64,000 bases of DNA, from assembly GCA_022539475.1 (NCBI GenBank), contig VCMS01000175.1, forward strand, positions 1-64,000. Direction: 5' to 3'. The notes beneath the pieces are model-generated. The model was not told the DNA's origin, searched no databases, and worked only from the letters and a program-made list of their open reading frames with translations. Origin of the DNA: Gracilaria domingensis (taxonomy: Eukaryota > Rhodophyta > Florideophyceae > Gracilariales > Gracilariaceae). This document shows positions 1-64,000 of this stretch, in pieces. Numbering within the stretch: position 1 is the stretch's first letter; each line of letters opens with the position of its first letter. A program made the translations under genes and the position numbers.

Positions 1-282
1 TTTATGACGGCCGCAACAAATGTGCAGGAGTTAGTTGCGGTTTGGTGTTTTCAGTCGAAGCTACTTGTAGTGTTCTGCTTGTTAAGTCGCTTTTCCTTAC
101 CTTAATCTCCAGGCATGTCTTAGGTCACTGCTCAGCTCAATTAAATGCAAATTAGAGTTTATTCATTATTCTTACTCGACAACCGCCGCCTACAAGCCTG
201 ATAACGATCTGACCTAGTCACTAGAGCTCGAAGATCCCTAAAATGTGCTTCACTGCGGAAAGGACTGTCAGGGACTGTGTAC

Positions 283-1659
283 TTAGAGGGTATTCCTCAA
301 ATACCGTTTTCCCTTACTGGATGCGACGCTTGCAAGGACGAAAGAGACGTGAGTCAGTTTTGCCGTTTGAGTCCTTCTGGTAACCAATTGAGCGGCTTTG
401 CGCACGATAATTAGCCCATCTGCCTTTTGTTTAACGGTCCGATCCCCGCAACAGTCCTGAAAGAACCTAATGAACTGTTTAATACGAGACAGATGACATG
501 CACTCTCGAACAGGCTTTCTTTCTTCCGGACTTCATGCTTGTCACAACAAGAATGAGAAACAGACCAACGCAAAAACTGAGAAATAGTTGTGGTTAAGTC
601 CTTGGTGTCCCACTCCTGCGGCCCACCTCGTGCGCATCCCACACTCCTATAGTAATTGAGGACATGCCGAAGCCCATCGCAATTACTGATCGTGACTCCT
701 ATGCCTTCGTAGGCGCACTCTCCTTGTGCAGACTTGGAACGAGTTGCAGATTTTGCTTCGGGGCTGTCAAAAATATGCTGTTTTCTGCTCATCAACGTCG
801 CGACCCATAGTCTCCAAGCGAACTCAGTCAAAAAGTTATCGTTGCCATCAGCGAAGGATACTACTGCATCAACATCTTTTGCGTCGCTGCTGTTGTGCAT
901 TAGGGGTTCGTTCTCATTCGGGCGTTCAATTGCTGTACCAGAAAACGAAGAATTTGATTTCAATTTCAGTCTCCACTCGTTGCGATTGTCCTTTTCAGGA
1001 CTTGTATCTCTCACGGAACCCATGCATCTGCGACTTTGGCTCCTCAGATTCACTTCTCCTTCTGGTGATACCCAAAGCTCGGCAGCACTAAGCTCTTCCC
1101 TCTTCATGAGGTCCACATTCCAATACATATCCTCTCCCTATGCAGTTGACGCATGTTTGGACCATAAAGAGACCCATGACTTCGGCGTTGGTCTCGGGTT
1201 TGATCCCGAATGCAACTCTCTCCTCGTATCAGACACTGTCTGCAGCGCCTTACCAGGCCTTATTTCAGAGTCTTCGTTAACCACCTTAACGCTTCTTCGA
1301 AGCTTTTGGCTTTCAGTACTGGCCAGTTCACGTTCTATTGATATCTTCATATCTGTGAGCTCAACTGCTTCTTGGGTCTGAAAGCCTTTCCGGAAATCTT
1401 TATCAGATGTAATTCTTCTAGTGCATGAGGCATTTTCCAGTGATGTAGCGCATTTCTCTCTCCGCATTGTCCTAAATGTCTTCTGAGACCAACTGGAGTC
1501 AGTTCTTGGTACGTTGCTCGGTCCACGGTTTTGGCCTTCGACATTTCCAAAAGCCCTTCTCCTGCTGCCCCTCGTTTTGGTTCGGTGATTCTCGGCTTCG
1601 TCGCTTGATGACAGCTCAATCTCGGGGAAGCCAAGCTTCTCATCCGACAAAAAGTCCAT
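283..1659 (-). pseudogene. Unrecognised gene, one in-frame UAG
   Basis: A single minus-strand frame runs from ATG at 1659 to a stop at 283 (459 codons) and is interrupted only by TAG at 1138-1140. Reading resumes three codons before an ATG at 1128. The first part is Ser/Arg/Glu-rich and probably disordered. The second part ends in a helical stretch with spaced aromatic and leucine residues, which faintly recalls the core-binding (SAM-like) domain of tyrosine recombinases, but no catalytic R..H-x-x-R..Y set follows. No family is recognised. It could be a recently inactivated gene, a gene with a short intron spanning the TAG, or a sequencing error. Codon use looks genuine across the full frame, so I favour one original coding unit. 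Confidence 0.4.
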
Positions 1660-3835
1660 TTCCCAATTTGAATCGGACAGAGATCTTTTTGCCGAAGATT
1701 TGCGCTCCAGTCTTGCATCGGTGTACGATCTGGACTCGGTCCTCGGTATCGTGCTCTATCTGCCGTTCTTTCCTTTGACGACAGCACTCCTATCCGTCCT
1801 TCTCTTAGTGCCTCGCATCTTTGATCCCACAACCTACAACTCGACGATCGAGGTACAGAGCTCGGCACTACCTAGCCTTCTTACCAAAAAGCTCAGACAA
1901 GCCGGGTGTCGTAAGCGATCTTAGAGTGCCATCTTGTGCGACGTTGAAACAACTCTTAGAGTGAAATCGGAGTTTGTTCACCTGACACGCGTACAGTTCT
2001 GTTCCCCTGTTGTGAGTTAGGTGCTGCGTCAATATGTGCTGTAGCCCAACATCATGTATCTTAGAAGGTCTGTTAAACGAGGTTAACAAGGAATAAGCAT
2101 TTGCGTGTAACCCAATTCTCTGTAAGAAAGTGCTCCACAGCTGGTGCTCAAATTAGAGAGATCCAGATAAGAGCTTCCTAAGGAACGGCGGCCGTTCCGT
2201 TCCAAGCAATATACAGTAGTGTGCAAGTTTTGTCCAAATTCATAACAAAACAAGCAGTGGAAAGTCTCCATGAAAGGTTTTATGGGCACTAGAGTACATA
2301 AAAATAGAAGAGTGTGTACGTGGAGATCAATAACACGTCCAGATGGAGGATTACACATCTACCTCTCAGTCCAATTTCAGCCCCAAAATCCCACTGGTTT
2401 CGTCGCTACAGCTCATTCTTTATCGTGTTTTAGCTACTTCTCGGCAGCTCACACGTCCTCACACCCCGTGTGGAGCCCATCCACAGCACCGTTCTCGGAC
2501 ATATTCACTGAGTAGATGCCAGCGCGTACTATCTCACAGCAGTAGCGATGGCCTGAAAACCTTAGGGTCTTTGGTACTTGCTAACCTATGGGGTCAGATA
2601 GTTGCCAAGGGGTCTCTTGCTTTACCGCAGGATGAAGGCGCAGCTCGAGCAGCCTAGGTATCGGCCGCGAGGCGCCTCGACCTCAGCTGTGGTGCACTGT
2701 AACGCAGTAAACCACGTGTACTATCTACACTACCTATGGTACAAAAAAATACATAAAAATTAGAGAACCATTGGAGGGCAACCAAAGCACACGTATTCCA
2801 TGTCTTGGATCTCAAGACAGCACGACCAATGACAGACCACCAGGCGTCGAATCTAAGGCTCAATATACTACATACCTCCCCCTTTAGACTTTTCCGTCTC
2901 GGGAAAGTCCCATTGAGATGTTCGATGTGGGCTCAGTTTCCGGACGACGTTGGCGGGCTGGAGATTAACGGGCATGAGAGAAAGAAAGGGCAGGTCTGGA
3001 CCGGCATTGCAAGTCACCGATGTGTTTGAAAAATTGCAAGTTTTGACCTGAACTCCGATGGAAGATGTCCGCTACAGATCATATTGGCACTGCGGATGTT
3101 CAAAAAAAAAGTTAAACAGCAAAAATAAATTTACCAAACTCATCGGGTGTACTAAGTTTCGACCTAGCTGCTCACAACAGTTTTGATATATACCACTCTG
3201 TAAGTCTTCGTGCACGGGGATAATTGGACACCTACCACGTACTTTCCAGCGTAAACGTTGCGCAAAACGATTCATTTTGAAAGTCTTAACATGTAACAAA
3301 ATGTAAGCCTCGCTGTGGAGCAATAGATTTCCGCTTTCGGATGCATCTACTACATCTTGGTCACGGAATCATTGATATTGGATGCATTATATACTACCTA
3401 AGATTTATGCTGCATTGTGACCAGAGTTTGCAATATTGAAATGATGCAGATAGCTTTTCGATGGCGAACAAAGAATATTCGAACAAAGATTATTGATATA
3501 GATATTTTGAGAATAGGTTTCAGTAGACATATTTTTCAATTGTTGTGAAGCTCGTACAACATTTTCGGAACAGGAAAATTTTGACATGCGAAGTAATAGT
3601 TCTAGTACGATTTAACGAGTAAACGAAAGCTGCGAAAACATTTCCATAACAAGATGAATATTAATAACTCTAAATGTCTGAAGATAAATATAGAAATACT
3701 AGTCGATACTATTAGGCCAATCCTTTTATGTTATTGAATGTTTAGGATGGAAACGTATCTAACCTTCATTCTCGATCGCCTTAAACTTTTAGAAATCGTG
3801 GCTTACATTCTTGTACACCTTAATTTTTTTAGCCT
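1660..3835. other. No gene seen
   Basis: Only short overlapping frames with biased composition occur here. The sequence becomes AT-rich after about 3000. I see no recognisable domain, structural RNA or clean repeat. Confidence 0.5.
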
Positions 3836-4100
3836 CATTCTTTCCACTGGGAGAGAATAAATTCTTAAAAATACCTGTACGAGGCCGAGTTTTCAAAGAT
3901 ATTTAACGTTGTTCTGCTGGTAAAACAACCTCCATCCGAGAACGTCACTAGTCGCTACACCAGGTTGTTTTATTTCTTTCCACTTGGAAAGAAGAAATTC
4001 TTAACAAAACGCATACGACAGCGAGTCCTGAAAGATTTGCAACGTTGCACTCCAGGTAAGACAACATGTATCCGAGGTTGCACTTAATCGCTGGGCTTTA
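3836..4100. repeat. Diverged tandem duplication, unit about 130 bp
   Basis: Two consecutive segments, roughly 3836-3960 and 3971-4100, share the same order of blocks: ATTCTTTCCACT / TTTCTTTCCACT, then AAATTCTTAA, ACGAGGC/ACGACAGCGAGT, a degenerate AACGTTG, the motif TAAAACAAC / TAAGACAAC, then ATCCGAG and a CACT..TCGCT block. Similarity is clear but far from identical, so the duplication is old. It lies in AT-rich intergenic DNA with no coding frame. Confidence 0.55.
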
Positions 4101-4578
4101 GTCTATACTACAAACGATAGAACCCCCTGGATTTGCGGATCGTCTGTGTTCTGCAAAGTGGAATATAGTCTGTTCGCTTTGGAAACTAAGCTAGTTTTGG
4201 GTCTATTTGGGGCGCGCGAGGGGGTAGCAGAGGCTGGCACTCAAAAAATCAAGAAATTTTGGAATATTAAATTCCATCTCGCGCAGTTTAGTTCTTGGGT
4301 GCCCTAGTTTTTGTAGAGGTTCTACTTCGCCGCACCACCCCATTCACTCTTTTCCGCGACCCTCTCTCAAAACTGCACTCGTGCTAGTTTGCGTTTCCAT
4401 TTTCTCCCATGTTGCAATGCCAATCGCAACTCATCCCACCTCAATCATCCCATCACTTCTTCCCAGTCCACACCACCCCCGCTATTTACCCATTTCTCGC
4501 CCATCACGCGTTCATTTTGTAGAAGTCAGGTGCACAACTCTCCCCCTTCTCGTATACCCGCCTCGCCCCAAAACGGCT

Positions 4579-5508
4579 TCAAATCCCTCCCATCCTTCTC
4601 TCCTCCTGTCCCCTCAGAATCCCCTTCGCAGTCCGCGCTACCTCCGCCGCACTCCTAAACCCAGTCACCACCGGAGCTCCCACTCCCTCCCGCGGCACCT
4701 CCTCCACCACCTTTTTCATCTCCTTACGCCTCTTCTTCAGACGGCTCTTCCCATCCCCAACCCCACCACCCTTTGTCTTCGGTGTCACAGGAGACCCCTT
4801 CTGCACCGCCACCCTTCCCACACTTCCCTTCTCCGTCTTTCCCTCCACACCTCCTTTCACCGTCTCCTCTTCCACCAATCTTTGCCTTTTGCACAGCTTC
4901 TTCACCTCCTTCTCCAGCACGTCCAACCTCTCGTTCAGAACCCTATTCTCCTCCCGCAACTCTCCAACCTCCCTTCCCGCACACTCCACTATCCCATACA
5001 CATGATTTCTCATCTCCACTCCCAATACCGACAACGAATTCCGCAGGCTCGAAATCGCCTCAACCGAAACACCACTACCACCCCCACTCAGCACCACACC
5101 GCCCATTTCCGTTACAATCTCCACAATTCCATCGTCCAGTTGCTCCTTCATCACCAACCCCAACATCCCCACCCTCGCCTTCATCTCCCCCACAAACCGC
5201 ATCTCCCTGTCACCCTCTCCGCCCCCAATCTCTATCTGGTCTCCAACCTCTAACTGACTCAGATGCACCGCACCCCTTCTCTCCATTGCGACCCCCTCCA
5301 CCTCCAATTCTACCCCCTTCTCCACCTCATCACCATTCCCTCTCCTCGCCTCACACTTCTTTCCTTTATCAGCCACTTCCTTCTTCTGCGACATCCGACC
5401 AGCCGCCGTAATCACGTCCTCTTCCCGCTTTGGTGACGGCGTCTGCGGTACCTCCTCCCCCTCCAACAGCGCCAACAGCTCCTCATCCTTCACGTATCCG
5501 TTCGACAT
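4579..5508 (-). CDS. Glu/Lys/Gly-rich coiled-coil protein
   Basis: A 309-aa minus-strand ORF with its ATG at 5508; the frame extends further upstream to 5682 without a better start. It has an N-terminal acidic patch (ELLALLEGEE), a central hydrophobic/charged part, a clear leucine/valine heptad stretch around residues 175-215 (REENRVLNERLDVLEKEVKK), and a basic Lys/Arg-rich C-terminal third (SRLKKRRKEMKK). The coding strand is extremely purine-rich, so the other strand gives Pro/Ser/His-rich shadow frames. No family is recognised. The layout resembles an oligomerising nucleic-acid-binding protein, such as the accessory ORF of a transposon, but nothing next to it supports that. It could also be a chance frame kept open by composition. 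Confidence 0.45.
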   Translation of the reverse strand: MSNGYVKDEELLALLEGEEVPQTPSPKREEDVITAAGRMSQKKEVADKGKKCEARRGNGDEVEKGVELEVEGVAMERRGAVHLSQLEVGDQIEIGGGEGDREMRFVGEMKARVGMLGLVMKEQLDDGIVEIVTEMGGVVLSGGGSGVSVEAISSLRNSLSVLGVEMRNHVYGIVECAGREVGELREENRVLNERLDVLEKEVKKLCKRQRLVEEETVKGGVEGKTEKGSVGRVAVQKGSPVTPKTKGGGVGDGKSRLKKRRKEMKKVVEEVPREGVGAPVVTGFRSAAEVARTAKGILRGQEERRMGGI

Positions 5509-5747
5509 CTTCAGAAAAAGAAGTAGTAGTTGGATCGAAGTTTCCGCTGCGATACAGTGCAATCGAGCTAAACTGTGCTGTCCACCCCACTGTCCAACCA
5601 CACGGGCTATATCCAGCACCATGATTGTCCCTGTTTCCCTCATCCCATTTCCCGCCAAAACATCTACTGCACACCTCCGCACCTTCCACTATTTAAGCGC
5701 CACCCCTCTGTCCCCTCTTCACATAGTCCCCACCCACCTCGCCTCGA

Positions 5748-6105
5748 CCGGCGATATTTTTCTCTTCCACCATAACCTCACTCGATGGTTATAGCAAAAC
5801 AGGAAGATATTGCCAGTGGAGGCAAGCTAGGGACTAGTGATTGTACTTAGAGTTGCTCACCCTCTGTCTCGACTGGGGGCATGTTCTTCTTCCGTCACAT
5901 CCTTTGTGGGTTGTGACAAAAAAAGAATATGTCACCACTCGACACCGGATGGGTAACAATGGTAGCACGTAGAGTAGTTCATCCTCCCTCTCAGCGTCCA
6001 CTGGGGATATATTTATGTTCTCTCACATCCTTTCCCGGTTGTGATACAAGAGAAATACATCTCCAATGGAGACGGAGAATATAGTCGTGATAACACGTAA
6101 AGGTA
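5748..6105. repeat. Three tandem degenerate hairpin units
   Basis: Three successive ~110-125-bp units (about 5748-5872, 5873-5992, 5993-6105). Each starts with a CTCGAC/CGTCCACTGG-type head and contains an inverted pair around TCCACCATAACC/GGTTAT, GTCACATCC/GGGTTGTGAC or TCTCACATCC/GGTTGTGATAC. Each ends with a tail like ATTGTACTTAGAGTTGCTCACCC, GGTAGCACGTAGAGTAG or CGTGATAACACGTAAAGG. The units differ markedly in primary sequence, but the dyad is kept in every one. Confidence 0.5.
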
Positions 6106-6140
6106 ACAATGTAATAAACAATAAATTTATGCTACTATCT

Positions 6141-6464
6141 CTAACCAACCTTTCGAAAACCAGCTATGACATGAGCTGGGTTACTCGAGCCAAAGATGGC
6201 AGATCCTGCAACTGAAATGTTTGCACCGGCCTTCACTACTCCTTTCACAGTACTCAGTCCAATACCCCCATCCACCTGTATCCCTATTCTTGGGTACAAC
6301 TCCCTTGCATGTCGCACCTTGTCAAGAACACCCTCCATAAACGCCTGTCCTCCAAACCCTGGCTCCACCGTCATCAACAATAACATGTCTACAACTCCTT
6401 CGTTCATAAGTGCTTCTACGACCTTTATAGACGTATTCGGGCGCAATCCAACTCCATCCTTTTA
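6141..6464 (-). pseudogene. rpe: Ribulose-phosphate 3-epimerase, C-terminal piece
   Basis: About 105 codons encode the C-terminal half of ribulose-5-phosphate 3-epimerase, the pentose-phosphate/Calvin-cycle TIM-barrel enzyme that interconverts ribulose-5-P and xylulose-5-P. Diagnostic blocks are GVGLRPNTS, VDMLLLMTVEPGFGGQAFM (metal/phosphate loop), IGIQVDGGIG and SVAGSAIFGSS (phosphate-binding end of the barrel). The frame closes with a proper stop at 6141 and a TTTATTGTTTATTA-type AT-rich tail. Upstream, at about 6462, a stop lies in frame and the preceding bases on this strand end in AAAAG, which could be a splice acceptor, but no epimerase N-terminal half follows within reach. The likeliest reading is a 3' fragment of a duplicated gene; a last exon of a split gene is less likely. 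Confidence 0.75.
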
Positions 6465-6858
6465 ATTATGGCAATCCAAGTGAAGCTATAGAACCCGTTC
6501 ACGTCATTTATGAAGCCAAAATGGCTCCTTTCATCCTGTATTCAAGCTCCCCGTAACTCGTACTTTACAACTACTTTACAACTCAGGTTCGAAATCAGTT
6601 TCATTCATTGCACACTTTCTACTCTTCCACCTACCTTTCATAAAACATCATCACACTTTGTGGCTTGTCGTCTCATACAAGCCCTATCATTCATTCAGTA
6701 CAATCACATATCATACATTTCGCTCACTTTCACAGAGTGAACCATGTTCCCGTTCTGCGCTTCCCAACCGTTTTTACTTAAGTATCACTCTTTACCCCAG
6801 CAGTTCTCCGCCCCATCTTCCATTTCTATCGTCACACAAAAACATTCGAACACTTGCA

Positions 6859-7760
6859 ATGAACTCCCAGTGCGACATGCCTCCCACTCCGCCTCCGAGT
6901 CCCAGATACTCTGACGTCCCTCAGGTCTCATCTCCCGCCCGAAGGACTCGGGCCGTTATTGTTGGAAGGGGCGTATAGGTACCATGCTGGCGAACGAAGA
7001 AGATACGGTCATTTCCGCACACGAATTCTGCAGCATGGCTGCTACCTCTCATCTTTCTGATGTACCGATACTAGTTTGTGGAAGAACGAACACCCTGGAG
7101 ACCGTAATTCAGGCTTGCCCTTATTCGCTCAGAGAGAATCTCGTTTTCTTCCAGAATGGAGACATCATACCATTGGTTTCGAAGCTCGGTGTGGACACAT
7201 GTTCAAAAGTTGTCCTATACGTTGGTGTCCCCTCAAGAAACGCAGCTCCGCAGGATGGTGTCACTCCTCAAAGTCCGGATGGTCTCACTGTCGCAACAGG
7301 AAAGTGGGCCTCCAACGTTGCAGACAGGTTTAGGTCTATGGGTCTCACTTGCGGGGTTGTCGACGAAGACACATTTCTCGTAAGCTATTATGAGAAGCTC
7401 GTGTGGCTATCAGCGTTCAACATCGTCGGGGCCTCAAGAGGTTTCATTCCTATGGACGTAGTCGCTACGGAGTGCAGTACGGTTGTGCTCACAATAATGA
7501 AAGAGCTGTTGAAGATAGTTTCGCTTAAGACAGGTACTACTTTCAACCTGGAAGAGACCGTTGGGCGACTTCTTGCATATGGGAAAACTCTCGTTGGCTT
7601 CCCTACTTCTTTCTCCGACTTTCAGTTTAGGAACGCGTACTTCTACGACTTTTCCCGCCAAGAAAGAAACATTGTAGGCGGTGACCCCGCTCCTTTTCAT
7701 ACAAACTACGTCAACGTTGTTAAGGAAAAGTTATCCCCCTCCCCATTCCCCCAGCTTTGA
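6859..7760 (+). pseudogene. Ketopantoate reductase-like (ApbA/PanE) gene, frame shifted
   Basis: Reading starts at ATG 6859, with a Pro/Ser-rich leader and then AVIVGRG, the start of a Rossmann GxGxxG loop. At the run GGAAGGGG (about 6964-6971) the frame must change by one base to continue as RIGTMLANEED and on through a 258-aa frame to 7760. With the shift the nucleotide-binding motif becomes GRGRIG. The C-terminal half carries YEKLVWLSAFNIVGA, matching the KLxxN...N helix of the ketopantoate reductase/octopine-like C-terminal domain, with the conserved Lys and Asn. It would be an NADPH-dependent 2-oxoacid reductase-like enzyme. The only defect is at a short G run, so an assembly or sequencing slip is a real alternative to a dead gene. 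Confidence 0.5.
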
Positions 7761-8385
7761 GGTTAGAACACATGACTTTTCGGTGTTGTAAACCTTTTAG
7801 AGATAGTTAAACATAAAAGTTACTTTATCGAAATGACCTGTTCCTATTACATTACTTATATTGTTCGTCCTTCTGTGGTTCAAATATGCCCCTTTAAATC
7901 CTACATCCCTTATCACTAATACTTCGCTAAGATTTTGCTAGATAGAAAATGGTCATTCCATATCATTAAAGTGCACGATACTAGTAACGAAACAAGTACA
8001 AAAATTGTGATATTTCTGAAGAACTAAGCGTTTGCATTACTTGGGGCACCCGTATAAAGTAAGGTAAACCTTTTATGGGTTTCAACCCGTAATGGAGGTT
8101 GTTTTACTCTTCTTGATTTCTAAGCTCATGTTAAAGATATTTACAGTTTTCTTTACCCACTTGAACCCGTACATATAATTTATGACTAAATCATCCTTTC
8201 TTTACTTCAAATCGATGCAAAAACTTCTCCTCTAGTAACGTTTTAAAACAGTACTACAATACCCGTATATGGTCGTTCTTAGACTCTTTTTATACTACGA
8301 AACACCTTGTGACCATCAATCACATCCTTCTCATTGTATACCCACACCCATTTGCAAAACGAACCCTTTCGAAAGCTTTCAAAAC
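7761..8385. other. AT-rich intergenic, no gene
   Basis: AT-rich spacer between two plus-strand broken genes. No open frame of note, no structural RNA and no clear repeat. One short inverted motif (TTTATGGGTTTCAACCCGTAATGG near 8072) is too weak to call. Confidence 0.5.
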
Positions 8386-9256
8386 ATGTATAACTCAGAA
8401 GTTAGAGCCCAAGAAGTAACTCCTCAGCAGCTGGCTAACGAAATATTCGAAAATGGCTACGCCGTGATTAGTGATGTTGACGGTACTCTGAAAAGAGCTG
8501 GGGAGAACATTCCTGCCGAAACAGTCAAATGCATGAAGTACATCAATACACGCGTTGGTTTCGGAATTGCTACTGGGCGAGATATAGAGGATGCCGAGAG
8601 TTTCATGGAGCACCTGGGTGGCTACACTTTTGGCATCTCTGGAAACCAAGGCGCACGGGTGAGATTATCAATGGTACCGAAATTGATCAGGACCTTGACA
8701 GGGAAGGCTACGAAAGATGTGCAGCCGAACTTGAGAGACTTGCACTCTCCTTAAATGAATCGCACGGACTTCACGAAGAGCGTCAAAAAGCAGTGGTGAG
8801 CACTAGAAAAGACAGTGGACTCCCTAACTTCACGTACAATGGACTGTCGAAGTGGAAAACAGAAGCTAACTCCGGTATTTCAAAAGTGTTGACATCCTTT
8901 CCGAACCTGGTTGCGTACCCTCAAGATGAAAACTGTGACATAGGGGACATTCGTTTCACGAAAAATAGTGGGGCGCTAGCCTTGGTTGAAAACGACCCCC
9001 AGTTCGACACACATTTAATCGTTGCTTTCGGGAATGCTTCCAATGATGGTCCTCTATATGAAATGGCAACCCTGCAGTTCATGTGAAGGGAGACGACCCT
9101 CCACCAGCGGTAACATATCTTGTTGATGGGGTGGAGGACGTGCATGAGACCATCAGAAGGGTGGCAGAACTGTACGGGTACAGAAAATGCAAGTGTCAAT
9201 GGTTTAGAAATGCTCTTGGAATTTGTTTCAAGTGCTACGATGCCTTTAATACTTAG
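8386..9256 (+). pseudogene. Trehalose-phosphatase-like HAD hydrolase, broken
   Basis: A HAD-superfamily phosphatase most like OtsB/trehalose-6-phosphate phosphatase. From ATG 8386 the protein has the nucleophile motif ISDVDGTL, then GIATGRD (motif II region) and YTFGISGNQGA (equivalent to the G-x-H-G block). The frame then shifts near 8655, continues through GIRFT-like cap sequence to VAFGNASNDGPLYEM (motif IV position), and shifts again near 9062 to finish with GNPAVHVKGDD...VEDVHETIRRVAELYG and TAG at 9254-9256. Two frame changes make it a probable pseudogene. Motif IV is weak (GNASND rather than GDD.TDE). A second, inverted copy follows immediately. Confidence 0.6.
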
Positions 9257-9271
9257 CTATGATATGAGATC

Positions 9272-10165
9272 TCAGTAATAAAAGTGTCGTATATATCTCA
9301 ATACCCTTTTATGATCATGGTGGTTTTTATCGTGCTGCTTTTCCTCGTAGCCGTACAACAGAGCCACCAACATAATTGTCGAATGTACATCCTCCACGCT
9401 TTCGAACAGGTTGTGTACTCCACCCGGGATACAATCTTCTTTGACGTGAACGCCGTACACGCCTACCTCATGCAAAGGCCCGTCGCTCAAAGCACTTCCG
9501 AACGTCACGACGTCATCCGTATCAATAAATCTCGGTTCATTATCCACAAGATTTTCTCCTCCGCTTCCTTTTGTGTATCGCTTGTCCACAATTTCGCAAC
9601 TTTTATCGCCGGGATAGATAACAAACGCATCCATCTTCTGCAACAGGTCCCCAATAGCAGAATCCACTTCTTCTTCCACTGCCACAGTTTGTTGTACACG
9701 AAATTGGGAAGGCCACTATCACTTCTGGTCTCCACGAACCCCTTGTCATCATCATTCACAATACCATGCCTCCTATTCAAATCCCTTGCCAGGAACAGTA
9801 GTCCGTCAACAGTGTGGTCAAGGGTGTGATCATTGAATGCACCCTTAATTTCCTCTCGTCAGAGAAACGCAGGAAAGCTCCATGATTCGCCGAGACACCA
9901 AACTTATAGTCTCCGAGTCCTTCCATTTTCCCCTCCACGTCGCCACATCACCCCCTGTGACAAGTCCGAAACCAACACGTTCGTCAATGAACTTCATACA
10001 CTTCACAACTTCTTCTGGAATTGACTCTCCTTCTCTTCTCAACGTTCCATCAACGGAACTTAATATACCGTAACCATTGGCATATATGAACTTAGACAAG
10101 GTATTTGGTGAAATTTCCGCCAAGTCTCTCTGTTCCTCTGCCATTTTTCCTGATACAGTCACCAT
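9272..10165 (-). pseudogene. Second trehalose-phosphatase-like HAD copy, broken, convergent
   Basis: A minus-strand paralogue of the preceding gene. It starts at ATG 10165 with GYGILSSVDGTLRREGESIPEEVVKCMK, aligning with the plus copy residue for residue, but the first Asp of the DxDGT nucleophile motif is replaced by Ser. Later matching blocks are VGFGLVTGGD, YKFGVSANHGA, SGLPNFVYN, TFGSALSDGPLHEVG and VEDVHSTIMLVALLYGY. These lie in at least three frames, so it is dead. The 3' ends of the two copies are only 15 bp apart, tail to tail. Divergence between them is high, so the inverted duplication is not recent. Confidence 0.6.
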
Positions 10166-10474
10166 ACTGCCACAAGTACCGCATAGACAGGAACTGTATA
10201 GACTCTCAGTTTCATACTTTTCTTAAAGCAACCTTAAGTGCAGTTTCAGAAATTTTGGACGCTACATGTTCAATTGCGAATTGATGGTGCACCAATGATG
10301 TTAACGATACCGAGCATTTGGCATGTTGCAATTAGAAGCAACTGGACCAAAGACGTTTACATTTGTTCAATTACCAGCCTGCCGCACCTTTTCTATGTTC
10401 ATATGTATAGCCTTGTAATAGTATACTACTCTTAATACTCGCAAGACACACATAGTTTACTAATCATCTCATTC
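10166..10474. other. Intergenic, no gene
   Basis: Short spacer between the HAD pseudogene and the end of the ParB-domain gene. No inverted end matching the far side of the putative transposon was found here. Confidence 0.4.
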
Positions 10475-13400
10475 TCATCCACTTCGAGGCGCTCGCAGCC
10501 TCATTATTGGCAAATCGTCATCACTACTACTCTCGAGCACTTCGGTTCTACCGGCGTCCGCTTCCACACCAATCTCCACGACCACTTGGTCTTCGTCCAT
10601 TGTCAACCGCCCACCCTCCCTTATCGGACAACAGTTCATCCTCCGCCTCTCCTCCTGTCACCATTGACAAAAGTGGGTCGGAAATCCCGTACCGATGAAC
10701 AGCATCAGGTAGTGCGTAGCCTCTGGTACCATGTACATGTGGTATCTAACCAGCAAATCCATAGACTCGGGCCTATCCACCTTGTCCTTCCCACTGCTCC
10801 AGCATGTGTCACATCACCACGGCCACGAATACAGAGTACGGTGGGATGATTATCTTCTTCGCTGGATACACCTCCGACATCACTGCAACTGTTGGTTGTT
10901 CATCCCGACCAGTTGATGGCTTTCCAGCGCTCACCCAGAGAGGAAAGCCCTCTTTCCCAGAGCCATACAAAGTATCCGGGGTTGCCAGTATTCATGTTTC
11001 TTGTAACAGACCACTGAAGTCGGTGTGCAGCGTCTGGCGCTTGCACTTTCTCGTCGTCCCCAGAAATCGACCACCAGTTTCGGAGTGTACATCTTCACAG
11101 CTTCCCTCATTGTCCCATAGTCCCAAAGCGCAGCAATTGTACCCATTCGAACATCAAGTAAAGCACGCGACCTTACAACCCACCTGAGCTCCTCATTATC
11201 CTCCGGCTTCTCCACCGTACCCCAACGTGTCGACATCACTCTCCCCTCAAATGGTCCATCGCTTACCGTCCTTCCATCCTTCATCATCGTTAATTTTTGA
11301 ACAAACGATTCTGTTCCTCCCTTCCGTATATCCGGCATCGCTCCATACTCATTCTCGAAGAAGTCCACCAACTTCCCCGACACATCTCCGAACTCCCGAA
11401 CTTCTTCCAACTCCTCCCATTTAGGGACACCATTATCCGCCGCAAAACCATTCAAGCACGCAATATCCATTCTGCCTTAGCTCAGCTGCATTCGGGCGAA
11501 GAACATTTGCCCAAATTCGTCATGCTCCTTCGCAGCAACCCACAGCACCTCTTCATCATCCATACCTGTCGGTCGAGTACGGGGATACTGCATACCAAAT
11601 GTCTCCGCCCGTAGCGATGTTCAGCCCTTGCAGCGTGCCAAAAAGACAGAGGTGTACATCTCTGAGATTCGAGACACTTAGCAGCTCCGACCTATGTCCC
11701 TTCGGCAAGTGAATGACTCTGAGCCAGGGGTCCTTGTGCTCAATTACGTTCTTCCCTTGCCATTCCTGCGGTCTCAGCCTGGCATACCCGCACCATGATG
11801 GGTTCGGTGGGCCATCATATGGGTCACCTCGAACAGGTCCGTGCTCCTCATATTCCGGAAGAGCTGTAGGTAACTCGTCATCAAATGACCCCCACCTGTC
11901 TCTTGCTGATCGTCTGGCGCGGCATCTTTCTCGACGGTGACAATCTGTGGAACTGTCACAGAAAGAAGCTCATCGTCATCCCACAAATGCAGAACTGCCT
12001 GCGTTCTCTGCATTCGCTCCCTCTCCCCAATGCCACGAACTGAACCTTCATCGACCTTCCTCTCAGCATATGTTCATTTAGTTGAGACATCAGGTCATCC
12101 GGTGTCATGCTGTTCAGAGTAGATCTCATCTGTTGTGTGAAAGTCTTTCTCCGTTTCTTCCTCGGCGGAGCCCGCTGTTCTTATTCAGAGCTATCCAGAA
12201 CTTCTATGGCACCTCGATTTCGGCCGTGCTCAATTTCCCTATGACTCACCTGCGCCCGTTCTCGTGCACTTCTTCGCGGCTCCCCTTCTTCACTGGCAGA
12301 TGTTGCAGCAGCAGCAGCGGGAGTCCTCCTCTCCGTCACGGACTGCTTCACTGGTGCGGGGGCGGAATTACCTTGAGCATCGTCCGCAATCGATTCTGAA
12401 CGGAAGTCGTGGCAGTTCTAATTGAGCTCGTCCTGCTCCGAACACGCGGCAATGTGTTGAAGTTCACAACTTGTCCCAAAAGGAACTGATACACAGCTGC
12501 GTTGTTGTCTGGGTCTTCAACGTCATCTTCATTCGATGGGGCAGAAAGACTGACTTCGCGTTTCAGGAACACTTCCATGGACTCTTCCTCGTTCAGTTCA
12601 TTCCTCACTGCTCTAGCCGCGCGGAACAGAGAGACTGCTCTATCATAAAGAAACCTCGAACCTCCTCAAAGCTTTTCCATTGCTTTGTCTTCGTCGACTT
12701 GCCCTTCAATAGAAACATCTGAAGACAATCAAGAATGAAGGAAAACTCCTCGGCATCCAAAACATATAGCGGAGTATGGGACAGATGTGTGAGACCTATG
12801 TCACTCACAGTCTGACATATATCCTCGAAATGGGCCAGCATTCCCTCACGGGACATGAGTTGCAGGGCGACATTGGCATATCTCAGGTACTGACGCTCTT
12901 GCACAGTCCCAATCAGTTGGCTCTCCTTCAACACTTCTGTCACTTCTGGCAGGATCCACGTCTGCCGGCGTCACCCCCTCAACATCTTCAATTAGAATGG
13001 CGACCACACTAACTATAGAGTGTATCTTGTCTGCAAACATCATTCTTCGCATGGTACTCGTCGACTCATTGAGGTACGAAGCAACACATAACAATTCCTT
13101 CATCCCAATGGGTCTCCCATCTCTTCGTATCAGCAGATTGCAACGCCAAAACTTGGCTAATCGCTTCCACTTCGGTGCACCAGTCGCTGCCAAATATTGT
13201 ATAGCTTTCAGACGATGCAAACCATCTACAATGAAGCACTTCTTCGTTAGGCGTCCCTTGTCAGTATCCCTCTCTCCCGTAGTAGCATCTTGTAAGGCCA
13301 CCACTGGAGAACCCATCGACTGCAATATCCCCCGCTCCTCCATACTCTTCACAAGGGCTTCAACGTGGCGTCTACTTACTCCACGGATTAAATTGGGCGG

Positions 13401-14370
13401 AGTGTCCACTAGAGTGATGTCAACGGTAACAACAACCATCCGGTAGTAATTGAGGTTCACCTTTGGTACCTTCTGACGAATTCGTCTGTACGTCTTGCTC
13501 CGAGTAGGTGTCCCTTGTGTTCCAGACCGCTCGCCAGAAACACTTGAACGTGCCATTCTTGCGGACAGAAACACAACGTCATCGTCCTGCTGCTCCGCAG
13601 TTTCTGGTGCAGTTTGGGGTACAGATGGACCAGCTCCTTGCGCGGATTGCGCATCCGCGTCTGGAAGGGACCTTTCATGATCTCATCTTCCTCCTCTTGC
13701 ACAGCCGTCCCCTGCTGAACCGTCTGTTTCGACGCAGAAGATCCCCTTGTGTCGACGGTCTGATTCATCGCAGGAGAAGCCCTTTTCGACGCAGTGGGCT
13801 TCGTAGCGGAGGTAGACTTTGTTTGACCTGTCCGCTTCGTAGCTGGGGATACTCTCGTCTCCATAGACCGCTTCGTAACAGACGACGGACCTGCCCGCGG
13901 AGGTGGTACTAATGCGCTACCTCTCGGTGTTGATGAACTTCGAATTGGCTCCGTGCGGCTTGTCGCGTCATCACCTCACTCATAGCGCTCACCGTTCCTC
14001 GCTTCGACGCCGGAATGCTGGCTGCCACCGGTTCCATCATTTTCTTATCCCAAGGAGCGGCCGTCCGGAGATCCTGGATATATTGTGGAAGATCCAGGCC
14101 CTCCGCCCGGTAAGGGTAGAACGTCTGACCGCTTCGACTGATGAGAATATTATGAACCACCACAAGACCTGGGTCCAATTGCTTCCCGTGCAACTCGCGG
14201 CGTAGAACACTTCCAATTCCATGCAACAACGCTTCCCCGACTATCACCTTCCTTCATCCTCAATATCCATCTGTAGAGAAACCCGCATTCCACCTTGCAA
14301 TAATCGAGTGCTCCGCCGAGTGCGAGGAGTCACGCTTTGCGTACGCTTTCGAACACGAGTTGGCTTCATG
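10475..14370 (-). pseudogene. ParB-like nuclease-domain gene with possible DNA methyltransferase tail
   Basis: Read leftward from ATG 14370 (basic N-terminus, MKPTRVRKRTQS). Coding signal runs to a stop at 10475-10477 through several frames. Around 13400-13190 lies a ParB/Srx-type domain: GVSRRHVEALVKSMEERGI, then VVALQ, then CFIVDGLHRLKAIQYLA, i.e. the R..V..L..S...GI and V-D-G-x-H-R-L-x-A signatures. Further blocks (VLDAEEFSFILDCLQ, DFFENEYGAMPDIRKGG) are not recognised. Near 10720-10640 the sequence DRPESMDLLVRYHMY...LFIGTGFPT resembles the P-E..L...motif I (D-x-F-x-G-x-G) end of N4/N6 DNA methyltransferases, an order known in phage ParB-methyltransferase fusions; this part is tentative. 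Several frameshifts make it decayed or badly assembled. Its promoter is one arm of the big inverted repeat. Confidence 0.5.
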
Positions 14371-14428
14371 TTGAACAGCTATTGCAGTGAAAGGTGTATA
14401 TCAACAATACGCTCGCTCTGGACGATAC

Positions 14429-14520
14429 AACAACGGAGGCGAGCCTTTAAATGGCGACTTACGCTGGGCACCCCCGCTTTCGGCAGCTCCTCCAGCGCAC
14501 TGCCAGTCTCGTCCGTGTCC
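14429..14520 (-). promoter_or_regulatory. Promoter-like arm for the ParB-domain gene
   Basis: Read leftward this arm contains the AT-rich core CCATTTAAAGG within G/C-rich sequence, about 80 bp before ATG 14370. The same segment in opposite orientation precedes the rightward gene at the equivalent place. That duplication at two start sites is the main argument for promoter function; no transcript data are visible. Confidence 0.45.
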
Positions 14521-14793
14521 TGTCCGTGGCCGCTCGCACACTGATTGTACGCTTTAGAGTCGTGGAGTTCGCGCAATGATGACTCACGCGAGCAATGGTC
14601 GCGTTCTCTAATCATGCTCTTCAAATGCTTTGCATAGTAGTCAAGAGTACACTCATTCACTTCCATGTACAGCCTACTCCCGCAAATACACGTGGAGAGC
14701 GGCGCCAACGTACCGGCGGCCGGGTGTAGCGAAATCACTGCGCGGCGGCGTGTTTTGCGAGGTCCGGGAAGGTGCCAGAATGTGGCCAGAACG

Positions 14794-14877
14794 TGCCCGC
14801 GGGCGGGGGGGGTCGGTCGTGTTAGGGTAGGTACCCTAACACGACCGGACCCCCCCGCCCGCGGGCATAAAATCGCA
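14794..14877. repeat. 84-bp near-perfect palindrome
   Basis: The arms start TGCCCGCGGGCGGGG and meet at GTTAGGGTAGGTACCCTAAC. The centre places one TTAGGG head to head with one CCCTAA. The arms differ only in the length of the G/C run and one or two bases. Confidence 0.8.
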
Positions 14878-14896
14878 CATTTTTCAAAAAATCGCC

Positions 14897-14984
14897 CAAA
14901 ACGTGCCCGCGGGCGGGGGGTCCAGTCGTGTTAGGGTACCTACCCTAACACGACCGACCCCCTCCGGCCCGTGGGCACGTTTTG
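14897..14984. repeat. Second palindrome, related to the first
   Basis: Same design as 14794-14877: CAAAACGTGCCCGCGGGC on the left, GCCCGTGGGCACGTTTTG on the right, and TTAGGGTACCTACCCTAA at the centre. It has more mismatches than the first copy. The two palindromes are direct repeats of each other. Confidence 0.75.
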
Positions 14985-15066
14985 GCCACATTCTGGCACC
15001 CTCCGGAGACCTCCCAAAACACTCCTCCCGGCACTTCCTGTACCCACTGCGTCACCTTAGTGCACT

Positions 15067-15187
15067 ATCCCGTCATCTTCACCCTCCAGACACTCCCTAA
15101 CTTCCGGGATGGTGCACTGAGGTGACCATCCCGTCTTCTCCACCCTCCAGACACTCCCTAATTTCCGGGATGGTGCACTGAGGTGAC
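15067..15187. repeat. Two tandem 60-bp units
   Basis: Two head-to-tail copies of a unit running from ATCCCGTC through CACCCTCCAGACACTCCCTAA and CCGGGATGGTGCACTGAGGTGAC, differing at a few bases. They lie inside the inverted-repeat region. Confidence 0.75.
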
Positions 15188-15463
15188 GCAGTGGGTACAG
15201 GAAGTGCCGGGAGGAGTGTTTTGCCTGGCCACATTCTGGCACCCTCCGGAGACCTCCCAAAACACTCCTCCCGGCACTTCTGGCAGTGATTTCGCTGCAC
15301 ACGCCGTGCACATATATCAAACTAGAGAAAACTAGCGCTTCACACCCACTTGATCCGCGACTTTTAGCACAATACGGGACCGTTGCAATAGCTCCGAATC
15401 GCGACGTGGCCGACACGCGACGCTATCGCTCCGACACGCGACGCTATCGCTCCGAGCGGACAC

Positions 15464-15556
15464 GGACACGGACGAGACTGGCAGTGCGCTGGGAGGAGCT
15501 GCCGAAAGCGGGGGTGCCCAGCGTAAGTCGCCATTTAAAGGCTCGCCTCCGTTGTT
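15464..15556 (+). promoter_or_regulatory. Promoter-like arm for the rightward gene block
   Basis: Mirror copy of 14429-14520. The CCATTTAAAGG core lies about 35 bp upstream of ATG 15569. Just before it are two copies of a 21-bp tandem unit containing GACGCTATCGCTCCGA (about 15412-15455). Confidence 0.45.
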
Positions 15557-15568
15557 TGCGCTGAAGCG

Positions 15569-17120
15569 ATGGATTCCACCGATGTTGGAGAGGAGATACA
15601 TCCTATCGACATGAGTGCACCGCCTCCGGCGTTCCATGCATATGTCAGACTTTTCTTGGTTCTTCGCGATGCTTTGGCAAACAGCGATGGAGGCCCTGAT
15701 CGGCCACGGGACGTGGGGTTTAGAGGGTTAATAGAGTTCTGCGCCGAGAACTATAAGGATATTCCGGAGGCAAGGAATATGTTTGAGGAGGCCACTAACT
15801 CCAAGAACCTGCAGAACTTGACACTGCAACAGCTGCGAAAGAGTGTTGTGAATAACAAACCTGTGGAACAACGATATCTTGTAACGAAGCTTCTTGACAA
15901 GAAGGACGGGGATGAGAACCAGAGACTGCGCGATTTTTTCCTTCTCTCTATGGATATGGGTATATACCTACCGGTGCGATGCCTGGTTGGTTATTTTCAT
16001 GACCAGGAGAAAGCAGGTTCTGAAGACGACAGTGTTCATCCCACCAACAGCTGTGAACCCATTTGAGGTCGTTATATACTTATCATACCTCGGCCACATA
16101 ATGGAGAGAGACGACAACATCCGAATGATGAAGAAGAGACAACCGAAAAAGAAACGAAAAGTGAACCATGCACCATCTGTTTACATACCCACTTTTACGT
16201 CGTTCTCCAAAGACAACTGTGATCGACTGGGATTCGCTATCAGTGAGGTCGTATGGGCATGGAGTTGTTTTGCGGCTCATCTTGGATACACGAACGTTCA
16301 GCATATGGTGAAACCATACATTTACATGAATATGCAGACGTTGAAGTATACGGCGCTAGAGACACGGGAGTCTGGTTATGCCCCGCCGAGCCAGAGTACT
16401 CGATTCAACACAAAGGATGTGCCACAGAGCAGTACTAGTGGATCGGTGGAGACCTTGAGTGATGAATGCGATACAAACCTCCGAATACTGGCTAAGGAAT
16501 TTTTGACAGACCTCGAAACCGTATGCACCCACGATAGCCTCTATAGCTTACGGGCTGATCAGATGAGGAACTGGATAGACTTTTCGGAGATACGGATGGA
16601 TACCGTATCTGGTTCTGACTCCGGTGAGTTGCCTGCTCTATTTCAGAAGTTTTCGGAGTTGCTATGGAAACCGATACAGGATATGCGTCATGCGGCAGGG
16701 TTCCATGTCGGCATTCACGCGAAACCTGATACTGAACTGACGAAACCCCTAAAACTTCCGGTAATGCCGACCTTCTTCGACCAAGTCTGCCCACCCATAT
16801 CACCTGCGTCGAGAGTATATGAACCTCGTGGCCCGCGATAGCGACGAGTTCGAGAAGGCCGTGAAATCTGCGGAGCCAATGAATCTCGGGTTGCGTTACA
16901 GCATCCAAAAGACTGGTATTGAGCCGCAGCCATGAAGGGGGAATCCAGTCTGCCTTGCGAATGCGATATGGACAAGGTGTGGAAGGGGATGAGCCCAGTC
17001 ACACTTTGTAGCGTACAACGTGACATGATGGACCTGAGGCAGACACACACGAAACGTTTTGTGAATCACAGTGAGATTTTATGGGGTGAGAGCACAAGCA
17101 TGTCCTAACAGACCCTCCCT
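15569..17120 (+). pseudogene. Rightward gene, N-terminal part of unknown function
   Basis: Starts at ATG 15569, 13 bp after the mirror promoter arm. Coding signal changes frame near 16020-16066 (from ...VGYFHDQEK to VLKTTVFIPPTAVNPFEVV) and again near 16835. The protein is mostly alpha-helical, with a basic patch MKKRQPKKKRKV that is a good nuclear-localisation signal, followed by TSFSKDNCDRLGFAISEVVWAW and later a long segment without a recognised domain. It runs into the assembly gap and most likely continues into the methyltransferase/SET part beyond it. At least two frame changes are needed, so it is either decayed or affected by assembly indels. Confidence 0.45.
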
Positions 17121-17174
17121 TTAACACTCGAAGGAAAGGAACAAACGAAATATGGTCATGTCTTCAGTGAGGGA

Positions 17175-17812
17175 NNNNNNNNNNNNNNNNNNNNNNNNNN
17201 NNNNNNNNNNNNNNNNNNNNNNNNNNNNNNNNNNNNNNNNNNNNNNNNNNNNNNNNNNNNNNNNNNNNNNNNNNNNNNNNNNNNNNNNNNNNNNNNNNNN
17301 NNNNNNNNNNNNNNNNNNNNNNNNNNNNNNNNNNNNNNNNNNNNNNNNNNNNNNNNNNNNNNNNNNNNNNNNNNNNNNNNNNNNNNNNNNNNNNNNNNNN
17401 NNNNNNNNNNNNNNNNNNNNNNNNNNNNNNNNNNNNNNNNNNNNNNNNNNNNNNNNNNNNNNNNNNNNNNNNNNNNNNNNNNNNNNNNNNNNNNNNNNNN
17501 NNNNNNNNNNNNNNNNNNNNNNNNNNNNNNNNNNNNNNNNNNNNNNNNNNNNNNNNNNNNNNNNNNNNNNNNNNNNNNNNNNNNNNNNNNNNNNNNNNNN
17601 NNNNNNNNNNNNNNNNNNNNNNNNNNNNNNNNNNNNNNNNNNNNNNNNNNNNNNNNNNNNNNNNNNNNNNNNNNNNNNNNNNNNNNNNNNNNNNNNNNNN
17701 NNNNNNNNNNNNNNNNNNNNNNNNNNNNNNNNNNNNNNNNNNNNNNNNNNNNNNNNNNNNNNNNNNNNNNNNNNNNNNNNNNNNNNNNNNNNNNNNNNNN
17801 NNNNNNNNNNNN
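17175..17812. other. Assembly gap (638 N)
   Basis: A run of undetermined bases. It removes the part of the rightward gene that would hold the N-terminal half of the methyltransferase domain, including any DPPY-type catalytic motif. Confidence 0.99.
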
Positions 17813-18923
17813 GAGCCAAGTAGTTCAGTACCAGGTCGGCATACATAAAGACCGCGAGCAGAATCGAAGGGAGTTGATGAAGAAAGTTGATATGTCGCTC
17901 ACAAGACCGGGTGACTTTGTCATGGACATGTTCGCGGGAACTTTTTCTACGGGTATGGGCGTGCCTATCGCTGACAAAGCATAGGAAGTTCTTGGGGTGC
18001 GAGAAGAATAGGCCATGTTTCACCCATGCGAAGCACCATCTAACGACTCTTATGGCCGAAGTTATTCGCTGGGGAAGAATGACATCCTGGTTGAACAGGA
18101 GGTGGTGGATGTGGCTTCAACGACTTATGAACGGGTTCCACATCGGGACCGAGGTCGGCTTGAATGGGAGGCTCCATTTGGTTACCCCCAGTACCAAGTG
18201 ATGCCTGGACATATTACTCAGTTCCTAGGAAGATACTGGAAGGACTGGGACTTTTTCGAGAAGTGTGGACAGCGTACTGTAGATCTTTGGGAGGGGAAGT
18301 ACCGAGGAGCTCTGAATCTAATGGATATGCATATGCTGTTGACTGTTGAAGCCAATCGCTATCGCTTACATATAGCATCTCTAAGATTCGACATCCCCGT
18401 GCTGGTATGGGGGTGTTCACGGAACATAAGATATTGGCTGGGGAAACTATCTGTCATTTCTATGGAACTTTGTATACACGGATCTGACGAACCGGAAGGA
18501 AAGACACTTAACGTATGGAAGTGGCTGTCTCGGAGCAACTCCAGTGCGGTACAAGTTGTTTTCTATGATGGTCACTGTGACTGGTACGGAGTTTCTGCAC
18601 CTGAGGAACAGACCAGGACAGGCTCAGGATAGAAAGGAGAGCGAAGTCTACATTGTCCTGGCGCCTTTTTGTATCGGGGGCTACATTAACGACGCCGGAT
18701 ATCATGCCGGGGATCCCGATTTATCGCAGCCCCGGTCAAACAGGACTCGAAGTGCCAATGTGCAGGTGGTGGAAGCCAAGTCGTGATACAGTTTAAGTCC
18801 GACCTTTCTAACTATGCTCTACTTCGTTGTAGAGCAGTAAGAGATATTGAGAGGGGCGAAGAGTTGTATTTCAACTACGGAGAGCAGTACGCCTGGGACT
18901 GGGCTTTGACATTGGAGCAATAG
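17813..18923 (+). pseudogene. DNA methyltransferase motif followed by SET domain
   Basis: Just after the gap: VGIHKDREQNRRELMKKVD, then RPGDFVMDMFAGTFSTGMG, then (other frame) KHRKFLGCEKNRPCF. This is the motif I (D-x-F-x-G-x-x-x-T) and G-x-E signature of N4/N6 amino-DNA methyltransferases, which transfer methyl from S-adenosylmethionine to adenine or cytosine. Downstream, from about 18375, comes a SET-domain start HPRAGMGVFTEHKILAGETICHFYG, then CIGGYINDAG, and a C-terminal end RDIERGEELYFNYGEQYAW before TAG at 18921. These parts sit in different frames (about four changes). SET domains methylate protein lysines, typically histones. Whether methyltransferase and SET were one polypeptide is not certain, but no start or stop clearly separates them. 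Confidence 0.55.
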
Positions 18924-19170
18924 ATGAGTTCAGTACCGAATAGAAAGTAAATATGCTTGTGAGTGTTGCGGCTGCCTGCAATACGCGTTGTTGTACATGT
19001 ACAATGGAGCTCTTCATCTGTAACGGCGATATTTGCGACCCATTGGGCACCTCAAATTCCTAAAAAGCAGGAACTGCGGAGTCTCCCGGAATATCTGAAC
19101 CATGCACCCCCCCCACCCCCTCCCCCCCTCCCCAACAACTTCGTTTCATTACCCTGTTTATCTCCACAAC

Positions 19171-21567
19171 ATGGGTATAACGCCGAGAAAGCGAAATAGT
19201 ACGCAGCGGAACAAGAGTGGACAGAAGAAGAGAAGAGCATCGGATGATACGAATCAGGCTACAAGCACCGCACTTCCTAAACGGAAGTCGTGCTCGACGA
19301 AGGAGAGAGTCAGTGGGCGTCCTTCTACAGGACTCTCTCGCCCATCTCGCAGCGGAGCGTCTTCCGGGATTGCGTCAAGAATTCGTGGATCAGCGAACGA
19401 TGTCGTGCCGTCAACTGCCGATAATGCAAATCGTGCATCTGTCTCTGCTCCTCAAGAAGATGAGGTAACTCGGCCCAGCGGGTCAGGACAGGAGGGCATG
19501 ACAACTGGAACGGAAGAGGTTCGTATGACACCAAAACCTTCATGTCCCCGGCCGATATCGAAGACCGGAGCTACTGGGGCGGGGGTTACGCCGCCCAGTG
19601 GATCTGGACAACAAGGGACAATGACGAGAAGTCGTGAGAGCCCTAGTATATTAAAATCGCCACGTCCATCCCTGTCTTTTAGAACTGGGGCCGCTATGAA
19701 TCGTATCATGCCTCGCAATGGGTCCGGACAAGGGAGAAAGACAATAAGAAATCGAGAGACAACTGATAGACGAGTTACTCCTCGACCTTCCCCTCTTTCC
19801 AGAACGGGGGCCGTTGCCAGCTCGTACGAGGCCCAATTCATCTGATATACCATGCCATGGAGGAGGACAGACACGGGAGTTGGAGCTCGGAGCCGTGCAA
19901 AGGGTGGAAACAGAACGCCTGCAGCCTCTCGTGTCTAAGGCTATGGCACATGAGGATAGTTCTGATAACGAAATAACACCGAATCCTGCGGCATTACCGG
20001 GGCCTGTCGCCGAAGAAGCTAGGGAAATAACGGAAGATATCCAAACTGGTGTGAATTCAAGCTCTATGAACAGACCTGATCTTTTAAATGAACTAAATTG
20101 CTTGAAAGAAAAGGTTAAGACGCTACAAGAGGACTTGATGGTTCCGGGAATTCTAGTGAAGGTCGCCCAAGAGCAGAGTACGGCTTTGAAAAAGAGGCTT
20201 GAAGAGAAGGATCTAGTCATTGAAGGGCTAAGAGGGGCACTGAAACAGGAGGGAGATAGGAGTACACGTGGTGGTGAACCTGGGCAGACAGGTCGAAAGA
20301 AGCATAAAATTGAGGTGTGCGACGAGTTTCGAGGGGTTGCTCGAGCAGTGTATCACAACATGCTGACGTGGGCAAGGAGAGAAACAAGTGAGCTATGGCT
20401 CGAAGGTGAGTCGCTCACCCGAAATTGGGGGAACCGTGCCGAGAAGGTGGAAGACGCAACTGAGAGTGGGGAAGGGCTTATTGAGCCGGAGGAAGGTGGT
20501 TCATACATGGTTCCTAAAAACCCCGTGGAGCTCTTGGGCAGTTTTGGCATGTTCACACCGTCGGTAGAGGGGGGCCAGATGCTTTGCTGAAGAAAATGGT
20601 TGAAAGCGAGTTGAAGGAGTTGAGCTGGGAAGGTATTAGAAAAGCATCTCTTACCGACAGGTGTATACTGGAACTTTGTGCAGATATGTGCCTTAGGCAG
20701 AGAATGCGGCAGACCATGAGTGACGTCGTGGGCGTTCGTAAGAGAAATACGAGGGATAAACTATTTCTGCTCCTGGGGTACGATCTGATTTGGAGAAGAA
20801 CAAAGCTGGTAGAAGAGAATGCTGACGAACTCACAGTGCAGTTGAATGAAGCGCAGGAGAACATACTGCGTCTTGACGAAAATGGTGTACCGAACACTTC
20901 ATGGTGGAGAAAAGCCCCATTTGTTCGTCTAAAGTACTCTAATGCGGACAATGTCGAGGATATGCCGACGGAAGATCAAGACTTGTTCTTCCGAAACCGT
21001 GTCGGGGTACAAGTGCTGAAGGAGTTTATTGGGTATGATGTGGAAGACAAGGACACGGGCACCTTTTTAGATGGCACAATACTGTTGCTCGCACGTTTGG
21101 ACGCTTGGGTGTTGACGGTTGTGAGCCTTCTAAGTACGGATGTGTCAAGGGGTGGCCAGAGACAGAAACTGTTTACAAAGACGTTTGCCGAACTGCTACC
21201 TCTGTGTTTAAAGAATGTTCTGGGGGATGTTAGGCAACGTGTCTTGAGGACCAATTCCAGCGAGTTTCATAATTTCGGAACGACAACGGAAGATTGGACT
21301 AAGGTTCTTCGTAATGACATGAGAGAGGCTACATTTGGATATCGAATGCCGTCGAACGGAAGACTTTACCTCACTGTGAAAGAACAATTTTTTATTGACA
21401 GTGTGAGCCGAAGATTGGGGTCTATTAGCGATTGCTTCGTTGGTGAATGCGAGGAAGGGGATATGGAGTTCAAGGAAATGGACATGAACGATTTCGGAAG
21501 TAACACAGGATCACAAGAAAAGGCACCACAAGGTGAACATGTAGAGGACGGAGCCCTTAATGTTTAA
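19171..21567 (+). pseudogene. Basic, repeat-containing coiled-coil protein (TnpA-like position)
   Basis: Starts at ATG 19171 with a strongly basic N-terminus (ITPRKRN, KKRR). Next come three imperfect ~40-residue repeats built on RPSGSGQ / TPPSGSGQ / MPRNGSGQ and ending in KTGA / RTGA / RTGA, then a helical coiled-coil (LLNELNCLKEKVKTLQEDL, LKKRLEEKDLVIEGLRGAL), then a long conserved-looking C-terminal region of unknown family. Two frame changes are needed, and both fall on G runs (19806-19810 and about 20569-20574). Its stop overlaps that of the transposase on the other strand. In CACTA elements the second protein (TnpA) binds subterminal repeats; position and DNA-binding-like composition fit that role, but there is no sequence proof. 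Either a gene with homopolymer errors or a slightly decayed one. Confidence 0.5.
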
Positions 21568-24500
21568 GGCTGTACAAGATCAACGTGCTCAGTTGGTCCT
21601 TCATCTGAATCATGATAGAATCGATTGATGTAGAATCGGTGTTGAAACCATTGAAGTGGAGAACAAAAAGGTGGAGCAGGGTAGTTTGATCGAACAACAT
21701 GGACAGTTCCCTGTAGTGCAGAAGCCGGAACCATCCCGTACCAAGGAGTTAACTCTACGATAGTCTCCGCTTTGGAATGACGAGGGAACGGAAGAGTGTG
21801 GTTCTTTTCATCATTTGTAGCCCACCGTAAAGATATGCATTTCAATATGTGGTCGATGTTTGTTGCGGGGGGTAAAACCTCGAAATACCGGACGAATGCC
21901 ACCTCTGGTGCGGTAAGTGCAGAATCAAGGAGAGATATTCGAATCAGAGCGACTACCTGGGCAACCCAAGTCTCTGAATCTTCTCCGCTTACCAATACAG
22001 TGGAAAAGTTTGGCTTTCTACTGGGACCAAATGCTGGAGAAGCGAAGACACGTTGGATGATGGGGTACTTGGGTCGTCCCAGCTTAAGTGCCTTAGAAGA
22101 CGAATCGAAGTGTTCAAGAGTCGGAACGAAACCGCCTTTCACGAGGGCCGAATTCACCAGAGTTATCCTTGTCTTTTCTGGGAAGTATGTAATAGAGTGC
22201 TCATCCAGTGTTTCTTTCACGAGACTGAGGAAAGGAGGAAGGGCCTGTTCACCAATTTGATCAAGAATCGACCTTGTGTCCCTACTTGAGAACATCTCTC
22301 TAACAGCAGTCCATGTTTTTGAACTGGACATACTTGAAACACAATGTTGAAGAGCTCGTAAAGTGAAAGAACGGCCTCTCATTGCAAACCGAGGAAGCTG
22401 TGTGGAAGTTCCTGGTAAACCTGGATTACGCTGGTAAGGAGTATTGCCATTCCATTGCTTTCTAACATGTCCGTGCTCAATGGAGCGAATAGTCTCTTCC
22501 ACAGCCGTTGCTGTTCTTCTGGACGTCTTTTTGTAGTGTCTTTTAAATAGCAGGTGTGCATGTTCGTATATGCCTGCGTCGTAGTACTTGATACTTCCCA
22601 GACGGCGAATATCGTCCACGAGATGATCGAGAAGATAAAACTTCAGAGTTCCCGGTCTGGAGGGATGAAAATCCGCCAGAGTCTTTGTTGCGGAACGCTT
22701 GAAGGCTTCAATCTCCGAACTAAGACACAGGAGAGAGCTTTCAGTCCAATACGGGTCACGATTGTATCTGAATAAGGTCGAAAGCAAGTCCGAGTACTGA
22801 GAGAAAACGGTTGTGATTGGGGCAACGTCCTGTTCTCCGCAGCATATGTCAAAGAATGCTCCTATGAAGGGAAAGACCATGTCAAGTGCTTTGTAGTTTT
22901 TGGCCTCCAGCATTCCACGGAGACCGTCTTTCGTGAAGATACCATTCAAAGATTTGCCTTTCTCCTGCGTGGAGAAATCGATATGTAAACCTTTGGCAGG
23001 AGAATCGCGTTCTATGGCAGCTAGAATTGCGTTTGCATGGTTGAGGAGTTGGGTGCGTATCGTTCGAAATGAACGCGATGCAGATGTTCCTATTGTGGTG
23101 CACAGGGTGTCTGACTGCAGTCTCTCGATTGTGGCGGTTTTTATCAACTTTGAGATGCCGAGATGCAAGTTGTGTAATGGTTCGAATGAGAACAGACTGT
23201 ATGGAGACAATCCCGGGATCATTCCAAGGCTTACGGAAGTTTCGAGGAACGAAGGAATGAGAGATATGGAATTTGAACGCATCAGAGTATCCGCTTGAGA
23301 TCTCCTCTCCCTCGCACGACGTGGACGTCTTTCCGCCTCGTCTTTTTGTGCATGTTTCAAGATAGCTGTGTATGTCTTTCGGATGCTTTTCGTGTGCTTT
23401 TGAGAACGTCCGTTGAATGAGGTGGGAATAGGACTGCATAAAGATGAGCGAGGGGCTTTGCATCTATGACACGGGCTTTCCGTTTTGGTCCCTTGAAGAA
23501 TGGACAGAATGTCCTTAGCCTCAGGAATATCCGCACAATAACTTGCAAGCAGAGGATGGCACACTCGACTTAGTTTGTCTTCGCCGATGAACTGAAAACC
23601 TTTCTGCGTGAGATTTAGAATGGGCTCCAGGACTTGACGAAGAGATTCTTGAAGGATTTGCATCCTGGACTCGCGTAGAGACTTGCTAGAAACGAATGGC
23701 ATTGCGTCTGCTTCAGATGCGGAAACCTCGATCAGTGTGGTAGGGAAGTATGCCACTACTGTGAGGTCATCACGGATACACTTACGGCGAAGCTCGTCGG
23801 AGAAGTTGAGAAATATGAGGTGAAGAGGATAGGCGGTAACCGATGTTTGCTTTAGAGTTGTTGAAGACTTATCGGTGTATACCTGCAGAAGACCTACGAA
23901 AGATTCACTGTAACTTATTTCTTGGGAGTACCACACTATTCTACTATCCAAAGAGCCCATGACCATTTCCTTAAGTTTTGAGGTGGCGTCTCTTGCGAGA
24001 GAGCCGGACATGGGGTGAGATATTTTCGTGGAGTGGGTCTGAGGTATAGGGTGGAAGAATGTGTTTTCGTTGTTAGCCAACTGGAGCTGTTTCACAAGTG
24101 TCTGAACGGGGTCTCTCGTGTAGAGGGTGGCGCTGAACTTACATCCTTCTGGCGAGACAGTTCTTCGATTGAAACCGTCCTTTGAGGCGTATCGTTCGAA
24201 AATGGCGTTCTTCACTTCTGTACAGCGCTTGGAACTTGTTATGGTCTCGTTGAATCGCTTTTGCGTGAATCGCGGGTCCCGAAGTAGCCCAATTAGCTCG
24301 TCAGCCTCACGATGACCAAGGTTGGAAGCTACTGAAGCCAGACAAACCGTGAGATAATCCATATGCAAATCACCGAGGGTCTCCTCAGAAGGCACTGGGC
24401 GGGAACTGCTTCCGTGTTCTCGCTCTAATGACGCGGGACCCGGGGAAGGAGAAACACAATGCGAAGTCTCCGGAATGGGAGGGGCGCACGGAGTGGGGTC

Positions 24501-24743
24501 GACGATGTCCTCGGACACCGGAGGCTCGGGAAGGCGACAAGGGGCAGTGACCGTTTCGGAAGATGCGGGCGCGGGTGCGGAAAGCTTGAGACGCTTGCTT
24601 CTCCGAATGGGCCGGCTATTGTCGTCTTCCAGCGCTGCTTTCAGACGAAACGGGCAATGGTTGACATGCTGTTGAAGAGATAAGACTCCTCGGCGAGTAA
24701 CGAAGGGGCACCCACGCTTCTTATGTGTACAGTAGTAGACCAT
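21564..24743 (-). CDS. CACTA/Plavaka-type transposase, intact
   Basis: An uninterrupted 1059-aa frame from ATG 24743 to 21564. The N-terminus has a zinc-finger pattern (C5, C12, H26, C30) followed by a disordered Pro/Ser linker with a basic patch (RRSKRLKL). The central region has ESPCHRCKAPRSSL, a Cys-x2-Cys block, and FEPLHNLHLGISKLIK, the D/E-x-LH-x2-x-LG signature of TnpD/Plavaka transposases. Further on, FHPSRPGTLKFYLLDHLVDD and IRRLGSIKYYDAGIYEHAH followed by KRHYKKTSRR match the family's K-x-H..H...I-R-x-x-G....E-x-x-H....T-x-R-R block. The family cuts and pastes DNA elements with an RNase-H-fold nuclease. It is full length for the family and is the best-preserved gene of its neighbourhood. 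Confidence on transposase is high; the exact subfamily (Plavaka, EnSpm or a KDZ relative) is open. Confidence 0.75.
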   Translation of the reverse strand: MVYYCTHKKRGCPFVTRRGVLSLQQHVNHCPFRLKAALEDDNSRPIRRSKRLKLSAPAPASSETVTAPCRLPEPPVSEDIVDPTPCAPPIPETSHCVSPSPGPASLEREHGSSSRPVPSEETLGDLHMDYLTVCLASVASNLGHREADELIGLLRDPRFTQKRFNETITSSKRCTEVKNAIFERYASKDGFNRRTVSPEGCKFSATLYTRDPVQTLVKQLQLANNENTFFHPIPQTHSTKISHPMSGSLARDATSKLKEMVMGSLDSRIVWYSQEISYSESFVGLLQVYTDKSSTTLKQTSVTAYPLHLIFLNFSDELRRKCIRDDLTVVAYFPTTLIEVSASEADAMPFVSSKSLRESRMQILQESLRQVLEPILNLTQKGFQFIGEDKLSRVCHPLLASYCADIPEAKDILSILQGTKTESPCHRCKAPRSSLCSPIPTSFNGRSQKHTKSIRKTYTAILKHAQKDEAERRPRRARERRSQADTLMRSNSISLIPSFLETSVSLGMIPGLSPYSLFSFEPLHNLHLGISKLIKTATIERLQSDTLCTTIGTSASRSFRTIRTQLLNHANAILAAIERDSPAKGLHIDFSTQEKGKSLNGIFTKDGLRGMLEAKNYKALDMVFPFIGAFFDICCGEQDVAPITTVFSQYSDLLSTLFRYNRDPYWTESSLLCLSSEIEAFKRSATKTLADFHPSRPGTLKFYLLDHLVDDIRRLGSIKYYDAGIYEHAHLLFKRHYKKTSRRTATAVEETIRSIEHGHVRKQWNGNTPYQRNPGLPGTSTQLPRFAMRGRSFTLRALQHCVSSMSSSKTWTAVREMFSSRDTRSILDQIGEQALPPFLSLVKETLDEHSITYFPEKTRITLVNSALVKGGFVPTLEHFDSSSKALKLGRPKYPIIQRVFASPAFGPSRKPNFSTVLVSGEDSETWVAQVVALIRISLLDSALTAPEVAFVRYFEVLPPATNIDHILKCISLRWATNDEKNHTLPFPRHSKAETIVELTPWYGMVPASALQGTVHVVRSNYPAPPFCSPLQWFQHRFYINRFYHDSDEGPTEHVDLVQP

Positions 24744-25110
24744 GGGAAGAAGAAATGAACGAGAAACGACGACAAAGACTGCAAGGGAAGGTTGTAAGAA
24801 GGGAGAAGGAGGTCAAGCGACAGTCAATATCGACGTCTTGCTCAGAACGGAGAATATATTTTGAGTTTAAATCACGTGCTTTCGTTCAAAAAGGAACGTA
24901 GGTACACGTCGACCTCAACACAAGGGTTTACTTCTCGTATTATCTACCACTGGTTATAAACCTGTGGTTTCGCAACGTTGTACGCTGTACACTTGTCCAA
25001 TCTCGCACAGAAAAATAAATCTCTTCCCTCCGCCGCCGCCCCCGCCCGTCCGACGTCCGACCTTTTGTTACCGTCGTGATCCGTGCCATCCTCGCGTTCT
25101 ACTCCGCTCT
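24744..25110. other. Transposase upstream region
   Basis: Purine-rich leader next to the transposase start, then a TTTAAATCACGTG-type segment. The near-palindrome CCACTGGTTATAAACCTGTGG at about 24946-24966 could be an element end or regulatory dyad. No gene. Confidence 0.35.
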
Positions 25111-25170
25111 GTCGTACTTTTTTCCGCCCTCGCACTCGCTACGAAGTGCGAGGGCGGAAAAAAGTACGAC
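25111..25170. repeat. Perfect 26-bp inverted repeat, 8-bp loop
   Basis: Arms 25111-25136 and 25145-25170 are exact reverse complements (GTCGTACTTTTTTCCGCCCT... and its mirror) around the loop CGCTACGA. As RNA read rightward it would be a very stable hairpin. Confidence 0.9.
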
Positions 25171-25435
25171 GGATTACGAAGTAGCGTGCTGAGAATGGAT
25201 TCTATTAAGCGGACATGAAGCGTACCTCATTCTCTTTCTCCGCCCTCGTCGGACGCCTCCATAAAGCGGACAGCATCCGTATCTCAAGGATGTATTCCGG
25301 GCAGTCTTTCCGTGCAGTCTTTTCGTACGTGCTTCCATTTCCTTCTACGTATCTTTGTTCTAAACTAACCAATCCTCACCACGTCTCTTCGCGCTCTGCG
25401 ACATGTAAACGGCAGGAAAAAGGCTTTGGGTTACT

Positions 25436-25582
25436 TTTGCGAGTTACTAGGTCCCTCGACTTTTCTAGCGCAACGTTTCTGTTTTGCTCTATCAATGGTA
25501 CGTTCTATCGCATTTCAACTGTATCCAACGGAGCATTGACTAACTTATGGATATTTTCTGCTTGCGTATACAGGTAAACGAC
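25436..25582 (+). repeat. Direct repeat copy 1 (~147 bp)
   Basis: Starts TTTTGCGAGTTACTAGGTCC and ends GTATACAGGTAAACGAC. Matches 25808-25955 with only a few substitutions and one small length change. The end sequence ATACAGGTAA looks like a splice acceptor followed by a donor, so an exon edge or transposon terminus is possible. Confidence 0.85.
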
Positions 25583-25807
25583 CAATTTCATTTAGTCTCT
25601 CAAGATCGATCTCTGGCTGTTCGGGATAGGCGATTCTGGTACTTGGTTGGGACATAGGCTGCTCTCTCGTTTATCGCATCTTGCGGTATGTTTGCTGCAT
25701 GGGCATTCTTCGTGTCCTTGCTTGTGAGTTCTCGCTTCGACACCTTTCGCGCTTTACGATGATGGTGGGCTGGTAATCTAACCGATCCCTTTCCTTCTTC
25801 TTTTTCA

Positions 25808-25955
25808 TTTTGCGAGTTACTAGGTCCCTCGACTTTTCTAGCGCAACGTTTCTGTTTTGCTTTATCAATGGTACGTTCCATCGCATTTCAAATGCATCCA
25901 ACGGAGAATTGACTAACTTATGGATACTTTCTGCTTGCGTATACAGGTAAATGAC
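25808..25955 (+). repeat. Direct repeat copy 2 (~148 bp)
   Basis: Second copy of 25436-25582, ending GTATACAGGTAAATGAC, about 225 bp downstream of the first. No protein frame is conserved between the copies. Confidence 0.85.
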
Positions 25956-25992
25956 TTTTGATGCGGACGTAGCTCACGAGTTGCAGGTGCAG

Positions 25993-26078
25993 GTTCCTCA
26001 AGTAGGGAACCATGCATCTGGGCATGGTTCCCTACATGAGGAACGGAGAGGATGAGGCGCTTCGCGCCTCATCCTCTC
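25993..26078. repeat. Two adjacent hairpins
   Basis: Hairpin 1 has arms 25993-26015 and 26022-26044 (23 bp, one mismatch, around CATGC...GCATG). Hairpin 2 has arms 26046-26060 and 26064-26078 (15 bp, perfect, loop TTC, core GATGAGGCGC). Only one base lies between them. Confidence 0.85.
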
Positions 26079-26628
26079 GGAGTGCGTATTTGTTCTACCG
26101 ATACAGCCGATGGTGGACGTGCGTGCAGTCTGTGGCATCTGCCGCAGATTGCGCCTACACCCGCTCCATCATGGGGATATGGTACATGTAATATAGCGAA
26201 GTAGTGGTTAGCAAAAGCGGTCGATAGAAGAATAGATACGAATAAAACGGTATGATTTCATAATGGGCATCATCTGTAGTAGCACTAGTATTCCATGCGT
26301 TGCAGGGTATCATTCCGCAGAAGGTATCGTGTAATGTGCACCTTAATGGAAACTGAACCTAGACTTCGCGAAATACAGTTCAGGTAGCCCTCGACTAAAG
26401 AACTAGCACGAGTGGAAAATCCACCAGTATTTACTGCACAGCGATTCTGGACGACCCAAGCCATTATCTCCAAATTTTGAAATAATTGATCTCGATATTT
26501 TTTCAAAAAATTTACTGGACGACCCTTGCCAATTTCTGGACGACCCTCGCCAAAAACTAGCATCTGCAAGAGACAAACGAAACTCAACCAAAGAGACAAC
26601 CGTTAAAACGGATCATCCGACAACTTCT

Positions 26629-27402
26629 AGGTCGGGAGACCACTTGTAGAGCAAAACCACTCCGCGGAAGGAGACAAGAACCACCCGCGTGCGCGGTACT
26701 CTCAAGGTGTTCAGCCTTGCTCCCTATGAAGGGTGGCGCAGCGGAAGAGCCCTCTGATGAGGTCGACACTAGCTGGGCGTAACTCCGGGTGACCTCTTTC
26801 TGACTTACAGACGGAGGTAAGGGATGAACCCAAAAGAGGCGGTAGTAACCGTATCAACGGGAAACCCAAAGGGATGGGGGAAATACAGTGGGAGACAGGC
26901 CGTATGTACGGAACACAGACCCAAAAAGAGGGAACAAGAGAACAACAACAACAAGAGACCTGTACACACAGGGCGGAGAACAACCGTAAGAGCAGGAAAA
27001 TAAACAGAAAACAACAGAAAACAAACAATAAATATAACCGTAGGTAAACGGGAACTCCTCAGAGACGCGAGGTGGATAAGTAGTACCGTAGACGGCACGG
27101 AAGCTCTCCAAGAAGGAGTCGCGATCCCGCGCAGGCGAGGTACTTAGAGCCGAACACTCGGTTTTCTTTACTTCCCAAGAGGGTGGCCGTGAGACCAACC
27201 CTTAACTAGGGATCACTATACTATCTTACAGTATCAACTATACCGGTACACGTCCGCACAATACACTACACGTGTACCGTGTCCCTCGGCTCAGAGGGCA
27301 ATCCGCGTGAGCGGACACATCCACCACGTGGACACCTGATGTGTCCACCATCCAGGCCAACATCTATAATTTGTCCTGCGACCGTCAACTCAATCCTCAA
27401 CA
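26629..27402 (-). mobile_element. Gypsy-type LTR with primer-binding site, fossil
   Basis: On the minus strand the LTR runs 27402 to 26645 (758 bp), beginning TGTTGAGGATTG and ending GCTCTACA. Two bases later the 14-bp primer-binding site TGGTCTCCCGACCT (26642-26629) follows, complementary to a tRNA 3' end with CCA. The LTR resembles, at clear but moderate similarity, those at 28166-29019 and 38821-39701. Only about 350 bp of non-coding internal sequence follows it. It sits inside an older Copia fragment. Old and incomplete. Confidence 0.7.
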
Positions 27403-28165
27403 TTCTGAGGTAAAACTCCCCGAAACCCAGTAAACCTGCAAAAAGCAGCGCGAGCATGACCAGAAATCCGGGCGTTTTGCTCTACATATATGGAGCCGAA
27501 GACTCCCATTCTATGCGAGGTTCTCTCATGTAGTTCTGCATTCCGATACACTCTGATCCATTGTCCGAGTGTAGTATCTGCACAACACACCTGAATCTGC
27601 GCTCAAAAAACATGTGGAAGTCGCGAAAGGCTTGTAGCGCTTCAATGCTCTTTCGTAACAACGACACTGCGCGGTACCCGGATCGGCCATCGGTAAACGT
27701 GATGAAGGACTTCTTCCCTCCCATACTGGCAGTCTTTAGCGGACCACAGATGTCAGAGAATATTATCTCACCTACTTCAAGGAACTCTGACATACGGGCT
27801 TGGCTCTAACAAAGTCTGTAATCTCATCATAATCGATGGCCGATGGCCTATGAAAAAACTTCTGCAGCACAATTGGAGGTTTACTAATTATGTGCATTGC
27901 CGTTACGCTACAGACGTAAATTTTCAGCAGTCATATCGTCCGTCTGGTAGTTTGGCTCAAGCTAAAAAATATTTCAGTGGAAAACACAAACTGTATAATC
28001 GAAAGAGTGAAGTGTCAGTGTGGAGCAAACAAGATCCGGTAATCGGCGCAAGATGCATCTCATAATGAGCACTAACCCCCTTGGGTGACGTCGCGCACAC
28101 TATGAATGGTACCCCCATTTTTTGGTTAATTTTTGGAAGAAGTTTGAGGAACCTCTGCAGGTAGA
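27403..28165 (-). mobile_element. Copia integrase-region fossil
   Basis: A minus-strand remnant of Ty1/Copia pol. The recognisable part (about 27840-27403) holds the integrase core with IIFSDICGPLK, GGKKSFITFTDGRSGY and ILHSDNGSE blocks; more decayed pol sequence lies upstream. It is cut on the left by the LTR ending at 27402 and on the right by the Gypsy element starting at 28166. It is broken in several places and old. Confidence 0.65.
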
Positions 28166-29019
28166 TGTGGGAATTGGCTCTCGGACACGAGCGGTTGCTG
28201 GACTTCGTAGTCGACGTGTATTGTAGATACTCAAGGTGTGCCCGCCGGGGTGTGCATAGGAACCCTGACACTGGGTTATACACGTGTTCGAACCTCGAGA
28301 GATACACACCACAACTGTAGTTAGTAATAGCTTGATTCTTGGTAGATTCCTATATAGGCTCGGGCCATCTCGCCCTGGAGCCCACCAAGTAAACTCACCT
28401 GAGTCGCGTCCTATCTCCCAGGACCGGGCTATAGATATTGTTGCCTACGTAGGTTCACTACTCCTCGCGGAGGGTAACCACGACTGGTCTCGACATATCT
28501 ACCCCTCAGGGGCCTTAAGGAAGCCTACGTTTGCACCTACTGTTGGTTTCTTGCTATTGTTCCGATATCGGCTAACGTCGAGCGTCTTGGCCAAGGAGTG
28601 GCGTCGCTCTGGACACAGTCGCCTGGTTTAGGTACCGCTTCCGCCCCCGTACGGGTATTCTTTGGCCCCACTTTGGTACATTCTGTTGGCACCACTGCGT
28701 GGTCGTCGCGCCGCTCTCGGTCCTGTTTCCGCCGGTTGGCACGGGCCGTAGCTCCGCTCCGTGGTCGGTTTCTGTGTACACCGTCCACACGGTTGAGTGT
28801 TCGTGATCCCATCTCTTGGGCTCTATCTCGTCACCCACTTGGGCTCCGCTCCTTTCTCGGTTTCACCTCTGTAGGTATAGCCAATCACCGTCTCCGGTCT
28901 TACACCCGACTTGCTTCTCGCTTGAGCACGGACAGAGGGCTGTGTCGCTGAGACTGCCCATATAGGGAGCAGGACTTGGACATCCTGTGGATCATCCCCA
29001 TTTCTGGGTTTGCTCTACA
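28166..29019 (+). repeat. 5' LTR of the plus-strand Gypsy element
   Basis: 854 bp, beginning TGTGGGAATTGG and ending GCTCTACA. A TATA-like CCTATATAGG lies near 28350. Homologous to the LTRs at 26645-27402 and 38821-39701. Confidence 0.7.
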
Positions 29020-29021
29020 TC

Positions 29022-29035
29022 TGGTCTCCCGACCT
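29022..29035 (+). promoter_or_regulatory. Retroelement primer-binding site
   Basis: TGGTCTCCCGACCT begins two bases after the LTR end. It is the complement of AGGTCGGGAGACCA, i.e. a tRNA 3' end including CCA. The same site adjoins the LTR at 26645. Confidence 0.75.
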
Positions 29036-32000
29036 AGAACGGTGTGAAGTCAGGAGGTACTCTAACGAGTTTAGAAGCTTGATCGATTGGACTGCCCCCT
29101 CGGGAGATTGTACTCTAGACTCCTCACCCCCTGGGTTCACTGGAAACAGTTTCTCGATCTACCCCGCGTATCGGTGATCTGGTGGACTTTGGTAACCGTT
29201 CTTACTGGTTGTTGATCGGTAATCTGCAGTATGCCGATATCAACTCGGTCTTCTAGGGCTCGCTCCGTCAACTCGGCTAGCTCCGTTCCTACGGCTGCTT
29301 CCCGCGCACAGGCGCCTGCCCCGGAGGGAGATCCTAACCCAGAACTCACTCGATCCCGAGAAGCAACCCCGTCGCTTGAAATACCCCAAGAGGCTGTTGT
29401 CTCCATGACCCCCCGAGCGGCAACACCGCCACCGGTAGTGGAGACACCGTCTTCAGCCCCTTTGGGAGCACAGAGCCCGCTGGCGCTACGAAGTCTAAGA
29501 GCCAGGATGGACAATGCTGACATTGCCCATAGGGACCTCAAGGAGGGCGTGGAGGATCTTAGACAGACTTTGGAACACGCCCAAGTTAGGGAAGTCTCAA
29601 GAGATATTCGCCTTCTGAGGCAGGAAATGAATTTCTTCTTAGAAAGTTTTGGGACCCCGCAGGTTTTTGTTGACGACTACCGACAAACGGTTCAAGAATC
29701 TCGCATCGAGCGGCAACGATTGCAAGCCAGGTTGGACAATCTGGAAGCAATTATCCGAATGGATGAAGATTTAGGAGCCGCGGAACGGAATAAATCCGAA
29801 TCGGAAGCCTCCGTACATCGTTCAGATAAGCGGAGTCGCCGGAAGCCTAAGAAAGAGTCGCGCCATTACTCGGATTCATCTGATTCTGACTCCGACAGTA
29901 GCTCGGACAGCTCGTCATTCTCGTCATCTTCCGATTCCTCGGCTAGTCACTATCATAAGAGTTCCCGTTCTACTCGGTCCAAGGCTACTCATTCCACTGT
30001 TGGAGCTATTCGCACCCGCCAAAAGGGAAAGAGCCACCCTGGCCTGAAGGAGATCAAACCAACGAATCCGTTGTATCGGAAGTTGCTTTCGTACCGTTGG
30101 TATCGGTTACAGAACACTGCGTCGTCAAGGACCTCTAGGGGCACTGGAGAAGTTAGGGACTACATCCGTAGACTCGGCGTTACACTCAACAAGAAAGACT
30201 TTACAGGAGAGGACCCAATCTTGGTGCTAGATTTCTTCGCGAGGTATGTTTAAGAAGCGGATATCCTCGGTATGAGTGAGGGACAGGCGTTTATAACCCT
30301 CCCGTGTTTCCTAAAAGGATTGGCAGAAGATCAGTTCAACTCCGCACGCGCATCCTCGACAGCCCCTGATGAGGGTGGAGTCACTTGTTGGCCCGAAGCG
30401 GTTCATTACTTTCTCAGATCATACGCCACTGTTCACGCCATCCAAAAGGCTACTACAGCCCTGAGGGAAACGAAGCAACGCCCAGATGAAGACGAAACGG
30501 CTTATTCAACGCTCCTGAATAAGGCCTTTCACCGTTGCGGTAATGTACATCCTTCTCAGGAGAGATGTTCCATATTTGTTGATGGACTGGATCCCGCAAT
30601 TAGGGCACTTGTCGCCCGACATAGGGAAGAGAAGAGGCGAGTTTCCTACCTAGAGCCCATACAGTACGCCCAGACAGAAGGAGACAGACTCCGTGCACGG
30701 AGCTCTTCTCGATCTAAACCCCGAAGGGTCCTCTTCGCCGAGAAGTCGGATTCTTCATTATCCCGTAGCCGTGGGAATCACTCCAGTATTGGCCACGATA
30801 ATGTGAACCTCGTAGGTACTGAACTTGAGTCGATTGGCACTTCGGACCTTCCCTCGACATCGGCGCTGTCTTCGGACACTGACCCGGCGTTATACGCTCA
30901 GGGAAGCCGAGTTCCGGCAGCTCCGATATCCTTTTCGGGTCGCAACATGAGGTTCAATCGCCCTGGATGGAGGGACACTGCTCCGCAAGGTCGTACGGAC
31001 TTTCGTCCGCACGACAACCCGACCCCGGTGATCTGTTACGAATGTTACCAATTTGGTCATTTCTCAACACAGTGCACGTTCCCTCAGCGGGAGAGGTCAA
31101 AAATTATCGCTCAGTATGAGTCGCTCTCACCAGAGAATCAGGCTCGTTTTCCGAGAACATCCTATGAAGTGGCCAAGTTTGCATTGACCCTTTATCAGGG
31201 AAATGGAGGAACCAACGTTGGTGCACTTAATCATACATCGGCCCAACCTTCGATAGAACGACGCATACCCGCGAACGGGAATCAAGTCGATGCCCAGGAC
31301 GGGAATCGCCCGCAACAGGCGGTACCTGCTCCGAAAAACTAATCTTGGGAGTCTCCCCGGTGGGAGGGGCGTCTTCTGAGCCGAATGTGAAGACGCCCGA
31401 AGCGCCTTCGCTTCACTCCCCGCTCCTTAGGATCCTTACGAGGACGATGGCTGCCACAGACGTGGATTCAAAACACTGTAGTGTTTTACGTCGCCCGTGG
31501 ATACGGTCCCGCAAATTCCGTACCCCGGATCGAATCCTTGTTATGGCGAAAAGAAATTACAAGGTGTATGCCGATCTCGGCCTTTCCGGCCAATTTATGG
31601 TTCGTCAACTCGCGGTCCTAGACACGGGCGCCGCCCCCAACCTAATCCATCGGAGGCTAATACCGCCCGCACTTCGGGAAACAATTCGTTTTGGTCCAGC
31701 ATTGGATATCGCTGATGCGAACAATAATCCGATTCGAACGGCAGGCTACATAGCTCTCTTGGTGAGATTAGGAACCTGCTTGGTTAAAATCGACTTTGTC
31801 GTCTGCGACTCAATAGCAGCTCCGATCATTCTCGGCTGTGACTTTTGCGACCGCTTTGTGGAAGCAATCCGTCCGCGGAAACAAGAGGTGGAGATGGCAG
31901 ATGGTTCCGTGTTGCCGATTGTTCGGAGACCTCTCGGAGCTGCTACGCAGAAACATGTCCCGTTACCGGTCGCCCAAAAAGCAGCCAAAGATGACATGGA

Positions 32001-32823
32001 GTCTACGAAGTTACGCGTCCTCAAAACCGTACCACTTCCGCCTGAGTCCCAGGTATGGGTTGATGTTACCACCAAACACTATGGTCTTCATATTGTACAA
32101 CCGTTGCCGGCTCTCTATGAACAGCGCCAAATAACCTTGGCTAATGGGGTCGTTATGATTCAACCGAATGAACCTTTCAAGGTAATGATCGCCAATTTTG
32201 GCAGAACCACCCAGTGGTGGGCTCGGTGCTACCGCACCCTGCCGCGGTGATCCCTACTACGATCCCCATTGGGACGGTTCTCGGAGTATCTGACCGTAAG
32301 AAGGGGGAGGAGACTGTTGATTCGCATGAGTTAGTCGCTATGGAGGTCACCGAAGAATCGGGTTCAGATAATCCGAAACCTTCAGAGGTCAAGCCTGTGC
32401 CGCCTGGCAGTGAACAGACGGATCCTGTTGAGGAGTTAATGAAGCTCAATCTGGAGCATGTGCCTGAATCCCATCGTGAGAAGCTTCGCGGGATGTTGCG
32501 CGAGTTTACGCCCATGTGGGATGCAACTCTGGGAACTATCAATATCACGGAACATTGCATTGATCTACTTCCGAATACTCGGCCCATTTCTCAGCACCCT
32601 TACAGAGCAGGACCGAAGGCTCGGGAAGAAGAGAAAGCTCAAGTGGAGAAGATGCTGCGCGCTGGCGTCATCGAACCCGCCCAATCCTCGTGGGCATCAC
32701 CAGTAGTGCTGGTTCCGAAACCGGATGGCTCTTGGAGATTCTGTATCGATTACCGAAAGTTAAATACGGTCACTGTGAAGGATGTATATCCGATACCCCG
32801 GATCAATCGCGTTGCACTACATT

Positions 32824-32867
32824 AAGCATAGTGTAGTTAGGGCACGTCTTTAATAGCGTTGAAACAA
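32824..32867 (+). repeat. 44-bp flank motif, left copy
   Basis: AAGCATAGTGTA...GGGCACGTC...GTTGAAACAA; about 80% identical, without gaps, to 43024-43067 in the same orientation. The two copies bracket the minus-strand Gypsy body. Confidence 0.7.
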
Positions 32868-33370
32868 TTTGTCTAGTATTGGAACACCAGATGCTTCTGA
32901 TTGGCTGTAGATACTATTGCAAGCTTTGACCGCTTGGTGAGCGCTCGAGGTATCTGTGAGAGTAAGGCCCTTCTTATAGACAAGGCTTACCCCATCCCGA
33001 GACGAGTTGACCCAGTCTCACTGCCTTTCGTTCCAGTAATTACTCGTTGATGTCTGCTCGAATTCCTTCCCACGTCACTAGTTGTTGACGCCTGATTAAC
33101 GCCTCGTTGTCATATTGCATGTCAATGACAATCTGATTTCTTCTCAATAAATCAGTCGTCGACAGCTAATTAATATGCTTGTCGTTCCACCATTTTCCAA
33201 AATAATTTGTAATCAGGTTGCTTGCTCCGTCATGTCTAACCGATTGAAATTCGATAGCGTGACAAGCGCGCATATGTGCGCTAACGTTATCTTGCACATA
33301 AGACCATCTCTTGTGTCGCGTTGCGCTTCTTGCTGGCACTCGGCTGCCAGCTTCGCCAACCATTCTCATC

Positions 33371-33625
33371 ATGTCTCGCGCCACCAATTCCGTCTTAGAT
33401 GTCGAGGCTGTAGAAGCCACCCTCAATGATGAAATCATCGAAATCCTCTTCGACTGCACCGCCGAGTGCCGCAGCGATTATACGGACGGATTTCGCGACG
33501 CTGTTGCACGCATTCGCACAGCGCTACAGCAGCTTATTACCACTGCCGAGGTGACCAACACGGGCTCGGTGCCCACTCCACGTTTTGTTCTGAATGGAAC
33601 GCGCTCCGCGCCTCGCTCCCAGTAG
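33371..33625 (+). CDS. Small ORF of unknown function
   Basis: 84 aa from ATG 33371, acidic and helical (VEAVEATLNDEIIEILFDC, RDAVARIRTALQQLI), ending at 33625. Composition looks like a real protein rather than a random frame, but no family is recognised. It lies between the truncated plus-strand Gypsy and the end of the minus-strand Gypsy, opposite to the latter. It may be part of an element's terminal region rather than a host gene. Confidence 0.3.
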   Translation: MSRATNSVLDVEAVEATLNDEIIEILFDCTAECRSDYTDGFRDAVARIRTALQQLITTAEVTNTGSVPTPRFVLNGTRSAPRSQ

Positions 33626-35040
33626 ATTTGACATGGCTGTTACTGTGCCTCTGGCTGAGGCCGAGAGTTGTTTTATGCGTAAATCACCATCCCCACCTGC
33701 TTGTACTGCATTTTGGTTCTGGCGTCGCGACCTTTGCGGGCTTCACACACTCTTACTCTTAGCGGTCGCTTCGCGTGGGCGACCGACGGATTTAATCATA
33801 TCGCAGGCTCCAGAGCTACATTCCGAGAAACTTCTTCAGTAGTGTACTGGAATGGATACGGCGGCTCTGGGTAATCCGGGTCTGGCTCAAAGTCGACGAT
33901 AAACTCTTCGCGCTCACCGATGAGCCTGATATAGTCCACCACTTGCTCTTCATGCGTGGCTGCTGGCGGTAGATGACCATACTTCCCAACAGCGTAGTGA
34001 TAGAGAAGGAAGATGGTCCTGTCGGCTCCAAGTCTCACCATCTGCGGATGTAGCCTTCGTGCCAGTCTTCCAAGCGTCTCGTGATAATGTCACATGATGT
34101 ACTGCCCATAAACGTGCTGAACACTTAGGCACAGGTGGAGACAATTCCAAATAATTCTGTGCTTCTCCCAGTCCTCACAGTCTAATGGGGAGAGCTAGTC
34201 ACGCAGGGTGATTCCACCGACTTCTACTTCCAAGTAATTCACTTCGGGGTTGTAGACTTCATAGTTTACTACGATCGGCATAGCGAGAGCATTCTCAGCG
34301 TCATTGGTTTCGATCCTTAGGATATCCGGTCTCTCGTGATAAAGCCTTAGCCTTCTTGCATGAATACCTCTTCTGGACATGCGGCGGTGCGGGGAGATCA
34401 AGTAGTAACGCGGATGGCTAGCGCGTATGATGCGACAAGGGCCATAGAACTTAGTAACAAACGGAGGCCATTTGATCGACGGATTCATAGCTTCACCACG
34501 CATAACAAGTACCTGATCTCCAACTGCGAACCTGTGTCCATATCGTTCATCATCTTGCCGGGCTACTTGTCTGTCGACTCGAGTAGCTCTTCCCACGGTA
34601 GCTGCTTCCACTTCCGTGAGACGATTCGTGTCTGTGGCATCGGGGATCGGAGGAGGGAAGTGCGTACGCTGCATACGAGGACGCGTCAAGTAGAGAAGCT
34701 GAAAGGATGAAAATCCGTCAGCCATCCTACGAGTCCTGTATCCGTACAGCACGTCATGTAGTGCTTCGGCCCAGTTGATTCCTCTTTCATAGACGATCTT
34801 TCCAATTGCTCTCTCAATAGTTCCGACTATTCTTTCTGCGCGTCCATTCGAGACAGGGGCATATGCTAGCACCGGCTTCAGCGAGACGCCGTGCTTTCTC
34901 ATGTACTGCCGAACGCTGGCTGCAAGGAAAGAGGTTGCGTTATCAGAGACGATCGTCCCTGGGTACCCCAAAGAACCGACAATCTCTTGTCGAACAAATC
35001 TCAGAACTTCGGAAGCAGTCGCGTTTGTTGATGGCTACGC

Positions 35041-35370
35041 AGTGTAGGCACTGCATGTCTGGTTGAATTCAGCACAGATTTGTATCAGTTCCTGAATTGG
35101 AACTGCGTAGGTAGTTTGTACGCGCACTGTCAAAGAATTGTGCAAGTGCAACCCACGATGAAGGGCAGTCCTCTGCATTTGCCTGAAGCAGGCACAATAA
35201 ATACCCGGACACAGCAGCATTCTGCTAGTGTCCGGAGGCATGCTTGGGAAGAGCCTCCAGAGGCCTTTGTGCCTGCTCTCCTTGCTTTTACCTTCCTCCG
35301 TCTTTCCACGCACCGCCTACGCGAACGACTACGTGCGACTGCAGTCCGTTCTGTACCTGTCTTGACCAAC
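35041..35370. mobile_element. Short insertion within the Gypsy integrase
   Basis: About 330 bp of unrelated sequence splits integrase homology. The flanks share a CAACRAACGC-like 10-bp motif, which may be a target duplication. Inside is a small hairpin (CGGACAC...GTGTCCG, about 35200-35242). Family unknown. Confidence 0.4.
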
Positions 35371-37929
35371 AGCGTTCGTTGTAGCTACGGCTATGGGCCA
35401 TCCAGTCAAGTGTTCCACTCTGATTGGAAGAAACCTGTTTCCACTGCTAGTAGGGCCAAAAGGTCCTGCAAATTCAATAGAAAATGTGTCAAACACATTA
35501 GTGAGAGGAGCCTGTCGACCGGCGTGGTGGGAGAGAAAATGTCCCATGAACTGACAGCCATTGCAACTCTTGACGTATTTAGTGACCTCGACACTCATAG
35601 TAGGCCACCAAAATCTGTCCAAAAGATGCCTCATGGTGGCTGCCACGTCCCAGTGACCAACGTCATAATGGAAGGTCCGGATGATTTGGATCCTTTCGGA
35701 TACATTAGGAACAAATCTCAGCCACATACCAATACGGCGATAGAGGCGTCCATCCCATGCAGAGAACTTCTTCGAGTTACGCTTCACGGCAGCTCTGAGC
35801 TTTGTGTTAGGTTCGTCAATGGGAATCTGGCTCAAGTGTCTTCCGATGTTGGCGTAGCACGGTTCCAGCCCACTAAAGGCGTTAGTAATCGGTGCAGCAA
35901 CCACTGCCGTATCCTCCTCTTCCGCTGTCTCCTTCGCAGCGGCATAACGAGAGAGGTAATCAGTGGCGTGGTTCTTGTTGCCTGCTCTGTACACGATCTC
36001 GAATTCGTATTCTGCCAGGAATTCTAACCATCTTGCCAGTCTGCCATGCATATCCTTCTTCGAGAAAGCATACTTCAAAGCTTGGTGGTCCGTGACCAAC
36101 TGGAAAGGCTGAGACCCAAGCAGATACATCCTGAACTTTTTCAAAGCGAACATCACAGCCAAGGCTTCTTTTTCACATGCTGAGTACTTTCTTTCCGCTG
36201 CTGTCATGGTCCTGCTTGCGTACTGCCCAGGGTGATACATTCCATCCGACTTTCTTTTAGTGAGGACTGCTCCGAGCGCAACCGACGAAGCATCGGTCTT
36301 TACACGAAAAGTTGAGTCGAAATCGGGGAATGCCAACACCGGTGGACTCGTGACGTCTTGCTTCAGCTCACTGAAGGCCTTCAGCATTTCGTCAGTAAAT
36401 TCGAGCTTTCTCTTACCCGAGGTGGAGGCATGCAAGACCGACGAGGTTTCAGCAAAGTGAGTGATGAAACCACGATAATAACCTGCAAGGCCTAGGAAGC
36501 TTCTTAACTCCGTGGACGTTGTCGGGACAGGCGCGTTGCGAATTGTGTTGATCTTTTTCATGTCTACAGCGACACCCGTCTTGTTTACGACGTGCTCAAG
36601 TAGCTCGATCCTAGGTTGTGCAAAGTCACATTTGGAGATCTTCAACTTCAACCCATGCGGTCCTATAGTTATCAAGACGTCTTCCACATGCCCTATGTGC
36701 TCTTCAAGACTCTTAGAATATATGACTACGTCGTCTACGTAGACGCAGGCGTATTCACAATGGTTCAGAATTGAGTCCATCATGCGCTGGAATGTGCAAG
36801 GTGCATTCATAAGTCCGAAAGGCATGACTTCGAAGTGATACGTGCCTTATCTGCACACAAAAGTGGTCATTTCTTTGCACTTAGGTGACATCCGGATCTT
36901 CCAATAGCCAGAAAACAGGTCGAGAGTGGTGAAATAGCTGGCGCCTCGCAAATCATCAAAGATCTGATCCATGCGAGGAAGCGGCCAGCGATCTGCCTTC
37001 ATAACCGTAATCAGAGGCCTGTAGTCCACGCAAAACCCCTCGGTTTCCCATCTTTCTTAGTAGCTATGACGACTAAGAAGGACCAAGGTAACGTACTAGG
37101 CTTGATGATTCCGGTTGACAGCATCTTGTCGACTTCTTTCTTAACCACTTCGTCATGTTTCTGGGGCATACGGCATACTCGCGAATGTATCTGTGTATCG
37201 TTGGTTACGAAGAACTCATGCATTACAGAGATACTCGAAGGACGTAGATCATACAGTGAACAAGCCACGACATCCAGATCAAGTAGAGTAGTACGCAGCC
37301 TCTGCTGTGTTTGAGGAGGCAAGTGAGATATCTTCTTCGAAATGACGGCTTTTTGCTCCGTGTCGGGATGGTAGTCCCGCCTGTCGAATGTGTGTCCCCT
37401 AGAATCTTTATCAATGTGATCCAGCAATGAGTACTCGATTTCTTGCGTTGAGCATGCTTCTTCTGAATAACCTTGGCAACCTTCGGCCCGCTCTTTGGGA
37501 CCATCTGGCCGAGCTCTGAACCTTTGTCAGCTGGAGTGGCAAGTGGGGCCCGAGGAGTGCCGTCTATCTGTGAAGGTCCCGGTTGAGCTCCGGAACGTTC
37601 CTCTAGCGATTCCAATTTGGGCTGGAACTCTTCTTGCGGAAGTTTCTCCTCAAACGCGATCACGTATCTACCATCATCGTCCTCCTCTAGGTGTCTTATG
37701 CGCCCGAAAGGCATATTGTGGACGCCCAAGTGAGGTGGATGAGTCGGAGAAGGAACAGGATAACGTATTTCCACTCGTATGAATAGAAAGTCGCTAACGA
37801 GCTCACCCTCTCCCAGTGGTAGCAGTTTCACCTCGTCCTTGATCGGTATAGTCAGGACAGGATCACGATAGAGCGGTTCACTAGATATCTCAACTTCTTC
37901 TGGGAAATGCGGGAAAAGCATAGAAATCT

Positions 37930-38820
37930 AAAATTGTAAGACATTTACGCTTTGGTTCTCTTTGCAAGAGTGCGAACATTTCATAAGAAACAGAATTATG
38001 TTGTAATGTAAGAGAAACCCTTTGTAAGAATTTCTCTTTTAGCGTAACGGCGCACACCTCCCTTTCGTTGCGGACACATTACCTCACATCTCTGAAATAC
38101 AATACCAGTTGATGACATTTTGTCTGCATAAACACATCATGCATAACATCATGATGTGTATTATGTTGGGTTTGATATATAATGTCAACTTCGTTTGAAC
38201 ATAGAAGTGGAACTCTATTCCGGTTCAAACTTCAAATGAAGCTGGTATATGTTTATGAACCGTTTTGTTTGTATAAAATAATTTAAACTGCTGAATAAAA
38301 GATATTTAAAGCCTCACCCTGCTAAGTTTGCAAGAAAAGCCCAGAAGTTAGAGTTTTGTATCTCTTGAGCTTTAAATTTGGTTCATGTAAGAACCTAAAA
38401 TTTTGAAACTCATGGAAGAACTTCACCAGATTAACAAGTAAGTGAGGTATCTAAGACTGTCTCCACTTCCAACCCGAAGCTCGGGCCCAAAAACATTGAT
38501 GTTATCCAACTTATCACCACAACATAACATGATACCTTTGATGTAATCTTGTGATAACTTGGTAGATATCATTAAAGTAAAATTAAGTGCATTGTCAAGG
38601 TCATTGTCCTTTTGGACGTTTACTGTATTGTGCGTATTTTCGTATTTCGTAACGTCAGAATTGTTGTAACTTACATTGTCCCATTGCCTCAATACAAATC
38701 GTATTCTAGCGCTGAGTTTACTTCTACTAAGAAACAGACGTCTTATTTTCAATTTCTACGATTTTCTTCATTTCCCGCATTTCCCTGGAGAGGAATTCTC
38801 ATCTTTATCATGGTCTTCGT
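37930..38820. other. AT-rich spacer within the Gypsy region, no gene
   Basis: AT-rich stretch between pol homology and the lone LTR, with no coding signal. It contains an ATCATGCATAACATCATGATG inverted motif near 38137. It may be part of another, unrecognised insertion. Confidence 0.35.
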
Positions 38821-39701
38821 TGTAGAGCAAAACCCTGCGCTAGGCGCGATGGGGAATCTCCACTAGGATGTCCAAGTCCTACGCCATGGATGGGATAGAA
38901 ACAGCGGTAGAACCCTCTGTCCGTGCTCGAGTCGCGAGACAAGCCGGGTGTAAGACCGGAGACGGTGACTGGATATAACTACAGAGGTGAGATGCAAAGA
39001 ACGGTGTAGATCCAGAGGTGGAGTGTGATCCGAACCTGGAGAGATGGGGAAAAAGGGAACCGTGTCAACGGGGGAAAGCTCACGCTGCAACCCACCGGAG
39101 CGGAGCTACGGACCGTGCCAACCGGCGGGAACAGGTCCGATAGCTGAGCGACGCACAAACGCGTGCCAAAAAAATATACCCAATACTGGGGCGGAAGCAA
39201 TACCTGAACCAGGCGAACAGGTGACAACAACAGTCACGAAAGTAAACAACAAAATACAATGACAACAACAGTGAACCGACACAACGGTAGATATAACAAA
39301 GATTCCAGAGATGGCAAGATGCAAGCTTCCTAAGTGACCCTGAGGGGTAGTAGCGCCGAAACCAATCGTGGTTACTCTCCGAGGGGAGTGGTAAACCTAC
39401 GTAGGCAGCTGTCTACTACAGCCCGATCCTCAACAGGACGCGACTCAGTTGTCCATTTACTTGGAGGCTCCAGAGTGAGATCACCCCAGCATATATACTA
39501 TTACTACTACGGTATCTACAATGCACACCTCCCGAGGGTCATACACGTGGACGAACCCCTGTCAGGGTGCAGGGTATTCCCCGACGGGCGTGGCACAAAC
39601 ATCTAACTAGCCAGCTCCACCACGTGGCCTACTATCACACCTACTAGGCACTTCCCATGCAGGGTCCACCTATTAAGGGTCCAAGCAAAACAATCCCAAC
39701 A
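38821..39701 (-). mobile_element. Lone Gypsy LTR, fossil
   Basis: 881 bp. On the minus strand it begins TGTTGGGATTG and ends GTTTTGCTCTACA. It is homologous along its length to the LTRs at 28166-29019 and 26645-27402, sharing blocks such as CACCGTCTCCGGTCTTACACC and GAGTCGCGTCCT. No internal element sequence is attached on either side and no clear target duplication is seen. It lies between the protease and reverse-transcriptase parts of the minus-strand Gypsy, so it arrived after that element. Confidence 0.65.
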
Positions 39702-42600
39702 ATACCCAAAATTAAAGAGAGTTTTCATAACTTAGCCACGTCACCGGCCATCGGTACCATCTCATTATGAGAACCGTGATGCATCCGATAGCGGAAAGGC
39801 GTTGCTCCACATTCGTCTTCATCTTCTGCTTCATCTTCAACTTCATAATCTTCATTTGTAACATCTTCTTCAGAGCCACCGCTTTCATCTATCCCAACGT
39901 CGCCAGCAGCGTATTGCCGCACGTTAATGTCGATAGAGAAGCTCTGGAATGATGACGGATTCGGACGGTGAGCATCGGGCCTATCGTGCGTAGGGAGTCT
40001 TCCGAAGCTGATCACTCGACCATCAATACAATCATCCGAATCTTCAATTCCCACGTAGGTGACATGCTTTTCAGTTTCTTCTGCTCCAGCTAGCTGGGCA
40101 GGAGGTTCTTCAACACCGGCCTCTGGGATCAGGCAACCGTCACCAAAGCGAACCACCTGCCTCGCTAGACGGTCGAGTTCTAGGACACCCATCTCGCCAC
40201 ATGGTAACTCAGTAACGTGGGGATGAATCGGATCTCCTGGAGCCAACTGAAGGTAGCAGCGATACACACGGAAGATTAGATAGTACGGACGACGATCGGG
40301 GTCTTCAGGTCGGAGCAAGACGACATCACTTCTTATCGGAAGCACAAGAGTTTGCTCAGGTGCCGGAGAACCTTCCTCATCTTCTTCACTTGAACTTTCT
40401 TCATTCTCCTCGGCATTTTCGAACCTGTGTCGCTCTTCGTCCATCACTTGAGACTGAGGAACAACCGGGTCGCGTTGAATTTCGGTGACGTTGAGCTCTG
40501 CAATAAGTTCCACGGCGTCCTGTCCTGGAAAAGCATCTGGAGCTCCCTGCCCAGAGGGTGCGACTTCCCCATCACTCATTGTAGCCAAAGCGTAAGCAGA
40601 AGTATCTGGCTTGCCTCTAGATAAGGAGATGCCCTTTTCTTCACCCTCCTCCCCTTCACTGTCAGAGAAAAAGGATTCGGAAGCCGATGTGAAATCTTCG
40701 CTGTCTGTCCGAACCGTGTCATCAATTAGCTCTAGATTAGGGCGATGATGGTCAAGTAGTAAAACAGCTGAATTTCCGTCAAACTGCATGGACACTTGCT
40801 GTGTACCGAGGTCCAGACAATCGTGAAGAGATTCCAAAGCCGGGCATCCAATGATTACATGGAAAGGAGAATTCTCAACGACCACAAAGTCGAGCAGTAC
40901 TCGGAGGGTTCCGAAGACCACGGGGATGTTCTGCAGGCTTACTCGAGTCAGAGACTTCGTACCGTCTGCAACAATTATCCTCCTGTTCGAAGGCTTCATC
41001 TCGAGCGAGGGCCAATGGCTGAGAGCCGCCGACATCAGGTTAGGGAAGGCCCTTGAATCCAACAATGCCTTCGAAATCGTTCGACAGACGGCCACATTGA
41101 CAACCCTTAGCGCCGGTGGTAGTGCTGGAGCTTGAGCAAAAGCAAATTTCTTCCCAGTGAAGCTGCCAGATAGAATTCTTCGAAGATCCTTCCTCGCTTT
41201 GTCAGCATCACCACCTGCCAACTGGCCAAAGGTAATACCCGACAAGGCTTTGGCAAGTTCCTCGTAGACGTTGTATTTGCCGATGTGCTTCTAGATCTTG
41301 ATCTTCCTAGGCTTGGCCATTGATTTCGCCGCCGATGCCTTACGTGGCTTGGACTTGGCCTTTGAGCTTGCGACTGGAGGCTTAGGGGCCGATCCAGTGC
41401 CTTGGTTATGCGGGAACATCACTAGAGAGATACCAGGTAGCGCATCCATACGCGGCTGCTTCGGTGGAGGAGCGCCATTTGCATCTCTCCTCGTTGCAGT
41501 CACAACTTCCTCATCATCAAAGTCATTAACAACAACTGAAACTTGGTTATCTTCAGGCATTCCCAGGGCATTCCTTTCCTTCAAGGCCCTCTCGGCGGCT
41601 GACTCCGTCCTCACGCCTTCAAACGATGCATTGCGTTCTGCGTCAGCTTTAGGCTTCGACCAACAAGTCACGGCCGAGTCTCTTATCCTTCCACAACGGC
41701 CGCAACGGGGACTGCGGTGTGGGTTAAACTCACAACGATTTGCGAAGTGACCCGGTTTCTGACGGTACGAACACGTCTGATCCTTGTCTTGCCGAGGTCC
41801 ACTACTCTAGTTCTTCTTCACAAGGAGGTAAAGTTCCGCCATCTGCTCAGCCAGTCGCTCAACTTTGTCTTCGAGTGGCGCTGCACTCGGGCGTGCGGTT
41901 TTGGACTTCTTCGGCTTCTGCAGTACTTGCTTGGGCGGCGGAAGCGCACTCAATGCTCCATAGAAACTCAGGGCTTCTTTTTGCAGCGACGAAGGACTTG
42001 ACGAGACGCTGGAAGGCTCCATAACTATCAACCCCGCGAAGGATCACAAACCGGACCAGATCCGCATACTCCATAGCAAAATTAAGGAAAAGGCCAAACT
42101 TGGCGTTCTCATTGAACCCTACCAACTCAAAGCAGGCGTCTAATTTCTTCAAAGACTTCAAAAGATCCCCATGTTTCAGATAAGAGGTAACAGCGCATCG
42201 AATCTGCTCTCTTAGTTCCACAACAGCCCCAAAGCGGTAGATGAGGGCTTGCTTTATTACCTAATAGTCATAAGCTTCGCTTTTCAAGGACCCATTCCTG
42301 GCAAAGGTGTCGTAATAAAAGTCAAAAGCTTCTGCTGTCAAATGACGAAGAAGCATAAGAGCTCTGTCAGCGTGTTTCATCCCAAAAGTAGCAAACTTCT
42401 TGAAAAAGAACAGCACTTTCCTGATATCGGTGAAAGAACCGTTGAATGACATAATAGCTTCGTGAGGCACGGGGTCCTCCTGGTGGTAACGTGCGAACAT
42501 CATTTTGGGTGGATATAATGCGGGTGATGAGAAACCTAACTGAACGGAGAAATGCCAGGGGGTACCAGTCGTAAGCGACAAAGTTAATGCCCTTAGTCAC

Positions 42601-43709
42601 GAAAAGCGGAGGTTATCACGCAGCATTAGTTAAAGTATTTGGGCGTAGACCGGAATAATTCACGGTTCCGTAGCAGCAGCGTAACGGAGAAAACAAGAAT
42701 CCGAGGCCCAGGTACACAAAGACCAAAATGGGCTGAGGCTGGAGCGCTCAAGATGAAGGTGTAAAAGACGTAACAAAGAAAAGTTAGCACAGATCGTCCC
42801 GGTAGGCTTGAAGCGCGTAGTGGGAGACCGAACCGCTATTATTGATGGTAATTATTCGATTGGAGTTGATAGCAGTAAGCCGCGGACCGCTCGGAACGTT
42901 GGTTAAGAACGCCAACGGAAAACTATGTATGAAATGTTGAGGTTTGGCTTTTGATGCAAAGACGGTGAATCCGTCTTTGCAGGGGTTTATATAGAGAAAA
43001 TTTGCGTTGAATAATCTTCACTGAAGCATAGTGTATCTGGGGCACGTCCATATTACCGTTGAAACAAGACCTTACAAAAGTGAACCGAGACAATTCTTAT
43101 AATATTCTCTTCCCCTTTTTTGTAATGTAGATCTTTTTCCAACTGTTTCTCGAAAAATCACAAAGACTTCATTTGTCATAGTTAGAACCTCGAAAAATTT
43201 TAAATTTCTCTCCAAAGCTCCCAGACTTTTGGAGAACAATGCCGCAGTTCCTTTGTGGAGATAGCTACAGTACTATGCAAATGCAACAGTCATGCCCCGA
43301 ATAAAGTGTCATGCTCTGTAAAAGAACATTCACAGTTTATTTATCTGACTTAAAAAACCTTTCTTTAAAACATAAAAAGTTCGATTCTTGTTTTCTTTTT
43401 TCAACAAGAAAAGACATTTTAAGCGTATAAGGCAAGGAGCTTTGCGCCCTTTTTGTTTGAGAAGATTTCTTTTCAAAGCGCTGATAATATCTACTTCCAA
43501 GTTAAGATGTAAACTTTCTAAAAGATAGAGAGATGTTTTGTTTCTGTGAGTGTGCGAGAATCCTTTAGCTCAAAATGAATTAATAAATAAATAATATATA
43601 GTAAGGAGAATTGTTCCGTGCTATCATGTGTACTAAAGAATGACCTTTAGAGAAGCTTTGCGTCTTTTACTTTGAGAAGTTTACTTCTCAAAGCGCTGAT
43701 TGCATTTGC
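42601..43709. other. Gypsy 5' flank and AT-rich spacer
   Basis: Non-coding. It contains the possible Gypsy promoter (TATA-like motif near 42985, with a hairpin AAAGACGGTGAATCCGTCTTT beside it), the right copy of the 44-bp flank motif (43024-43067), and a pair of ~50-bp related segments at 43437-43486 and 43651-43702. Those segments share GCTTTGCG and a TTTGAGAAG...CTTCTCAAAGCGCTGAT hairpin. Confidence 0.5.
43024..43067 (+). repeat. 44-bp flank motif, right copy
   Basis: Counterpart of 32824-32867, same orientation, about 80% identical over 44 bp. Confidence 0.7.
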
Positions 43710-43772
43710 TAGTCAGTCAATCATTAGTCATTTAGTTTTCTATCCAGTCAGTCGGTGACAAATACGGACCTG
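43710..43772. mobile_element. hAT-like MITE, terminal fragment
   Basis: Ends GTGACAAATACGGACCTG, the mirror of the CAGGCCCGTATTTGTGAC terminus seen at 51281, preceded by several AGTCAGTC repeats as in the full copies. No left end was found, so it is truncated. Confidence 0.55.
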
Positions 43773-43966
43773 TGATTTTGGTAGAACAGGGAAAGTGCTA
43801 TACTTGACTCGACATTCACCCCCCATTTTCCGCTCATGTCCTAAGCCTCGGTAACACAAGATCATACACAGAGCTGCCTCATGATAAAAAACCAAATTTT
43901 CTTTACGTTTGTACAAATATGGACTTACCACTTCCTCCAATCTATCATCCGTTGTACGTTAACTAA

Positions 43967-44689
43967 CTACCAGTCCCAGTCTTCTTCGTACTCCTCCTCT
44001 TCTTCAGAACCATACAGTTCTTCATAACCGTACTCTTGTTCATATCCATAATCTTCTTCAGGAGCATATTCTTCTGTGGATGCATATTCCTCTTGTAGTT
44101 CACCTTCTTCATCCTCTGCGTCGGGCCCATCGACTTCATATGCCCTATCTTCGCGTTCGGAACCCCAGACCTGTCTCGAAAATATCTTTTCCGTCCGACG
44201 CAAACCCCCGCATGTTCGACACTCTACTCCTGGGTGAGCCATGATTTCATGCCCCAGAAGCTCATCGAGACAATGGGTCTTAAAAAAGCAGAGGTGGCAT
44301 TTAAAGCGGCGGCCAGCATGCGTGTGGTTCACATGGTCCTTAACCGCCGCCTCTGTGACAAAATCTATTTCGCAGTAGGGGCAACCATAGAGCCCGCATA
44401 TGCATTCCCACGGCGAGGTTGACAGAATTTCCACATCAGCGCTCTCGTTTGTGTGCTTAATCCTTTCATGTTGTTCTTCTTCTGTCGAAGTTTGCGTCGT
44501 CGTGCGTTGGAACCCCGACCCATTAACCAGATTGCATTCGCTCACACTGCAAGACGATCCGAGATGGCACCGATGACTGCAAAGACAGGGAACCCAATCA
44601 GGGCGGGATTCCAAGGTATCTAGGAGTGAACGGCAGTGTGTTCGGAACTCAGAGAGAACCCAGAAGGCACTGCAACTTCTACAACACAT
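43967..44689 (-). CDS. C2H2 zinc-finger protein with acidic tyrosine-rich tail
   Basis: An intact 240-aa ORF from ATG 44689. The N-terminus has a Cys-rich finger-like start (MCCRSCSAFWVLSEFRTHC). Two C2H2 fingers follow: CPYCEIDF...KDHVNHTH and CHLCFFKT...LGHEIMAH, each C-x2-C then about 12 residues to H-x3/4-H. Downstream a further C-x2-C (CRTCGG) leads to a tail of EEY/GYE/YGSEEEEEYEEDWDW repeats, highly acidic and tyrosine-rich. Likely a nuclear nucleic-acid-binding protein whose tail could act as an activation or interaction region; that role is inferred. No frame defect. It lies alone between a MITE fragment and a long gene-free stretch and is one of the few intact non-transposon genes here. 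Confidence 0.7.
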   Translation of the reverse strand: MCCRSCSAFWVLSEFRTHCRSLLDTLESRPDWVPCLCSHRCHLGSSCSVSECNLVNGSGFQRTTTQTSTEEEQHERIKHTNESADVEILSTSPWECICGLYGCPYCEIDFVTEAAVKDHVNHTHAGRRFKCHLCFFKTHCLDELLGHEIMAHPGVECRTCGGLRRTEKIFSRQVWGSEREDRAYEVDGPDAEDEEGELQEEYASTEEYAPEEDYGYEQEYGYEELYGSEEEEEYEEDWDW

Positions 44690-45615
44690 TTCTCGAATTT
44701 TTTTGGGTGTATAAGTATACTATTGTTGAATTCTTGTGCGGTGAGTCTGGGCAGAGATAAAGTTAGATGGGGGAAGGAGCTGAGATGCTTGCCTTCTTAC
44801 GTCCATTCGAAGAAAGGTTTTTCTTGGAGAGGATGGTGTTTCATAAACTGCGTTTTAATTCATCTGGGAAATGAGGATAAAGATTATTTTACTATCTCCA
44901 GTTCATAATTTTCTAGAGGTAATCATTAATTTTTTTTCGCACATGTATGAATGAAGGATTCTGACGAGAAATAAGAAAAAACGGATTTGTTGTGTTTGGA
45001 TCACTAGGCCGATGTTCTCCGTATTGGTGGCCAGATGCTGTTACTCTTTGATTTTTTCAGAATATATGTCGAATGTTGTAATATTATTTCGAGGCTGTAT
45101 GGAGGTTGGACACGTAGTACTGTGGTGCGTAATCATTTGGACTTCTATGACTATTTCTGAACACTATTAAGTGTACACATAGACCAAACGACACGTAACC
45201 AATTTAATAGATAACATTTAGGAGAGTTAGCTTTAGATTAGTATAAAACGGAGCTTGACAAACTAGAACGTCAACAACTGCGAGAATAACAAAAATATAT
45301 CGAATATCAACTAAATCAATTTTACGGTCAGTTTTCTACTGAGAGCGGGAGACCGCGCAGCACACCGTTGCAACTGTTACTACCTAAGTGAAAGAATCGC
45401 ACTATATCTAATTAATATATATGTGTCTGCATCAACCTCTGCGTTATACAGAATCGACAGGTTTATTCGTCTACAGCTCTGAGAGCGCCGGATTGGCGAC
45501 TACACTTGTGAGAGTGGACTAGCTCTTCTGAGGACCAGAACCGCTGGACTATGTCTACTGGATTTATTGAATCCGGTAGAGACTGTATTTAATAAGGGCG
45601 GAATTTCTCGACAAT
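44690..45615. other. AT-rich intergenic, no gene
   Basis: No coding frame or recognised repeat. It is the upstream region of the zinc-finger gene and the target region of the MITE that follows. Confidence 0.5.
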
Positions 45616-45623
45616 ATAAGCCT

Positions 45624-46113
45624 AAGGGGCGTATTTGTGACTGACTAAATTTAGTTTCCCCTAGTCACTAGTCACAACAAAAAATCAGTTAGTCAGTCAT
45701 GTTAGTCATTAAAAGCTTTCAAATATTTTTTTGCTCAGTTTCATCAACTTAACACGCAATGGCGTCCACCAAAGAACCTTCGGTGCATTTAGCATGATTT
45801 AAAATAGTAGTCTGCGCTACGTAATCGTCTTTAAACTTACTTGTAACAAAAAATCGAAATAAATTGGATGTTTTCAAACAAGTTTTTGAAAACCTTTGAG
45901 ATTAATTTCGTGCAACAGGACATGTCTAACCTCTAACTTTTGCGAATATGCTTGTAATTCGGTATCACAGTAGACTTCCGCGTTTAATACGCCATCGTAA
46001 AGAACCTAAAATTTGTAATGACTAAAATGACTAAATGTTTTTTACCGTCGTAGTCAGTCAGTAATTAGTCACCCATTTTTTAGCTTAGTCAGTCAGTCAC
46101 AAATACGGCCCTG
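45624..46113. mobile_element. hAT-like MITE, copy 1
   Basis: 490 bp. The left end AAGGGGCGTATTTGTGACTG and the mirror of the right end (CAGGGCCGTATTTGTGACTG) form the terminal inverted repeat, followed by subterminal AGTCAGTC/GACTGACT arrays. Exact 8-bp target duplication ATAAGCCT at 45616-45623 and 46114-46121. No coding capacity. An 8-bp duplication and a CAGGG-type end are typical of hAT elements. Confidence 0.85.
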
Positions 46114-46198
46114 ATAAGCCTTCGAATTGAATTCAGAGCTTTAAGATTCAAACTGTTAGAATGCGTGATATTACTAGTAACAAAACTTCTTTAGTCTG

Positions 46199-46529
46199 AG
46201 TTGGAATATGTGATGGAAGCGAGACATAATGGCAGTGGAAATGGTCAAGCATGAAGTGCTAGGATGATGTGTCCTCATGGACATATCTACCAGGAGGCAA
46301 CTGGATCTGAATCTGTGCATATGCGTTATTAGATAATTTATTTAGAAGAGTGATCCGCTGCATATGCGAACACGTAGGCTGAAGTACGCGAAATATTGTG
46401 ACGGACAGTGCTGCACCTAGCTCCTCCGCCAAACCAGACGCGCGCCTACATAAGTAAAGAGAGAGGCTCTGACTACAAATCAATGGTAGTCAGCTCTCAA
46501 CCCTGCTTATACATACCAGAATTTGTACT
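46199..46529 (+). repeat. Copia 5' LTR
   Basis: 331 bp, begins AGTTGGAATATG and ends TTTGTACT, so the termini are AG...CT rather than TG...CA. The target duplication fixes these edges. Confidence 0.85.
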
Positions 46530-46543
46530 GGTTATGGGCCCAG
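46530..46543 (+). promoter_or_regulatory. Copia primer-binding site (initiator tRNA half)
   Basis: GGTTATGGGCCCAG directly follows the LTR. It is the complement of CTGGGCCCATAACC, the anticodon-arm sequence of initiator tRNA-Met. Drosophila copia primes in the same way from a cleaved initiator tRNA half. Confidence 0.8.
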
Positions 46544-49500
46544 ACACCCAGCGCAAGTAAGTTCATCACTGTTTTGCACTGCGTTCTAACCGCGAAAGTC
46601 CTTTTGTTCCTTGTTTTGATTTGGATCTATTGTCGCTGCAGTTGTGTACTGCATTATGGATGACTCGCGAAAGATTACCAAGTTCTTTGGTCGCACTGGC
46701 GAGGACTTTCTTCTCTGGTTGGCGCGAACTGAAGCTCTGTTGCACGCCGAAGGAGTATTGCGCTATGTCACGGTGGACGTTATTGAAGAGAAGAAGGACT
46801 TGACGGAGAAAGAGCGACTGGATGTTGCGAAGTGTCGTTCTTTGCTTATGCGTGCTCTTGGAGACAAGCCATTGCGATTATGTCTTGCTGATCAGCATAA
46901 TCCTTTTCTCATGTGGAAGAAATTGAAGGATCGATATGCTGTCTCTAATGTAGTTTCACGAGTACAACTACAATCGAAACTGACGCGTATGAAATATACC
47001 GGTCAAACAATGCAGGATTATGTCGATGCTTTCGAAGACGTTTTTAATCGTTTGGCTGCAATGGGCACTGCCGTGGCTGAGGAGATGCAAGTTGCTATGT
47101 TTTTGGCGTCATTCGGGGACAAGAACTCATCAGTGTACGGCAGCACAGTTGCAGCCCTGCAAACGTTTGATGCCAATGTGTCATGGGAAGTAGTCACTGC
47201 GCGTTTGCTACAGGAATACGAAGAGCATCTTGATGCTGGTATGGTCAATAGCAGTACCAAAAGCGAGGGCACCGCCCTCCAGGCAAGTTCCAGATCAAGA
47301 CATCGTGGACGGAAGGCCTACAAAGAATCTCGTACGTGCTACAACTGTCACAGGAAGGGACACATCGCAAGGAACTGTACGCAGAGAAACCTCCGTCACC
47401 AAGATTCGGTTCGTCCCGGTTTTCAGGGGACTAATACTGAGTCCGCTAGCAGAGCAACCTTGCTGAGAGCCACTGTACGAAACGAGAAGTTGGTTCTAGA
47501 TTCTGGTGCATCCCAACACATGGTCAGTGATGCCGCTGTTCTCAAAAATCTCCGCCGGATTAACGAGAAACGGGTTGCATTGGGAGATTCAACAACCTTA
47601 CTTGCGAATATGGAAGGCGACACTGTGCTGCGGACGAAAGTGAGAAGTGGATCGCACATTCAAGAGCATGATGTGTATCTGCATAGGGTACTTTTGGTAC
47701 CCGAGATTCAAGATGTTCTCATCTCTTGTTCGGCACTCTGCGATGACGGTGTCAGACTCGACTTCGAGACTAATGGCTGTACTGGAAGCAAGAATGGCAA
47801 TGTTCTTCTTCGGGCTCAACGTGATGGTGGACTGTATGTTATCGATGGAGATTTGGCGCGTGATGACACCAGTCATAGGGCTTTAATTGCGAGATCTAAG
47901 ATCACTGACCGTCTGTGGCACGCTAGACTTGGCCATGCCAGCCAGTATAGCGTGCGAGACCTCTTGCGCTCCAACGCCGTACAGCCGCCAAGAACCGATA
48001 CTTTCACGAAGAAGGTGTGTGCTACTTGCGCGAGGGCCAAGCAGTCGCGCTGTAGACATCATCAGAATCCAGCTCGTGCTTCAAATGTTTGTGAAGTAAT
48101 ACACAGCGATGTTTGCGGGCCAATGTCTGTGCAGTCACTGGGTGGATCAAAGTTCTTCGTATCATTTAAAGACGACTACTCTGGATACGTTGTGATCAAG
48201 CCCATCAAACGTAAGAGTGACGTTGCTACTGAGTTCAAGGCATTCGAAGCATGGGCAGAGCGTCGAAGTAACTGTAAAATCCAGCAGCTAAAGAGCGACC
48301 GCGGTGGAGAGTATGTAGCCTTGAATGGCTATCTGCGTGAGAAGGGAATAGATTGGAAACCATCTTCCTCGTACTCTCCTAACGAGAACGGTGTGGCTGA
48401 ACGCACGAACCGGACAATTGTTGAGTGCGCTCGATCTTTGTTGTTGCACGCTGGACTTCCGAGGCAATTTTGGGCGGAAGCGGTGACCCACGCGGCTGAC
48501 ATTCGAAACCGTTTCTTCTGCCCCACGGTAGGTAAAGTGACTGGTTTCGAATTGTTCACCAAACGTAAGCCCAGAATTGACCATCTTCGCGTCTTTGGAA
48601 GCCATGCGTGGGTTCACATACCCAAACAGAATCGACAGAAGATTGATGCCAAGAGCAGGGAAGGGATTATTATCGGATGCTTCGATAATAGTCAATACAA
48701 AGTCTGGCTGAAAGATTCAGAGACTGTTGTTGTAGCCCGTGACGTGGTAGTGGATGAGGAGTCCTTCCCGGGATTTGATTGGTTTGGTACTGGAACAGTG
48801 GACGATTCTGGTGATGATTCAGCCACGAGAGAAGTGGAAATTGGAAGTTTACAGGAAGAGATTGAAGCAGAGACCACCGAGGATTCAGAAGTTAAGGATC
48901 TGACAGGAAGTGGACATTGGACTACTGAAGTGGATGAAGATGGAGTTGAATGGACTACGCACCATCCCACAGAACCCTCCACGTATGGAACGACGAGGGA
49001 AGGCTACGCGGCGGAGCCTCCAGTCGTTAATGAAGTACCGGAGCAACCTATTGCGAGATATCCTTCTCGTCAGCGAAAAGCACCAGAGCGTTTCGATCCA
49101 ACGAAGGCCATGACTGCAGTATGTATTTCTCTACACACACCAGAGACTGTAGAGGAGGCCTTAAAAATGCCTGACGCTGATTGCTGGCGCTCTGCAATCG
49201 ATGATGAGCTTGCATCGCTACGAGCACATGCGACGTGGGAAACAGTTCGGCACACATCTGATATGAATCCAATTGGGTCGAGGATGGTCTTCCTTCGTAA
49301 GACAAATGCCGTAGGAGACACAGTGCGGTATAAGGCTCGACTGGTCGTTCGAGGATTCATGCAAGGGTTAGTAGAGAGAACGTACGCACCGGTTGTGGAC
49401 TTCAACACTGTGCGACTTGTGCTAGCGCTGGCAGTCCAGAGGGGTATAATATTCATCAAATGGATATTAAAACCGCCTTTCTGCATGGCGATATTGATGA

Positions 49501-50661
49501 GACGATTCATGTTGTGCCCCCTGCTGGATTGAAACTCTGTCAGCCAAATGAAGTTCTCGAGCTACGCAAGAGTCTCTATGGTTTGAAGCAAGCGCCTCGT
49601 CAATGGTATAAGAAATGGAGGGAGGTCATGGAAAGTTTAAACTTTCGCCCTTTGCTTTCAGATGAATGCCTATATGTCCGGAATGATGTGTGGCTGATGA
49701 TATATGTGGATGATATTATTATTATTTCACCCAATAGCAAGCATATGAGCATCGTGAAGCAGGAGATATCTGATCATCTAGACGCAAAGGACATGGGGCA
49801 CCTCTCCAAATTTCTAGGAGTAACTTTTGCTAGTAGGAAGGACGGAGCGTTTCTTCATCAAGAGGATTACATTCAGGAGATACTCAGGCGGTTTGGCATG
49901 GAACACTCGAAACCCGTCTCGACGCCCATGACAGATTTATGTGTTCGGCAGAAATGCAATCATGAGCTTGTTGATCAGAAGTTGTATCAGGAAATAATTG
50001 GATGTCTTCTCTTTCTCGCTACCCGTACTCGCCCTGATCTCAATGTAGCCGTCACACTGCTTTCTAGACGAAGCTCAGCACCTCGAGAGTGTGACTTGAA
50101 AGCTGTAAAACGCATCCTGCGTTACCTTCGTGGCACAGCTGGGTATGGATTGAAGTTGTGCACCGATCCAGGAGATTTACGAGCTTTTGCTGACGCGGAC
50201 TGAGGTAAAGATGTCGATACTCGGCGATCAACAAGTGGATTTGTGATCACGCTTGGAAAGACTACTGTAGCATGGAGGTCTATCAAGCAGTCTGTCGTTG
50301 CCCTCTCGACCGCCGAGGCGGAGTACGTCTCTGCCAGTGAAGCATGCAAATTTATTCTATGGATGCGCGATGTTCTACGGGACTTAGGATGCAAGCAAGA
50401 ATCCCCGACCATACTGTATCAGGACAATCAGACGGCCATTGTGTGGGAGTCATCTGGCATACGAGGGGCTAAGCACGTGGCTATTCGTGGAAAGTTTGTG
50501 TTAGATATGATTGAATCGAAGGTGGTAACAATTGAACATTTGTCTACGAAAAAGATGGCGGCGGATGTCATGACAAAACCACTGCCGAAGGAGGTTTTCA
50601 ACAAGCACTTGATCTTTTTGGGTGTTTGCCCAAGTTTCTAGAATTGACAAACAAGAGGGGG

Positions 50662-50992
50662 AGTTGGAATATGTGATGGAAGCGAGACATAATGGCAGTG
50701 GAAATGGTCAAGCATGAAGTGCTAGGATGATGTGTCCTCATGGACATATCTACCAGGAGGCAACTGGATCTGAATCTGTGCATATGCGTTATTAGATAAT
50801 TTATTTAGAAGAGTGATCCGCTGCATATGCGAACACGTAGGCTGAAGTACGCGAAATATTGTGACGGACAGTGCTGCACCTAGCTCCTCCGCCAAACCAG
50901 ACGCGCGCCTACATAAGTAAAGAGAGAGGCTCTGACTACAAATCAATGGTAGTCAGCTCTCAACCCTGCTTATACATACCAGAATTTGTACT
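50662..50992 (+). repeat. Copia 3' LTR
   Basis: Identical to 46199-46529 over all 331 bp as read. Followed by the second target duplication GTCTG. Confidence 0.85.
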
Positions 50993-51280
50993 GTCTGGAC
51001 AATCGCATTTCGGCCATACTCAGCTGTGCTACCACTACAGTAGTAGTACTACTTGCTGGTCTTTGGAAAATCTACCCAAATATTGCTTCATTTTCAAATC
51101 TTTCCATGGAAAGATTCGTACATACAAATATCTATTTTCTCTCATAGAAAAGCAATCAATAATTATTTACATTTAAAAGAAACGTGCAGTGTAACATGCA
51201 CATTTTCCTTCAGATACTAACGGAGTGGCTGGATGGGAAAAAGGACAGATCTCTCAGAGCTCCTTAGTCGTAGTCCAAAG

Positions 51281-51829
51281 CAGGCCCGTATTTGTGACTG
51301 ATTGACTTGATAGAAAAATAAGTGACTAGTGACTGACTGACTAGCAAATGCAATAAAATTCTAGTCAAATTTAGTCATTTACAGTACTCGTGACCACGAA
51401 CATACGTGTCACATTCATAACCACTAATTTTCCTACACGTGTGTAATATAATAGCCTAAATTGTTTTCAAATTAAGTCTAAAGTTTATTTTTGACTATAA
51501 ATAGTAAACATAGTTATCAATTTGTTAAGATATCCCTGTGTTTGTTTAATTTTGCTGTTTTTCTCAATGTTTTGCTCATTTTTAAAAACTTTTCTAAAAC
51601 TTGAAGTTTGATAATAACATTCTTTAGAACGAATATACCTTGTTAGAGCCTAAGCAAATTGACATATATACTGATATATCTCCGACCAAGAGCAGCGCAA
51701 TTTAATTTCTAAGCGAACGCGCTTAGAGAAAGAACCAAGGAAGTGTGACTAAATATGACTGACTACGAATTTTTTTGAGTGACTTTGACTTTTGGACTTG
51801 CCGAAAATCTAGTCACAAATACGGGCCTG
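51281..51829. mobile_element. hAT-like MITE, copy 2
   Basis: 549 bp, perfect 19-bp terminal inverted repeat CAGGCCCGTATTTGTGACT, exact 8-bp target duplication GTCCAAAG at 51273-51280 and 51830-51837. Subterminal GACTGACTGACTAG repeats are shared with the copies at 45624 and 43710. The interior is AT-rich and non-coding. Confidence 0.9.
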
Positions 51830-51837
51830 GTCCAAAG

Positions 51838-52676
51838 AGGCTGTGGCGGATCGATGCTGGTCGACTCCAACAGCCCGCTGCCGGTCCGATAGCGCCCGTA
51901 AGTACAAAACGAGCAGCGGGCAGCACCAGCAAAGATCAAGTCACTGTACCCATCTTTTCAATAAATCTACTTCTTCGTCCGGAAAAACCAGTTCAAAAGA
52001 CTGACGTGAAGCTGATTCCGATGTATGACCTTTGCTTTTTTAATTTATGTTGTGGGAGGTAATGTGACGCTCTGGTTTCTGACGTTGATCAAGGTCCCGC
52101 AAGGACTGAACAAATGTTATATATTACTTATATCAGCATCACAACTTATGTGTGCACCATCACGAAGTGTTATACGTTGCCGCTTTGTACAACAGCATCA
52201 AATTCTGAACATTGTTTATATGATAAATGGGCCATACTGTCTCTTTCTTTTGCCACATTACTGGCCAAAAGGCCGATCACGTCACAGCAGCAAAACGTAC
52301 TCGCGAGATATGATTATAGCACACGTGAGTTGGTCATCAACTGTGAAGGATTTACGTATGTTGTTGAATGCTGCCCACAACCTTGACACGTGCTTCTCAC
52401 GCACCTGAAGGGGCTCGAAAAGCAGCGGCATGGATGTGCGCTCTCACACGAGCTGTCCTGAGAGCGCCTGAGAGCTGGGTGGCTTTTGTTCTCCAACATT
52501 CTAAACAACATGGCATTTTGTCTACGCAGTCTCCGGACGTCTCAAAGTCTAAGTGTGACGCTGCCGGCACATCATCGCCTTCGTCAATTACCAGATAGAC
52601 AATATGGAACACATGCACACGGCGATAAAGGTGTTGACCTTTTCGAGCTTCCCCCGATTTAGTCTCCTAAAGAAGT
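51838..52676. other. Intergenic, no gene
   Basis: No convincing coding frame. Possibly the upstream region of the glycine-rich protein gene. Confidence 0.45.
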
Positions 52677-52684
52677 ATAAAAGG
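52677..52684 (+). promoter_or_regulatory. TATA box
   Basis: TATAAAAG, 115 bp upstream of ATG 52799 and followed by a CT/CA-rich leader; a textbook position for a 5' UTR of about 85-90 nt. Confidence 0.6.
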
Positions 52685-52798
52685 GTCAAGCTCGAACACC
52701 GTCTTTCCCTCCATCACCTGCAATCATCAAACCACTCTCACCAACAGCCGCAACCGCATTCTTTAACATCTTTCAAACTTTCCATTTCTACACAAATA

Positions 52799-53221
52799 AT
52801 GGTTTTCAACCTCATCCTATTCGTTCTCGCGGCCGTTGCAACTGTTTTACAAGCAGCACCTCTTTCGCAGCCATCTATGCGTCAGTTTGTCGTACCGGTG
52901 CTACCCCAACTACAGATTGTTCAACCATTTCCCACATTCGACTTTTCCACGTTGGTAGGTGGGACCGGTGGAGCCGGTGGTGCCGCGTCTGCTGTGGGCG
53001 CCAACGTGCAAGGCGGCTTTGGCGCACCCGGGGTGACTTCTTCCGGACCCACGTTTAACTCTGGAAGTATATTCGGCGGTAATGGCATCTTCAGCGGGGC
53101 CGTGGCAAATGGCGCTTCTGGCACAGTGAACGGCGATGGAACAATCCAGGGCTCGTTCCAAAACGGCGCTACCGGCGGTGTTGGCGGCGACGGTGGCTCT
53201 GCCGGAAGTTCCGAAAACTGA
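52799..53221 (+). CDS. Small secreted glycine-rich protein
   Basis: 140 aa from ATG 52799; the frame is open further up, but this start gives a clear signal peptide, MVFNLILFVLAAVATVLQAAP, with a cleavage site likely after LQA. The mature part begins with a Pro/Val/Gln-rich segment (VVPVLPQLQIVQPFPTFDF), then about 95 residues rich in Gly, Ala, Ser and Asn with GG repeats (GGTGGAGGAA, GGVGGDGGSAGSSEN). No cysteines, so not a disulfide-rich toxin or defensin. Likely an extracellular or cell-wall/mucilage protein; role unknown. A TATA box precedes it. The stop codon TGA (53219-53221) is also the left target duplication of the Harbinger transposon, so the coding sequence is intact but its original 3' UTR has been moved to beyond 60126. 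Confidence 0.75.
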   Translation: MVFNLILFVLAAVATVLQAAPLSQPSMRQFVVPVLPQLQIVQPFPTFDFSTLVGGTGGAGGAASAVGANVQGGFGAPGVTSSGPTFNSGSIFGGNGIFSGAVANGASGTVNGDGTIQGSFQNGATGGVGGDGGSAGSSEN

Positions 53222-53254
53222 GGGCCGTTCTTAACAAGTGTTGACGTTGCGTTG
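53222..53254 (+). repeat. Harbinger left terminal inverted repeat
   Basis: 33 bp, perfect mirror of 60094-60126. Confidence 0.92.
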
Positions 53255-53531
53255 ATCAACGGTTGATGAAGAGAAAGCAGCCATTCATTGGCCAATGAAA
53301 CTTTTAAAAGTTTTTGCAAAAAGCTTTAATACTTTTATTAAAGACCCCAGAAAGAACCACGGTGTAATGCTAGCAAATGCTTTGCGCACATTACGCTCTG
53401 TGCGTCGCAACGAGATCTACTGTGTAGTGCAGACTCTGCACTATGCTCTCTTCGCTGTCGATCTATAATCCCGCCCCCCACATGTTGTGCACTTTTTTGC
53501 GTTCCTTTCCTCCTTCCCTACGTTCCCTAGA

Positions 53532-55130
53532 ATGCAGCCAACACCGCCCAACACTGTCCCACTTGCACCACACCCGAACAATGAGACACAGCCAAAACCG
53601 TCATCTGAAAGAACCCAGCACAGACAAAATCAACAGATTCGAACGCAGATTTTGCAAAACAAAGCCCCTCTTCTTAACCAGCCAAGACAGACTTCCGACA
53701 GTTCCAGTCCTCGCAACAATCTAACGAGCACGCAGTCAACCGCGCTGGCTCCCCGTAGAAGCCCTCGAAAGCATACTGGTAATGCACACAGTCCGCTGAG
53801 AACGAATCAAGAAGCACTACAACTACTTCGAGAAAGCGACTTCGACAATCGCAATGATGTTACGAGATTCTATTCTTTCTTGCGCCAACAAGTTGTGCGG
53901 GATCTTCATAAGATCAACAAGCCCTGGAAGCTAAAGGTACGTGATAGAACAAAGGATGAACTTATTGCTCGCATTTTAGTTCACGTCTTTGTGATGAACA
54001 CAAAAGGTACCTCTTTAACTGCTCTGATTTCGAACCACCAAGCGCTAACAGAATACGAAGATTGGGAAAAGACATCAATTTCTTCATTGTGTACGTGGGA
54101 AATTCTACCGGACTTGATAACGATTGTGAACCAAGTATTTCAAGATGAAAGAGGGCAGGTTATTTCGTTGGTTTCGAGATCGATTCAAAGACAGAAAAGA
54201 AATGAGCAGAGGCTTCACGGCAAAGCAGAGCCTGCAAATTCGTTTAATGTAAATGAATTCGCGAGATTACTGGTGCTATTACGAGATGATCCTCAATGTC
54301 GTTTTGCGATACAGAAAGCGTTGGGTGATCAGATGGATCGCACAAAACTGGATAATCGCGTTACAAGAGATTCGTACTGGACCATTGTCGAGAAGCGCTT
54401 CAATAACAAGGCCGTTGATTCTAAAGAGAGTTTCAAGGGCTTTGTCGATGAGATTGATTCTAACAGTCGTCCACTGAAGCATAGACCTGGAGAGCTACTG
54501 AAGACCACTTTCTTTAGCAACAAGGCTGCGTTCACCAAAGTGTTTGACCGATGGTCAGCCTCAGGACAAAACGACCCAGCCCGAATCTACGATTTTCTGG
54601 AGTATGACGGTAGCTTTCAGTTGAACGCTAAGTCCAAGCGCATTCTGCTGTTCTTTGTCGTTTGCAAGGTGTTCACGAAACAACCCGTCATGGAGATTCT
54701 ACAGATTTCAACAAAGTTGATCAAGGTCGGAGAAACTCACGCAGATGATGATGGCAAAGATCCCGGTACGGATATTGTGCGTGATGCAAAATCGACATCT
54801 CAGAAACGGAAAAGTACCGAGCTGCAGCAGAGTTTTGACGATATTTCCAAGCGCATTGATAGATGCAATAACATAATGGAGGCCCAGGTTGAGCTGCAGA
54901 GGGCTCAAAGCGCTACAACCGACCGAAAACGCACGAGATCTCAAGAAGAATGCCTACTTTTCGACGAGGTCTTGGACTGCGTTGATAAAGTTAAGCGGGC
55001 TAAAGATGGAGGGGACGAAGAGGTGGCAAGAATGGCTGAAAACCTTTTACAGCGAAAGAAGCAAACGTACAAGAGGTTTATTGAAGGAGTTGATAACGGT
55101 AAGAATCATCAACCTGAGGATGAAACGTGA
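53532..55130 (+). CDS. Harbinger second ORF, 532 aa, family unknown
   Basis: From ATG 53532 (an alternative in-frame start lies 45 bp upstream, within a Phe-rich stretch unlikely to be coding). The first 90 residues are Pro/Gln/Thr/Arg-rich and disordered with a basic PRRSPRKHTG patch. Then comes a helical core with TRFYSFLRQQVVRDLH, RDRTKDELIARILVHVF, WEILPDLITIVNQVF, SYWTIVEKRFNN and FDRWSASGQNDPARIYDFL, and a charged C-terminus (QKRKSTELQQSFDDISKRID, LQRKKQTYKRFIEG). The W-x-x-V-x-x-R-F-N-N motif is of a kind seen in plant and protist transposon-associated trihelix/Myb-like proteins, but a Myb domain is not clear. In PIF/Harbinger elements the partner protein aids nuclear import and target recruitment of the transposase. 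That role is inferred from its position within the inverted repeats. Confidence 0.65.
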   Translation: MQPTPPNTVPLAPHPNNETQPKPSSERTQHRQNQQIRTQILQNKAPLLNQPRQTSDSSSPRNNLTSTQSTALAPRRSPRKHTGNAHSPLRTNQEALQLLRESDFDNRNDVTRFYSFLRQQVVRDLHKINKPWKLKVRDRTKDELIARILVHVFVMNTKGTSLTALISNHQALTEYEDWEKTSISSLCTWEILPDLITIVNQVFQDERGQVISLVSRSIQRQKRNEQRLHGKAEPANSFNVNEFARLLVLLRDDPQCRFAIQKALGDQMDRTKLDNRVTRDSYWTIVEKRFNNKAVDSKESFKGFVDEIDSNSRPLKHRPGELLKTTFFSNKAAFTKVFDRWSASGQNDPARIYDFLEYDGSFQLNAKSKRILLFFVVCKVFTKQPVMEILQISTKLIKVGETHADDDGKDPGTDIVRDAKSTSQKRKSTELQQSFDDISKRIDRCNNIMEAQVELQRAQSATTDRKRTRSQEECLLFDEVLDCVDKVKRAKDGGDEEVARMAENLLQRKKQTYKRFIEGVDNGKNHQPEDET

Positions 55131-55346
55131 CTGACCAGTCGTATCACCTCTTTGTTTTGTTTTGCTTGTGTCTAGATTTTATTGTGGTCGTGATGACTCC
55201 TGTTTCGCAGAGCATCGGGTGGTGGAGGGAACGATCATGTTGTGTAGTTACTAAACTCTGCTGGATCATCTTCTTGTGGTCAATTCCTTCAGGGATTCTC
55301 TCTTTGCTTTGCATGTGATGTATATCTTCATCGCTCTTCAGCTCAA

Positions 55347-55348
<2 letters not shown>

Positions 55349-55388
<40 letters not shown>
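55349..55388. repeat. (CT)n microsatellite
   Basis: About 20 uninterrupted TC repeats, inside the Harbinger element between its two genes. Confidence 0.95.
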
Positions 55389-55390
<2 letters not shown>

Positions 55391-55710
55391 GCTGGGTACG
55401 GAGCTTCTTTTCACTCAGATCGTAGACAAGGCAGCTACGAGATCAGAGCATGTGTTCCAACTCACTGTGTATGCCTTCAAATAACTCAATCTGGGTCGGA
55501 GACGTTCGGGAGACAGGACCATAATACTTGTGAACCCCAAGGCTACAGCAGCAGAGTCTTCTAGCCACCTCTTTTCACTACGGATGATAGCGCGGTGTCA
55601 AAGCGTGGCTGGTTCGGCGAGAACGCGATGTGGGTCACACCATACGATGAAGACCAAAACTTCCCGGCAGGCGAATTCCCGACTTAGAGTGTATCCAGAT
55701 CATCTTTGAA

Positions 55711-56105
55711 AACGTTTGGCACAGAGCGATTCTGCCGCGAGTCAAGCAGCCATGAGAACGTTTGGCACTGAGTGACTGCGAGTCAAGAGGCCATGACAAC
55801 GTTTGGCACAGAGCGACCCTGCCGCGAGTCAAGAGGCCACGAAAACGTCTGGCACAGAGCGGCTGTGAGTCAAGAGGCCACGAGAACGTCTGGCACAGAG
55901 AGACTGCGAGTTCAGAAGCCGCCGGAAAGTTTGGCACAGAGCGACTGCCGGTGCGGAGGCCATGAGAACGCTCGGCACAGAGCGACTCTGCCGCAAGTCA
56001 AAAGCCCCGAGAACGTTTACCACAGAGCGACTCCGCTGCGAGTCCGGAATCTACGATAACGCTGGCACAGAGCAACTTGGCTGCAAGAAAACAGCCCACG
56101 CGAAC
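55711..56105. repeat. Minisatellite, nine units of 41-47 bp
   Basis: Each unit begins AACGTTTGGCACAGAGCGA (variants AACGTCTGGCAC, AACGCTCGGCAC, AAAGTTTGGCAC) and ends GAGTCAAGAGGCCATGAG-like. Units differ by an optional 5-6-bp CTGCCG block. The minus strand keeps a partial open frame over several units, but composition suggests this is incidental. Confidence 0.85.
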
Positions 56106-56949
56106 CTGCACGATTCACAGTCTTCAGCACTTTCTTGGTCGCGGTCTGAGCTGCGCGCTTCGCTTTTCGCTTCTCTGGTTTGGTAGCAGATGTCACACTT
56201 GTGCATTAGCACGGTCGGGGTTTCGTTTCACCGCAACTCTTCTTCGAAGCAGTTCTTCTCTCAGGGTGACTCTTATCTTCTTCTTCTCTTCTTTTTTTCG
56301 GACATCGACCTCTAATTCCTAGGTAGAAGTGGAACATTGGTTACAGAAATTTCTCTCTCTTTAAGAAGGTCAGCAACCTATGTGGCTGTTGTCTAATCAA
56401 ATATTGAAGACTAAGATTCTCTCGTGCAGTAAACGGAGGAAGTATTTCTCGGCGAGAGGCGCTCGTCAGAAGACATCTCAATATTACGGGTTCTTGGTCC
56501 GTTTTGACGTTTGCACTGCAACTACACCTCTCAGTTCTCCCCCTTCATGTACGATGCAATTGGTTGTATTTGTCGGAACGTGTCCCGTGGAAAGCTGGGC
56601 TAATAGAACCTCTGCTTTTCGTGCCACAAACATATCTGACGTATCGTAGCTCGCTTGTGGTAGGCCTAATCTTGTTAGAGACCGTTCTTTGAAGAACGTC
56701 CGATAAAGCGGTTGCGGTATGATTCTTGTTTAGCTCTATTTGCTGTTGATGAAACCTTCGTTCAGCCTCGGGGGCCTGAATCCTTAATGCCGCGTTTGAC
56801 CAACCTTGATAACTTTTGTGGGAACAAGGTAAGCTTCGAAGAGAATTGCAACAGTATTTCTTGATTGTTCATGGAGAAATTGTCTCTGGGGCAGTTCAAA
56901 GTTTACACGCTGCAAGCACAAATGGAAACTAGACCATTATAAACTCATG

Positions 56950-57831
56950 ATGATTACGATGACAGTCGCCTTTTGGCTATGAAGAATGAAGTATAAGGTA
57001 GCCTACTAAGCCAGCAGAAGTCGCCACGCAAAATGTGCCTTGCATGCCGAGTACTCCCAATGTCTCCGCAGCATGCTTCCTTCAAGTGATCCCAAACCTC
57101 GCTTGATGGCTCCATCGCTACACACAAGATACACATTATTGCCAAAGCATCAAACGTGATCATCTTCAGAACAACTGACTTCCATTCCAAACTCTCGAAA
57201 CGCCACTTCTCAACTCAAATGCCAAACAGCTTCGGTTTGGGTAACCTAGCGAATCTCCGTATCATCTTGCCAAAGGGTCATCAACCAGTTATCGTCAACT
57301 GGAATTATGTCTCGTCCAGAGTCCCCGCCGAAAAATACGCTCCACATGCATGGCTTACTTTCTGGCAGAATAGTACATTTCAAATCGGGGTTCTGTATAT
57401 CCTACACTCGTATTGAGCCATCAGAACTTGCGGATGCCAGTTCCTTACCATCTTCACTCAATGCAATGCCCGCAAAAGGTCTTGTATGTTCATGCCATTC
57501 CTTAATTCACTTGTGATTATTGACATCTCAGATACCCCCCGTACCCATCATGTCCTCCAAATAACAGCTTCTTTCCATCGGGTGTTAATTGACCTACTGA
57601 AAGCTTATGAACCACTTCAAAGGCCTCGGTTGGTGTGCGCGAATCGATGTCAACGATATCGATAGATCCATCTTCACCCGCTGCGACAGTCTCCGCGCTA
57701 GAATTCGAAATCGTAATGTCGCTCACAGTACCATTCTCTTCACGGCTCGTATCGCTGGCCGCTTCAGCTACACGAATCGCACCACCTCCGGAGCTCCAAG
57801 TACTACACAATTCATTCTCGACCATTATCAT
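56950..57831 (-). pseudogene. Decayed WD40-repeat gene piece inside the transposon
   Basis: On the minus strand, SDITISNSSAETVAAGEDGSIDIVDID and later PDGKKLLFGGHDG, then in another frame IALSEDGKELASASSDGSIRV followed by a stop where W-D is expected (TGG changed to TAG), then DIQNP. These are consecutive WD40 blades (S..G..LA.G..DG.I.VWD). Further down, WSVFFGGDSG and CSDGA continue the homology in more frames. At least three frame changes or stops are present. WD40 proteins are beta-propeller scaffolds; this is not part of known Harbinger machinery, so it is best read as a host gene fragment picked up by or nested in the transposon and then decayed. Confidence 0.6.
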
Positions 57832-57929
57832 CCATACTCCAGTTGTTCCCTATAAAAGCCCTCACTTAGCTCCAACCATGATCCATACTCCAGTTGTTCA
57901 ACATAAAAGCCCTCACTTACCTCCAACCC
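57830..57929. repeat. Two tandem 50-bp units
   Basis: ATCCATACTCCAGTTGTTC followed by ATAAAAGCCCTCACTTA and CTCCAACC, twice in a row (57830-57880, 57881-57929). It lies just upstream of the WD40 remnant. Confidence 0.8.
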
Positions 57930-57981
57930 TGGCAGTCCAAGTGACCTCGTCTCCACCTCTGAGTCGTTCTTGCACCGCTCT

Positions 57982-58052
57982 GTGGCCATGTCCGTGAACT
58001 CTTTCGTCGCATGGTATGGTGCTACGAAAGAGTTCATGATGGACATGGCCAC
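57982..58052. repeat. Hairpin with 26-29-bp arms
   Basis: Left arm GTGGCCATGTCCGTGAACTC... and right arm its mirror with three extra bases, around a short loop (CGCATGGTATGGTGCT). Lies inside the Harbinger element. Confidence 0.8.
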
Positions 58053-58368
58053 TGAACTGTACAGGAACAACAAGTCTCCATTTAAGAGGGGTTGAGTCAG
58101 ATGCATCCAAAACTGGATGGATGGAATTGCTTCAAAACCTTGTAAATGGAGTCTTCCGCAGATGTTTCAGATCTAAGCTGGATTCCAGTAGGAAAAGCTC
58201 TTCATCCTTCGCTGGTGCCAAAGGCAAGCGTGAGCCCGTAATTTCGCTGTGAGCCAGAAAGTCTCTGGGACAAAAAAACGTTCAGACACTGAGAATACCT
58301 TTCTCTAATCAGCCGCTTTCCCCCTAGACCAGTACGACCGCTACAGATATGCCTCCTAACTGCCATGC

Positions 58369-59625
58369 TCACTCAAAGCAATGTACAGGAGCTCCCCGAA
58401 CGGAAGGTCTTCTCAAACATTTTTCTTTGATGATCTTCACCAATGCCTCCCTCTTTAACGAACGGCATTTCTCGTCCCCTTCGTTTGATCCAGAAACCAC
58501 GTCAGCCCAGCGCTGATCTTTGCACGTTTTGTACCACGATTTTGCATCGTCACTTGCCTGGCATTCCTCGTCGTTTGATATGTCCTTCACACTATTCCCA
58601 CGATTATCTACACAAAAATTGTGCAGTTTCATGCACAAAGAAACAATCCGGCAGCACACTGGGACATCAAAATGTAGAAAGTTTAGAATTCTCCATCGCG
58701 CGACAAGCATGCCAAATGCTTGCTCTACATGAACGCGTAAAGACGAATGAAAAAAATTGAAGCCATCCTCCCACCAAAACGAAACCTGAGAATGAGGAAT
58801 TGGTGTTATGAGGCTTTCGGTGCAAAGATACGCCTCGTCACCGGCAATCCAAAATTCTAGACGCAGTCCATTCTTATCGAGGTATCTACCAAGCTTGGAA
58901 ACTGAATGGGCAAGTGCGTCATGTGTGGATCCCACACATCTTATTGAAACATCCAAAAATCTGTAGGATGCGTCCACAACAGCTTGAACGGGAAGGGAGT
59001 AATACCCTTTTCGACAATAAAAAGCGGCAGCGAATCGGCAGGATGGCTTTCTTATCTTTATCGCTATGCCATCGATGGCTCCTATGCAGCCTACAAATGG
59101 GCTTCCGTTCCTTCGTGAATGTCTAAAGCCTTTCGAAAGACGCTCCAAGTCCTCCATGCTACTTGGGATACCAGGAAGTGTCAGTTCCGTCATTAACGCA
59201 TTGCACGTTTCATGAAAAACGGCGTACGGTGTTGATGCACCTACACCGAATTCTATCATAATGTCGATATAAGTAGAGCCTGCAAGCATCCGTAAGGCTA
59301 TTGCAAGCCTTGTCTTCGACGAAATAGCTGGCCTGCGGGATCTTCTGCCCATTTCCTTATTCCTTGTCAGTAAATGTGAAACCTTTGAATGTAGCTTATG
59401 AAATACCTCTTTGTTCATGCGAAATGCCTTCTTGAAAGACTGCGCATTAAGAGTAGGCTCTAAATCTTCGAATGATCTAGTGCGCCGCACTAACGAAGGC
59501 CGTCTGACTGCTACGGGCTTCTGAATTATTTGTGTCTTCAATATTGACACAGAGGTTTGCACTAAATTCAGTGTCACAGCGGCTTGCATAAAGAGCAAGT
59601 TAGAAGCCGTTTGGATTGCTACCAT
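58369..59625 (-). CDS. PIF/Harbinger (HARBI1-like) DDE transposase
   Basis: 418 aa from ATG 59625. The frame is open slightly further, but the upstream start would be TTG. The N-terminal helical region (about 40-160) contains SKTRLAIALRMLAGSTYIDI and FGVGASTPYAVF, the helix-turn-helix-like part of the family. The DDE_4 nuclease follows: GAIDG (D185), VQAVVDASYRFLDVSI, WIAGDEAY (D263), VEQAFGMLVARWRIL (E301). All three catalytic acids are present, spaced as in PIF/Harbinger. The C-terminus is charged. No frame defect. It is oriented toward the 532-aa partner ORF within the same pair of inverted repeats. The protein would excise and reinsert the element at 3-bp targets. Confidence 0.9.
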   Translation of the reverse strand: MVAIQTASNLLFMQAAVTLNLVQTSVSILKTQIIQKPVAVRRPSLVRRTRSFEDLEPTLNAQSFKKAFRMNKEVFHKLHSKVSHLLTRNKEMGRRSRRPAISSKTRLAIALRMLAGSTYIDIMIEFGVGASTPYAVFHETCNALMTELTLPGIPSSMEDLERLSKGFRHSRRNGSPFVGCIGAIDGIAIKIRKPSCRFAAAFYCRKGYYSLPVQAVVDASYRFLDVSIRCVGSTHDALAHSVSKLGRYLDKNGLRLEFWIAGDEAYLCTESLITPIPHSQVSFWWEDGFNFFHSSLRVHVEQAFGMLVARWRILNFLHFDVPVCCRIVSLCMKLHNFCVDNRGNSVKDISNDEECQASDDAKSWYKTCKDQRWADVVSGSNEGDEKCRSLKREALVKIIKEKCLRRPSVRGAPVHCFE

Positions 59626-59811
59626 GTTGAAATGTTGAGATTGCAGTGTTATTATATTAAGCAAGAGCTGTTACATATAGGCCGAATGCATGAGAGCTTT
59701 GTAAAATCACAGCGACAATATAGCAGAAAGAAGGAGTAGAATTGATTGCGCAAAGCTCTGTTTGTCTTCTACGTGCTCATTGGAAGTCTGGTTGACGGAA
59801 GATGCTGTGTG

Positions 59812-59951
59812 GATCACGGAGCAGTCGTTGGCGGTAGCTCGGAAAAGGAGGTGCAAGGGGCTCCGGCGGTACGCGGAGCACGGAGCAGTCGTTGGTGGCC
59901 GAAGGGCTCTGGCGGTACGCGGATCAGGGAGCAGTCGTTGGCAGCCGCAGG
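59812..59951. repeat. Subterminal tandem repeat, 2.5 units
   Basis: Units start GATCACGGAGCAGTCGTTGG / GAGCACGGAGCAGTCGTTGG / GATCAGGGAGCAGTCGTTGG and end GGCGGTACGCG. Located between the transposase start and the right inverted repeat, where transposase-binding subterminal repeats would lie. Confidence 0.75.
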
Positions 59952-60093
59952 CGAGACGCATAGTACGGATGGATCAAGAGCATTGTAGCGAAAATTGAGT
60001 GGCCTATCAAAGAAGAAACGTGTTTCATGTGGACACGACAGACATTAAATTACTCTACATGATTCTTTGAGGATCTCAAAGTATGCGTCAACA

Positions 60094-60126
60094 CAACGCA
60101 ACGTCAACACTTGTTAAGAACGGCCC
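60094..60126 (-). repeat. Harbinger right terminal inverted repeat
   Basis: 33 bp, perfect mirror of 53222-53254. Followed by the target duplication TGA at 60127. Confidence 0.92.
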
Positions 60127-60363
60127 TGAGCAATGGGGAGCAGAATCCCACGTTGTGTGCAACCCACGCGAAAGAAAGAATGAAATACGAAAGTTTTAAA
60201 TTTAGAATGGTTGCTTGCAGCTTTTGCAATTGCAGAGCACGAAAAGCGTAAAACATGAAAAACATGAAAATGATTATGGATAATTTCGCGAAAACTTTTC
60301 TTAAAGACAAATGGGTAATTATTTCGGATGAGCATAGTGAATTTTTGAAAAGCTTCTTCAAAT
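60127..60363 (+). other. Displaced 3' flank of the glycine-rich protein gene
   Basis: If the Harbinger element is removed, TGA at 53219 joins GCAATGGGGAGC here. The stretch is AT-rich and non-coding, consistent with the original 3' UTR and downstream region. Confidence 0.6.
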
Positions 60364-60364
60364 C

Positions 60365-60421
60365 AACTGTAAAGTCTACAAAGATTTTCTACAGGTAGAA
60401 ATCTTTGTAGACTTCACAGTT
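60365..60421. repeat. Hairpin with about 26-bp arms
   Basis: AACTGTAAAGTCTACAAAGA... and its mirror TCTTTGTAGACTTCACAGTT around a short loop; one mismatch and one indel. It may be a small foldback element in the flank of the glycine-rich gene. Confidence 0.8.
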
Positions 60422-60539
60422 ATGCAGATGCAGAAGAAACGTTTCATTTGGATTATCCAAGAATGGAATACTTCTACACTTCGCGCGCGCTTTTGAGCCA
60501 ACCACGCTCCAAAGACTGAAAGGTGGCTGCGACTTTTCT

Positions 60540-61084
60540 CTGCTATGCTGAAACCAACGCCGGCAAGTGCCTTCCAAATGATCTCATTCATGTGGAGATT
60601 ACCTTCTGTCCTACGAAGGATATGTTGGCTGACATCCTGACCAAGCCGTTGAAGGAAGGGCGATTCGTCGAGCTGAGGGAAGCTCTTGGACTCCGTGAGT
60701 ATGACAATTAGGGGGGAATGATGGAATGTGACATGAGATTGTGAATTGTCAGACTCTAAAGAGAGACTGAATTGTAGTTTACGTCATCTGTAATCCCAGA
60801 TATTTATTGTTGACAGTATAGTTGAATTGTTAGTAGAAGAAGCTCAATGAGATAGGCTTCATGATGTTAGTACTGTTTTTGCAGGGTTTTGCAGTACCTT
60901 TGTGTTGGTATATAAGTGTTTCTCTTGAGTAGCGCAAGAGTAAAGAGGTAACTATCTGCCAAAACTTCTCCACTACCGACCGAACACAAGTCATTATCTG
61001 TTCCGTCGGTAGTGCCTGCGACCGAGAACGTTAGTTTTACATGTTCTGACTTCATCTCATACAAGATGAATTAAGAAAAATCTC
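60540..61084 (+). mobile_element. Copia 3'-end fossil
   Basis: Contains the last part of Copia RNase H (VEITFCPTKDMLADILTKPL, then ELREALGL), a purine tract AGGGGGGAA and what looks like the start of a 3' LTR (TGATGGAATGTGACATGAG, from about 60719) with TATATAAG near 60910. The right LTR edge is uncertain. Only this end of the element is present, and the family differs from the young Copia at 46199. Confidence 0.6.
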
Positions 61085-61422
61085 TTGAAAAAACTGGTGC
61101 CACCTAACCTACAGTATTACTGAGAGTAGAAAATGCTTGCCAAAAGAGAATGCTGTCTGGGGTGGCTGTGAATATTATTGCGACGCGGCGACGCTAGACT
61201 TACAATTAACCACAGCGCTTTTATATTGCAGCCTTCGATGTGTCTTGTTGGCCACGTAAATTCTACATTGTACAATTAGCTACGATGTTTCGCGGCGCAT
61301 TGCGAAGCAGCATACTGCAACACCCAAGTGACCATCAGACGTAGTGACCTCACAGGCATAACGTGGGACATACGATTTGGCACTATTTGAATGCAATGCG
61401 CCGTTGACGACGGCGGACCATC

Positions 61423-61493
61423 AAAGGCAGTGCCAGTGTGACTGTTACAAATTGGCATTGCCGATCTGTAACGACTACGCTGGCACTGCCTTT
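61423..61493. repeat. Inverted repeat upstream of the 326-aa gene
   Basis: AAAGGCAGTGCCAG (61423-61436) and its mirror CTGGCACTGCCTTT (61480-61493), with a further TGTTAC/GTAACG match inside. It lies about 120 bp before ATG 61612. Confidence 0.75.
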
Positions 61494-61611
61494 ACCGGTC
61501 GTGGGCATCATTCTACCTCCAAAAGTAATGATAAAACTTAACTTCTGGGGAGGTAATGTAAGGATTAAGGTGCAGCACTGCACTTTAAACTTTAAGTTAC
61601 ATCCCAGTAAA

Positions 61612-62592
61612 ATGACACCTATTTATCCCCGGGTAACTGTATGCGTACCCTGGAAAGATATGGGCATGTTTGACTCGGACTGGAGAGATATTTACCGTGA
61701 AGCCAAGCGTTGCGCTCTCATGGCCGGCGTCAAGTACATTTCGCTCTGGGTCGACAGGCAGGTCTATCGTGGCGACTACAGTTGGATCGCGTTGGGTCTC
61801 GTCCCATACCTTGTCTTCCCGACGATCCGATCGCGCGTCACAGACACGGAAGCTGATCGCCTCTGGCTGCGCCTCGAGCAGGCCTGTGCAAAGATTGGCC
61901 CCGGCATCACGAGTGACTGGCGCGACTGCATAGATATGCTGCAACATCTCGTAGTCACGCGCACACCCGTCGAAAGCTTCCTCGCCATTTCCGAGCTCGT
62001 GCGTGGGCGCGGGTGCGATCGCTATTTGGATCCTGCTCGGACTACCTTCATGGAAGATCTCGTGCGGCTCAGATCGTGGGCCGATGGTGCGGTTCGCGCC
62101 AGCAGCGCTAGCGTCATCCTTCAGACGCCCATGGAGGATCTCTCATGTGTCAAGAGCGGTAGACGCGATTGCTCTCATCTGGCCATTTACGACGACGACC
62201 TTGAGGATGTTCACCTTGTCAAAGACTACAAGCAGGCGCTTCGTGCCGGAGAAACGCTTGGCAATGTGCCTTGGCGAGTGGAAGATCTGCTCTTAGACGG
62301 AAGAGCTGTCGGAGTCAAAAAAGACTTTGTCGAAAAGCTCAAGAAAGCAACGTTAGTCACCCAGATTGATGAGGTGCAAGAGGTTGCAGTTTTTCTTGTG
62401 GTAACCATGACAAAGGGTGGTTGCATGGCGTCGCGTGTTCGAGTTTGTTACTGCCATAAACATGAACGTGGACATGTGCTAAGTTCGTGGAAAGACACAC
62501 GCAGACGGGACGAAATCGTCGCGCACTTGAGACAGCGTCTGGTTGCAGAGAAGGGAGCTTTTCGCACATTAAACGATTTCTGTTGGTATTAG
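61612..62592 (+). CDS. Unrecognised 326-aa protein
   Basis: ATG 61612 chosen because the in-frame upstream part overlaps the inverted repeat and has poor composition. The protein is compact and looks globular and cytosolic: VTVCVPWKDMGMFDSDWRDI, REAKRCALMAGVKYISLWVD, YSWIALGLVPYLVFPTIRS, DRLWLRLEQACAKIGPGI, then helical charged sequence and a Cys/His-containing end (RVCYCHKHERGH). No signal peptide or membrane span. The segment A...AGVKYISLWVDR-Q faintly recalls the HET-domain pattern (G-x-x-Y-x-W-x-D-x-x-C-x-x-Q), but the Cys is absent and I do not assign it. It is intact, with good codon composition. Likely a host gene of a lineage-specific family. Confidence 0.65.
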   Translation: MTPIYPRVTVCVPWKDMGMFDSDWRDIYREAKRCALMAGVKYISLWVDRQVYRGDYSWIALGLVPYLVFPTIRSRVTDTEADRLWLRLEQACAKIGPGITSDWRDCIDMLQHLVVTRTPVESFLAISELVRGRGCDRYLDPARTTFMEDLVRLRSWADGAVRASSASVILQTPMEDLSCVKSGRRDCSHLAIYDDDLEDVHLVKDYKQALRAGETLGNVPWRVEDLLLDGRAVGVKKDFVEKLKKATLVTQIDEVQEVAVFLVVTMTKGGCMASRVRVCYCHKHERGHVLSSWKDTRRRDEIVAHLRQRLVAEKGAFRTLNDFCWY

Positions 62593-62859
62593 CAGAATGG
62601 GTGACTCTCCTACGATGCGGCAGGCTCTGTTCTTCAAGACTGAAGCTATGCAAAATGATGATCTACAACGAGCCCGCTTGGGTTGGCATCGCGCGATCAT
62701 GATGCTGAGTGGCCGACGAAACGCAGGGGCAACTTTACCTGAAACCTCATGTTTGCCTCTGCGCGCTTCCAGATTTCTAACGGGCTTTCTTTGCCGCGGC
62801 CCTTTCCGCGGAAGGGTGCGGAAAGATGCTTCTTTACGAGGTACGACGTGGTGTAGAGA
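62593..62859. other. 3' flank of the 326-aa gene
   Basis: No clear gene. A short palindromic GCCGCGGCCCTTTCCGCGGAAGG-type stretch is present near 62793. Confidence 0.35.
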
Positions 62860-63620
62860 TATCGGATTGGCAGCACAATGCCCCATCATCTTCTACCGAA
62901 GGTTGACTTCGATTTCGAGCACAGAGGAGCCCGCCCCCTCGTTTCCTTGCTCTTGTCCTCCGAAAGCAAAGTTGAGACGACACGTTTACCACGTGCTCTA
63001 CATTACAGTGCGCAGTACACGGCTTCGCAGATTAGAAATACAATGTTACAGCTGATGAACGTGGCCGAATATGCCAGCGTGTTTCCACAAAATGGCTGAT
63101 TGTGCGTTTCATCTTTGGCTTGTGCCACCCTCCCGACATGAACTCCTTCGTCTTCTTCGTCTCCTTCTTTCGCGTGTGCACGGGGAGGTATGTTTCAGGC
63201 GCTTGGAGTCGCCCCAAGCAGTCAAAAGGGCCACAGGCAGGACGGATAGCTCTCGATGTCCCGACAGATGAGCATGGAGACATCTGGTACTATTCAAGAA
63301 CACCTTGTATTTCCAAACCCCTCCATGCGCTGTTACGCCAATCTGCATTGTGAAACACACTGTGACCAAAATCGATTTTCACGTAAATGTGCATGTACTG
63401 CAGTGAGTGTAGTTCTTCTGAAAGAGAACATCATCACTTACGTTGGAGGCCATAAACCTCGCGATACGGCTATACGAAGTAGTGCAAGATAAAAGCATTC
63501 CCTACCAATGGCCTCGGTTTTGTGAAGGCCGTGGAGAAGGTGCGAGTGCACGTACTGGTCGGAATGGGCTTGACGGAGTTCATCGCACCGAATAATCTTG
63601 TATTCCGAATATGATATAAA
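62860..63620 (+). pseudogene. Decayed coding stretch, family unknown
   Basis: Coding-like segments in successive plus frames: LPKVDFDFEHRGARPLVSLL...QYTASQIRNTMLQLMNVAEY (about 62880-63100), then FIFGLCHPPDMNSFVFFVSF...GRIALDVPTDEHGDIWYYS (about 63102-63350), then GLGFVKAVEKVRVHVLVGMG (about 63510-63600). No single frame covers them and no family is recognised. They could be a dead gene with about three frame changes or a gene with short introns. Confidence 0.35.
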
Positions 63621-64000
63621 TCGTGCATATATAGTATGATCCCTATCCTTTCATGAAGTTAATGCATTTATCCAGTTTTGGGGGGGAGTCGATAACTTTG
63701 AGACATTGCCTTTTGTGACAGAGAAATACAACTTAGAAATGGTGCAATGGATGTAAAGCCGAAACAGTAAGACAGTTTTAGCGAAAAAACGTGTGTCAGT
63801 GAACTTTCATGCCTGTATAGCGCTTTTCGACACCGTTCCGGTCTGAACTGTGGTGTCAAGAACCAAAGCGACTCTACAGGCTTCTCCATTGTAATGAATA
63901 ACCTTTAACGCTCAACCTAATACATAGCCTTGAGACTACAGCCCAGAACTAGGACAGAACTCAAGTGTGAAGGGAACTTAGACGGAATTCACGTATGAAG
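63621..64000. other. No gene seen
   Basis: AT-rich end of the window with no supported feature. Confidence 0.5.

What the first reader, a model, noticed from the sequence alone, without database searches (positions are those of the whole stretch)
10475..24743. A DNA transposon that seems to carry its own ParB-like, DNA-methyltransferase and SET-domain genes
Seen: a ParB-type domain (VDGLHRLKAI), an amino-DNA-methyltransferase motif I (DMFAGTFSTG), SET-domain ends (GMGVFTEHKILAGETI and GEELYFNYG), a coiled-coil gene and an intact CACTA/Plavaka-type transposase lie in one uninterrupted 14-kb block with coordinated orientations. Known: some eukaryotic transposon groups carry DNA or chromatin modifiers. 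A combination of ParB-like, DNA amino-methyltransferase and SET with a Plavaka-like transposase is not one I recognise. Inference: the element may mark itself or its target chromatin.
Basis: partly seen in the sequence, partly recalled or inferred. Interest (0 to 1): 0.88.

Follow-up and report, generated by a model that had tools for sequence, protein, structure and literature searches.

The report
Giant algal transposon with chromatin-modifying genes
A 22,000-base jumping gene in a red seaweed genome carries, besides its own transposase, genes that look able to chemically mark DNA and histones, suggesting that it may control its own chromatin.

Summary
The window comes from a Gracilaria-type red alga. 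The block belongs to a DNA transposon at window 4141-26579 (22,439 bp; ends 5'-CGTCTGT..ACAGACG-3', 12/15 TIR). Its exact ends occur 458 and 459 times in the 77.9-Mb genome. Eight genes lie inside: coiled-coil, dehydrogenase-like, two HAD phosphatase-like, gene A (ParB-like plus an unnoticed dioxygenase-like C-terminus), gene B (amino-DNA-methyltransferase fused to SET), a second coiled-coil and a Plavaka transposase. Copies chosen for long frames hold gene B intact (1045 aa; Pfam 56.9 and 32 bits) and gene A intact (1305 aa); many other copies, the window included, are broken. Of seven terminus pairs 21-24 kb apart, six contain A or B hits; of 19 pairs under 12 kb, none. No C5-methyltransferase match was found in the genome. 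Carriage is well supported; self-marking is inference. Weak points: ParB by weak profiles, dioxygenase by motif only, target duplication in 2 of 10 end pairs.

The parts
4141..26579 (.). Whole transposon (22,439 bp)
   Evidence: Similarity to other genome copies stops at or within a few bases of both ends; 12 of 12 left ends examined share C|GTCTGTGTTCTGC with 11 distinct flanks; coordinates
4141..4155 (+). Left terminal inverted repeat CGTCTGTGTTCTGCA
   Evidence: 458 exact copies of the 28-base terminus in the genome, reversed control 0
26565..26579 (-). Right terminal inverted repeat; TGCAAGAGACAGACG in most copies read, one base different here; 12/15 match to the left
   Evidence: 459 exact copies of the 25-base terminus, control 0
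4582..5682 (-). Gene 1, coiled-coil-like protein (by eye)
   Evidence: ORF, 341 aa in another copy; no Pfam family above cut-off
6658..7760 (+). Gene 2, dehydrogenase-like protein (Rossmann-like VIVGRGRIGT by eye); frame broken in the window
   Evidence: 367 aa in another copy; no Pfam hit, PDB hits not significant (E 0.22-0.62)
8338..9253 (+). Gene 3, HAD phosphatase-like protein; three frames in the window
   Evidence: PF08282 41.2 bits (cut-off 20.9) in another copy; PDB 3pgv E 1.9e-4; 126 scored genome matches
9314..10204 (-). Gene 4, second HAD-like protein; nucleophile Asp replaced by Ser (ILSSVDGTL, by eye)
   Evidence: PF08282 22.0 bits, cut-off 20.9
10478..14369 (-). Gene A: ParB-like domain plus C-terminal dioxygenase-like domain; several frame breaks here, intact 1305 aa in L074
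   Evidence: 70 scored genome matches to its C-terminal half
12950..13490 (-). ParB-like domain of gene A
   Evidence: PHROG ParB families E 0.0014 and 0.018 in two homologues; tblastn with P0003 13481-12993
10706..11144 (-). Dioxygenase-like domain of gene A (RQTLHTDF ... IPPYSVFVGRGD..HAGA ... RYHMY in intact copies)
   Evidence: Conserved between P0003 and gene A; identification by motif only
14370..15568 (.). Divergent intergenic region: inverted arms 14429-14520/15464-15556 (two perfect pieces of 65 and 29 nt) and nested palindromes (14767-15280)
   Evidence: I2, I14 and others; the region also aligns in other copies
15569..18922 (+). Gene B: amino-DNA-methyltransferase fused to SET; frame breaks and N run here, intact 1045 aa in L071 and L072
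   Evidence: 126 scored genome matches to its N-terminal piece
17111..17122 (+). DPPF catalytic motif (motif IV) of the methyltransferase
   Evidence: motif name recalled
17175..17812 (.). 638 N inside gene B
17925..17954 (+). Motif I DMFAGTFSTG of the methyltransferase
   Evidence: aligns with DpnA and CcrM
18404..18890 (+). SET domain
   Evidence: PF00856 32.1 bits, 32.0-32.1 bits in two intact copies
19102..21567 (+). Gene C, coiled-coil protein (by eye); one 834-868-aa open frame in C50, C591 and C139
   Evidence: 122 scored genome matches to its C-terminal piece; no Pfam hit
21564..24743 (-). Plavaka transposase, 1059 aa, intact
   Evidence: PF18759 68.9 bits; 43 scored copies at 98-100%, 38 of 43 without stops
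25108..25173 (.). Subterminal hairpin
   Evidence: I15

Best explanation
A giant (22.4-kb) cut-and-paste DNA transposon of a red alga, driven by a Plavaka-type (CACTA-related) transposase, carries a co-expressed two-gene epigenetic module. Gene B is an amino-DNA-methyltransferase (N6-adenine or N4-cytosine) fused to a SET lysine methyltransferase. Gene A, on the other side of a palindromic divergent promoter, joins a ParB-like DNA-binding domain to a dioxygenase-like domain. Most likely working: the ParB-like protein binds palindromic sites in the element, the methyltransferase-SET protein writes a DNA mark and a histone mark on element chromatin, and the dioxygenase removes or alters marks, so that the element stays expressed or escapes host silencing. 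Shown: the mobile unit, its gene content, the fused methyltransferase-SET frame, copy number, and fewer amino-acid-changing than silent differences between copies. Inferred: all biochemical activities, ParB targeting, co-expression and the anti-silencing outcome. Odds as I see them: carriage by the transposon about 0.95; self-marking of some kind about 0.55; anti-silencing rather than self-restraint about 0.4.
For: Exact termini in 458 and 459 copies with reversed control 0. Left ends with 11 distinct flanks among 12. In nine loci fetched because B lay beside the coiled-coil gene, B, coiled-coil and transposase sequence recur in order in 9 of 9 and gene A sequence in 8 of 9. Less biased: of 7 adjacent terminus pairs spaced 21.3-24.4 kb, A or B hits lie inside 5, and inside 6 when PF01555 hits are added (C5). 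Co-location in the capped lists: transposase with coiled-coil 25 of 43, B with coiled-coil 43 of 126, A with B 24 of 70, wrong-orientation controls 0-1. Intact frames: B 1045 aa in the two copies translated, A 1305 aa, transposase without stops in 38 of 43. pN/pS below 1: transposase 0.33, HAD1 0.36, B 0.38, coiled-coil 0.42, HAD2 0.51, A 0.56. 150 scored matches above the PF01555 cut-off and none for PF00145 in the genome. Near-identical 92-93-bp inverted arms at the 5' ends of A and B. Precedent: TET-carrying Plavaka and SET-carrying DNA transposons (PMC12730594, sections read).
Against: Two-base target duplications in only 2 of 10 end pairs read (C301 AT, C187 TT; not in the window, C23, C139, C143, C359, C89, C212 or the short C65 copy); about 0.6 of 10 is expected by chance. 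Assembly mis-joins are plausible: C301 and the window share 74 of 74 left-flank bases but have different right flanks. At the distance predicted for a full copy, the left end was found in only 1 of 9 stretches. Short copies are common and 0 of 19 pairs under 12 kb contain a listed A or B hit, so the module is not needed in cis for mobilisation. Only 5 of 43 transposase rows have a listed B within 9.5 kb (lists capped). Of the nine whole loci, gene A is missing in C65 and truncated in C50, C323 and C257; only C257 has a full-length B frame and none a full-length A frame. ParB and dioxygenase assignments are weak: no Pfam ParB or Tet_JBP match, no useful PDB hit, AlphaFold unusable at mean pLDDT 29.5, second model never collected. 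No activity, expression or DNA-modification data.
Confidence: 0.6

Rival explanations
1. Self-restraint: the methyltransferase-SET protein silences the element's own copies (copy-number control or peaceful coexistence), not anti-silencing.
For: Very high copy number with near-identical genes. The bdelloid N4CMT precedent joins an amino-methyltransferase to chromatin reading in transposon silencing (PMC8885841, passages read).
Against: Recent amplification is evident (43 transposase copies at 98-100%), so any restraint is leaky; there a host gene does the silencing, here the element carries it.
Confidence: 0.2
2. DNA hypermodification: methyltransferase, dioxygenase, HAD and dehydrogenase-like proteins together make an unusual base that protects element DNA, as phages do.
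For: The gene set pairs a DNA methyltransferase with an oxygenase-like domain and with HAD proteins; phage parallels are described in PMC12730594, section 4.2.
Against: HAD2 lacks the catalytic Asp by eye; the dehydrogenase-like assignment is weak; the oxygenase is unproven; Pfam scans of the eight genes named no glycosyltransferase or kinase.
Confidence: 0.15
3. Passenger cargo: captured genes that hitch-hike without a role in transposition or silencing.
For: Short derivatives with the same termini lack listed A/B hits yet are numerous; genes 1 and 2 have pN/pS 0.67 and 0.83; gene A is missing or truncated in 4 of 9 whole loci.
Against: Intact A and B frames exist and pN/pS is 0.56 and 0.38; a divergent homologue of gene A keeps the same two-part architecture at 30-33% identity.
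Confidence: 0.15
4. Chance neighbourhood: a Plavaka element inserted beside unrelated host genes.
For: Only a partial transposase, and no cargo gene in full, lies in the short variant read.
Against: The order is repeated across contigs with wrong-orientation controls of 0-1; the genes lie between shared termini.
Confidence: 0.02

Closest known systems
TET-carrying Plavaka and other DNA transposons of fungi (Kojima 2025, PMC12730594; abstract, passages and sections 3.2, 3.4, 4.2 read)
   Same: Plavaka-type transposase with an epigenetic enzyme carried as cargo; presumed anti-silencing role
   Different: Host is a red alga; cargo is an amino-methyltransferase-SET fusion and a ParB-like/dioxygenase-like protein; the termini differ from the reported TGT..ACA or CATCA..TGATG; no Tet_JBP profile match here (Pfam scans)
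SET-carrying Harbinger and MuDR transposons of oomycetes (cited in PMC12730594; originals not read)
   Same: SET domain carried by a DNA transposon
   Different: Different transposases; a fusion of SET to a DNA methyltransferase is not mentioned in the passage read
[quoted passage not shown] 2013, as described in PMC6431247; passages read)
   Same: Giant CACTA-related transposons in a red alga; possibly the same lineage
   Different: Gene content is not given in the passages read; I could not compare sequences
Plavaka-flanked giant repeats of Amoebidium (PMC11244446; passages read)
   Same: Long multi-gene repeats with a Plavaka transposase
   Different: Up to 50 kb, many tyrosine recombinase genes; no ParB/methyltransferase/SET content mentioned for them in the passages read
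Bdelloid rotifer N4CMT (PMC8885841; passages read)
   Same: PF01555 permuted amino-methyltransferase joined to a chromatin-related domain in a eukaryote
   Different: Host gene with a chromodomain, not transposon-borne and not fused to SET in the passages read

Membership tests
Plavaka DNA transposons | Plavaka transposase domain (PF18759) | tested here: met
   68.9 bits against a cut-off of 26.3; 68.2 bits in another copy
Plavaka DNA transposons | Terminal inverted repeats bounding the transposase, TGT..ACA (PlavakaA) or CATCA..TGATG (PlavakaB) | tested here: inconclusive
   Termini are CGTCTGT..ACAGACG; TGT..ACA lies four bases in
Plavaka DNA transposons | 2-3-bp target site duplication | tested here: inconclusive
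   2-bp duplication in 2 of 10 end pairs read
Plavaka DNA transposons | DDE catalytic residues with C(2)C and H(3-4)H motifs | tested here: inconclusive
   CHRC and candidate D, D, E positions seen by eye in the protein; H motif not settled; no alignment to reference transposases
Beta-class (permuted) amino-DNA-methyltransferase | PF01555 domain with DPPY/F before the FxGxG-like motif I | tested here: met
   56.9 and 47.0 bits in two copies (cut-off 26.7), residues 506-743, DPPF then DMFAGTFSTG
Beta-class (permuted) amino-DNA-methyltransferase | DNA methylation activity (6mA or 4mC) | not testable with these tools
   none
SET lysine methyltransferases | SET domain profile match | tested here: met
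   32 bits against 22.4, residues 873-1032; weak, non-significant similarity to KMT2A structures (E 0.048 and above)
SET lysine methyltransferases | Histone lysine methylation activity | not testable with these tools
   none
ParB family | ParB N-terminal domain profile match | tested here: inconclusive
   No Pfam ParB match; PHROG ParB E 0.0014 and 0.018; a sub-threshold GmrSD_N match, E 0.015, for the isolated piece
ParB family | Partner ParA and parS sites | not tested
   none
TET/JBP 2OG-Fe(II) dioxygenases | Tet_JBP profile match | tested here: not met
   No Pfam family for either domain piece at E up to 10; HMMER filters may drop weak matches
TET/JBP 2OG-Fe(II) dioxygenases | H-x-D/E ... 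H ... R in a double-stranded beta-helix fold | tested here: inconclusive
   Motif conserved between gene A and P0003; the fold was not obtained

The most novel reading that the evidence does not exclude
A eukaryotic DNA transposon that brings its own complete, self-targeted epigenetic programme: a ParB-like protein that loads on palindromic sites in the element, a single enzyme that writes both a DNA amino-methyl mark and a histone mark, and an oxygenase that edits the mark, running in a host without recognisable C5 DNA methyltransferases, so that the transposon family itself is the genome's main DNA-methylation machinery.
Probability: 0.3. Interest if true: 0.93.

Novelty: new variant of a known kind. 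Interest (0 to 1): 0.82.

Why it matters
Eukaryotic transposons that carry one chromatin- or DNA-modifying enzyme are known. In what I searched and read I found none with an amino-methyltransferase fused to SET and divergently paired with a ParB-like/dioxygenase-like protein (paper searches; open-access full texts only, mostly seen as listings, and Repbase reports are not covered). With 458 exact left ends in one genome, intact frames in some copies and no C5-methyltransferase match, it makes a direct test possible: does a mobile element, not the host, write DNA amino-methylation in a multicellular alga, and does that help or restrain the element?

Tried and rejected
Fungal origin: my first impression from the gene style; rejected when gene A matched Gracilaria domingensis proteins. 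Element limited to 10475-24743 or to a coiled-coil/transposase unit: my inverted-repeat scans found no convincing ends because the real ends lie at 4141 and 26579; the left end was outside the stretch scanned. The inverted arms at 14429/15464 as transposon ends: rejected; they lie inside the unit, at the 5' ends of two divergent genes, and I saw no target duplication by eye. TSD rule NNC: rejected, since right flanks mostly lack C at that place. Homologues of gene B by protein search: none at E up to 0.01 among 2907 candidates. Relatives in viral contigs (4 scans) and in prokaryote genomes: none confirmed. A profile search with gene A relatives returned only P0003. AlphaFold of P0003: mean pLDDT 29.5, unusable, so no fold search was made. 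Second AlphaFold job was unfinished at each of six collecting calls. Solved-structure searches for the dioxygenase-like domain gave only noise.

Limits: genome hit lists are capped by the tool, so an absent gene is not proof of absence. The pair list uses 100 of 458 left and 100 of 459 right ends, those that the tool printed. Copies L071-L073 and L074 were fetched because the search showed long open frames; L073 was not translated. In the first batch of end stretches one of 20 requested did not exist, in the second three of 20. pN/pS uses 4-17 copies per gene and non-independent pairs, skips stop codons and poorly aligned residues, and may include sequencing errors.

Full report
WHAT WAS CLAIMED AND WHAT IS THERE. 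The finding described ParB-like, DNA-methyltransferase and SET pieces beside a coiled-coil gene and a Plavaka-type transposase. The transposase is one open frame of 1059 codons at 21564-24743 on the minus strand and matches PF18759 at 68.9 bits. In the window the other genes are interrupted: three-frame translation shows gene A (minus, 14369 to about 10478) and gene B (plus, 15569 to 18922) moving between frames, with a run of 638 N at 17175-17812 inside gene B. Read through with X at breaks, the part of gene B after the N run gives SET (32.1 bits) and N6_N4_Mtase (29.4 bits), both above Pfam's cut-offs. DPPF lies before the N run and DMFAGTFSTG after it, the order of the permuted beta class (class rule recalled).

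WHOSE GENOME. A protein search with gene A returned two Gracilaria domingensis proteins (80% and 77% identity through the frame breaks) and one 993-aa protein of unnamed origin at 30%. In pieces without a frame break the window mostly agrees with the Gracilaria proteins at 88-99%. The two bear names of a Mediator subunit-like and a surface-protein-like product, so their nature was not recognised there. I infer that the window is G. domingensis or a close relative (lineage).

THE MOBILE UNIT. Searches of the window's own genome (77.9 Mb, 680 contigs) gave 43 scored transposase copies at 98-100% identity, 38 of 43 without stops, 126 scored matches to a gene B N-terminal piece, 122 to a piece of the coiled-coil gene, 70 to the C-terminal half of gene A and 126 to HAD1; the tool calls all these lower bounds. 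Twelve left ends compared all read C|GTCTGTGTTCTGC, with 11 distinct flanks. Right ends were found in 11 of 13 stretches and in 11 of 11 (three of these repeat the first batch); all read ..AGAGACAGACG except C238 and the window copy. At the distance predicted for a full-length copy, a left end was found in 1 of 9 stretches. The unit is therefore 4141-26579, 22,439 bp, with a 12/15 terminal inverted repeat. The exact 28-base left terminus occurs 458 times and the 25-base right terminus 459 times, with none for the reversed control patterns.

DO THE CARGO GENES LIE INSIDE? In the nine loci, B, coiled-coil and transposase sequence recur in the window's order in 9 of 9 (the C163 transposase runs off the contig). 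Gene A sequence is present in 8 of 9: absent in C65, truncated in C50, C323 and C257. In the capped hit lists, transposase copies have the coiled-coil gene upstream in 25 of 43 and B within 9.5 kb in 5 of 43, B and the coiled-coil gene pair in 43 of 126, A and B pair in 24 of 70; three wrong-orientation controls give 1, 0 and 0. From the 100 left and 100 right ends printed, 46 adjacent pairs could be formed. Of the seven spaced 21.3-24.4 kb, five contain a listed A or B hit; a sixth, C5, contains a PF01555 hit in the right orientation; for C54 nothing was listed. Of 16 pairs of 12-17 kb one contains a listed A or B hit, and of four of 19-20.6 kb one does. Of 19 pairs under 12 kb none contains a listed A, B or HAD1 hit and seven contain a piece of transposase. 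One such copy, C65, has a transposase piece (72% over residues 1-624), a 55-residue trace of gene B's start at 40% identity, a middle without similarity to the element, and the element's ends. So the termini mobilise both the full unit and shorter derivatives, and the module is not required in cis.

TARGET DUPLICATION. Ten copies have both ends read. A 2-bp duplication is seen in C301 (AT) and C187 (TT) and not in the window, C23, C139, C143, C359, C89, C212 and the short C65 copy. About 0.6 of 10 is expected by chance. C301 and the window share 74 of 74 bases of left flank but have different right flanks, so mis-joining of 22-kb repeats in the assembly, or recombination between copies, is plausible. 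The TSD remains unproven.

GENE CONTENT. From left to right: gene 1, coiled-coil-like; gene 2, with a Rossmann-like start by eye, no significant match; HAD1 (PF08282, 41.2 bits) and HAD2 (22.0 bits; its nucleophile Asp is Ser by eye); gene A; gene B; coiled-coil gene C; transposase. Gene B is one intact 1045-aa frame in the two further copies translated (chosen for their long frames), with N6_N4_Mtase at about 506-743 (56.9 and 47.0 bits) and SET at 873-1032 (32 bits); its nearest solved structures are DpnA and CcrM. Gene A is one 1305-aa frame in C81, again chosen for its long frame. In the nine whole loci only C257 has a full-length B frame and none a full-length A frame. Gene A's middle is ParB-like, on weak profile evidence (PHROG 0.0014 and 0.018; no Pfam ParB match). 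Its C-terminus, conserved in the divergent P0003, reads RQTLHTDF ... IPPYSVFVGRGD..HAGA ... VRYHMY, the H-x-D...H...R pattern of Fe(II)/2-oxoglutarate oxygenases (pattern recalled). Neither Pfam nor the PDB sequences support this, and AlphaFold failed, so I hold it at about 0.7.

SELECTION AND RECENCY. Across fetched copies pN/pS is 0.33 for the transposase (17 copies), 0.38 for B (12), 0.42 for the coiled-coil gene (17), 0.56 for A (5), 0.36 and 0.51 for the HADs (7 each), 0.83 for gene 2 (6) and 0.67 for gene 1 (4). This fits function during recent spread for most genes, with the caveats given in Tried and rejected.

HOST CONTEXT. PF00145 (C5-methyltransferase) gave no match in this genome, while the same search rang in 10 of 14 control genomes; introns could hide a host gene. 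PF01555 gave 150 scored matches, all above the cut-off. About 30 of those rows (by eye) start at profile position 1 rather than 2 and may be a second subfamily. If the 46 pairs' mean length of about 14 kb applied to all 458 ends, the family would fill roughly 8% of the assembly; this is rough arithmetic, not a measurement.

HOW IT MAY WORK. Genes A and B start on either side of a 1.2-kb region with near-identical 92-93-bp inverted arms and nested palindromes, which suggests joint expression and a possible ParB-type binding site. The simplest reading is a writer (methyltransferase-SET), a recruiter (ParB-like) and an editor (oxygenase-like) acting on element chromatin to keep it active. Self-restraint, base hypermodification and passive cargo remain open, with the odds given in the rival list.

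COMPARISON. TET-carrying Plavaka elements are reported from fungi and SET-carrying Harbinger/MuDR elements from oomycetes (PMC12730594). Enlarged 16-20-kb En/Spm families with 4-5 ORFs are reported from the red alga Chondrus crispus (PMC6431247), and Plavaka-flanked giant repeats from Amoebidium (PMC11244446). The bdelloid N4CMT is a host PF01555 enzyme with a chromodomain (PMC8885841). This element shares the kind, a large transposon with epigenetic cargo, and differs in the enzyme set and in the methyltransferase-SET fusion. Because Repbase entries for Chondrus could not be read, a relative with the same genes may already be catalogued there.

Noticed in passing
G000:C65:8070-17241 and pairs under 12 kb: Shorter elements, many of about 9-11 kb, share the exact termini; the one read holds a partial transposase, a trace of gene B's start and a middle unrelated to the 22-kb form.
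   Followed up: partly
G000, about 30 of 150 PF01555 rows, e.g. C41:258305 inside a 16.9-kb terminus pair: A second type of PF01555 methyltransferase seems multicopy in this genome and may sit in a sister element.
   Followed up: no
window 53218-60130: Candidate Harbinger-like transposon: 37-bp inverted repeats (97%) around an ORF at 53487-55130 and a DDE-transposase-like ORF at 58369-59664 (identified by eye), with 41-46-bp tandem repeats inside.
   Followed up: no
window 46198-50960: Identical 300-bp direct repeats flank a Copia-like polyprotein frame (by eye), so probably a young LTR retrotransposon.
   Followed up: no
window 28442-39407: Gypsy-like pieces (by eye) on both strands with long inverted repeats near the right end of the transposon.
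   Followed up: no
window 9314-10204: The second HAD-like protein has Ser in place of the catalytic Asp, so it may be a non-catalytic partner of the first.
   Followed up: no
window 25435-25582 and 25808-25955: A 148-bp direct repeat (95%) near the right end, parts of it also aligning in other copies; possibly a transposase-binding subterminal repeat.
   Followed up: no
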